A DNA stretch of 36,851 nt. It comes from an uncultured Luminiphilus sp. (GTDB lineage: Bacteria > Pseudomonadota > Gammaproteobacteria > Pseudomonadales > Halieaceae). Both the position numbers and the translations under genes were made by a program. The DNA lies in the NCBI GenBank assembly GCA_938091995.1, contig CALKNZ010000101.1, positions 1-36,851 on the forward strand. Direction: 5' to 3'. The notes below the pieces were generated by a model. That model was not told the origin of the DNA, did not search any database, and saw only the letters and a program-made list of their open reading frames with translations. Position 1 is the stretch's first letter. The number at the start of each line of letters is the position of its first letter. Shown piece by piece: positions 1-36,851 of this stretch.

Positions 1-1929
1 GGCATAGGTAATAGGGTAACCGTGTGCCGGTGCGGGCAGGCGAGTTGACCACAAGGTCTCACCGGTTTGGGTGTCTAGCGCTTTGAACCTGCGATCAAGA
101 TCCCCGATAAACAGTAAGCCGCCATCGGTTGTTAACGCCCCGCTCAGGAACAGGGCAGCTTGCTCAACCTCCCATAAGGGCTTCATGTTAACCACGTCGA
201 CAGCGATGAGTTTGCCCACGGCTTGTTCTTTGCCTGGCATAGGGTAGGTGGCCACGTCTGCGCCATAGCCGCCGCCGCCGGGGCCGAGATCAACGGCTCG
301 TGGTGTCATATCAGAACAAAGTTGATGAACCGGCAAAAAGAGGAGCTGAGCGCTTTTATCAAAAGTGGCTGACTGCCAGTTGTGGCCGCCGTAAATACCC
401 GGGCAGGCCGTGAATGTGTCTCCGATGCCCGCCTCGGCAATATCGTCACGGTAGGTCAGAGCTCCCGTTTCACGGTTCACGGTAAAAATATTTTGTTCCA
501 TGGTTTCCATGAGGTCGATGAACCTGCCGGTCCTGCGATCAAGCTTCCAGAGAATACCGTCCTTCCCCACAGTCATGACCACAGGTACGCCATCAAGGGT
601 CGCTAAAATTCGCTCAAACCCGACTTCCATATCGATGGTTTCACCCGGTATGTGCTGAAAGTACCAAACAATATCCCCTGTCTTAGGGTCGATGGCCAAG
701 GTGGAGTTGGTATAAAGCGCGGCATTATCTGTGGACATGCCCCGACTTACAGCTGCCCATGGCTTTGGCTGTGAGGTGCCAAAAATAACGAGCTCGAGTT
801 CGGGGTCATAGGAGCCGGCAATCCACATATCGCCGCCGCCTCTCCGATCTGCTGCAATCTCTCCCCAACTCTCAAACTCAGGAGACCCCGGGAGGGCTAG
901 GGTCGAGGTGCGCCACAACTCTGCTCCGGTTGCAGGGTCGTGTCCTGTGATGAAACATCCATCATCAGTGAACAGCTCGCAGCCATTAATGCCGCTGACC
1001 ACGATGCCATCGGCGATGATGGGTCCAGCACTGTGGGTATAGGCCTCCCGATAATCGGCTTTTTCGCTGCGCCATAATTGCTGACCACTACGCGCATCAA
1101 TAGCCACGACGGCAGCGTCATAGGTCGCAAGAAATAGGCGATCTTCATAAATGGCTATGTTGCGCGTTGGTCCACCGAGCAGCCTCGAACCTTTTGGGAA
1201 TACATATTGATATTCCCAAATAAGATCGCCCGAGGCAGCGTTGATTGCCTGTATTTTGTTGTTGGGGTGGGTAAGGAACATGATGCCGTTCCTCACCAGT
1301 GGTGTTCCCTGATTGCTGCCTCGATGCATGGCGATCGACCAGCTCAAACCCAGTCGTTGAACATTGGATCGGTTAATACTTTGTAGCGGGCTGTGCCCAT
1401 GACCATCCGGTGTGCGACGCCAGTTAAGCCAGTCTGCGTCCGGGGGGGAATTGATATCAGCAGTAGTGACTGGGCGAAAGTCTTTCACCGTTCGTGGTTC
1501 AAACTGACCTGCGTTTCGCGCCATGTCCATGACGGCATCGGCCCCAGAAAATTCGACGGCTTCCGGTTCTGCATCGCCCTTGCTTGCTTTTAGAGCTGCT
1601 GCACTCGCCAGCAAGGTTGTGTCACTCAGCGACGAGGCATTGTGCTCAATAATGTATTGAATCAGTGAAATATGCTCTTGTTGCGACAGGCTGTGTGACT
1701 CGCCTGGAGGCATGCTGCTTACACTCAGGTTAAGAAGCGCCTGCGCATCTTGGTCGCGCCATTTTTCGACGAAGGGTTTGCCCGCTAATGCCGCACCGTG
1801 GGCGGATCCACGCAAACTGCTACTGTGGCAAGCGGCACAGTGTTCTCCATACAACACCTCGGCAGCGGGGGAGGCCTGCAACACCGTCGGGGCTGCCAGA
1901 AATAACGTGATGAGTTTCAAGAATCTCAT
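1..1929 (-). CDS. PQQ-dependent alcohol dehydrogenase with N-terminal cytochrome c domain (3' end cut by window edge)
   Basis: The frame is open for 643 codons from the ATG at 1927-1929 to the window edge, so only the last few dozen residues are missing. AGGAG at 1938-1942 lies 8 nt before the start. Residues 1-19 look like a Sec signal peptide ending LQA. A haem-c motif CAACH is at 31-35, with a likely axial Met at 73 (SSMPPG). The rest is a PQQ beta-propeller of the methanol/ethanol dehydrogenase family: repeats of the A-x-D-x-x-T-G-x-x-x-W type, a GGGDMW segment, and a TDNAALYTNS segment where the family carries its catalytic Asp. It should oxidise an alcohol in the periplasm and pass electrons to the haem. 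Most quinohaemoprotein alcohol dehydrogenases carry the cytochrome at the C-terminus, so the N-terminal haem is unusual. The substrate is unknown. Confidence 0.88.
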   Translation of the reverse strand, partial: MRFLKLITLFLAAPTVLQASPAAEVLYGEHCAACHSSSLRGSAHGAALAGKPFVEKWRDQDAQALLNLSVSSMPPGESHSLSQQEHISLIQYIIEHNASSLSDTTLLASAAALKASKGDAEPEAVEFSGADAVMDMARNAGQFEPRTVKDFRPVTTADINSPPDADWLNWRRTPDGHGHSPLQSINRSNVQRLGLSWSIAMHRGSNQGTPLVRNGIMFLTHPNNKIQAINAASGDLIWEYQYVFPKGSRLLGGPTRNIAIYEDRLFLATYDAAVVAIDARSGQQLWRSEKADYREAYTHSAGPIIADGIVVSGINGCELFTDDGCFITGHDPATGAELWRTSTLALPGSPEFESWGEIAADRRGGGDMWIAGSYDPELELVIFGTSQPKPWAAVSRGMSTDNAALYTNSTLAIDPKTGDIVWYFQHIPGETIDMEVGFERILATLDGVPVVMTVGKDGILWKLDRRTGRFIDLMETMEQNIFTVNRETGALTYRDDIAEAGIGDTFTACPGIYGGHNWQSATFDKSAQLLFLPVHQLCSDMTPRAVDLGPGGGGYGADVATYPMPGKEQAVGKLIAVDVVNMKPLWEVEQAALFLSGALTTDGGLLFIGDLDRRFKALDTQTGETLWSTRLPAPAHGYPITYA

Positions 1930-2065
1930 AGTATTAACTCCTATCCCGGGCTTTGATTTTGGGGATGCCAATAGCGCTGCTATTGACTCTTTTTGGGACT
2001 TTAAAGCCGCAGGCTGGATGCCCCCAAGGTGCATCACCTCAACCTGCAGCTGCCCAAAGTGATAA

Positions 2066-3361
2066 TCAGCCTTCTAGATAATGGCCATACTTTTCTAAAG
2101 CTTTAGCGCGTTGCGTGGGGGTATGGTATGACGGGAATAAGTCGTCATACGGCGCGTAATCGCGCAGTACGCCTTTAGCGACTGCTATCTTGTGCACTTC
2201 CGTCGGTCCATCGACAACGCCTAATTCGGGAATGTTCGCCCACATGTGTGCCAGCGGGGTTTCGTCAGAACTGCCCAAACTGCCGTGAAGGTGCATGGCA
2301 CGTGAAACTACCTCAAGCAGTACTTTGGGGGTTGCAGCTTTGATAGCCGCGATTTCCTTGCGCACCTCGCGGTTATACTCCTTGTGCTTATCGATCAGCC
2401 AGGCGGTGTAGAGCACGTGTAGCCGATACTGCATCATGATGGTGTAGGCGTCGGCTATCTTTTCTTGGGTCATTTGCTTGTCGGCAAGGAGTTCACCCTT
2501 TGTTTTTCGACTCAAAGCGCGTTCACACATCATGTCAATAGCCTTGCGTATGACGCCAACGCTGCGCATAGCATGGTGTACACGACCGCCACCTAGACGT
2601 GTTTGGGCGACTAAAAAGCCATCGCCTTCTTCTCCCAGCAGATTGTTAGCTGGAACGCGACAGTCTTTAAATTCGATGTAAGCATGTACGCCGTCGCCTT
2701 GTTCTACGTAGGGTCCTACGGCCGAGTTTCGGATGATATCCATGCCCGGTGTGCCCTGTTCGACCAAAAATATTGAGGCACCCTTGTGGATAGGCACATC
2801 GGGATTGGTAACGACCATGACAAGCAAAAAGGCGCTAAAGCGCGCATGGGAGGCGAACCATTTCTCGCCATTGATTACCCACTCATCGCCATCGCGGGTT
2901 GCGGTGCATAAAAACTCGCCGGGATCGGCGCCAGCTTGTGGCTCGGTCATGGAGTAGCAAGAAGCGATTTCTGCATTCAATAGGGGCTTTAGAAAGCGTT
3001 CTTTCTGATCTTCCGTACCAAACTTCGCCAGTATCTCCGCGTTCCCTGAATCGGGTGCCTGACAGCCAAACACACTGGGGCCAAAACGACTTCTGCCGAG
3101 AATTTCGTTCATCAGGCCCAGCGCAACTTGGCCGTATCCCTGACCACCTAACTCAGGTTCAAGGTGGCAGGCCCATAGTCTTTTGCTCTTTACAATTTCG
3201 CGCAGTGGTGCCATTGCGGCTGCAGCTGGCGAGTTGGGATCCCAGGGGTCACCAGGTTCACGGAAAACTAAATCGAGTGGCTCAATTTCTTCTTTAGTAA
3301 ACTGATCAATCCAGTCCAGTGATTTTTGGAAGTCGGCGTCTGTCTCAAAGGACCATGTCAT
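2066..3361 (-). CDS. Acyl-CoA dehydrogenase, ACAD10/11-type
   Basis: A 431-residue FAD-dependent acyl-CoA dehydrogenase. It shows the ACAD10/11 subgroup signature APDSGN at 102-107, the flavin-binding MTEPQAGADP segment from 138, a QTRLGGGRVHHAMR helix, and the C-terminal DGPTEVH at 384-390 that replaces the usual GGTAEIQ. GGAG lies 7 nt before the ATG. ACAD10/11 relatives are linked to 4-hydroxyacyl-CoA breakdown, where an APH-fold kinase phosphorylates the 4-hydroxyl and the dehydrogenase-like enzyme removes phosphate. The same kinase family is encoded by the divergent operon at 4412-5434. The protein is distinct from, though in the same subgroup as, the one at 21042-22265. It is 136 bp upstream of the PQQ dehydrogenase and could be cotranscribed with it. 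The family call is firm; the 4-hydroxyacid role is inferred. Confidence 0.9.
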   Translation of the reverse strand: MTWSFETDADFQKSLDWIDQFTKEEIEPLDLVFREPGDPWDPNSPAAAAMAPLREIVKSKRLWACHLEPELGGQGYGQVALGLMNEILGRSRFGPSVFGCQAPDSGNAEILAKFGTEDQKERFLKPLLNAEIASCYSMTEPQAGADPGEFLCTATRDGDEWVINGEKWFASHARFSAFLLVMVVTNPDVPIHKGASIFLVEQGTPGMDIIRNSAVGPYVEQGDGVHAYIEFKDCRVPANNLLGEEGDGFLVAQTRLGGGRVHHAMRSVGVIRKAIDMMCERALSRKTKGELLADKQMTQEKIADAYTIMMQYRLHVLYTAWLIDKHKEYNREVRKEIAAIKAATPKVLLEVVSRAMHLHGSLGSSDETPLAHMWANIPELGVVDGPTEVHKIAVAKGVLRDYAPYDDLFPSYHTPTQRAKALEKYGHYLEG

Positions 3362-3476
3362 GGGTTATCTCCTTAATCTTTCGTGTCATGCCTGATTACC
3401 TTTCCTAGACGGTGCAGACGATTATTTGGGGTGCTTAGGTGCGACCGCGCTCGTGTTATGTAATGATAAGTGTAGA

Positions 3477-3498
3477 CTTGCTTAACACAAACAAGCAA
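3477..3498. promoter_or_regulatory. Inverted-repeat half-sites in the 3362-3668 divergent intergenic region
   Basis: TTGCTT at 3478-3483 and AAGCAA at 3493-3498 form an inverted repeat with a 9-nt spacer, and the right side reads CAAACAAGCAA. This resembles the CAARCAA half-sites found upstream of other genes in the window (20217, 28865, 32817, 35220). It lies about 120 bp upstream of the minus-strand acyl-CoA dehydrogenase start, a plausible regulator site. The wide spacer weakens the call. Confidence 0.35.
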
Positions 3499-3575
3499 TG
3501 TGTGAGCTGCACTGTGCGCGTTGTTCTTCCCAGCATCTGCACACTTGTGTGAAAAATGTGATGCAGTCAGTGGGG

Positions 3576-3621
3576 TTGTTTAAGTTACTGGCTAGTTTAA
3601 ACTTGTTCGGAACAAGTTTAA
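3576..3621 (+). promoter_or_regulatory. Perfect palindromic operator and putative promoter of the 3669-9597 operon
   Basis: Positions 3597-3608 (TTAAACTTGTTC) and 3610-3621 (GAACAAGTTTAA) are exact reverse complements around a single G at 3609. This is typical of a TetR-family operator. A plausible sigma-70 promoter, TTGTTT at 3576-3581 and TAAACT at 3598-3603 with 16 bp spacing, would place the -10 inside the palindrome, so a bound repressor would block it. The first gene starts at 3669. The TetR gene in the same operon (7116-7772) is the most likely ligand. The palindrome is seen directly; the promoter and regulator assignments are inferred. Confidence 0.65.
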
Positions 3622-3668
3622 CTGAATAAGACAGTGAAAACACCAAAACAGCAGAATTGGAGAAAATA

Positions 3669-4415
3669 ATGAGCAGCGACCAGAGTCATCAATCTGTTTG
3701 GCTGGTCACTGGTGCGTCTCGGGGAATTGGCGCTGCAATAGTCGCTCGGGCCCACCAAGAAGGCTGCCGCGTCGTGATTGTAGCGAGGGGAGCAGAAGCG
3801 CTGAGTACCGCGGAGCGATTGGGCCCTGGCGCCATAGCAATTCAGGCTGACGTGAGTGACGTCGCTGCTGCACAAGGCGCAATTGAAAAGACGATGGCAA
3901 CTTTCGGTCGCATCGATGTGGTGGTCAATAACGCTGGAGTCCATCGAGGCGGTAAGGTGGAGCGTCTGAGTCCTGAGGATTGGCAGACTGTGCTCAATGT
4001 GAATCTCACTGGGGCTCTGAATATGATCAGGGCGGCAAAGCCGCATCTGCAGCCAGGGTCCAGCATTATCAATATTGGGGCAGTGGTAGGTTTTCGTGGA
4101 TTTCCGGGTGATGTGGCTTACGCATCCTCAAAAGCAGGTCTCTCAGGAATGACCAATGCCTTGGCCATTGAAATGGGCAAGCAGGGCATCACGGTGAACC
4201 TCGTTGTTCCGGGCCTGGTATTAACCGACATGACCTCTGGATTGAGCGATGCCGCTATGGAGAATATGAAAGCAAAAATTCCCATGGGGCGCCTTGGTCA
4301 GGACAGAGAAGTTGCTGAAGTCGTTTATTGGGTCAGTCAGAGTCGCTATATGACCGGCGCTACGGTGCCTGTAGATGGTGGCTTAATGTGTAGCTTTGGG
4401 GTCGTCAGCCCGTGA
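3669..4415 (+). CDS. Short-chain dehydrogenase/reductase (FabG-like), catalytic Ser replaced by Ala
   Basis: A 248-residue classical SDR. TGASRGIG at 14-21 binds the cofactor, NNAG is at 87-90, and YASSK gives Tyr151 and Lys155. The start is the ATG at 3669, which has GGAG at 3659-3662; a TTG at 3657 would be an in-frame alternative with no good ribosome site. The residue 13 before the Tyr, normally the catalytic Ser (Ser138 in E. coli FabG, which has the same spacing), is Ala138 in the segment NIGAVVG. This may lower or alter activity. It is the first gene of the operon and overlaps the kinase gene by 4 bp. By analogy with LvaD it could interconvert 4-keto- and 4-hydroxyacyl-CoA, or act as a 3-hydroxyacyl-CoA dehydrogenase. 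Confidence 0.88.
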   Translation: MSSDQSHQSVWLVTGASRGIGAAIVARAHQEGCRVVIVARGAEALSTAERLGPGAIAIQADVSDVAAAQGAIEKTMATFGRIDVVVNNAGVHRGGKVERLSPEDWQTVLNVNLTGALNMIRAAKPHLQPGSSIINIGAVVGFRGFPGDVAYASSKAGLSGMTNALAIEMGKQGITVNLVVPGLVLTDMTSGLSDAAMENMKAKIPMGRLGQDREVAEVVYWVSQSRYMTGATVPVDGGLMCSFGVVSP

Positions 4416-5434
4416 GTACAAAGCCTCAGGACGCAATTTGCCACTGGCTTCGGGAAAATCTTCACTGGTCTGATGTGCAATTTGTGGGGCCTTTAAGTGG
4501 GGGCAACTCGAATTTAACCTGGCATTTTTCAGCCGCCGAGCACTCTTGTGTGGTCAGAACAACGCCAGATGAGGCTATATCCCCTAATTCGGCCAGAGGC
4601 ATTGAGCGGGAATCTAAAGTTCTGAAGCTTGTTGAAGGTCGGGTAAAAGCCCCTAAACTCTTTGCCTGGTGCGATGATCTCACGGTGATGGGGAGACCTT
4701 TTTTGGTGCAAGAGTGGATCGATGGGCGCTCGGTAACTGAGACACTCCCTAACGCCGATTGGAATCCAGTGACTGCGGCCAATGCACTCGGTGAGGACAT
4801 GATGCGGCAACTCTCAGATGTCCATAGTATTGCGTGGCCTAATGAGTCTTTATCACTTTTGGGTCGACCCGATAATTTTGTTAGCCGCCAGATAGAGCGT
4901 TGGCTCGCGGTCCGTAAAGAGCAGGCTGTGAGAGAACTCCCTCTGCTGTTTGAACTAGGAGCGTGGCTTCAGGAGAATATGCCCGAGACGGAACGTCCAG
5001 GGTTGATTCACGGTGATTACCATCTCGATAACACGTTGGTGAGTGCTGAAACTCCAGAGATCACAGCCATTATTGACTGGGAACTTGCGACGGTCGGCGA
5101 CCCAGCTATGGATGTGGCACTTGCCCTGTTATTTTGGGGTGATAAGCGCGTTTCCGAACCACCGGCATTTTCTCATTTGCAGGCGATATCCAGATTGCCG
5201 GGGGTTGTAGATCGGAGGCATTTGGCGGCCGTTTGGTCTGCCGAAACCGGCCTTTCTACCGATGCAATGGGCTACTACATTGCCCTGGCGGCCTGGCGAC
5301 TCGCGGCCATCATCGAAGGTGCTTATGGCCTTTATCTTCAGGGCAAAGTAGATACACCCTACGCGGCAGGACTCGAACACGATGTCCCCGCATTATTGGC
5401 TGAGGCTGAACAAGCCGCAGCCGGAAACTGGTAA
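4412..5434 (+). CDS. APH-fold phosphotransferase (ACAD10/11 kinase-domain / LvaA-like)
   Basis: A 340-residue aminoglycoside-phosphotransferase-fold kinase. The catalytic loop is HGDYHLDN with Asp202 and Asn207, and the metal-binding IIDWE has Asp222; a Gly-rich LSGGNSN loop is at 28-34. It starts with GTG inside the preceding stop codon (GTGA overlap), implying translational coupling. Sequence features match the family related to the kinase domain of human ACAD10/11 and to LvaA of Pseudomonas putida, which phosphorylate the 4-hydroxyl of 4-hydroxyacyl-CoA. Neighbours fit this: acyl-CoA synthetase, SDR and an ACAD10/11-type dehydrogenase. A role in antibiotic resistance is unlikely. No gene for the small LvaB partner of the Pseudomonas system is seen. 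Confidence 0.87.
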   Translation: MSTKPQDAICHWLRENLHWSDVQFVGPLSGGNSNLTWHFSAAEHSCVVRTTPDEAISPNSARGIERESKVLKLVEGRVKAPKLFAWCDDLTVMGRPFLVQEWIDGRSVTETLPNADWNPVTAANALGEDMMRQLSDVHSIAWPNESLSLLGRPDNFVSRQIERWLAVRKEQAVRELPLLFELGAWLQENMPETERPGLIHGDYHLDNTLVSAETPEITAIIDWELATVGDPAMDVALALLFWGDKRVSEPPAFSHLQAISRLPGVVDRRHLAAVWSAETGLSTDAMGYYIALAAWRLAAIIEGAYGLYLQGKVDTPYAAGLEHDVPALLAEAEQAAAGNW

Positions 5435-5442
5435 CTACCCCT

Positions 5443-7080
5443 ATGACGGTTAATGAGCCGAGTATGCTGAGCACTATGATGCATACCTCATTGGGGGTGC
5501 ACCCTCTTTTCAAGTTTGGATCACGGCATTTTCCTACTAGCCGAGTCGCGGATTATGACGGTGAGCACCTTAATTGGTGGTCCTATCAAGAAATAGAGTC
5601 CTTGGCGGGTCGGTTGGCGAATGGGTTAACGGCACTGGGTATAGGCAATGGCGATCGGGTCGGGACATTCCTGTGGAACGGTGTCAACCACCTGGGTGTC
5701 TACCTTGCTGCTCCCAGTATGGGCGCAGTGCTGCACACGCTAAATTGTCGTCTCGCTGCAGATCAGGTTGCTTATATTATTAATCATGCGAACGATCGCT
5801 GCGTTTTTGTCGACGGACGCCTAGAGGCACAGTTTCGACCCGTGCTCGATCAAATTCCCGACGTGACGCATATTATTGTTTGTGATCCCCAAGGTGGGTT
5901 AGATGATGAGCGTGTCGTCAGCTTAGAAAGCCTGCTTGCCAATCAAGCATGCCACTACGATTGGCCGGAAATTCCAGAGACGCAGGCTGCGGGTATTTGC
6001 TATACCAGCGGCACTACGGGCAATCCGAAGGGCGTTGTGTACAGCCACAAAACGACTTACCTACATGCCTTGGCATCGAGGTCTGTTGACAGTTTCGGTG
6101 TTCAAGAGCGGGACACAATTTTAATGCTGCCGGCAATGTTTCATGCCAATGCTTGGGGCTTTCCTTATAGTGGGTGGATGTCGGGCGCCAACATGGTTAT
6201 GCCCGGTCCGCACACTCAGTTAGCGCATTTAAAAACGATGATTTTGGCGTCGCAGCCTACATTAACGGCAATGGTGCCTACGATCTTGGGTGACCTTTTG
6301 CGAGATAAGTCGCTTACTCGAGAGCACATGGGTTCCTTTCGGGCTTTGGTGTGTGGTGGATCTGCCGTTCCGTCATCTATGATTGAAGAATCCCGCGACC
6401 GCTGGGGTGTGCCTGTGATTCAGGGCTGGGGAATGACCGAAACTAGCCCCATGTGTGTCTTGTCGCATCCGCCGAAGAACTTGGGGGATACGCCAGAAAC
6501 ACAGTGGCGCATGAAAAGTGGTCGACCTGTGCCGGGCATTTGTGTGCGTGTGGTTGACGAGTCTGATCAGGTGCTACCTGAAGATGGGCATACGGTGGGA
6601 GAGTTACAGTTGCGCGGAGCTTGGGTGACGGGCAGTTACCTCGATATCGAAAGTGATGCCTTTACCGCAGACGGGTGGTTGAGAACCGGCGATGTAGGTC
6701 ATATTGATCCTCAAGGGTACGTGCAGCTTACTGACCGCATGAAGGATGTCATAAAGTCTGGTGGCGAGTGGATTTCTTCGGTTGATCTTGAGGATGCCAT
6801 ATTACAAACTCCGGGAGTGTCTGAAGTGGCAGTTATTGGGGTTGCTGACGAACGTTGGCAGGAGCGCCCTCTAGCTGTTGTTGTGTGCAGTGCGGAGCAA
6901 CCCGCAACTGCTGCCCAAATTAGGCTCGTTTTGCAGGATCTTGTGGCAAAGTTTTGGGTTCCCGAATATTGGTCGTTTGTCGCTGATTTACCCAAAACTA
7001 CCGTGGGTAAGCTGGATAAAAAACAGCTTCGGTTAGAGCACAGTAACGGCCAATTATCTATTGAGATCTGTCGTGATTAA
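5443..7080 (+). CDS. Acyl-CoA synthetase (AMP-forming, medium/long-chain type)
   Basis: A 545-residue ANL-superfamily ligase that activates a carboxylic acid to its CoA thioester. YTSGTTGNPKG at 188-198 is the phosphate-binding loop; GWGMTETSP, GWLRTGDVGHID and the C-terminal GKLDKKQL (catalytic Lys523) complete the set. The start at 5443 lies 8 nt after the kinase stop but has a weak ribosome site. The ATG at 5464, giving MLSTMM as in many relatives, is an alternative. Probably cotranscribed with the kinase and SDR, where it would supply the acyl-CoA substrate as LvaE does in levulinate catabolism. Its substrate cannot be read from sequence. Confidence 0.92.
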   Translation: MTVNEPSMLSTMMHTSLGVHPLFKFGSRHFPTSRVADYDGEHLNWWSYQEIESLAGRLANGLTALGIGNGDRVGTFLWNGVNHLGVYLAAPSMGAVLHTLNCRLAADQVAYIINHANDRCVFVDGRLEAQFRPVLDQIPDVTHIIVCDPQGGLDDERVVSLESLLANQACHYDWPEIPETQAAGICYTSGTTGNPKGVVYSHKTTYLHALASRSVDSFGVQERDTILMLPAMFHANAWGFPYSGWMSGANMVMPGPHTQLAHLKTMILASQPTLTAMVPTILGDLLRDKSLTREHMGSFRALVCGGSAVPSSMIEESRDRWGVPVIQGWGMTETSPMCVLSHPPKNLGDTPETQWRMKSGRPVPGICVRVVDESDQVLPEDGHTVGELQLRGAWVTGSYLDIESDAFTADGWLRTGDVGHIDPQGYVQLTDRMKDVIKSGGEWISSVDLEDAILQTPGVSEVAVIGVADERWQERPLAVVVCSAEQPATAAQIRLVLQDLVAKFWVPEYWSFVADLPKTTVGKLDKKQLRLEHSNGQLSIEICRD

Positions 7081-7115
7081 ACGAATTAGCTACAAAAAAT
7101 AAGGACAGCTTGTTC

Positions 7116-7772
7116 ATGAATAAAGTTGTTGTAAAGGTTTCTTCAGGCGATCAATCCGTTGCCACAAACAAACAGGCAGAGCGCAGTGCCCAGTCTGACA
7201 AAAAAATGTTTGAAGCGGCCATCGAGTTGATTAATGAGCGCGGTACAGCAAAAACCACACTCAAAGATATCGGCGAGCACGCAGGCTATAGCCGGGGTCT
7301 AGCGAGTTATCGTTTCGGCTCCAAAGATGGTCTTTGGATGGAGTTATTCGATAAATTCGATGATATCTGGAAGCAGCACATCGCCGATTACATAAAAGAT
7401 AAGTCTGGATTAGATGCCCTGCGCTGTGCCATTCACGCTCAGCGAGATATTTTTCGCGCCGAGTCAGGGTACCTGCGGGCTATGTACATTCTTTGGTATG
7501 AATCCCTCGGCGAAGCCTCGGACATTCGCGCCAGCCTTGCTCATCACCATAAAATATATCGACGTGATGTCGCCAAGTGGCTGGAACAAGGGGTTGAGGC
7601 GGGGGACTTCAGTGCAGACATCGATTGCCAACAATTGGCGGGGATTTATTGTTCCATGATGTTTGGCGCGATCTATCAGTGGGTTGTGGCGGCGGATGCC
7701 CTGGATCTTGACGCATTCTTCACCTACCTAGAAAAAATGCTTACCTTTTATGTGATTAATGCGAGGCACTAA
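7116..7772 (+). CDS. TetR/AcrR-family transcriptional regulator
   Basis: A 218-residue protein with a TetR N-terminal DNA-binding domain at about residues 25-75 (GTAKTTLKDIGEHAGYSRGLASYRFGSKD region), followed by an all-helical ligand-binding domain. The start is the ATG at 7116, with AAGGA at 7101-7105 at a rather long 10 nt; an in-frame TTG at 7110 is closer to it. The gene sits inside the operon, 35 nt after the ligase and 2 nt before the hydrolase. Autoregulation through the palindrome at 3597-3621 is therefore likely. The ligand is probably an acyl-CoA intermediate of the pathway (inference). Confidence 0.9.
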   Translation: MNKVVVKVSSGDQSVATNKQAERSAQSDKKMFEAAIELINERGTAKTTLKDIGEHAGYSRGLASYRFGSKDGLWMELFDKFDDIWKQHIADYIKDKSGLDALRCAIHAQRDIFRAESGYLRAMYILWYESLGEASDIRASLAHHHKIYRRDVAKWLEQGVEAGDFSADIDCQQLAGIYCSMMFGAIYQWVVAADALDLDAFFTYLEKMLTFYVINARH

Positions 7773-7774
7773 CG

Positions 7775-8578
7775 ATGGCTAGATTGAATGTGGATGGCGA
7801 CAAGTCCATCTATTTTGAAGATGTGGGCTCAGGCGATAAGGTACTGATATTAATTCATGGTTGGGGCATGAGTGGTCGAGCTTGGGATGGCGTGCTTATT
7901 CCTCTTTTAGACGCGGGGCTGCGTGTCATTACCGTCGACCATCGCGGTTGCGGTCGATCTGATCATGACTTCGCCGATTTAAGTATTGATGCGATTGCAT
8001 CTGATGTAGTGGCGCTGGTCGACGCATTGTCCCTCCCGTCGGTTTACCTTAACGGCTGGTCTTTGGGCGGAGCGGTGGCTACACGCGCTGCGCATTCTCT
8101 AGGGTCGCGCTGTGCAGCATTGATATTAACGGCTGGAGCGAGCCCCATCTATACGCAGAAACCCGATTTGGCTTTGGGCGGGAACGCTGAGGATGTGGCG
8201 GGAATTGTTGAGGCCATGAATGCGGATCGGGTGACTTTCCTCGCAGGTCTCGCCCATGCGGTGACCGCGAAGCCGGTGTCTGACGCGTTACTAACCTGGA
8301 TGGGGGACACGTTTATTGGCTCGGCAGCGCGGGCATCGTCAACTCTAGGTGAGCTGGCACACCTCGATCAACGCGACATCATGGCTGAACTGGACCTGCC
8401 AATCCTATCGTACATCTGCGGTCAGGATGGGTTTGTTGCGCCAGAGATATCGCGCTGGGTAGCGGAGAATCACCCTCGAGCTGAAGGTGTCGATTTTCCC
8501 GATAGTGGCCACGCACCATTTATAGAAGAACGTGAGGCCTATCTTGAAAGTTTGATTCGCTTCGTTGCATCCAACTAG
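7775..8578 (+). CDS. Alpha/beta hydrolase
   Basis: A 267-residue alpha/beta-fold hydrolase. The nucleophile elbow GWSLGG holds Ser96, Asp218 is in CGQDGF, and His246 is in DSGHAPF. The oxyanion-hole HGW is at 28-30. This complete triad predicts an esterase, thioesterase or C-C hydrolase. It resembles BioH-like and meta-cleavage-type hydrolases only at the fold level. GAGG at 7763-7766 precedes the ATG, and the gap to the TetR stop is 2 nt. Placement directly before the flavin oxidoreductase suggests that the two act in sequence. Confidence 0.88.
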   Translation: MARLNVDGDKSIYFEDVGSGDKVLILIHGWGMSGRAWDGVLIPLLDAGLRVITVDHRGCGRSDHDFADLSIDAIASDVVALVDALSLPSVYLNGWSLGGAVATRAAHSLGSRCAALILTAGASPIYTQKPDLALGGNAEDVAGIVEAMNADRVTFLAGLAHAVTAKPVSDALLTWMGDTFIGSAARASSTLGELAHLDQRDIMAELDLPILSYICGQDGFVAPEISRWVAENHPRAEGVDFPDSGHAPFIEEREAYLESLIRFVASN

Positions 8579-8592
8579 ATCAGGAAGTTCAA

Positions 8593-9597
8593 ATGGCTAA
8601 CCAAGTAGATTTCGGATTGTGGTACGACTTTCGTAACCCTAAACCCTGGCAGATTGATTTCGAGGTGTTTTACCAAGAGCGACTGGATCAGATTGTTGCC
8701 GCTGAGGGAATGGGCTTTGACTCGGTTTGGTTGACGGAGCACCATTTTTGCGACGACGGCTATACGCCCTCACCACTGATGATTCACGCCGCAATTGGTG
8801 CTCGAACTCAGCATATGAAGTTGGGTACTAATTTGATGTTATTACCCATTGCAGATCCAGTGCGCATCGCAGAAGACGCCGCGACGCTCTCACTGATGAC
8901 AGGTGGTCGCTTTGATCTTGGTGTCGGGATTGGCTACCGACAGCTTGAGTTTGAGCAGTTTGGTCGCAAAATTTCCCATCGCCCGAGTCTGGTAGAGGAG
9001 GGCATCGAAATTTTGCGTCGCGCCTGGTCTGGTGAACCCGTCAATTTTGAGGGCAAGCGCTTCAGTGTCGGTGATCTATGTATCACACCGACGCCTAAGC
9101 GAGCGCCTAAAATTTTATTGGGTGGTATGGCCCCCCCAGCGATTGATCGCGCTGCACGTATTGCAGATGGCTTTCTCTGTACCGGTGGTATTGGTATGGA
9201 TGTCTATGTCGAGGCCCTTAAAAATAATGGCAAGTCTCCGGAGGAGGGTAATATTATTCTGGGCTGCTGGGCCATTATTGCTGAGGATCCCGAGGCTGAA
9301 GCCGCTAATGTCGGTGAGCACGTGCTCTACCAATCTAACGAGTACATCCGCTGGGGTGCCTTTGGTCCCCCGGATCAAACGCCACTTTTCCCCGATGCTC
9401 GAACAGCGATTGATAACGGCTTGTATGAGCTTTGGGATGCCGATATGGCGGTAGAAAAGCTCTCTGCGATGATCGATAAGTATCCTATGATCTCTGACAT
9501 TCACTTTTGGGCTCAGTTTCCCGGGGAGAGTGTTGAATCTGGAAATCGTCGCCTAAATTACATTGCAGAGAAGGTACTTCCCAGATTGAAAAACTAA
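8593..9597 (+). CDS. Luciferase-like (LLM class) flavin-dependent oxidoreductase
   Basis: A 334-residue bacterial-luciferase-fold TIM-barrel protein. It shows the WLTEHHF segment near residue 46, the GVGIGYRQLEFEQFG segment near 113-127, and the KILLGGMAPPAIDRAARIADGF strand-helix region. Such enzymes use reduced FMN (or F420 in actinobacteria) for monooxygenation or dehydrogenation. AGGAAG sits 5-10 nt before the ATG at 8593. It is the last gene of the operon, 14 nt after the hydrolase and about 35 nt before an intrinsic terminator. A Baeyer-Villiger-type reaction feeding the neighbouring hydrolase is possible, but sequence alone cannot decide this. Confidence 0.87.
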   Translation: MANQVDFGLWYDFRNPKPWQIDFEVFYQERLDQIVAAEGMGFDSVWLTEHHFCDDGYTPSPLMIHAAIGARTQHMKLGTNLMLLPIADPVRIAEDAATLSLMTGGRFDLGVGIGYRQLEFEQFGRKISHRPSLVEEGIEILRRAWSGEPVNFEGKRFSVGDLCITPTPKRAPKILLGGMAPPAIDRAARIADGFLCTGGIGMDVYVEALKNNGKSPEEGNIILGCWAIIAEDPEAEAANVGEHVLYQSNEYIRWGAFGPPDQTPLFPDARTAIDNGLYELWDADMAVEKLSAMIDKYPMISDIHFWAQFPGESVESGNRRLNYIAEKVLPRLKN

Positions 9598-9632
9598 TAT
9601 CCCTCGTCCTACCTAATGACAAGCAGTCAACG

Positions 9633-9659
9633 AAAAAGCCGGCCTGTGCCGGCTTTTTT
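9633..9659 (+). terminator. Intrinsic terminator of the 3669-9597 operon
   Basis: AAAAAGCCGGC at 9633-9643 and GCCGGCTTTTT at 9648-9658 form a perfect 11-bp stem with a CTGT loop, ending in a T run. This is a textbook rho-independent terminator that could work in both directions. It lies 35 nt past the stop of the flavin oxidoreductase. The region from here to 9875 holds no convincing gene. Confidence 0.92.
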
Positions 9660-9875
9660 AATGCCGTCAATATCAACATCACCCCGTGAAACAACCGCAC
9701 TGTAACCTATGGTCTCAAAGGCGAACGGCCGACACCTAGGCGAGGCGAAGTAGTTTCAACTATGGGTTAGGGGCGTGGCGCTCAAACCCATAATCACGGT
9801 GTTCTTATCAGCAGTTTTGGCTGCGAGTCTGTGCTTACAGTTTGGCTCTAGCCCCGTGGCGCGCCGGTTTGAAAG

Positions 9876-11852
9876 TTACTCTTTAGTCGCTAGAGCTGGG
9901 TTATTGTCCACGGCAAACACCAACAGAGCGTTCCCGGGTTCATGGAAGTAGAGTCCATAGCCCGAGTTTACGACCAGGTGGCCTCGGGCAACGGTGACTC
10001 CCGCCCCGCTCATACCGCCTCCGGAAGCCGGGACACCATTGACCGTGTTAAAACTTTGCCCGGTGTCATAGTCCCAAACAACTTCGCCCGTTTCACCATC
10101 ATAGGCACGAAGATGACCATCAAGGTGTCCGGCAATGACCGCACCAGTGACGGCCGTTAGGGGAGCAGAGACCCCTGGGTCGCATAAGGGACGGTCGTCA
10201 CCACAGATATTTTTTTGCACGTGACTCCACAGTACTGAGCCGTTTTGTGTATCGATAGCGTGAACGCCGGGACGCGCTAAATTCGGATCGAGGACCTCAC
10301 CATTTCGCGTATCGTTCATGTCGTTGATCGGCGCGTACACGCGGGTTCCCTCAGCGGCCATGCCGAAATGTACGCCACCTTGTATGCTGCCGCGACCAAC
10401 TTTTGTTACCCACTGACGCTGTGCGCCGGTGGCGGCATCGTAGGCCACAACGCTGCCATCTTTGTGGCCGGCAACGATGATATCTTCGGCCCCTGGACGT
10501 TTGACCAGCAAAGGACTCGATCCTTGATCATAGTCTGGCCCGAGCTCTGGAGGACAGTTTGGATGGTTGATAGACATCATGCAGCCGACGTTCCAAGCAT
10601 CACCTGCGAAAATCTGGCGGGTCCACAGTCTTTTACCATTGTCCATACGAACGGCAATAATCGCGTCGCTGTTGTCATCTGCAGGAGAGGAGTAATTTTC
10701 CCCCGAACCGAAAAAGAGACGATTGTTATCTGGATCTAGAGTTGGACTATTCCAGACCGGAGCTCCAGATGGGGCGAGACTGGCCGTTCCTGCGCTGGTC
10801 AATCCGTGTTTGCTTGCGGGCTCTGGTACCGTGTAGCTGACCCAATTGATGGCACCTGTTGCAGCGTCAATCGCCATCACTTTCCCTCTGAAGGTACAAC
10901 AGGGATAGTTCGGATCTGCAGCCGCCGTGACTTCTAGGGATGAAACGGGCGTATAAAGAATACCCTCATGATAAGCGGGAGTGCCCGTGAGTGTTGCGCT
11001 GGGGTGATCATCAGCGCTAATTTTCCAAAGTAGCTCACCCGTCACTGCGTCAACAGCGTAAAGGTTGGCAATGATGTCGCCAAAAAAAGCGAGGGGGCGG
11101 GTGTCCCCGTGTTGGCCTAACACAACACCGGTGCGCACCTCAGCACTGGCTGTAAATGACCAGCGTACACAGCCAGTTTCGAGGTCTAGGGCATAGACCG
11201 TACCGTCCTGGCTGCCGGTGTAGATGGCTCCCATTGCGATCGTTGGTTGCGAACGCGCTCTTAGGGCTCCTGCGTAGCCAAAGCTCCACTTAAGTTGCAG
11301 TTTTGGAAGGTCAGTTTTGCTCAACCCTGCAACTGTGTCAGGAATAAAGCGAGAGGTGTCTCGGCCCCACCCGGTAATTTCCTCATTGTCCCATGCTGTA
11401 AAAGTTGAATGCTCCACGCTGCAAAGGTTGAGCGCTGGGGGCGCCTCGTCTCTACCGGTGTAGCGTTTCGAAGTGAGGTATTCAACGACGTCAATTTTTT
11501 GTTGCTCCGAAAGTGTGGAGGCTTGGGATGCCATGATCCCCTGTGTCATGGTCTTGTAGAGAGCCTTTTGCGACATCATTTCCAGCCAGGTTTGATGGGG
11601 CGCTTTATAGACTTGACCAAGGTGACAGGTAGCACAATGGCTGCTGTACAGAGCGGCTCCCGGCAGAGCACTTCGGTTGCTAAATTCGCTACCCGCCTGC
11701 AGATCATCAGTTGAGGCAAGAACGGCAGAAGCATCTGCAGCTTGGACCTGAGTAACGCCCATGAAGAGAGTGAAAAGCATGGCTGTAATCAGGGCGTTGA
11801 ACCACAAACGATACCGATGGTGGCCCAGAGGGTTATCTTGATAACAGAGCAT
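9876..11852 (-). CDS. PQQ-dependent dehydrogenase with N-terminal cytochrome c, polyvinyl-alcohol-dehydrogenase-like
   Basis: The start is chosen at the ATG at 11850-11852, with AAGGAA at 11859-11864 (6 nt spacing); an upstream in-frame ATG at 11888 has no ribosome site. The 658-residue protein has a signal peptide ending near VQAADAS (about residue 39), haem motif CATCH at 73-77 with likely ligand Met107, then a PQQ beta-propeller with repeated A-x-D-x-x-T-G-x-x-x-W blades. The order haem then propeller matches polyvinyl alcohol dehydrogenase and related secondary-alcohol dehydrogenases. It should act in the periplasm, delivering electrons to the respiratory chain. The gene is divergent from the MDR reductase at 11985. 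A natural secondary alcohol is a likelier substrate than PVA. Confidence 0.87.
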   Translation of the reverse strand: MLCYQDNPLGHHRYRLWFNALITAMLFTLFMGVTQVQAADASAVLASTDDLQAGSEFSNRSALPGAALYSSHCATCHLGQVYKAPHQTWLEMMSQKALYKTMTQGIMASQASTLSEQQKIDVVEYLTSKRYTGRDEAPPALNLCSVEHSTFTAWDNEEITGWGRDTSRFIPDTVAGLSKTDLPKLQLKWSFGYAGALRARSQPTIAMGAIYTGSQDGTVYALDLETGCVRWSFTASAEVRTGVVLGQHGDTRPLAFFGDIIANLYAVDAVTGELLWKISADDHPSATLTGTPAYHEGILYTPVSSLEVTAAADPNYPCCTFRGKVMAIDAATGAINWVSYTVPEPASKHGLTSAGTASLAPSGAPVWNSPTLDPDNNRLFFGSGENYSSPADDNSDAIIAVRMDNGKRLWTRQIFAGDAWNVGCMMSINHPNCPPELGPDYDQGSSPLLVKRPGAEDIIVAGHKDGSVVAYDAATGAQRQWVTKVGRGSIQGGVHFGMAAEGTRVYAPINDMNDTRNGEVLDPNLARPGVHAIDTQNGSVLWSHVQKNICGDDRPLCDPGVSAPLTAVTGAVIAGHLDGHLRAYDGETGEVVWDYDTGQSFNTVNGVPASGGGMSGAGVTVARGHLVVNSGYGLYFHEPGNALLVFAVDNNPALATKE

Positions 11853-11948
11853 AAAAAATTCCTTGTCGCCGTTTGCTGTTATTGCCATAGATATTATTTT
11901 TAGGCTGATATCTTCAGTGGACCACTATAAAGTAATTCGTTGCTGCAC

Positions 11949-11966
11949 TTGTAAATATCATTACAA
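11949..11966. promoter_or_regulatory. Inverted repeat between divergent PQQ dehydrogenase and MDR genes
   Basis: TTGTAA at 11949-11954 and TTACAA at 11961-11966 are exact reverse complements with a 6-nt spacer. They are located 19 nt before the MDR start and about 97 nt before the divergent PQQ gene start. A regulator bound here could control the MDR promoter. This is a symmetric site seen in the sequence; no protein can be assigned. Confidence 0.4.
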
Positions 11967-11984
11967 AGACATAAGAGGTTTGTC

Positions 11985-13001
11985 ATGGTCAATCGCCAAG
12001 TGGTGCTCGCCGCTCATCCCCAGGGTGTGCCAGTCGCCAGTGATTTTCGTTTAGTCGAGGCGGCAGTGCCGGTAGCGGGTCCCGGGCAGATGGTGGTTCG
12101 CAACCTGTATCTGTCCTTGGAGGCGGCGATTCGCGGTTGGCTTGATGGCACCGCCAATTACTTCGAGCCTATTGTCTTGGGAGGTGCAATACGTGGCCCC
12201 TCCATCGGCCGTGTTGAAAGCTCGCGGTTGGCAGGCTTCGAACCCGGTGATCTAATTTTTGGTTTACATCATTGGGAAGACTATTCGCTCAGTGACGCGA
12301 ATACTGTTCTTCTGCGAAAGCTTACGCCCAATCCGTTGCTACCGCTAAGTTGGTATGCCGGGGCCTTGGGGGGGTCGGGACAAACAGCCTATGTGGGACT
12401 TCATCGAATCGGCGCGATTAAACCGGGCGATACCGTTCTGGTGAGTGCGGCTGCGGGTGCAACGGGCAGCATCGCTTGTCAAATTGCTGCCATCGAAGGT
12501 TGCCGCGTCGTGGGTATTGTTGGCGCCGATGAGAAGGCCGAGGTGGTTCGAGAAACCTTGGGTGCCGACACCGTTATCAATTATCGAAAAGAGCCCGATC
12601 TTGCAGGGGCCCTCGTCCGAGCTTGCCCTGAGGGGGTTAACGTGTATTTTGACAATGTGGGTGGGACCACCCTTGATGCCGCCTTAATGGCAATGGCTCA
12701 GGGTGGACGCATTGTGGGGTGTGGCATGATCTCTGATTACAATAATGCCGCAAGCCCGACACCGCTGTACAACTTGTGGCAGGTTGTGGAACGACAGCTG
12801 AGCCTGCAGGGATTTCTGCTTTACAGTTATCTCGATGAGGTGCCTGCTGCATCAGCCGCACTGGAGGCTTGGCTATCGGCAGGGAGGCTGACAGTGTTAG
12901 AGAATGTCACTGAGGGACTATCTGCCGCGGGAAGCGCTTACAGTGCCATGATGGCAGGTACCACTATAGGCAAGAATATTGTCTGTGTTGACCAGACCTA
13001 A
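11985..13001 (+). CDS. Zinc-free medium-chain reductase, NADP-dependent (PTGR/CurA-like)
   Basis: A 338-residue MDR-superfamily protein of the leukotriene B4 12-hydroxydehydrogenase / prostaglandin reductase type. LSLEAAIRGWLDG at 44-56 and the cofactor motif AAAGATG at 155-161 are diagnostic, followed by a VGIVGADEKAE segment. No zinc-ligand motif is present. Members reduce alpha,beta-unsaturated ketones with NADPH. AGAGG at 11974-11978 is 6 nt before the ATG. It is a paralogue of 34151-35161. The divergent arrangement with an alcohol-oxidising PQQ enzyme fits handling of an enone product. Confidence 0.9.
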   Translation: MVNRQVVLAAHPQGVPVASDFRLVEAAVPVAGPGQMVVRNLYLSLEAAIRGWLDGTANYFEPIVLGGAIRGPSIGRVESSRLAGFEPGDLIFGLHHWEDYSLSDANTVLLRKLTPNPLLPLSWYAGALGGSGQTAYVGLHRIGAIKPGDTVLVSAAAGATGSIACQIAAIEGCRVVGIVGADEKAEVVRETLGADTVINYRKEPDLAGALVRACPEGVNVYFDNVGGTTLDAALMAMAQGGRIVGCGMISDYNNAASPTPLYNLWQVVERQLSLQGFLLYSYLDEVPAASAALEAWLSAGRLTVLENVTEGLSAAGSAYSAMMAGTTIGKNIVCVDQT

Positions 13002-13037
13002 TAGCGAGGCACAGTTTCGGCGATTACCGGTGAAAGA

Positions 13038-13835
13038 TTAGGCATCACCTGCCGCCCAGCGAATAGCGTTTTTTAAAAGCTGCCGATAATTGGTATCGTC
13101 GAAGGTTGGCGTGTCGTCACCGGGCTGCAGGTAAACGATGCGGCTGTTCCTGCATTGCCGGGTCCAACCTACTAGTGACGACCCTTCACTAGGGTGCCAG
13201 CCCTCATTGCAATACATTTTTCCTGTCACGGCGTGATGAGCCGAATAAAAATTCTCAGGCGTAAACGCATAATTGCTGCGCAGTATAGGTTCTATCGAGT
13301 CCTCAAACACTTCACATAAATAAAGCTCGTCGGTTAGTTGAAAAGTTGTTGGCAACCCTTGTGTAATGGGGTGATTCGACGAAGCCACTGAGATGTTATG
13401 GGTGACCTCATGACGGTAGCCTGAATCGAGTGTTGATCGCCCGCGGCATTCTTGTGGGTTATAGAAAAACCTTCCGCCGATAATTTCTCCAAATTCGGGC
13501 CACAGTGGCCAAGAGGCTAAAGCGTGGTGCAGGAACACCATGCCCTTGCCCGCCTCCAGAAGTTGATTCATGTTTTTCTTTAGGCTTTCTGGGGGCGGAG
13601 TGGCTGTCGGTGGTTGTGTGCTGAAGTCGATACCGGGCATGTCATAAAAGACCAGCGCATCATAGGGTGCGGCTAGAACGGGGTCTAAAAATTGCTGACT
13701 GGCGGGCTGCTCCACTACCGTACAGGTCACATCAGTGAGGCTGTCAAGACATTCACTAAAGGCATCTCTCGCGTAGGGGTGCCCTTTGGTCGCTACCAGC
13801 ACGTTGAGGGTTGGGTGGTAATTGATAATGCCCAT
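13038..13835 (-). CDS. ThuA-domain protein (class I amidotransferase-like fold)
   Basis: A 265-residue protein with the ThuA (trehalose utilization) domain: VLVATKGHPYARDAF near the N-terminus, VFLHHALASWPLW in the middle, the GRSTLDSGYRHEV segment, and a C-terminal LLKNAIRWAAG. The fold is related to glutamine amidotransferases but lacks an obvious catalytic Cys at the nucleophile turn. Family function is poorly defined and mostly linked to sugar or other small-molecule catabolism. The gene is divergent from a Rieske oxygenase gene (134 bp apart) and convergent with the MDR. A second ThuA-domain gene at 24810 is also next to a Rieske gene. Confidence 0.85.
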   Translation of the reverse strand: MGIINYHPTLNVLVATKGHPYARDAFSECLDSLTDVTCTVVEQPASQQFLDPVLAAPYDALVFYDMPGIDFSTQPPTATPPPESLKKNMNQLLEAGKGMVFLHHALASWPLWPEFGEIIGGRFFYNPQECRGRSTLDSGYRHEVTHNISVASSNHPITQGLPTTFQLTDELYLCEVFEDSIEPILRSNYAFTPENFYSAHHAVTGKMYCNEGWHPSEGSSLVGWTRQCRNSRIVYLQPGDDTPTFDDTNYRQLLKNAIRWAAGDA

Positions 13836-13968
13836 GTTTTTCCCGCTCCTTTTGCTATTGTTAAGAACCGTCTAGCTAAGGGTGTTGACCCACCTTTTTG
13901 CTTGTCTTTTTTAGCGTCACCGTTACATTGGTGATAACGATTTATTAGACATTTATTAAGGTGCCCCA

Positions 13969-15318
13969 ATGACCGCTCACGAGTCCGTTACCTTGCCACT
14001 AGACTTTGATCGACCGCCAAAGCAAGCAGAGCCAAAGCTTAGGGGAGACTCTATCACCGCTGATCGCTACATCTCTAATGACTATCTGCAGCGCGAGTTA
14101 GGGCAGGTATGGCGCAGGGTTTGGAATATTGGAGGGGTGTCGTACCAAATGACCGAGCCAGGGGATTATCTAACAGCTGAGGTGGGTCATGAGTCGGTGA
14201 TTCTTGTGCGACAGGCAGATGGCACCGCCAAAGCGTTTCTCAACGTTTGTCCCCACAGGGGTACGCGGATCACCGAAACCACTGAAGGTGCTGTAGAGCG
14301 ATTTCACTGTCCTTATCACGGCTGGCAATTTGACTTGGAGGGAACGGTTGTCGCAGTGCCTGACGAAGAAGACTATCAGGAAAACCCCTGTGGTCGAGCA
14401 CGACTTATGGAAGTCTTGTGCGAGGAGCGTTTTGGACTTGTTTGGTACAACCTCGACTTACAGGCAGCTTCCCTGGAGTCCTTTTTGGGGGGGCAAATAA
14501 CTCAAGAGCTTGATTCTCATCGTATAGAAGAGATGGTTCGTGTTTTAGATATTACTGCAGAGGCTGACGCTAACTGGAAGATTATCACGGATAATTTTAA
14601 CGAGGCTTATCACGTCAAAGTGCTTCATCCAGAGCTGATTCCCTACATCGCTGCTGATTATCAGGATTGTCAATTTGATCTTTTTCCAAATGGGCATAAC
14701 CGAGGTTGGTTTCCGGCCTTTATGCCCTCCCAGCAATACGGGTCAGAAGTCATTGGCGAGCCACTTAAAAGTATGGCTCAGGCGTGGGAGGTTGATAGCG
14801 ACGATTATCAGGGAAGGGCAACCTGGAGTGATCTGCGCCTCGCAATACAGCGGTCTAAGCGTGAGCACGGCGAAGATCGAGGCTACGTACATTATGCTTA
14901 TCGATCAAATTACCAACTGACCGACTATGTGATTTACAACCTGTTTCCCAATAATGTTATCACCGTCGGCCCAGATGGCGTGCAGTTACTTAGGCCAAGA
15001 CCTCATCCTAAAGAAGCAGGGCGCTGCTACTTTGATCACTGGTGGTTAGTGAATCGCGTTGCCGGACAGACAATGACGCCTTCCCCAGCCGGTGGTCCGG
15101 ACCTACCCGTAGAGGATGCCGAGCATGAACATGTTGCCTATGGCGAGAAAACGCTTGGTACAACGGCAGATCAGGATTTGAGTATTGCCAGAGCTCAGCA
15201 GGCGGGCTTGGCTTCATCGGGATTTCAGGGTTTTTGGATGCCCGAGCAGGAGCGTCGTGTACAGGCGTTCCATGAGCACCTAAATGACTTGATGGCGACA
15301 GGTTGCGACGAGCTTTAG
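13969..15318 (+). CDS. Rieske non-haem iron oxygenase, alpha subunit
   Basis: A 449-residue Rieske oxygenase. The 2Fe-2S ligands are Cys94/His96 (CPHRG) and Cys114/His117 (CPYHGW). The catalytic-domain iron site is NEAYHVKVLH with His215 and His220. The residue three before the first His, usually Asp in naphthalene-dioxygenase-like enzymes, is Glu212, as in carnitine monooxygenase CntA and its relatives. AAGGTG precedes the ATG by 5 nt. No beta-subunit gene is adjacent, so an alpha-only oligomer is likely. Electrons could come from the ferredoxins at 20391 or 35303. The substrate is unknown. The gene ends at a hairpin terminator. Confidence 0.9.
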   Translation: MTAHESVTLPLDFDRPPKQAEPKLRGDSITADRYISNDYLQRELGQVWRRVWNIGGVSYQMTEPGDYLTAEVGHESVILVRQADGTAKAFLNVCPHRGTRITETTEGAVERFHCPYHGWQFDLEGTVVAVPDEEDYQENPCGRARLMEVLCEERFGLVWYNLDLQAASLESFLGGQITQELDSHRIEEMVRVLDITAEADANWKIITDNFNEAYHVKVLHPELIPYIAADYQDCQFDLFPNGHNRGWFPAFMPSQQYGSEVIGEPLKSMAQAWEVDSDDYQGRATWSDLRLAIQRSKREHGEDRGYVHYAYRSNYQLTDYVIYNLFPNNVITVGPDGVQLLRPRPHPKEAGRCYFDHWWLVNRVAGQTMTPSPAGGPDLPVEDAEHEHVAYGEKTLGTTADQDLSIARAQQAGLASSGFQGFWMPEQERRVQAFHEHLNDLMATGCDEL

Positions 15319-15345
15319 GCGGTGTGGCTTGAATCACCACACCGC
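15319..15345. terminator. Hairpin between convergent genes
   Basis: GCGGTGTGG at 15319-15327 and CCACACCGC at 15337-15345 form a perfect 9-bp stem with a 9-nt loop. It starts directly after the stop codon of the Rieske oxygenase and lies 12 bp before the stop of the convergent SDR. There is no long T run on either side, so efficiency is uncertain, but the position favours a shared terminator. Confidence 0.6.
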
Positions 15346-15356
15346 GAAAGCATGTC

Positions 15357-16118
15357 CTAGAACTGCAGACGTTTGGTAAAGCCGCCATCGAGTACCATGT
15401 TCGTCCCCGTCGTGAAGCCTGAGCGTGGGCTCGCAAGGAAGGCTACGGCATCAGCAACTTCTGCCGCACTGCCCATCCGGCCCATGGGTATAGCGGCGAC
15501 GGTTCCTTCATAAACTTCAGGCATTGCCTGCTTTATGTTGTCCCACGCACCGCCATCAATAAATACCGGTCCCGGGCTTACTGAGTTTACTCGGATACCT
15601 TTGGCAGCCATATCTTGTGCGAGGTTACCGGCATAGTTGAGCAGGGCGGCTTTCACGGCACTGTAAGGCACAGCACCGGCAAAGGCTTCAAGGGCGGCAG
15701 TCGAAGAAATAACAATAATGTTACCCGCTTCTGATTTTTCCAGGTGCGGTGTCACTTGCTGTACCCCGCGCCAAGTGGCGAGCATGTCGACCTCAAAGTT
15801 TGCGCGCCACCCATCTTCAGAAGCATCGGCACCGCCGGCGGAAACATTGGAGACAAAAACATCGACCCCACCTAAGGTGGCGACACAATGATCGACCCAA
15901 GCCTGCATCGAGTCAGCACTGGCAACGTCGACAGCAGCGCCCGCCACCTTAACGCCATGTGCTTGGAGTTCACTGACCGCCTGATTAACTTCCGATTCAT
16001 TGCGGGCGCAGATGCCAACATGGCAGCCTTCTGCGGCGAATCGCTCGGCAATGCCACGGCCGATACCTTTGGTTGATCCAGTAATTAAGGCCACTTTTCC
16101 GTTGAGCTCTAGGTCCAT
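15357..16118 (-). CDS. Short-chain dehydrogenase/reductase
   Basis: A 253-residue SDR with the complete set of residues: TGSTKGIG at 13-20, Ser139 in VISST, Tyr152 and Lys156 in PYSAVK. NVSAGG at 91-96 replaces the usual NNAG, which occurs in a subset of the family. GGAG lies about 8 nt before the ATG. It is the last gene of the minus-strand run ligase, dehydrogenase, dehydrogenase, SDR, and probably acts as a 3-hydroxyacyl-CoA or hydroxyl dehydrogenase in the same pathway. A possible own promoter with a perfect palindrome sits directly upstream. Confidence 0.9.
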   Translation of the reverse strand: MDLELNGKVALITGSTKGIGRGIAERFAAEGCHVGICARNESEVNQAVSELQAHGVKVAGAAVDVASADSMQAWVDHCVATLGGVDVFVSNVSAGGADASEDGWRANFEVDMLATWRGVQQVTPHLEKSEAGNIIVISSTAALEAFAGAVPYSAVKAALLNYAGNLAQDMAAKGIRVNSVSPGPVFIDGGAWDNIKQAMPEVYEGTVAAIPMGRMGSAAEVADAVAFLASPRSGFTTGTNMVLDGGFTKRLQF

Positions 16119-16141
16119 AATATTTCTCCTGTTGGGACTAA

Positions 16142-16164
16142 TTTATAAGTAAACATTGTTTACT
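16142..16164 (-). promoter_or_regulatory. Palindromic operator with adjacent -10 element upstream of the SDR
   Basis: AGTAAACA at 16148-16155 and TGTTTACT at 16157-16164 are exact reverse complements around one T. Read on the minus strand, a good -10 hexamer TATAAA (16142-16147) follows immediately, and the 17-bp palindrome exactly fills the spacer position. The would-be -35 (CACCTT at 16165-16170) is poor. The palindrome overlaps the stop codon of the upstream dehydrogenase. It suggests separate control of the SDR gene. Confidence 0.5.
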
Positions 16165-17251
16165 AAGGTGTAATTGACGCCTGCCGATTTTGAATGAGCT
16201 GTGCAATCAGTGCATCGCGGTGTTGAGGCCAGCTTTCCAGTAGTGCCATCCGTTTGAAGTAGTGCCCCACTTTATACTCGTTGGTCGTTGCAATCCCCCC
16301 ATGCATTTGAATCGCTTCTTGCGTCACGGTGCGCGCAGCCGCATCGACCTTGGCTTTGGCTGCTAGCGCTAAAGTCGATGCATTGTCAGCTTGATTGTCC
16401 CAAGCGTGGCAAGCCGCTAATACCAGAGAGCGAGCCAGCTCTGTTTGTATGAGCATATCTGCCATTCTATGTTGCAGTGCTTGAAAGGAGGCTAAGGCTT
16501 GACCAAATTGCTCTCGTTGTCGCGTGTATTCGACGGTGAGGTCCAGGGCACCCTGCATAATGCCAACGCCCTCGGCAGCTCCTATTAGCATGGCACGTTG
16601 ATACAGTGCTTGAGTCGCAACCTCTGCTTGTATTCCCGATACCAAAACGCACCTGTCATCGAAGGGCAGGTCTATGGTGATGTGTGCACCCTGCCTACCA
16701 TCATGGCTTTGATACCTCTCTCGTGAAATCCCCTCTAAAGATAAATCAAGCATGACCCAGTGTGGCTGGTTGTCGTGCCTCAGTGGTGCCAAGACGTGGC
16801 TGGCAATACCCCCTGAAGGAACGAATTGGAGATCTCCTTGTAAGCGCTGCCCGCTGGCCTTGCCCTGCCTTGTCAGTGGTGTGGCGTCCTGTTGCGCGAC
16901 GGTGGCAATTACTGAGCCGTCGATTATCCCTGGTAGATAGCGTGTCTGATGCGCTTCCGAGGCTGCTGCAATCAGTTCTCCAGCTAATAACGCTGACTCT
17001 AAAAGGGGTTCGCGAACAAGGTAATAGCCAAAAAGTTCGATGACTGGGGCAATATCTGCGAGTCCGAAACCAAAGCCGTCTGCCGCCTCTGGAATGGTCA
17101 TTGCTGTCCATCCCATGTCAGAAAAAGCGCGCCAGTGCTCTGCATCAATAGCGTTGCCGCGGTCTATCGAGTGTTGTCGGGCGGCAAAATCGTAATTTTC
17201 TCTGAGATAGCGTTCTGCACTGTTCTGCAGCATCTTGTGTTCGTCAGTCAC
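16163..17251 (-). CDS. Acyl-CoA dehydrogenase, short partner subunit
   Basis: A 362-residue acyl-CoA dehydrogenase-fold protein with N-terminal helical and C-terminal QREQFGQALASFQALQHRMAD segments, and QMHGGIATTNEYKVGHYFKR near the end. It lacks the standard MTEP(Q/G)AGSD flavin loop and the GGTAEIQR motif that its neighbour at 17279 has. Paired unequal dehydrogenase genes like this encode the heterotetrameric enzymes known from actinobacterial steroid side-chain degradation (FadE28/FadE29 type). The GTG start has GAGG at 17259-17262, 7 nt upstream. It lies 27 nt after the partner gene, so they are probably one operon. Partnership is inferred from order and complementary motifs. Confidence 0.87.
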   Translation of the reverse strand: MTDEHKMLQNSAERYLRENYDFAARQHSIDRGNAIDAEHWRAFSDMGWTAMTIPEAADGFGFGLADIAPVIELFGYYLVREPLLESALLAGELIAAASEAHQTRYLPGIIDGSVIATVAQQDATPLTRQGKASGQRLQGDLQFVPSGGIASHVLAPLRHDNQPHWVMLDLSLEGISRERYQSHDGRQGAHITIDLPFDDRCVLVSGIQAEVATQALYQRAMLIGAAEGVGIMQGALDLTVEYTRQREQFGQALASFQALQHRMADMLIQTELARSLVLAACHAWDNQADNASTLALAAKAKVDAAARTVTQEAIQMHGGIATTNEYKVGHYFKRMALLESWPQHRDALIAQLIQNRQASITP

Positions 17252-17278
17252 GGTTAAACCTCATCTGAATTCGAGGGG

Positions 17279-18466
17279 TCATAGTCCCAGCACTTTTTTT
17301 GCAATAATGGTGCGCTGGATCTCAGCAGTGCCCCCGTAGATGGTTGCAGCCCTGTTGTTGATATATTCGGCCATGGTTGTGACTGCGTGTTCTGGAACGA
17401 GCAAATCGCCTCCATACTCTGGGCTTAGGAGCTCTGGACACTGAGGGCTTGCCGCGGGGCCCACTAAATCCATACTTAACTCGTTAAGGCGCTGCCCCAA
17501 TTCTGTACCCACAACCTTCACTAGAGAGGAGAGGGCGCCTGGGTTGCCGCCGGCTTCAACGGCACCTTTAATTCTGAGTTCAGCTTGCTCAAGGGCCATG
17601 GCATCAATTTCTGCCTCGGCAAGACGATGTTGAAATACCGGATCCACACTGCGTGTTGTTTTTCCCCAAGGGGTGAGTTCAGCTTGCCGAAAGATTTTAC
17701 GGAGTTGTTTTTTGATATCGATAGTGAAGTTATGGCCGCCTCGCTCAAATTCGAGCAGAAATTTCGCCACAGACCAACCGTCATTTTCAGCACCCACCAA
17801 ATTTTTGCAGGGCACCCTGACGGCATCGAAGAAAACCTGACATTGCTCAACCTGACCGTCGAGGCCAACAATGGGCGTGATTGAAATTCCTGGGGTGTTA
17901 AGTTCAATCAGCAAGAAGCTGATGCCCGCCTGAGGCTTTACCGATTTATCAGTTCGCACCAAACAAAAAATCTGGTTTGCATGATGGGCCATACTGGTCC
18001 AGATTTTTGTGCCGTTAACAACGTAATCGTCGCCGTCGCGCACGGCACTGGTTTTTAAGGATGCGAGGTCAGAGCCCGCGCCGGGCTCAGAATAGCCCTG
18101 ACACCAGATGTGTTCCCCCGATAGCATTCGGGGTAAGTAATGCTGCTTTTGTTCTTCTGTGCCGTAATGCATAAGCATGGGGCCCAGCATTTGGATACCC
18201 ATCATCACAACGCTGGGTGCATTGGCGAGTTTGCATTCCTCCTGAAATATGTAGCGTTGCTGAATGTCCCAGCCTGGCCCCCCAAATTCAGTAGGCCAGT
18301 CTGGTGCTATCCAGCCTTTTGTATGGAGCTTTTTTTGCCAGGCCAGTGCCGCGTTAAACTCAGAAAATACCGAGGTGGTCAGCTCTCCCGCCCGTTGTAA
18401 TTCCGGGGTCAGCGCGGTCTTTAAAAAGTCCTTAACTGTCTGTCGAAATTGCTCGTAATCAATCAT
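17279..18466 (-). CDS. Acyl-CoA dehydrogenase, long partner subunit
   Basis: A 395-residue acyl-CoA dehydrogenase. It carries the flavin/substrate loop YSEPGAGSDLAS at 125-136, the NGTKIWTSMAHHA strand region, and the terminal YGGTAEIQR at 377-385. The ATG at 18464-18466 is chosen because GAGGA precedes it by 7-8 nt; an upstream in-frame GTG at 18529 would overlap the ligase gene. It resembles FadE26/FadE28-like dehydrogenases acting on steroid or other branched acyl-CoAs. With the next gene (16163-17251) it probably forms a heteromeric enzyme that desaturates the CoA ester made by the ligase at 18516. Confidence 0.9.
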   Translation of the reverse strand: MIDYEQFRQTVKDFLKTALTPELQRAGELTTSVFSEFNAALAWQKKLHTKGWIAPDWPTEFGGPGWDIQQRYIFQEECKLANAPSVVMMGIQMLGPMLMHYGTEEQKQHYLPRMLSGEHIWCQGYSEPGAGSDLASLKTSAVRDGDDYVVNGTKIWTSMAHHANQIFCLVRTDKSVKPQAGISFLLIELNTPGISITPIVGLDGQVEQCQVFFDAVRVPCKNLVGAENDGWSVAKFLLEFERGGHNFTIDIKKQLRKIFRQAELTPWGKTTRSVDPVFQHRLAEAEIDAMALEQAELRIKGAVEAGGNPGALSSLVKVVGTELGQRLNELSMDLVGPAASPQCPELLSPEYGGDLLVPEHAVTTMAEYINNRAATIYGGTAEIQRTIIAKKVLGL

Positions 18467-18515
18467 GGCGCCATCCTCGACGTGCTTGTGCTGTCTGCAG
18501 TTAACCCTTGTGGCC

Positions 18516-20105
18516 TCACAGGCTAACACCCTGCTGACGAATGCTTTGTCTTAGTTTGTCCTTTTGTACCTTGCCTGATGCTGTCTTAGGTAATGCTGAC
18601 ATTAGCTCGAGATATTGCGGCCATTTTTGCTTTGCCAAGCCGCTAGCAGCTAATAGTTCGCGCAAATAATCCATGTCCACTTGGAATCCCGGTGCAGGCA
18701 CAATACAAGCGCCCACACCTTCCCCCAAGCGACTATGGGGCACCGCCACGATGGCTACGTCCACAATAGCGTCGGACAACAGCAAGGTTTCTTCGATTTC
18801 TCTGGCGGCAATGTTTTCCCCGCCACGAATAATAATGTCTTTTTTGCGATCGGAAATAATCAGAGCGCCTGATGCAAGAAAACGCCCGATGTCACCCGTT
18901 CGAAAGAACCCGGCTGGAGTGAACGCGTCACGATTTTGCTCTTCATCACTGTAGCCCAACATCATAGCGGGCCCCTTCGCCAAGATCTCTCCGTCGGTGT
19001 CTAGACCCACATCGTTGCCATCATCATCTGCGATCAAAACGTCGTAGTTGGCAACCAACCCGTCGGTTTCAGCAGCAAGACTCCGCTGAGTGCTTTTCAA
19101 AAAGCCTACGGTAACGAGTGGAACTTCAGTGGAGCCATAGACCCGCACAGCTCGACAGTCTTGCAGAGTATCCCAAGCTGAGTGAATCAGGGCGGATGGC
19201 ACGGAAGCGCCACCACAGGCAAACAAACGGAAGCCCGGTAAAGTCTTGCCCTGCTGCTGGCAAGTATCCACCAGTTCTTTAAGAAAGGGTGTTGCACTGA
19301 CGCAGGTCGTAGCTCCGTATGTTTCGATCAGCCGGATAGCTTCGTTAACATCCCATTGCGACATGAGCAGTGTTTTTGTGCGCGTGAAGAACGGCATCTC
19401 CATTCCGTTGACGTAACCGGTGATGTGAGTCACTGGCGATGGCATCAACATAAGGTCTTTATCGGTTAGCTGCCATCCCTCGACGCCGTTATCGAGGGCG
19501 GCGGCGAGGGTATTATGGCTGTGGCGAACTTGCTTTGGGTTACCCGTTGTGCCCGAGGTGTAGAGCAAAATTTTGGTATCGTCGGGATGAACTTGGACGG
19601 GCTCTACAGGCGCGCTTTTGCCCAACTCAAGTATCTGATCAAAGGATTTGAAGATCTCATTTAACTGCTGTGAGGCACCCAGATAGATGACTTGACGCAG
19701 ATCGGGGCAGTCGTCGAGGAGTTCGTGCACCATGTCTACGTAGTTAAAGCCGCGTAGTTCATCAGGAATGAAAAGAACGCGAGATTTCGAATGGCGGAGG
19801 ATATACCCAACTTCTTTATTGCGGTAAATCGGAACGATGGGGTTTATTACTAAACCTCCGATGGCGGCGGCCAGCATGACAATGACAGCGTACCGGCTAT
19901 TGGGAAGTTGAAAGCTCAGCGTATCTCCCGGGTTGATTCCTTCCGCCCGTAACGCTGAGGCTAGGGCTGCTCCGGACGTCCATGCTTCGCCATAGCTCAT
20001 GTAAGAACCATCGTCAAAACGAACAGCAATCTCTTCAGGGCAGTCTTGAGCTAATTTCTTAGCGGCTCTTGCGAGAGTTGTGTTGCGATATCTTTCCCGA
20101 GACAT
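18516..20105 (-). CDS. AMP-forming acyl-CoA synthetase
   Basis: A 529-residue ANL-family ligase. LYTSGTTGNPKQ at 181-192 is the phosphate-binding loop, with Gln after the Lys where Gly is more common. YGSTEVP and FRTGDIGRF follow, and the catalytic Lys512 is in ASGKVQKDKL. It resembles cyclohexanecarboxylate-CoA-ligase-like and bile-acid/steroid-acid CoA ligases more than FadD, but the exact acid cannot be read. It is the first gene of the minus-strand operon with two acyl-CoA dehydrogenases and an SDR, transcribed from the promoter at 20193-20220. It is divergent from the ferredoxin at 20391. Confidence 0.91.
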   Translation of the reverse strand: MSRERYRNTTLARAAKKLAQDCPEEIAVRFDDGSYMSYGEAWTSGAALASALRAEGINPGDTLSFQLPNSRYAVIVMLAAAIGGLVINPIVPIYRNKEVGYILRHSKSRVLFIPDELRGFNYVDMVHELLDDCPDLRQVIYLGASQQLNEIFKSFDQILELGKSAPVEPVQVHPDDTKILLYTSGTTGNPKQVRHSHNTLAAALDNGVEGWQLTDKDLMLMPSPVTHITGYVNGMEMPFFTRTKTLLMSQWDVNEAIRLIETYGATTCVSATPFLKELVDTCQQQGKTLPGFRLFACGGASVPSALIHSAWDTLQDCRAVRVYGSTEVPLVTVGFLKSTQRSLAAETDGLVANYDVLIADDDGNDVGLDTDGEILAKGPAMMLGYSDEEQNRDAFTPAGFFRTGDIGRFLASGALIISDRKKDIIIRGGENIAAREIEETLLLSDAIVDVAIVAVPHSRLGEGVGACIVPAPGFQVDMDYLRELLAASGLAKQKWPQYLELMSALPKTASGKVQKDKLRQSIRQQGVSL

Positions 20106-20192
20106 GGCGCTCCTCTGGGGTCGTTACACTAGGGTTATTGCCATTACTGTATCTACATTTCGTATTCAGGCGGACTCAGGTAGTGCCGTCAC

Positions 20193-20237
20193 AATATAGC
20201 AACCCGTATTAAGCAAACAAACAAGATTGTTTGTGTT
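20193..20237 (-). promoter_or_regulatory. Promoter and palindromic operator of the ligase operon
   Basis: On the minus strand, TTGTTT (20215-20220) and TATATT (20193-20198) are spaced 16 bp, a good sigma-70 promoter for the ligase gene starting at 20105. Overlapping the -35 is a perfect inverted repeat, ACAAACAA at 20217-20224 and TTGTTTGT at 20227-20234, with a 2-nt centre. A few more pairs extend the symmetry to 20215-20237. A TetR-type repressor would occlude the promoter. The half-site CAAACAA resembles the CAAGCAA half-sites at 28865, 32817 and 35220. The rest of 20106-20390 shows no gene. Confidence 0.6.
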
Positions 20238-20390
20238 ATCAATCAATGGCATTGTGCCATCGATTGAGAAAGATTGCGCGCAGCTATGACAGGAAAAAGA
20301 TCTCCTGTCGGATGATTTGAATTGACAGGCTAACGGTGCCAAAAGACTTGTATTGGCGCTGATCCGTTATGTTTTTGAGAGGCTTACATA

Positions 20391-20720
20391 ATGTCGGAAT
20401 CACCTAAAATCACCGTTATTTCTCGGGAGGGTACGACAGCTACCCTAGAGCAGAATGCGGGGCAAGACACCTTGATGCAGCTGCTCTTTGCAAACGATCA
20501 AGGCGTAGAGGCGGCCTGCGGTGGCTGTGCGTCTTGTGCCACCTGCCACGTCTACATTGCTGAGGATTGGGTCAAGCGGTTGCCGCCTCGTGAACAGGTT
20601 GAGGATTTGCTGCTCTCGTATTCAGAACATTTCGATAAAATTAGATCGCGCCTGAGTTGTCAGATATCGATGACCTCAGACATCGATGGTTTGATCTTGG
20701 AAATAGCGCCAGAGGAATAG
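20391..20720 (+). CDS. 2Fe-2S ferredoxin, adrenodoxin/putidaredoxin type
   Basis: A 109-residue ferredoxin. The cluster ligands are Cys43, Cys49, Cys52 (C-x5-C-x2-C) and Cys90 in RLSCQI; an extra Cys46 is within the loop. LPPREQVEDLL near 64 is a conserved part of the family. This type feeds cytochromes P450 or Rieske oxygenases and takes electrons from an NAD(P)H-ferredoxin reductase. No P450 or reductase gene occurs in the window, so it probably serves the Rieske oxygenases or proteins encoded elsewhere. It is divergent from the ligase operon and shares its regulatory region. Confidence 0.92.
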   Translation: MSESPKITVISREGTTATLEQNAGQDTLMQLLFANDQGVEAACGGCASCATCHVYIAEDWVKRLPPREQVEDLLLSYSEHFDKIRSRLSCQISMTSDIDGLILEIAPEE

Positions 20721-20823
20721 TTGAGAGAAATCGTTAAGAGAAAGAGGGCAGAGAAAGAGGGCAATAAGAGCGCATCATGAAACGACTGAGCCCTCGGTAT
20801 TATTGGCCTGTAATGCTAGAGAG

Positions 20824-20840
20824 ATCCCCCTGTGGGGGGT
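20824..20840. other. C/G-rich hairpin in the 20721-20975 intergenic region
   Basis: ATCCCCC at 20824-20830 and GGGGGGT at 20834-20840 can pair around a TGT loop. There is no T run after it, so it is not a clear intrinsic terminator. It lies about 100 nt past the ferredoxin stop and may aid termination or slow decay. The remainder of this 255-nt gap shows no gene. Confidence 0.3.
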
Positions 20841-21041
20841 GTGTCACTTCGATTGATGAAGCTCGCTGACAGGTCTTTTGATGGGGGGTGAGTTAAGAGA
20901 GTTACGGCAAGTGCACAACACAAAGCGAGTCATCGCGATGCATTGACGATAGGATAGCCGATCGGATGGGGCGGGATGTCCGTTGAACATTTTGTCAAGT
21001 TGCTAAAAATAGAGCGTATAAAGAGGGTTGGTCAAACAATT

Positions 21042-22265
21042 ATGCATACAGTCACAGAAAAATCGGAAGCCTTGCTGGCATCTCTTAAGGCTTTTATAGC
21101 CGAATTTATTATTCCAAATGAGGCCGCTTATCGACATGCATTGGCCTGTGCAGAAAATCGCTTTGCACCTTTGCCCCTAATGGATGAGCTCAAGCTGAAG
21201 GCGAAAAATCAGGGGCTATGGAATTTATTTGTTCCCCCCGATCACGCTGAGTTTAGCGACCACGGTGGCCTGAGCTTTTTAGAATATGCGCCTTTGGCGG
21301 AAGAAATGGGGCGGGTGATTTGGTCTGCTGAGGTATTTAACTGTAACGCCCCCGATACCGGGAACATGGAAGTGTTCATGAACTTTGGTACCGAGGCACA
21401 GAAATCTCAATGGTTGACTCCCTTATTGGCTGGGGAAATTCGCTCATCCTATGCAATGACAGAGCCTCAGGTTGCCTCCAGTGATGCTACTAATGTTCAA
21501 CTAAGTATTCGCAAGGACGGTGACTCCTGGGTGTTGAATGGGAGAAAGTGGTTTATTACCGGCGCCCTCTATGAGCGCTGCAAAATTCTTATTGTGATGG
21601 GTAAAAGTGACCCTGAAAATAACAGTCGTCACCTACAGCAGAGCCAAATTTTAGTGCCTAAAGACACGCCGGGGGTCAATATTATTCGGCCGCTTACGAC
21701 CTTGGGTTACGATGATGCGCCTTTGGGCCATGCTGAAATTGTGTTTGATGAAGTGAGGGTGCCTTTGGAAAATGTACTGGCCGGAGAGGGCCGGGGTTTT
21801 GAAATTGCTCAAACCCGCTTGGCTCCCGGACGGATGCATCACTGCATGCGGTTGATCGGAGCGGGTCAACAAGCTTTAGAAAATGCTTGCCAGCGAGTTA
21901 CCGACCGACAGACTTTTGGTCGCCCCCTGAGCAAACATCAGTCGATTCGCGAAAATATTTCCAAATGTTTTTCTGAGATAGAAATGGCGCGCTTATTAGT
22001 GCAAAAAACTTGTTGGACGATTGACAATCAGGGTGTAAAAGCATCCATTCCCATGATCGCAGCGACAAAAACAACGGTACCGTTAGTGATTCAGACCGTG
22101 ATTGATCGGTGTATGCAGATGCACGGGGCCGGGGGACTCACTGAAGATTGGTCTATGGCAGAAAATTTTAATTATGCGCGCTGGTGTCGTCAGGCAGATG
22201 GGCCCGACGAGGTGCATCAGATGGCTTTGGGCAAACAGATTATTGAGCGATTTTCCAATCAATGA
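21042..22265 (+). CDS. Acyl-CoA dehydrogenase, ACAD10/11-type
   Basis: A 407-residue dehydrogenase with a very clear ACAD11-like signature: APDTGN at 103-108, MTEPQVASSDAT at 139-150, QTRLAPGRMHHCMR, QMHGAGGL, and DGPDEVH at 386-392. The start is uncertain: the ATG at 21042 fits the family length, while the ATG at 20976 would add 22 residues that look unlike relatives. AGAGG before 21042 is 14 nt away. ACAD11 enzymes work with a kinase domain on 4-hydroxyacyl-CoAs; the only kinase here is at 4412. The NTF2-fold gene follows after 13 nt. Confidence 0.9.
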   Translation: MHTVTEKSEALLASLKAFIAEFIIPNEAAYRHALACAENRFAPLPLMDELKLKAKNQGLWNLFVPPDHAEFSDHGGLSFLEYAPLAEEMGRVIWSAEVFNCNAPDTGNMEVFMNFGTEAQKSQWLTPLLAGEIRSSYAMTEPQVASSDATNVQLSIRKDGDSWVLNGRKWFITGALYERCKILIVMGKSDPENNSRHLQQSQILVPKDTPGVNIIRPLTTLGYDDAPLGHAEIVFDEVRVPLENVLAGEGRGFEIAQTRLAPGRMHHCMRLIGAGQQALENACQRVTDRQTFGRPLSKHQSIRENISKCFSEIEMARLLVQKTCWTIDNQGVKASIPMIAATKTTVPLVIQTVIDRCMQMHGAGGLTEDWSMAENFNYARWCRQADGPDEVHQMALGKQIIERFSNQ

Positions 22266-22278
22266 GGACGAGTTAGAT

Positions 22279-22686
22279 ATGACCAACGACGAGAAAGTAG
22301 CCATCGTAAACCGACTGTATGAAAGCTCTGCGGTGGGCGATTTTGACACCTGTGAGACCATGCTAACAGATGATTTTTTTATTATGGAGGCCTCGGATAC
22401 ACCTATGGCCGGTACCTTCACCGGAATTACAGCACTACGTGATCTGTATGCTCAGGTATTTGGCATGATTGAGGTCACCAACGTAGTGCGTACTGAAATT
22501 ACCAGTGGTGGTGACTACGTTGTTACGATTCTTCATTTTGAGTTCGCGGATGGACTGGAGCCTGCTCATTTGTGCGAGTTGTTTAGGTTTCGCGATGGCA
22601 AGGTTTGTGAAATCAGACCGTATTATTTTGATGCAGCTCCATTGCGAGCGGCACATGAAGCGTTCAAGGCGAAGCAGGGGGGCTAG
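22279..22686 (+). CDS. NTF2-fold / SnoaL-like protein
   Basis: A 135-residue single-domain protein with the SnoaL-like (NTF2) pattern: an N-terminal helix VAIVNRLYESSAVGDFDTCETML, then DDFFIMEASDTPMAGTFTGITALRDLY, and a C-terminal beta-sheet ending VCEIRPYYFDAAPL. Members include ketosteroid isomerase, polyketide cyclases, epoxide hydrolases and many unassigned proteins. The ATG at 22279 is chosen because it starts right at the domain and lies 13 nt after the dehydrogenase stop, with GAGGACGAG upstream; longer in-frame readings overlap that gene. It could isomerise or hydrate a pathway intermediate; no catalytic residue can be assigned with confidence. Confidence 0.82.
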   Translation: MTNDEKVAIVNRLYESSAVGDFDTCETMLTDDFFIMEASDTPMAGTFTGITALRDLYAQVFGMIEVTNVVRTEITSGGDYVVTILHFEFADGLEPAHLCELFRFRDGKVCEIRPYYFDAAPLRAAHEAFKAKQGG

Positions 22687-22891
22687 GCGACTCGCTTGTT
22701 ATTTCATGCCCCCTCGGCGTCGACTGAGTGTTCTAATGCAAAAGCTCAGCGGCCCTGTGGGGGGCTGCAGTCGATTTGATGATGACGCATTTTGGGGTTG
22801 GTTTAAATTCTCTGCAGCTCGCGTCGCGCGTACACACAGATTGAACCTAAGAGGGTGGATTGAACCGACGATGCTATTTCAGCTGTCGTCA

Positions 22892-24778
22892 TTACCTAGG
22901 GTAGTACCAAACTGCTGACGTGTAGGCCCGCTCCTGAAGTTTACCTGAGTCCCCGTTAGCCCGTTTTTCTTTGAAACGTACCGCGTCAAAAGTAGTCCAA
23001 CGAGGTGTGGGGATTTCCAGAACTCGCACGTAGTAAAACGCAGCTTGTGCCAAATCAAAATCCGGGTCGCGCCAAACCCCTTCCAGATTTGGCGAGCCCT
23101 CACTATTGCTATAAGACGCCGTCTCGAGATCTGTCGTGTCTTTTACCGGCTCAAAAAGTCCCGTAACAGGATCTCGGGCTCGGCTGCCCGAGGCGGCAAC
23201 GTCATAAACTTTTTCTTGAGAGTTACCGTCAACATCAAGCCAGCCTTTGATGATTTGAATGCGATCAAGATGTGCAGCATGGGGGTCTTTCTGCGCTTTG
23301 ATCATAAAAGCAGGTGCGACATTAGGGTTTTGGGTGGCCGGCAATTGACCGCCCATAGGAACGCCTTGGGCGTAGCCTTTTTGTGTCCACTGTGAGTCCT
23401 GAAGGGCGGCTTCATCAAAGTCCCAGCCGGCAAAAAAGCGCACTCGAATTCGGCTGCCGGTCGTGGCATAGACCTCTTTGCGAAGCATGGCATCAAAAAT
23501 GGCTTCTCGAGTGTTCTGGGTAGACCAAACCCCGGCTAGCCCCGATGAGACCATGCGCCAAATTTTTTGCAGTTGTCCTGCCATTTTTAATTCGGTACGA
23601 CCAGCAGCCGGCCCGTCATGAATAAATTTCCCGAAGTAATTATCTTCCTCAGTTGTGGTCATGGCGGTATGAATATCGCTGGAACCAATCATGCCAAAAT
23701 CGAAAGGGTTAATACCCAGTTGCTCTCGGTGAGCAAGGCCCAGGCCCAGGGCTGAGCGCGCGTATTCAGTAGGCAACATCTCGGGCTTTTTGGCCTCCGT
23801 TAAGGTGATGTTGCCGTCGTCCCAGGTCTCAAAGTCTGCGAAGGGGTCATTTGGTGATAGCGTGGGGTGTGTTTCGGAGTCACCTTTGACTTGCGTCATT
23901 TCGTACAGAGGCTCCCAGTAGCGTCTCAGTGAGGCGTAATCGGCATCGATTGCTTCACCATTGTTGCGAATTGGAGAAAACATGCGGCCGTTGCTCAGAT
24001 TTCCGTTGTGAGGAATGGCCATGACCCGGCCACCCGTTGTTGTTTCATAGTGGGAAAGTGCTGACCACAACGCCTCGGGGTCGGTGCTATCTTGAGCAGA
24101 AAAAGGAACCACCTGTTTTGCGCGTTCAGAGCCATCACGAAACAGAACCACGCGATGCAAGTTGTCACCGGTCACCATGGATGTCCATTCGTATCCGATC
24201 AGGGTGGTAAAAACACCAGGGGTGTAAGCAGCGTCAGCTGCTTCAATGCTTGAGTGCCAAGCACTTTTAACCAGTGTTTGTGGTGTTCGTAGTGCTGGGT
24301 CGGTGCTTTGGATTGCGTCGGAAAATAACTTGGCTAATTCGATGTTTTTATCTGCTTGCAGTAGGTCAGCCATTTGCTGGCCTAGTGGCCAACCGTCTAG
24401 CTGGGAGTCGCGGTCTTGCAGTAGGGGAAAAACCCCGTGGTATTCCGCATGGTCGGTGACTGCGAGAAAGTCTAAGGGCGCACGCAATCGCGCAGTTTGT
24501 TCCAGCTCATTGGTCACGGGCAGACCCATAGCAAACCGATAGGCCTGATCGGGGCCTAGTCGCGAACCCAGGGTAAAGGCATCTGCTGACACGTTTGAGT
24601 GCAGGTGCGTATCGCCCCATAGAAGTTGACGTTCATCATTGGCGACAGGCGCCGAATACACCACTGCAGGCGCAGTTTTTGACGTGGGCGTTGATGCCAG
24701 TACCTCATTCGTTCCGGCATTGATAACAAGGGCGATGCAGCCGGTTGCGATAATCTGACTGATTGATCTCTGTGGCAT
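22892..24778 (-). CDS. Exported DUF3604 protein (PHP-like metal site)
   Basis: A 628-residue DUF3604 protein. The ATG at 24776-24778 is chosen: it has GGGAA upstream and avoids overlap with the ThuA gene, while longer starts run into it. Residues 1-28 form a signal peptide ending EVLA. GDTHLHSN at 55-62, AVTDHAEYHG and GSSDIH hold His/Asp residues arranged as in PHP-type metallohydrolases. The enzyme reaction is unknown; the family is common in marine gammaproteobacteria and often sits next to catabolic genes. It is the last gene of the operon running from 28624, and likely periplasmic. Confidence 0.86.
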   Translation of the reverse strand: MPQRSISQIIATGCIALVINAGTNEVLASTPTSKTAPAVVYSAPVANDERQLLWGDTHLHSNVSADAFTLGSRLGPDQAYRFAMGLPVTNELEQTARLRAPLDFLAVTDHAEYHGVFPLLQDRDSQLDGWPLGQQMADLLQADKNIELAKLFSDAIQSTDPALRTPQTLVKSAWHSSIEAADAAYTPGVFTTLIGYEWTSMVTGDNLHRVVLFRDGSERAKQVVPFSAQDSTDPEALWSALSHYETTTGGRVMAIPHNGNLSNGRMFSPIRNNGEAIDADYASLRRYWEPLYEMTQVKGDSETHPTLSPNDPFADFETWDDGNITLTEAKKPEMLPTEYARSALGLGLAHREQLGINPFDFGMIGSSDIHTAMTTTEEDNYFGKFIHDGPAAGRTELKMAGQLQKIWRMVSSGLAGVWSTQNTREAIFDAMLRKEVYATTGSRIRVRFFAGWDFDEAALQDSQWTQKGYAQGVPMGGQLPATQNPNVAPAFMIKAQKDPHAAHLDRIQIIKGWLDVDGNSQEKVYDVAASGSRARDPVTGLFEPVKDTTDLETASYSNSEGSPNLEGVWRDPDFDLAQAAFYYVRVLEIPTPRWTTFDAVRFKEKRANGDSGKLQERAYTSAVWYYPR

Positions 24779-24809
24779 TAAATTCCCGATGATGCTGGCC
24801 GCGTATTTG

Positions 24810-25619
24810 TTAAAGGTCGGGTGCATTCTTGCGCGCCTCAGCAGCAGCAACCAAGCTGGCTTGGTCAACCGGTTCCATTGCCCACCGCAGGCCTCGTCTT
24901 AGCAATTCATAAAATTGCGGTGTATCCCAAGCACAGCGTTCGATACTGGGCCAGTAATCCATGAGTGGTTGCATGTCATAGTGGTGGCGGCAGTGACCCA
25001 GTGTGAGATACAAAACCGCGCCTTTACCCTGCTCCTTGATGTAAAACACTGGGTGTTTGTTGTTTTCCCAATGATCCTCTCTAAAGCCCGGCGCATCACC
25101 GCCGTATTCGGTTTCAAGAAGAACTTTGAGATCACCGAAAGTTTGCATGAGATATTGTTCGTCGGTGGCCTGAAAGGACTCTAGCCCCGCGACAAGCGGG
25201 TGGTCGGCATCAGCGACAGTCACCGTGTACGGCTCGATGGGGGGGTGTGAGCGGAACATGGAGCCCAGGGTGTCGACAAACAGCGGCGCCCAATCGGGAG
25301 TTTCGAATATACCGTCTGACATCAGTCTGATGATTGAGTTGGTGCCATGAAGTGCGTACCAGCGTCCACCTTCTTGTACCCATGATTTGAGCGCTTCTTG
25401 TGCTCCCAAGGAAGGAACCACATTGCAGGTGTAGCTGACTAAAAAGTCAGCTTCCGCAAGTGCCTCTAAATTTTCATAATCTTCAAAAACACGAATTCGA
25501 ACACGGTCAAACTCCGCCAGCAGTTTAAGAAGCTCAAGACGAGCAAAATCGATGTCATGCCAGCTACCACTGGCTACCAAAATGCCATTAATGCGACCGG
25601 CTGTACGTGCCTCGCTCAT
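24810..25619 (-). CDS. ThuA-domain protein
   Basis: A 269-residue ThuA-domain protein, different in sequence from 13038-13835 but with the same layout: GILVASGSWHDIDFAR, VQEGGRWYALHGTNS in the middle, HPLVAGLESFQATDEQYLM, then GAVLYLTLGHCRHHYD and a C-terminal RRGLRWAM. GGGAGGT lies about 6 nt before the ATG. It follows the Rieske oxygenase gene by 10 nt and precedes the DUF3604 gene by 31 nt, so it is part of that operon. A catalytic activity is not established for this family. Confidence 0.87.
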   Translation of the reverse strand: MSEARTAGRINGILVASGSWHDIDFARLELLKLLAEFDRVRIRVFEDYENLEALAEADFLVSYTCNVVPSLGAQEALKSWVQEGGRWYALHGTNSIIRLMSDGIFETPDWAPLFVDTLGSMFRSHPPIEPYTVTVADADHPLVAGLESFQATDEQYLMQTFGDLKVLLETEYGGDAPGFREDHWENNKHPVFYIKEQGKGAVLYLTLGHCRHHYDMQPLMDYWPSIERCAWDTPQFYELLRRGLRWAMEPVDQASLVAAAEARKNAPDL

Positions 25620-25629
25620 GCTGACCTCC

Positions 25630-27012
25630 CTAGGCCTTAATATACTTATCGAGTGTCGCGTGGAGGTGCCGGATGCGGCTTTCTTGGTAGCTTGCCAGGC
25701 TTACAGCGCCTTTTTTTGAGGCTTTCATGCCGCGTTGTACTGCGGGTAAATTGGCATCATCCTGATCAAAAACAGGGCCTAATGCTCCCAGCTCGGGGGC
25801 AGAGGAAAAAGGCTCATTCTCAGGAATAACAATACAATCGGCGGGGTCTGGTCGATCGCCGCCCTCGGGGTAGCGCAACAGTATCATGACATCGAAAATA
25901 CAGCTGTGAGGATCATCCCCATTGGGCAAGAATCGGTAGACGATATTGCCGTTGTAACCCACCCAAACTTGGAAGTTCGGAAACAGGCTATACAAAATTG
26001 CGTCTTCAAGTTCCGCCATTGTGGCATCTGACAAATTCTGGCCTGAAGCTTCTTCAAATATTTCTCGATTCATATCGGCAACATAGCGTCGAGCTGATAT
26101 ACCCTCTGGCATTTCTACGCCCTCATCGCTATCTAAAGCCATACGGCCCGACAGTTTCAGAATATCTCTGATAATGGCTTCGTCAGAAATATTGTCCAAA
26201 TGCGGGCTATGCACAGCCATCGGTGTCACTGAACGGCTGACATTGTGGCCAAAGGTGTCGTATTGAGAGTTTTCATCACCGGTAAATGTCAGAATTTGCT
26301 TGTGGGTTTCAAGGGTATGCCAAGACTCCATAAAAGCCTCTGCGCCAACCTTCCAGTTGCATTTCATGACCCGCTGAACGTGAACGCCTTTGAAATATTT
26401 TTCCAGCGGATAGCGGGAGAAATGTTCGGGCATAACTTCCATATAGCTTTCAAAGGGTTCGCATTCAGGATCAAAGTTGATAAATACAAAACCACCCCAG
26501 GTGGCTGTTTGCACCTCGGGGAGAGCCATATCGCGGTCGGCAAGATGTTCAAAATCCCATTGGCAGGGAATGCCTTGAAACTCTCCATCAAGGTTCCAAG
26601 TCGCTCCATGAAAAGGGCAGCGGAATTCGCTGACAGTTCCTGACTCATCGCGAAGGCAGCGTCCACGATGAAGGCAGCTGTTTATGAAGCCCCGAATTTC
26701 GCGAGAGGGTGTTCGTGTAATGATGACGCTGTTGTCAATAATGTTGTAAACATGGTGATCACCCGGCTCTGCAATGTCCTCCTCGCGACAGACCATTTGC
26801 CAGACTTTTGGCCACATACGGTCTTTTTCAAGATCAAAAAATGCTTGGCTGATATAGCGATCCACCGATAAATCTTCATCGCCAAGATGTGGATTGCTTT
26901 GCAGTCGCAAGAACTCTGGAACCTCGACAGTCTCCTGATCTAGCAGGTCCTGAAAGGTCGTGCCTTTAAAGCGGCCGCCATCGCCTTGTTTTTTGTCTTC
27001 TGCTTTATTCAT
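25630..27012 (-). CDS. Rieske non-haem iron oxygenase, alpha subunit
   Basis: A 460-residue Rieske oxygenase. The cluster ligands are Cys113/His115 (CLHRG) and Cys132/His135 (CPFHG). The iron site MESWHTLETH has His232 and His237, with Glu229 in the place of the usual Asp. The ATG at 27010-27012 has AGGAG upstream; an in-frame start further upstream (27168) would overlap the thiolase gene by over 100 bp and is rejected. No beta subunit is adjacent. It lies between the thiolase-like gene and the ThuA gene, which points to oxidation of the compound whose CoA ester is later cleaved. A monooxygenase or demethylase reaction is as likely as dihydroxylation. Confidence 0.9.
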   Translation of the reverse strand: MNKAEDKKQGDGGRFKGTTFQDLLDQETVEVPEFLRLQSNPHLGDEDLSVDRYISQAFFDLEKDRMWPKVWQMVCREEDIAEPGDHHVYNIIDNSVIITRTPSREIRGFINSCLHRGRCLRDESGTVSEFRCPFHGATWNLDGEFQGIPCQWDFEHLADRDMALPEVQTATWGGFVFINFDPECEPFESYMEVMPEHFSRYPLEKYFKGVHVQRVMKCNWKVGAEAFMESWHTLETHKQILTFTGDENSQYDTFGHNVSRSVTPMAVHSPHLDNISDEAIIRDILKLSGRMALDSDEGVEMPEGISARRYVADMNREIFEEASGQNLSDATMAELEDAILYSLFPNFQVWVGYNGNIVYRFLPNGDDPHSCIFDVMILLRYPEGGDRPDPADCIVIPENEPFSSAPELGALGPVFDQDDANLPAVQRGMKASKKGAVSLASYQESRIRHLHATLDKYIKA

Positions 27013-27050
27013 TGACCTCTCCTGATCCATTCGTTCTTTGTGACAAGCCT

Positions 27051-28196
27051 TTAGGTTGTCAGAATGTTGACCCCGCTGATACCGGGTGCGCCGTAAACAT
27101 GGGTGTAACCTACTTTTGGGCCGTTGGGAACCTGGCGATTGCCGGCTGTCCCGCGCAGTTGGTGACAAACTTCATACACCTGCCGTAAACCCGAGGCTCC
27201 CACCGGTTCTCCATTAGCCAGACAGCCCCCATCGGTATTGACGGGTAACTTTCCATTGATTTCTGTCGCGCCTTCTTTCAACCAGTGCTCTTGCTCACCA
27301 TGTTCGCAGAACCCGTTTTCCGCTAAATGCATTATTTCGGCACCGACCTCCGTATCTTGTAGCTGCGCGACATCGACATCCTCAGGGCCAATACCTGCAA
27401 ATTCGAAGGCGGCGCGGGAGGCGGTAACTGTGGGTGAGGGGGCGACGGCGGGTGCTTGTGATGGGCTAAAAACCTCGAAGCTTCCGTAGTGGCGTGATCG
27501 CACAACAGCGCTTTTTAGCAACACCGGATTATTGGTAAATTTGTGGGCTAGGTCAGCGCGGCAAAGTACCAGCGCACACCCACCTTCAGCGGGTGAACAA
27601 AACATATATTTATTGAGCGGCTCGCTGACCATTGGCGCCGTGGCAATATCTTCGGCAGATAGCGCAGTTTGTCGCCACGCGGTTGGGGTGATCGACCCGT
27701 TTCGAAAAGCTTTCTCGGCAACTCTGATCAAGCTTTCTCGAGAGATACCGTAGTCATGCATATAGCGCTGAATTTTCATGGCGAAGTATTGGGTAGTTAA
27801 CATCAGCCCTGTTTCTCCGTACCAGTCATCCAGCCCCCAATCTTTTGGTTGTGGGTTAAATGCACCCCGTGCGTGCTTATCGAAGCCCACGACAAGCCCC
27901 AGGTCATATTGGCCCGATTTTATGGCTGAGTAAGCCGCGTTTAACGAGCTGCCACCGGTGGCGCAGCCATTCCAGATATTGGTGAATTGCAGTCCTGTTA
28001 AGCCCAAGAGGTTAACGAGGGAGTCGGCATTGCCCCCATCTTGGCTGCCGCCAAAAGCAAACTCCATGGCTTTGAAGTCAGTGCCTGCATCCGCAATGGC
28101 AGCCCTAGCAGCAATCGCCCCCTGCTCTAGGCCAGAAAGTTTGGGGCTGCGACCAAAAGGATGCAATCCCAACCCAACAATGGCTACGTCCGTCAT
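27051..28196 (-). CDS. Thiolase-fold protein, SCP2-thiolase / Ltp2-like
   Basis: A 381-residue thiolase-superfamily protein. The nucleophile region WNGCATGGSS has Cys78. The usual GHP His motif near residue 330 is GEP (NTDGGCLANGEPVGASG), and the C-terminal Cys motif is replaced by HVYGAPG at 366-372. Such changes occur in the SCP2/Ltp subgroup, where members such as actinobacterial Ltp2 act as retro-aldolases in steroid side-chain loss rather than thiolases. The start overlaps the DUF35 gene stop by 4 bp (ATGA), a coupling typical of the Ltp2-DUF35 pair. Thiolase or retro-aldolase activity cannot be chosen from sequence. Confidence 0.87.
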   Translation of the reverse strand: MTDVAIVGLGLHPFGRSPKLSGLEQGAIAARAAIADAGTDFKAMEFAFGGSQDGGNADSLVNLLGLTGLQFTNIWNGCATGGSSLNAAYSAIKSGQYDLGLVVGFDKHARGAFNPQPKDWGLDDWYGETGLMLTTQYFAMKIQRYMHDYGISRESLIRVAEKAFRNGSITPTAWRQTALSAEDIATAPMVSEPLNKYMFCSPAEGGCALVLCRADLAHKFTNNPVLLKSAVVRSRHYGSFEVFSPSQAPAVAPSPTVTASRAAFEFAGIGPEDVDVAQLQDTEVGAEIMHLAENGFCEHGEQEHWLKEGATEINGKLPVNTDGGCLANGEPVGASGLRQVYEVCHQLRGTAGNRQVPNGPKVGYTHVYGAPGISGVNILTT

Positions 28197-28624
28197 AAAG
28201 CCTCCGCGCTACGAAATTGAAAGGTCATGAGTTGATTGCCTTCGTGATCAAGACGCACCGGAATAATTTCAAGGGACATGGGCAGGCCTATTCGCAAGGC
28301 GTCGGCTGAGTTTTCATGCAGTCTACTCTCAACCTTGAGACCGCAGGCGAGTTCGACATAACCCACGCCATAGGGGCGAAAATTTTCAGGAGTTTCATCG
28401 GTTTGGTAGGGGGCTTTGGGCATAAAGCTTTGTATTGTCCAGGTCCATAGCGTCCCAGAATTGCCTAGTCCTACGACCTCGGTGCGTTCACTGCCACAGG
28501 CACGACAGCTATGCTGGCTTGGAAAAGCGTGTTCGCCACAGTCTTGGCAGCGGCTCCCCAACAACTGTGACGGCGCGTCTGGCCAGCTGAACAAACCTGG
28601 GTGGAGTGGTTGTTGATTTTCCAT
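28193..28624 (-). CDS. DUF35 (OB-fold, zinc-ribbon) acyl-CoA-associated protein
   Basis: A 143-residue DUF35 protein. The zinc ribbon uses Cys26, Cys29, Cys40 and Cys43 (CQDC and CRAC), followed by an OB-fold beginning near GNSGTLWTWT. The ATG at 28622-28624 is chosen with AGAGGGG upstream; an earlier in-frame start at 28675 is possible. DUF35 proteins bind next to thiolase-fold partners, and in steroid-degrading actinobacteria a DUF35 domain is needed by Ltp2. It is the first gene of the minus-strand operon, driven by the promoter at 28842-28870. Confidence 0.86.
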   Translation of the reverse strand: MENQQPLHPGLFSWPDAPSQLLGSRCQDCGEHAFPSQHSCRACGSERTEVVGLGNSGTLWTWTIQSFMPKAPYQTDETPENFRPYGVGYVELACGLKVESRLHENSADALRIGLPMSLEIIPVRLDHEGNQLMTFQFRSAEAL

Positions 28625-28841
28625 GTCGTTGCCCCTCTGTGCTGGTGACCGCGAAGTCGTTGCGTGTTCCGGCATTTAACTCTGGTCAACGCCACAGGTT
28701 ATTTCAATATTATGTCGGGCTTGCTGCGAATGCTGTATTTGGGTTTTGGATTCTCAAGGAAGCCAACCTTTAAGGGAGCCGTAAAAAAACGCGCCCATCA
28801 AAACAGCGCCCCAACAACATTATTTGCTGTGCTTTAGGGTG

Positions 28842-28883
28842 ATACTAGAAACGGTGATAAAAAAAAGCAAGCAGGTTTGTTTG
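28842..28883 (-). promoter_or_regulatory. Promoter and operator (AAGCAAGCA class) of the DUF35-thiolase operon
   Basis: AAGCAAGCAGGTTTGTTTG at 28865-28883 is an imperfect inverted repeat (ideal centre AAGCAAGCA/TGCTTGCTT). On the minus strand it contains -35 TTGCTT (28865-28870), and TAGTAT (28842-28847) follows at exactly 17 bp. It matches sites at 32817 and 35220. The TetR gene divergent from this operon at 28975 is the obvious candidate regulator. A repressor here would block the promoter. The surrounding 28676-28974 region has no gene. Confidence 0.65.
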
Positions 28884-28974
28884 ATATTCGCTATCCATCC
28901 ATTGCGTTTCATCCCACTTTATAGGATTCTCATTCTGTAGCGCCGATGAAAGCGGCAAGACCTGCGAAAATATT

Positions 28975-29682
28975 ATGAGTAAAGCGACAAATTCCTTGAG
29001 CTCGGGTGCAGCAAAGCGAGCATCAGCGTCGGCCAAGAAAAAGACACCAGCATCATCAAATGGATCTCGCGCAGGCGACGGCTGGCAAGCTGAGAAAAGT
29101 GCGCTGACTCGAAAGGCCATCTTGGAGGCGGCGGTTCGATGTCTGGTCGATGAGGGCTACAACAAAACGACAACAGCGATGATTGCTGCCGAGGCCGGCG
29201 TTTCTCGAGGCGCGATGATGCATCATTTTTCGGCTAGAGCCGAGGTTGTCAAGGTGGTGATTGCTTTCTTGCATGAGCGGCGGTTGGATGAATACCGGCA
29301 GCTTATGGGTGAGAAAAATATTTCGAAAAATATCACTCGCGCTGACGTTCGGCGGTCGGTTGAGGCCGCCTGGGAGTACCATAACTTGCCGTCCTTCGTC
29401 GCTTACCAGGAGCTAGTATCTGCGGCTAGGACCGACCCTGAGCTCGGTGAGGTGATTGAGGAATTTGAAAAAGAGTTTGAGAAGCAATTTTTGCTGACGG
29501 CGAAAACAGTGTTTCCTCAGTGGCGTGGCGTTAAGTCGCTGCAAGCGGCACACGACCTTGTGCATTTTGCGATGCATGGTATGGCCACAACTTATCGGTG
29601 TAGCAACAGAAAAAAGCGGGCCGAACGCATCATTGACTTGGTCACCGATCAGTTGGTGTCGATTTACAAACTAGAGTCATAA
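28975..29682 (+). CDS. TetR/AcrR-family transcriptional regulator
   Basis: A 235-residue TetR regulator with a low-complexity Ala/Ser/Lys-rich N-terminal tail of about 45 residues. The DNA-binding domain then spans about residues 46-92 (TRKAILEAAVRCL, GYNKTTTAMIAAEAGVSRGAMMHHF), followed by a helical ligand domain. No good ribosome site precedes the ATG at 28975, so a later start within the tail is possible. It is divergent from the DUF35-thiolase operon and separated from it by the AAGCAAGCA operator. It is likely the repressor of the three sites of that class (28865, 32817, 35220). Confidence 0.9.
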   Translation: MSKATNSLSSGAAKRASASAKKKTPASSNGSRAGDGWQAEKSALTRKAILEAAVRCLVDEGYNKTTTAMIAAEAGVSRGAMMHHFSARAEVVKVVIAFLHERRLDEYRQLMGEKNISKNITRADVRRSVEAAWEYHNLPSFVAYQELVSAARTDPELGEVIEEFEKEFEKQFLLTAKTVFPQWRGVKSLQAAHDLVHFAMHGMATTYRCSNRKKRAERIIDLVTDQLVSIYKLES

Positions 29683-29774
29683 CCTTCGTTGGTTTTTTGA
29701 TAGCCCCAATTTTAGGTCAGCAAATGCATGTTTTTGAGGCCTAGGTTGAACTGAAGCGATTGAGTGGAGTGCGT

Positions 29775-30590
29775 ATGTTTGGAAGTTTCTCTGGCGCAGG
29801 CAAAGTTGTTTCCATTGTAGGGGCAGGATCTCCGGGCAACATGGGTCAGGTTATGGCACGGCGGTTTGCAGCGGCGGGGGCCAAAGTTGTGGTGTCCGGG
29901 CGTCGTACAGATGTGCTGGCTGATTTCGCAGCCTCTATTGATGGTGATTGGGTTGCTTGCGACTTCTGTGACCGCGCGTCTATTGGCCACATGGTTAGCG
30001 AAATTAAGCAGCGACATGGGGCTATCGATGTGGCGATTAACGCGACAGGTTGGGGGTTGTTAAACGGCCTTTGTGAAACCTCCGAGGATGAACTTGATCG
30101 CATGGTGGACCTGCAATTCAAAGGCCCTTTTATCTGGTTGCAACGTCTAGTGGAGGTGATGTCGCTTCAGGAACACGGTTGCATTATTCAAATTTCATCG
30201 GCCACGGCTAAAATCATGTTGGACAATCATGCCGCCTATATGGGTACGAAGGCCGGTATCGATCATGTTATTCGAACAGTCGCCAACGAGTTTGGAGAGA
30301 AGGGTATTCGGGCCAACACAATCTCGCCCGGCTTGACCGATACGCCTATGACGGCTGATGCCCTGCAAAGCCCGGCATTGGCCAATGCGTTCACACAGTG
30401 CTATCCCCTGGGACGATACGGAACCTCCGACGACATTGCCGCTGCTGCTCTGTTCTTGGCAAGCGAAGATTGTTTCATGACAGGCGAGAATCTTCAGGTT
30501 AACGGTGGCTTGTGTTTGCGTCGAAACCCTCGTGCTCACGAGCTTGAGGAGGCAATGATCAAGGCGGGTGAAATTCCCGCGCCGGAATAA
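29775..30590 (+). CDS. Short-chain dehydrogenase/reductase, variant cofactor motif
   Basis: A 271-residue SDR. The cofactor loop reads GAGSPGNMG (16-24) in place of TGxxxGIG, and NATGWG replaces NNAG at 89-94. The active-site residues Ser142, Tyr155 and Lys159 (AAYMGTK) are present. The ATG at 29775 is chosen with GGAG at 29766-29769, 5 nt away; a TTG at 29760 is the in-frame alternative. The changed loops suggest a divergent subgroup, perhaps acting on a hydroxyacyl or alicyclic alcohol. It is 92 nt after the TetR gene and 42 nt before the next SDR. Confidence 0.85.
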   Translation: MFGSFSGAGKVVSIVGAGSPGNMGQVMARRFAAAGAKVVVSGRRTDVLADFAASIDGDWVACDFCDRASIGHMVSEIKQRHGAIDVAINATGWGLLNGLCETSEDELDRMVDLQFKGPFIWLQRLVEVMSLQEHGCIIQISSATAKIMLDNHAAYMGTKAGIDHVIRTVANEFGEKGIRANTISPGLTDTPMTADALQSPALANAFTQCYPLGRYGTSDDIAAAALFLASEDCFMTGENLQVNGGLCLRRNPRAHELEEAMIKAGEIPAPE

Positions 30591-30632
30591 AACCTAGCGC
30601 GTAACTGATTTACAAAAAAAGGAGATGTAATC

Positions 30633-31397
30633 ATGGGATTACTCAGCGATAAAGTTTGTCTTGTGACAGGTGCGGCCTCAAACCCTGGGTTGGGGCATGC
30701 GATTGCGCACTGTTTTGGTGCTGAAGGTGCCACGGTTATAGCGACCGATGTCGATCTTGATGGCGCTAATGCTACGGCTGAAAGTGTTAACGCAGCGGGG
30801 GGTTCGGCAACGGCTTGGCGACAAGATGTTACGGATCCGGAGGGGTGGCAGGCGACATTGGGCCGTATTAAAGATGATCATGGCCGCATTGATGTGCTCG
30901 TAAACAACGCAGGGATCGCGGTTCTGAAGCGGCTGGAAGACATTACCCTTGAAGACTACAACCGCCAGATGGTGGTCAATATGACCAGCCTGTTTTTAGG
31001 TACCCAATCAGCCGTTGCCATGATGCGAGAAACCGGCACTAAGGGGTCGATAATTAACATGTCCTCCATCGCCGCACTTATCGGAGTGATAGGGGTCAGC
31101 GCCTACGCGGCGAGTAAAGGAGGAGTCCTTGGCTTTACCAAAGCGGTCGCCGCTGAAACTTCCGCAGAGGGGATACGCTGCAACACCATTCATCCGGGTA
31201 TGATTGCGACCAATATGAACGTGCAGGCATCGACTGAAAATTCGGACGAGTACGATGCGATTGTGTCGTCGATTCCTATGGGCTATATGGGAGCCCCCAA
31301 GACCATTGGTGATGCGGCGTTATTTTTGGCGAGCGATCTGTCGGCTTATATCACTGGAACACAGTTAGTGGTTGATGGTGGCGTTATTAATCAATAA
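30633..31397 (+). CDS. Short-chain dehydrogenase/reductase (FabG-like)
   Basis: A 254-residue classical SDR. TGAASNPGLG at 12-21 is the cofactor loop, with an insertion, NNAG is at 91-94, and the active-site residues are Ser145, Tyr158 and Lys162 (YAASK). A strong ribosome site (GGAGAT) precedes the ATG. It is 42 nt after another SDR and 80 nt before the NTF2-fold gene, so a short plus-strand operon is likely. The substrate is unknown. Confidence 0.9.
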   Translation: MGLLSDKVCLVTGAASNPGLGHAIAHCFGAEGATVIATDVDLDGANATAESVNAAGGSATAWRQDVTDPEGWQATLGRIKDDHGRIDVLVNNAGIAVLKRLEDITLEDYNRQMVVNMTSLFLGTQSAVAMMRETGTKGSIINMSSIAALIGVIGVSAYAASKGGVLGFTKAVAAETSAEGIRCNTIHPGMIATNMNVQASTENSDEYDAIVSSIPMGYMGAPKTIGDAALFLASDLSAYITGTQLVVDGGVINQ

Positions 31398-31477
31398 AAG
31401 TTCTGCGGCCTAGCATCGTTGCTAATGCGTCTGATACCGCTGAGTAGTGCGGTCGTACACGGTAGTTTGGAGACCCT

Positions 31478-31879
31478 ATGAATAATTTTGAGGATCAGTT
31501 GGAGATTCGCGCTTTACTCGAGCGCTACTGCGACGGTGTGAATCAGCGAGATGCTGAGATCTGGGGTGGTACTTGGGCGAATGACGCAGTCTGGGAATTA
31601 CCTCATCTCGATATGGCTGGGATTAGCGGGCGAGACAACATTGTTGCAGCTTGGCTAGAGGCCATGCAGCTTTTTCCCTTCGTTAATATGATGGCGCATC
31701 CCGGCTACATACGCGTTGATGGAGATCGCGCTGTCATGCGCAGCTATACCAGCGAGGTTGCGGTCATGCAGGACGGCACTCAAATTGACCCTAGAGGCGA
31801 GTATGAGGATGAGTGCGTTCGCGAGAACGGGGAGTGGAAGTTCTCACTAAGGCGCTTTCGGGTGTTACATGGAGAGTAG
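31478..31879 (+). CDS. NTF2-fold / SnoaL-like protein
   Basis: A 133-residue SnoaL-like protein: EIRALLERYCDGVNQRDAEIWG, a WELPHLDMAGISGRDNI segment, and a C-terminal KFSLRRFRVLHG strand. The fold is shared with ketosteroid isomerase and with beta subunits of ring-hydroxylating dioxygenases, but those beta subunits are longer (about 160-180 residues). The start at 31478 has only GAG nearby as a ribosome site. It is downstream of two SDRs, likely in the same transcript. A role in isomerisation or as an accessory of the nearby Rieske oxygenase is possible, without direct evidence. Confidence 0.8.
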   Translation: MNNFEDQLEIRALLERYCDGVNQRDAEIWGGTWANDAVWELPHLDMAGISGRDNIVAAWLEAMQLFPFVNMMAHPGYIRVDGDRAVMRSYTSEVAVMQDGTQIDPRGEYEDECVRENGEWKFSLRRFRVLHGE

Positions 31880-31898
31880 GTCGGCCAGCCGGCACCTA
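31877..31898. terminator. Weak hairpin between convergent NTF2 and SDR genes
   Basis: TAGGT at 31877-31881 pairs with ACCTA at 31894-31898, and CGGC with GCCG inside, leaving a 2-nt bulge. It begins at the stop codon of the NTF2-fold gene and lies 12 nt before the stop of the convergent SDR. There is no clear T run. Possible shared terminator only. Confidence 0.3.
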
Positions 31899-31910
31899 GC
31901 CAGGTTTCAT

Positions 31911-32693
31911 TCAAACGCCTGGTAGGCCAGCAGTCGAGCCGCCATCAATAACCAATTCAGAGCCCGTCATAAAGCGTGATTCATCGGAGCCCAGATAAAG
32001 CAATAGGCTCACGATCTCCTCCATCTGACCCAGACGTCCCATCGGCGCAATGCCCTCGAGCATGGAGCGCGCTGCTGATGGGTCGGGTGCGCCATTGATG
32101 GCGCCCTCAATCAGCGGTGTTTCAATGACCCCAGGGTGGATTGTGTTAACTCGTATATTTGTTTTTTCTTTGGCTAGGTGCACTGCACTCGATTTTGCGA
32201 GCAAACGCATAGCGCCCTTGGTGGTTGAGTAAGTGACGTCACCGGCAAGTGCTAAAATACCGTTGATTGAGCTGTTAAGAACAATCGACCCACCTGGACC
32301 CTCTGGGTTGGCACGCATGAGTTCTGCAGCGGCCTTAATCGTCATCATAGGTCCGGTTAAATTTATGTCGAGCAGGTTTTGCCAGGCCTCCGGCGTCACA
32401 TCTTCCACGTTGCTATCACCCGCGTTAGTGCCGGCGTTGGCGAAAGCGATATCGAGGCGACCAAACTTATTTTTAATGAAGTCCTTTACCGCCGACCAGC
32501 CCTGAATGTCCTGAACGGCATGCTGCAGGAAGTTTGCCCCTGTTGCCGCAGAGATAGCCCCTCCCGCTTCAGTATTGTTCCCGGTGAATACGACGCTGGC
32601 GCCCTCCATCATGAAGCGCTCTACGGTGGCTTTACCGATGCCATTGGTTCCGCCGGTAATTAGTGCCACTTTGCCAGCGAGTTTGTCGCCCAT
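31911..32693 (-). CDS. Short-chain dehydrogenase/reductase
   Basis: A 260-residue SDR with TGGTNGIG at 13-20, ANAG at 85-88 in place of NNAG, and active-site residues Ser142, Tyr155 and Lys159 (YSTTK). AAAGGA precedes the ATG. It is divergent from the Rieske oxygenase at 32945 and shares its operator at 32817-32834. Control by the TetR at 28975 is likely. The substrate is unknown, probably a hydroxyl made on the pathway substrate. Confidence 0.89.
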   Translation of the reverse strand: MGDKLAGKVALITGGTNGIGKATVERFMMEGASVVFTGNNTEAGGAISAATGANFLQHAVQDIQGWSAVKDFIKNKFGRLDIAFANAGTNAGDSNVEDVTPEAWQNLLDINLTGPMMTIKAAAELMRANPEGPGGSIVLNSSINGILALAGDVTYSTTKGAMRLLAKSSAVHLAKEKTNIRVNTIHPGVIETPLIEGAINGAPDPSAARSMLEGIAPMGRLGQMEEIVSLLLYLGSDESRFMTGSELVIDGGSTAGLPGV

Positions 32694-32793
32694 AGGTTCG
32701 TCCTTTGCTGCCTTCTTGACCGGATTGGCAGCACACGCGGGTTAGCTTACTGGCCGTTGTTGGACTTTGGTCGAGTCTGCAGGCCGGGACTTA

Positions 32794-32834
32794 AGGGTAT
32801 GTAAGCGACCAGAAAAAAGCAAGCATGCTTGACT
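32794..32834. promoter_or_regulatory. Operator (AAGCAAGCA class) in the divergent SDR / Rieske promoter region
   Basis: CAAGCATGCTTG at 32820-32831 is a perfect 12-bp palindrome, inside AAGCAAGCATGCTTGACTT (32817-32835). On the minus strand, TTGCTT (32817-32822) and TACCCT (32794-32799) are 17 bp apart. On the plus strand, TTGACT (32829-32834) could be a -35 for the Rieske gene, though no good -10 follows. It matches sites 28865 and 35220. This is the best-conserved symmetric copy of the class. Confidence 0.6.
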
Positions 32835-32944
32835 TTTTATGGGGTCAATTCTAGCCTCAGGCACTGGATAAGCGGTGACGGTGCGTGCTTGGTATGCGCG
32901 GGCGTGGCTTTGTGAATAAACTGGAAAAGAGTCGGGAGTCGTTA

Positions 32945-34117
32945 ATGGACAGGCACGCACTTTATAATGAGATGGCATCCCGATTACGCGATCATGTCGC
33001 TAATGGCACCACTGACAGCGCGGCAGATACGTTGCGAGTGCCTGCCAGTCAGTACACCGACGCCGATGTCTGGCACAAGGAAATGAATGGCATTTTCAAG
33101 AGTTTGCCCATTTTAGTGGGCTTATCTCATGAAATTCCTGAGAAAGGGGACTTCAAAACCCTTGATGTGCTGGGCATGCCTTTGTTGATTTGCCGGCAAG
33201 CGGATGGTTCGGCTAAGGTTTTGATGAACGTTTGCAGCCATAGAGGGATGATTCTTGAATCGCGTCCTTCAGGCAATAAAAAGACGTTCAGCTGTCCCTA
33301 TCATGCGTGGACTTACGGTGGTGATGGTCGCCTTAGAGGCGTCGCCGACGTCGTTAAGTTTGGTGAAGATTGTCGAGGTGATCGTGATCTTGTGGTCTTT
33401 CCCTGTCATGAGGAGGGTGGGCTTATCTTCGCCGTGCTCGATCCGGCTTCCGAGTGCGATATTCGAAGTTTTCTCGGTGAGATGATGGACGACATTGGAG
33501 CGAAGCACTTTGAAGATTGGCACTATGTGGGACAACGCGTGATTCATGGTGCCAACTGGAAAGTTGCGCTTGATGGTTACTTAGAGGGATATCACTTTCA
33601 GGCTGCGCATCCCGAAACAATAGCACCGAGAACCTACACAAATATCATGGCGTTTGAGGCCTACGGACCGCACATGCTAGTAGGGTACCCTGCGAAAACG
33701 ATTGAGAAGCTTAAGGATGTCCCCAAGGATGAGCTCTGGGAGCATGAGAATGATGGCTACGACTTTATCCGGTTGTTTTTCCCGAATGTGTCAATTTTTG
33801 TAGCGCCCGAGATTACTCAAATCGCGCAACTGATTCCGGGCCCCGGACCACTCGAAAATACTACGGTGCTCCACTTTATTCACCATACAAAACCCGAGGA
33901 TGCCGAGGCCTCTGCAGCACTAGAGGCGATGGCAGACTGGCTCAAGCAGGTAGTAGATGAAGAGGATTACCAAGTGGGTTTGCAGGTTCAGCGAGGGTTG
34001 CAGTCGGGGCACTTAGCGGATGTCATTTTTGGTAAAAACGAGAGCGGCAACCAGTTTGCCCATCGGTGTATCCAATACTATGCCGAAGGCGCTGAAGGTG
34101 AGTTTCCCACGCTATAG
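32945..34117 (+). CDS. Rieske non-haem iron oxygenase, alpha subunit
   Basis: A 390-residue Rieske oxygenase. The cluster ligands are Cys97/His99 (CSHRG) and Cys117/His120 (CPYHAW). The iron site LEGYHFQAAH has His217 and His222, with Glu214 in place of Asp. The ATG at 32945 is chosen with GGGAG at 32934-32938, 6 nt away; an in-frame start at 32885 adds 20 atypical residues. No beta-subunit gene adjoins it. It is divergent from an SDR with a shared operator. Electrons may come from the Rieske ferredoxin at 35303, which has the same class of operator. Confidence 0.9.
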   Translation: MDRHALYNEMASRLRDHVANGTTDSAADTLRVPASQYTDADVWHKEMNGIFKSLPILVGLSHEIPEKGDFKTLDVLGMPLLICRQADGSAKVLMNVCSHRGMILESRPSGNKKTFSCPYHAWTYGGDGRLRGVADVVKFGEDCRGDRDLVVFPCHEEGGLIFAVLDPASECDIRSFLGEMMDDIGAKHFEDWHYVGQRVIHGANWKVALDGYLEGYHFQAAHPETIAPRTYTNIMAFEAYGPHMLVGYPAKTIEKLKDVPKDELWEHENDGYDFIRLFFPNVSIFVAPEITQIAQLIPGPGPLENTTVLHFIHHTKPEDAEASAALEAMADWLKQVVDEEDYQVGLQVQRGLQSGHLADVIFGKNESGNQFAHRCIQYYAEGAEGEFPTL

Positions 34118-34123
34118 AAATTT

Positions 34124-34142
34124 GGGGGAGGCTGACTCCCCC
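34124..34142. terminator. Hairpin between convergent Rieske and MDR genes
   Basis: GGGGGAG at 34124-34130 and CTCCCCC at 34136-34142 form a perfect 7-bp stem with a GCTGA loop. It is flanked by AAATTT on the left and ATCTTTC on the right. Its place 6 nt after the Rieske stop and 8 nt before the MDR stop supports a terminator for both genes. The T runs are short. Confidence 0.6.
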
Positions 34143-34150
34143 ATCTTTCA

Positions 34151-35161
34151 TTAGACTTTAACCATTAATTTCCCTTCGTTTTTACCTGCAAAAAGCAAGT
34201 TGTAAGCATCGAGGCTGTTTTCGAAGCCGTCGACAATATGCTCCTTGAACTTTAGTTTTCCAGCGTTAAGCCACTCGGCAATTTGTGCCTGTCCCTCGGG
34301 GAACTCGGGTACGTAGTCACTAATAAGATAGCCTTGGACTGTCACGCTCCTAGCGAGCACCTGCCACCAATTGTAAGGGCCGGGCACGGGTTCAGTGGCG
34401 TTGTAGTTACTGATGCTCCCGCAGAAAACAATATTGGCGTCTTTGTTTAGGTTCATCAGAGCGGCATCTAATATTTCACCCCCTACGTTATCGAAAAATA
34501 AGTCGACCCCTTCCGGGCAGGCATTTCGAATTGCGCTTTCCATGTCACCGCAGGTCTTGTAGTTGATGCAGTCATCGAAGCCTAATTCTTGGATCACCCA
34601 TTGGCATTTTTCATCTGTACCCGCTATGCCAATGACTCGTTGGCCAAGAATTTTGCCGATTTGTCCACCAATTGATCCCACTGCACCGGCTGCTGCACTC
34701 ATCAGCAAGGTTTGCCCTGCGGCGGCCTTGCCAGCGCGGAGCAGGCCAAAATATGGGGTGAGACCGACGGCACCCAGCGCACTGAGATAATAGTGAATAG
34801 GGAAAGGGCTGTCTGACGGAATGACCGAGAAGTAGGCCGCTGGCACTACCCCGTGGGTTTCCCATGCACCCATTCCAACCACTAGATCTCCGGCCTTAAA
34901 GCCCTCTGCTTCGCTGAGCATGACTTTGCCCACCACCGTAGACCGAACCGGATCTCCGATGGGGATAGGGGGCAGGTAGTTAGGTATGTCTGACATCCAG
35001 CCACGTATCGCGGGGTCTAAGGAAAAATATAGGCACTCGATGAGTAAGTGGCCATCGGGCACATGGTCAATCGTGCGTGTTTCAATGTCGATTTCGCTTC
35101 GGTCAGGTATGCCCTGAGGGCGGCTTTTGAGTGTCCATTGTTGTTTTTTGATGGGTAGCAC
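34151..35161 (-). CDS. Zinc-free medium-chain reductase, NADP-dependent (PTGR/CurA-like)
   Basis: A 336-residue MDR paralogous to 11985-13001: FSLDPAIRGWMSD at 47-59 and cofactor loop AAAGAVG at 156-162, with a VIGIAGTDEKCQW segment after it. Members reduce activated C=C bonds of enones with NADPH. The start appears to be a GTG at 35159-35161; no ATG is available close by, and the ribosome site (GGAGT, about 9 nt) is weak. It is divergent from the Rieske ferredoxin, with the operator at 35220 between them. Confidence 0.88.
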   Translation of the reverse strand: MLPIKKQQWTLKSRPQGIPDRSEIDIETRTIDHVPDGHLLIECLYFSLDPAIRGWMSDIPNYLPPIPIGDPVRSTVVGKVMLSEAEGFKAGDLVVGMGAWETHGVVPAAYFSVIPSDSPFPIHYYLSALGAVGLTPYFGLLRAGKAAAGQTLLMSAAAGAVGSIGGQIGKILGQRVIGIAGTDEKCQWVIQELGFDDCINYKTCGDMESAIRNACPEGVDLFFDNVGGEILDAALMNLNKDANIVFCGSISNYNATEPVPGPYNWWQVLARSVTVQGYLISDYVPEFPEGQAQIAEWLNAGKLKFKEHIVDGFENSLDAYNLLFAGKNEGKLMVKV

Positions 35162-35196
35162 GGCGCAGTGACTCCAAATAAATAAGATGTGTTGCT

Positions 35197-35238
35197 AAGC
35201 TAGCCTTGGTTAATAAAAGAAGCAAGCACGTTTGTTTG
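35197..35238 (-). promoter_or_regulatory. Promoter and operator (AAGCAAGCA class) of the MDR gene
   Basis: AAGCAAGCACGTTTGTTTG at 35220-35238 differs at one base from the site at 28865. On the minus strand it provides -35 TTGCTT (35220-35225), and TAGCTT (35197-35202) follows at 17 bp. It lies between the divergent MDR (start 35161) and Rieske ferredoxin (start 35303) genes. The spacing repeats that of the other two sites. Confidence 0.62.
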
Positions 35239-35302
35239 TTGCTATTGCTGCTCGCGATGCTAGTCTTCCGGGTTTCTGTCTTTATGAGAGTGCGAGCCGT
35301 CG

Positions 35303-35614
35303 ATGGGTGATTTCATACCGGTATTGGAACTTCAGGCCTTGGCGCCTAACAGCAGTGAAGTGGTGACGGTTGATGGCTGCGAAGTCTTGCTTTGTCACGC
35401 TGATGGTGACGTATTTGCCCTGGAAAATCGCTGTACGCATCAACAGGCACCACTTTGTGGTGGACGTATCCGGCGAGGGCATGTGTCGTGCCCGCTGCAC
35501 GGCGTACGCTTCAATCTCCGCACCGGCGAGCCTGTAGGGCAGATGACGCGAGTGCCTCTGAAAACCTTTGATGTGCAAGTTGATGGGGGCATGATTAGCG
35601 TAAAAATCAGGTAG
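35303..35614 (+). CDS. Rieske-type ferredoxin
   Basis: A 103-residue Rieske ferredoxin. The cluster ligands are Cys44/His46 (CTHQQAPLCGG) and Cys63/His66 (CPLHGVRF). It matches the electron-carrier components of multi-component dioxygenases and the small subunit of NirD-like proteins; the length and context favour the former. It probably passes electrons to one or more of the three Rieske oxygenases here. The ribosome site before the ATG at 35303 is weak. A matching reductase is not in the window. Confidence 0.9.
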   Translation: MGDFIPVLELQALAPNSSEVVTVDGCEVLLCHADGDVFALENRCTHQQAPLCGGRIRRGHVSCPLHGVRFNLRTGEPVGQMTRVPLKTFDVQVDGGMISVKIR

Positions 35615-35734
35615 CGTCGGCTGAGTCGATAGTCACACTGTCTATTCCCTCAAGGAAAGCACTCAAGGTCATTAGGTCTAACCGTGACAGCCCCTGGCAA
35701 ATGGACTTGACTGTTAGCTGTTCAGGGATTGGTG

Positions 35735-36490
35735 CTAAGTCGCAGTCCAGCCACCATCAATCGAGAACAGACTGCCCGTCACGAAAGACGAGGCATCCGA
35801 TGCCAGAAAGACCACCGCGTCAGCGATCTCTGCAGGGCTTCCCAATCGATTCATAGGATGTTTAGCGGCCATCGCTTTAGCCGCTTCCTCGGTGACTGTG
35901 CTATGCAGTAATGGGGTGGAAATAAAGCCTGGGCAAATGGCGTTAATTCGAATGCCACTTTCTCCATACTCAACGGCCGCGCTCCGAGTCAGTCCAGAAA
36001 CACCATGCTTGCTGGCGGTATACAGGCTGCTGCCCGGAAAGGTCGTCGTACTGAGTGCGGAGGCCATGTTGATAATAGAGCCGGTTCCGAGAGGGGTCAT
36101 GTGTCGTAGTGCTTCTCTCATACACAGCCAGACTCCCTTGAGGTTAACGGCCATGATTCGATCAAAGTCGGTTTCCTCTGTATCACCCAGTGGCGTCAAT
36201 GGTGAACCAACGCCCGCGTTATTTACCGCTATGTCTATAGGACCGAAGGCTTCGCTAGTCGTTTGAAATAATGCCGCCACTTGAGCGGGTTGACTGACGT
36301 CGGTAACCACGGCCATGCACCGACGACCCTGGGAATTTAAAGTTTGCGCGGCCTGCTCTGCGGCGGCACTGTCGATGTCAGCAATGCCCACTGCAACACC
36401 GGATTCTGCGAGGCGTGTTGCGCAGGCCAGACCAATACCTGCACCGCCACCAGTGACCACCGCGACCTTACCATTTAACTCTGAATACAT
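35735..36490 (-). CDS. Short-chain dehydrogenase/reductase
   Basis: A 251-residue SDR with TGGGAGIG at 13-20, NNAG at 90-93, and active-site residues Ser144, Tyr157 and Lys161 (YTASK). AAGGAG lies about 8 nt before the ATG. It is convergent with the Rieske ferredoxin and divergent from the gene at the right edge. The NAD(P)-linked alcohol or hydroxyacyl-CoA substrate cannot be told. The region 36491-36608 holds only the upstream parts of the two divergent genes, with no clear operator. Confidence 0.9.
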   Translation of the reverse strand: MYSELNGKVAVVTGGGAGIGLACATRLAESGVAVGIADIDSAAAEQAAQTLNSQGRRCMAVVTDVSQPAQVAALFQTTSEAFGPIDIAVNNAGVGSPLTPLGDTEETDFDRIMAVNLKGVWLCMREALRHMTPLGTGSIINMASALSTTTFPGSSLYTASKHGVSGLTRSAAVEYGESGIRINAICPGFISTPLLHSTVTEEAAKAMAAKHPMNRLGSPAEIADAVVFLASDASSFVTGSLFSIDGGWTAT

Positions 36491-36608
36491 GAGATGACTC
36501 CTTTTTAAGTGATACCGTCGAGCTCTTGGTTCTCAGTTTTTATGGGCGGCGGTATCCACTGTGTTGATCTGTTTTGACTGACACTGCCTTGATTCACTCA
36601 GGAATTAA

Positions 36609-36851
36609 ATGGTTTCGGTCGCCCTTTTGATTGTCCTGGTTGCCGCTCACGGCCGATTGGTCCCAACACCTATGCAGACTAAAAATCGTCGCACTGTGTT
36701 TGTAGAAGGGATTAGTGTTTTGAGTCCTGGTTTTCACAAGGCTGGATTTCTTTCAGCTCCTGGCAGCTCTTTGTCCGTCGGCGACCAAGGGGATGCGGTT
36801 GATTCCCAGCAGTTAAGTGACGCCTTCACCCATGAAGAGTCATTTAAACTA
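36609..36851 (+). CDS. Hypothetical protein, 5' part only (cut by window edge)
   Basis: The frame is open for 81 codons from an ATG at 36609 to the window end. AGGA at 36600-36603 is 5 nt before the start, which supports a real gene. The N-terminus begins with a hydrophobic stretch (residues 2-13), but no clear signal-peptide cleavage site follows. The next part (RRTVFVEGIS, from about residue 27) looks like an ordinary soluble domain start. I do not recognise the family. A later ATG at 36672 lacks a ribosome site. Confidence 0.5.
   Translation, partial: MVSVALLIVLVAAHGRLVPTPMQTKNRRTVFVEGISVLSPGFHKAGFLSAPGSSLSVGDQGDAVDSQQLSDAFTHEESFKL

Follow-up and report, generated by a model that had tools for sequence, protein, structure and literature searches.

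What does a gene cluster achieve that places an APH-fold kinase next to an acyl-CoA dehydrogenase (ACAD), a short-chain dehydrogenase (SDR) and an acyl-CoA synthetase? The same four functions come together in the lva operon of Pseudomonas putida (lvaABCDEFG under LvaR), where they are encoded by lvaACDE (PMC9399607), and an initial annotation of the present locus had proposed an Lva-like module, perhaps for a larger hydroxy acid or lactone. The window, that is, the whole stretch of 36,851 nucleotides analysed, comes from an uncultured Luminiphilus sp. In this genome, the dehydrogenase gene ACAD1 (2066..3361, minus strand) lies divergently opposite a tight plus-strand operon SDR1-KIN-ACS1-TetR1-ABH-LLM, both sharing a promoter region at 3362..3668. 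ACAD1 belongs to an RLGGGR/HAMR subclade of the ACAD10/11 superfamily. SDR1 (3669..4415) is a short-chain dehydrogenase by family match and starts at an ATG, a TTG being also present upstream at 3657; KIN (4412..5434, GTG start) is an APH-fold kinase of the ACAD11 kinase family; ACS1 (5443..7080) is an AMP-forming acyl-CoA synthetase that matches PRK06187 above its cut-off. They are followed by a TetR-family regulator (TetR1, 7110..7772), an alpha/beta hydrolase with 5h3h and arylesterases as nearest PDB entries (ABH, 7775..8578; a proposed lactone or ester hydrolase) and a luciferase-like flavin (or F420) oxidoreductase (LLM, 8593..9597; a proposed monooxygenase). A PQQ-type quinoprotein gene (1..2037, minus strand) runs off the window; it often adjoins the cassette, and its membership of the pathway is uncertain. 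All reading frames named in the initial annotation were found in place and in the families given, its text omitting the TetR regulator at 7110–7772; its description of SDR and kinase as fused by overlap was overstated, as a 4-base stop/start overlap joins the genes of two separate proteins and rules out a gene fusion.

This gene set is more than a chance assembly, because it is kept, with ACAD1 beside the operon, in six of six further Luminiphilus-type loci, and because, among the best candidates scored from 293 genomes of the order, orthologs of KIN, ACAD1 and LLM mark one and the same set of 12. The co-occurrence P value is 1.5e-21 per pair and 3e-10 at genus level, ignores kinship and serves as a guide only. 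Among the best candidates scored, 11 of the 12 cassette genomes plus one other also contain an ortholog of a Baeyer-Villiger monooxygenase (BVMO) encoded outside the window. For LLM, a preset limit of E ≤ 1e-60 gave the 12 genomes; for KIN, ACAD1 and BVMO, the ortholog line was set afterwards at gaps in identity, the matches before that line comprising 161 (E ≤ 1e-30), 24 (E ≤ 1e-110) and 29 (E ≤ 1e-120) of the 293 genomes, respectively. Since these searches scored the best candidates of a first look (for example, the best 7 of 23), absences are not proofs. We found no description of such a cassette in the open-licence library searched.

The kinase might in principle be an antibiotic- or choline-type phosphotransferase that sits by chance among fatty-acid catabolic genes. 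Its APH fold and weak NCBIfam matches to thiamine kinase and APH(3') fit that idea, but none of these matches comes near its cut-off. Among solved structures, the closest are instead 9o56, 3dxp and ACAD11, with E-values better by many orders of magnitude than those of macrolide kinases (2e-27 for ACAD11 versus 3e-6 for the best macrolide kinase), and KIN is co-inherited with ACAD1 in 12 of 12 genomes. The initial annotation had staked its reading on the kinase not grouping with antibiotic or choline kinases, and profile and tree evidence rules out such an identity, leaving a chance phosphotransferase extremely improbable. By sequence, KIN is an ACAD11-type kinase rather than an antibiotic kinase, with a corresponding predicted activity: R66, E67, R159, D202 and N207 match the active-site residues of ACAD11 in the alignment, and overall identity to the mouse kinase segment is 27%. 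All 13 cassette kinases keep the Arg-Glu pair as well as the catalytic Asp/Asn, and the CoA-contact Arg (R176; R159 in KIN) is Arg in ten and Lys in three. In mouse ACAD11, the Arg beside the alpha-C Glu counts as residue 84 against the published R86; its place in the motif is clear, its numbering is not. The kinase tree comprises 57 chosen rows and was built by a quick search with SH-aLRT support only, minus the planned outgroup rows L005 and L006 and the planned rows L186 and L060, which were absent from the match list. One kinase (GGG_L185) sits on a very long branch, and that of L090 adjoins an HCMR-type ACAD yet groups among the RLGGGR kinases.

ACAD1 likewise retains the published catalytic residues. 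R255, H263, R266 and D384 align with mouse ACAD11 R626, H634, R637 and D753, and this Arg/His/Arg/Asp set, which matters for phosphate elimination according to ACAD11 substitutions, is shared by all 13 cassette dehydrogenases included in the tree. The pair resembles the homologous kinase and ACAD domains of mammalian ACAD10 and ACAD11, but as two separate proteins. An ordinary beta-oxidation cluster, with ACAD1 conventional and the kinase accessory or lost, is arguable in so far as belonging to the family is not in itself proof of elimination chemistry. We regard it as quite improbable, given that every one of the 13 cassette rows in each tree set keeps its catalytic residues, that the catalytic base, D384, corresponds to the Asp of ACAD10/11 (D753 in ACAD11), and that ACAD10/11 lacked activity on plain acyl-CoAs (PMC12440821).

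Sequence and phylogeny nevertheless set ACAD1 apart from ACAD11. The motif reads RLGGGR...HAMR, not the RLGPGR...HCMR of the ACAD11 type; the Cys of HCMR is not among the ACAD11 substitutions named in the available part of the source paper. The initial annotation was correct in calling the dehydrogenase divergent, as identity to the mouse ACAD11 segment is 39% over 355 columns, compared with 62% and 56% reported for LvaC to ACAD10 and ACAD11 (PMC11342911). In a quick tree with SH-aLRT support only (62 chosen rows from 143 motif-bearing reading frames, many of them duplicates), ACAD11 falls in a 20-row clade (support 100) and ACAD1 in a separate, sister clade of 37 rows (96); the outgroups ACAD2 and ACAD3 lie on absurdly long branches, and the root is therefore not trusted. 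RLGGGR is also found in the DGADEV group, and HAMR has exceptions: HCMR stands in its place in L201 and in several DGADEV rows, HSMR in L212. Canonical HCMR-type dehydrogenases are separately present in the genome, one of them in the window at 20976–22265. We know of no assay of any member of the ACAD1 subclade, which may act on a different hydroxyl position.

Could the cassette nevertheless be a true lva operon, in which the SDR would reduce levulinyl-CoA, KIN phosphorylate 4-hydroxyvaleryl-CoA and ACAD1 eliminate the phosphate? Judged by family, genes of all four lvaACDE kinds are there. However, the operon lacks a symporter and, as the initial annotation had observed, LvaB, for which intergenic gaps of 2–29 bases leave no room; the sole regulator is TetR-type in place of the activator LvaR; a hydrolase and LLM are added and co-inherited; a BVMO co-occurs; and the ACAD gene diverges from the remaining genes and encodes a protein outside the clade of ACAD11, to which LvaC is reportedly closer. 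A plain lva operon is thus rejected on LvaB and LvaR, and levulinate use of this kind is very improbable. A search for a real lva operon within a single Pseudomonadaceae genus (119 genomes) recognised none in eight regions and 30 loci of ca. 4 kb, which make up part of the listed matches. The Lva-like interpretation survives in the superfamily and catalytic residues of kinase and dehydrogenase, not in the operon as such, and we read the cassette as working like Lva and ACAD10/11, with predicted activities, without being an lva operon.

The BVMO may point to a different source of substrate. It shows an FMO-like Pfam match and FAD/NAD(P) folds, and its best NCBIfam match, far below the model cut-off, is a BVMO lactone synthase. 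The motif FxGxxxHxxxW, which we take to be the type I BVMO fingerprint, is found in six of six copies looked at, for example, as FNGPCFHSSRWP in this genome. Among the 11 cassette genomes that contain it, BVMO and cassette share one contig in six, adjoining ACAD1 in four and lying about 11–15 kb away in two (G047, G280). On the other side, BVMO is on another contig in the remaining five, and co-occurrence is broken by one genome with BVMO but no cassette (G008) and one with the reverse (G164).

On balance, and with moderate confidence, we favour a TetR-regulated catabolic module that would bring a hydroxy acid into beta-oxidation by ACAD10/11-like phosphorylation and elimination. The hydroxy acid would most likely stem from Baeyer-Villiger ring oxidation and subsequent lactone (or ester) hydrolysis: the SDR and/or upstream oxygenases would supply a ketone, BVMO (or LLM) would insert oxygen, ABH would open the lactone and ACS1 would form the CoA thioester. 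A point against this reading is that Baeyer-Villiger oxidation of a cyclic ketone gives a 4-hydroxy acid in one go only when the ring has four members, and hence an extra round of beta-oxidation or another route has to be assumed; for a six-membered ring, one round would convert a 6-hydroxyacyl-CoA into a 4-hydroxyacyl-CoA. Next, KIN would use ATP to phosphorylate the hydroxyl at position 4, and ACAD1 would rely on FAD and its Arg/His/Arg/Asp site to expel the phosphate, yielding a 2-enoyl-CoA. The earlier guess at a lactone or larger hydroxy acid gains new support from a co-occurring and often linked BVMO, with the substrate itself putative. In the portion of the SAR202 study available, an SDR-BVMO-lactone-esterase order leading to beta-oxidation is proposed for alicyclic matter (PMC5395668); the present case shares the SDR, a luciferase-like oxygenase, the esterase logic and a marine bacterium, but differs from that account, in which the BVMO is flavin-dependent, in that the genes sit in a single conserved cassette together with a regulator gene and are joined by a kinase/ACAD pair for the resulting hydroxyl.

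The cofactor of LLM might be flavin or F420. TEHHF is invariant across 14 aligned rows; the best NCBIfam match is an F420 subfamily, below cut-off, and the nearest PDB entries are luciferase-type alkanal monooxygenases. An AlphaFold model based on five near-identical sequences (mean pLDDT 57) was set aside. The genome itself carries npdG-cofE-cofD-cofC-cofGH, and CofD matches occur in 12 of 12 cassette genomes (two just under the curated cut-off) versus 15 of 24 chosen others, with a Fisher p of 0.014 for 36 hand-picked, non-random genomes, kinship ignored.

How might the genes be controlled together? An operator-like site, ACTTGCT-N5-CAAACAAGC (3476..3496), is kept at 0–1 mismatch in the divergent region of all 13 TetR1 loci, and no match at ≤3 mismatches appeared in the examined stretches of four genomes in which TetR1 was not seen. 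TetR1 and the site thus co-occur, and we propose the latter as a candidate TetR1 operator. A perfect palindrome, TTAAACTTGTTCGGAACAAGTTTAA (11-3-11; 3597..3621), is a proposed second operator; its core AACTTGTT-N3-AACAAGTT is found in five of seven Luminiphilus-type loci, the exceptions being L012 and L013, and has a single match at ≤2 mismatches in the available genome sequence. Weaker copies of the first site, at three mismatches, lie in the BVMO–npdG gap of each of the two Luminiphilus genomes examined; in four genomes, others stand ahead of a SnoaL-like gene, and in three of these a TonB receptor gene comes next, the fourth locus being cut off by a contig end. The site by the F420 operon is also that of the divergent BVMO gene, and it was seen in the two Luminiphilus genomes, whereas none appeared beside the F420 operon in the remaining ten cassette genomes; we therefore claim no F420 regulation. 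As a control, 50 non-cassette loci (802,823 bases) gave ten matches at ≤3 mismatches, one at ≤1, in this genome's F420/BVMO contig. Off-operon matches were found in one cassette genome (L223, three mismatches) and, among nine control loci, in L230 at three mismatches and L237 at one. Both the three mismatches of the BVMO sites and the unexplained one-mismatch site of L237, a control locus lacking the cassette, count against the ring-derived reading.

The distinct clade of ACAD1 and its kin, together with kinase subclades that largely parallel those of the dehydrogenases, raises the further question of which hydroxyl is attacked. The same chemistry may operate on another position, such as a 3- or 5-hydroxyl, or a tertiary alcohol of a terpenoid or steroid fragment, with the subclade reflecting a different substrate geometry; a bulky substrate is suggested by neighbouring Rieske oxygenases and by the TonB receptor and the SnoaL-like protein that relatives encode close to the cassette. 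This alternative appears unlikely, in that the phosphate-binding residues are unchanged in ACAD1 and an ACAD10-dependent product forms in cells from 4-hydroxyhexanoate but not from 5- or 6-hydroxyhexanoate (PMC11342911). The closest ACAD relatives in a plasmid collection (55–59% identity) belong to RLGGGR trios of Massilia, Rhodococcus, Caulobacter and Streptomyces, in which an SDR or an SDR-sized 'glucose 1-dehydrogenase' adjoins the ACAD as in the cassette, but the ACS1-TetR1-ABH-LLM block is missing; an LLM is encoded close by in the loci of Streptomyces and Rhodococcus qingshengii, its best NCBIfam match being other than that of the cassette LLM. To our knowledge, no function has been described for these plasmid trios. 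Kinase/ACAD/SDR trios of the RLGGGR type lacking the cassette set occur at loci of Massilia, Rhodococcus, Caulobacter and Pseudomonadaceae, and the trio substrate may therefore be broader.

Returning to ring-derived hydroxy acids, we tentatively suggest that RLGGGR/HAMR dehydrogenases and their matched kinases might form a distinct bacterial phosphorylate-and-eliminate class for ring-derived, perhaps tertiary or hindered, hydroxyacyl-CoAs, which, with BVMO, lactone hydrolase, LLM monooxygenase and TonB receptor under one TetR, could constitute a dedicated alicyclic/terpenoid regulon in marine Pseudomonadales. The entry of hydroxy acids from ring oxidation into beta-oxidation has received little attention. 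If the proposed route is true, a sequenced strain (HTCC2080), a candidate operator and assayable enzymes would be at hand for finding the natural substrate; a chemistry known from levulinate use in bacteria and from 4-hydroxy fatty acids in mammals would extend to marine ring breakdown, and the finding would bear on the attack of marine bacteria on alicyclic dissolved matter.

All the open reading frames of the initial annotation were recovered at their coordinates. The acyl-CoA dehydrogenase gene ACAD1 (2066-3361, reverse strand) diverges from a forward-strand operon that comprises SDR1 (3669-4415), the APH-fold kinase KIN (4412-5434), the AMP-forming acyl-CoA synthetase ACS1 (5443-7080), TetR1 (7110-7772), the alpha/beta hydrolase ABH (7775-8578) and the luciferase-like oxidoreductase LLM (8593-9597). 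SDR1 and KIN share 4 bases at their junction; the remaining gaps measure 8, 29, 2 and 14 bases, in order. The window, contig C101, belongs to a draft genome of 2.88 Mb in 130 contigs (80.75% complete); judged by the KIN gene, Luminiphilus MAGs and Marine gamma proteobacterium HTCC2080 stand nearest to it among named relatives. PQQ beta-propeller quinoprotein-like proteins are encoded on both sides of the cassette (1-2037 and 9876-11888), the left one recurring near the cassette in five of ten non-Luminiphilus loci. Further catabolic genes are densely packed between 12 and 37 kb: Rieske oxygenases (13969 and 32885), ThuA (13038), DUF3604 (22892), a thiolase-like protein with a ChsH2-type OB-fold protein (27051-28675) and, by eye, a third Rieske-type frame (25630), a second ThuA-like frame (24810), five SDRs and two NADP oxidoreductases resembling curcumin reductase.

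Among solved structures, ACAD1 matches ACAD11 chains best (1e-72), and its R255, H263, R266 and D384 align with ACAD11 R626, H634, R637 and D753. In the ACAD11 mutants described in PMC12440821, Ala or Leu at R626, H634 and R637 hits the dehydrogenase step hardest. Identity to the mouse ACAD11 segment is 39% for ACAD1 and 61% for L137, one canonical relative in the set. All 13 cassette dehydrogenases carry RLGGGR[VI]HHAMR and DGP[TS]EV. Among the tree's 17 canonical bacterial rows the first motif is RLGPGRxHHCMR and the second DGPDEV or DGPDQV, except that the search pattern did not pick up the second one in L048; ACAD4 of the window has RLAPGR. In the 62-row tree the cassette rows form one group (support 98) inside a 26-row, mostly RLGGGR-type clade (99), and ACAD11 falls in the other (100). 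The low identity, the motif differences and the separate clade together place ACAD1, as far as sequence can tell, in a sister class with the same predicted reactive residues and not among ACAD10/11 orthologues. HCMR-type dehydrogenases are also encoded in this genome, on contig C3 and at 20976-22265 of the window. The latter, on the forward strand, is the window's second dehydrogenase of the superfamily and of the canonical type (HCMR, DGPDEV); it has no adjoining kinase, and a ferredoxin-like frame was seen by eye upstream (20391-20720).

KIN is closest among solved structures to 9o56 (E 4e-40), 3dxp (5e-37) and mouse ACAD11 (2e-27), followed by 3ats (4e-9), 9fsg (3e-8) and macrolide kinases (3e-6). 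The 13 cassette kinases form one group (SH-aLRT 100) in a tree of 57 rows, in which a branch supported at 97 parts 26 rows (these 13, nine beside other RLGGGR-type dehydrogenases and four more) from 31 that include ACAD11. With residue functions taken from PMC12440821, 13/13 cassette kinases keep the catalytic Asp/Asn as well as the Arg-Glu pair, and the CoA-contact residue (ACAD11 R176) is Arg in ten and Lys in three. Contig C11 of the same genome encodes an ACAD11-like kinase with 43% identity to the mouse ACAD11 kinase segment.

RLGGGR-type dehydrogenases recur elsewhere in similar company. In all five plasmid loci opened (Massilia putida, Rhodococcus qingshengii, Caulobacter sp., Streptomyces sp. 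and R. rhodochrous), a phosphotransferase is close by and an SDR, or an SDR-sized 'glucose 1-dehydrogenase', adjoins the dehydrogenase; in three of three Pseudomonadaceae loci within the GTDB order (L127, L180 and L181) both kinase and SDR adjoin it. SDR1 might have served just to make a ketone for a Baeyer-Villiger monooxygenase (BVMO), but this adjacency makes the SDR look like part of a core kinase-dehydrogenase-SDR trio, much as LvaD belongs to the core set of the Pseudomonas putida levulinate (lva) operon. Text searches of a library of open-licence papers listed no description of such a cassette; because the search was confined to such papers, this is weak evidence of novelty.

The block was found in six Luminiphilus-type loci picked by name (L008-L013), one of which, L010, ends within LLM (97% identity over the part present). 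Conservation among these loci is highest for ACAD1 (92-99%) and LLM (89-99%) and lowest for KIN, SDR1 and ACS1 (75-90%). Across 293 genomes of the order, scored automatically from a limited number of candidates, orthologues of KIN, LLM and ACAD1 share the same 12 genomes (six genera, four families). We set the ortholog lines at gaps for KIN (at least 42% identity, next match 36%) and ACAD1 (at least 67%, next 56%); LLM orthologues have at least 68%, with no other match at E<=1e-60. Distribution is patchy, since only 6 of 12 same-family genomes carry the cassette, this one counted, and LLM occurs in 1 of 398 genomes of a phylum-wide sample, namely this one. Gene order is mostly preserved in the ten non-Luminiphilus loci: L066 lacks ACS1, TetR1 and, at the locus, ACAD1 (about 15 kb off on the same contig), L068 lacks ACS1, L074 and L075 lack TetR1, and L073 is truncated by a contig end. 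Beside the cassette in L066-L072 lies a second conserved module of acyl-CoA ligase, thiolase-like protein and FAS1-type dehydratase (7/7 each), SDR and TetR (6/7 each); no such module turned up in the Luminiphilus stretches examined.

An FMO-like flavoprotein gene adjoins ACAD1 in four loci (L069-L072). The best NCBIfam match of two copies tested is neopentalenolactone/pentalenolactone D synthase, at 232 and 228 bits against a cut-off of 1100; with scores so far below it, the match can only hint at a family. Orthologues with 68-72% identity occur in HTCC2080 and on contig C81 of this genome (L060:5995-7716), and both contain FxGxxxHxxxWP, which we take to be the type I BVMO fingerprint. At a line of at least 65% identity (next match 44%), BVMO orthologues are present in 12/293 genomes: 11 of the 12 with the cassette, the fragmented assembly G164 being the one without, and G008, which has no cassette. 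Besides the four adjoining copies, the gene shares a contig with ACAD1 in G047 (about 11 kb away) and G280 (about 15 kb), and lies on another contig in G000, G077, G003, G113 and G140. A complete-looking F420 operon, npdG-cofE-cofD-cofC-cofGH, diverges from the BVMO gene on C81 (L060:279-5801), and in HTCC2080 an F420 biosynthesis operon begins about 9 kb from ACAD1.

The ACAD1/SDR1 intergenic region contains ACTTGCTTAACACAAACAAGC at 3476-3496 and a perfect 25-bp palindrome at 3597-3621. The first motif, with 0-1 mismatch, is present in this region in 13/13 TetR1-bearing loci (five genera, three families) and was not found at up to three mismatches in the stretches examined of four genomes without a visible TetR1; G047, whose ACAD1 and SDR1 are not adjacent, and G113 each entered this search as two pieces. 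The palindrome core occurs in 5/7 Luminiphilus-type loci and is unique in the own-genome sequence searched at up to two mismatches. The npdG/BVMO intergenic sites of both Luminiphilus genomes are identical to each other and three mismatches from the motif. A similar site precedes a SnoaL-like gene in this genome and HTCC2080 (one mismatch each) and in L069 and L071 (two each); a TonB receptor gene then follows in the last three (pairs at L219:95-2969, L069:15757-18627 and L071:15965-18785, with the cassette-type site in front), the present genome being cut by a contig end. From these sequences we infer that TetR1 binds the operator-like sites. Against a cassette regulon speaks a one-mismatch copy at L237:3363, a control locus in G279 with no cassette.

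In the lva pathway outlined in PMC9399607, CoA thioesters come from LvaE, and LvaD carries out the reduction at the 4-keto group; LvaA, acting with LvaB, phosphorylates the 4-hydroxyl to give the product that LvaC converts. ACAD10 with its kinase performs the same chemistry on 4-hydroxy fatty acids, and the cell experiments of PMC11342911 gave phosphorylated product from a 4-hydroxy acid and none from 5- or 6-hydroxyhexanoate. For SAR202, PMC5395668 proposes a route from SDR through a flavin BVMO and a lactone to an esterase. By analogy, BVMO and/or LLM would oxidize a ring or ketone, ABH would open the product, ACS1 would ligate the resulting acid to CoA, KIN would phosphorylate and ACAD1 eliminate. 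A six-membered ring would presumably yield a 6-hydroxyacyl-CoA, which one round of beta-oxidation would convert to a 4-hydroxyacyl-CoA; the second module of L066-L072 could supply that extra round. The cassette probably unites the phosphorylation-elimination of the Lva and ACAD10 systems with a ring-oxidation idea of the SAR202 type.
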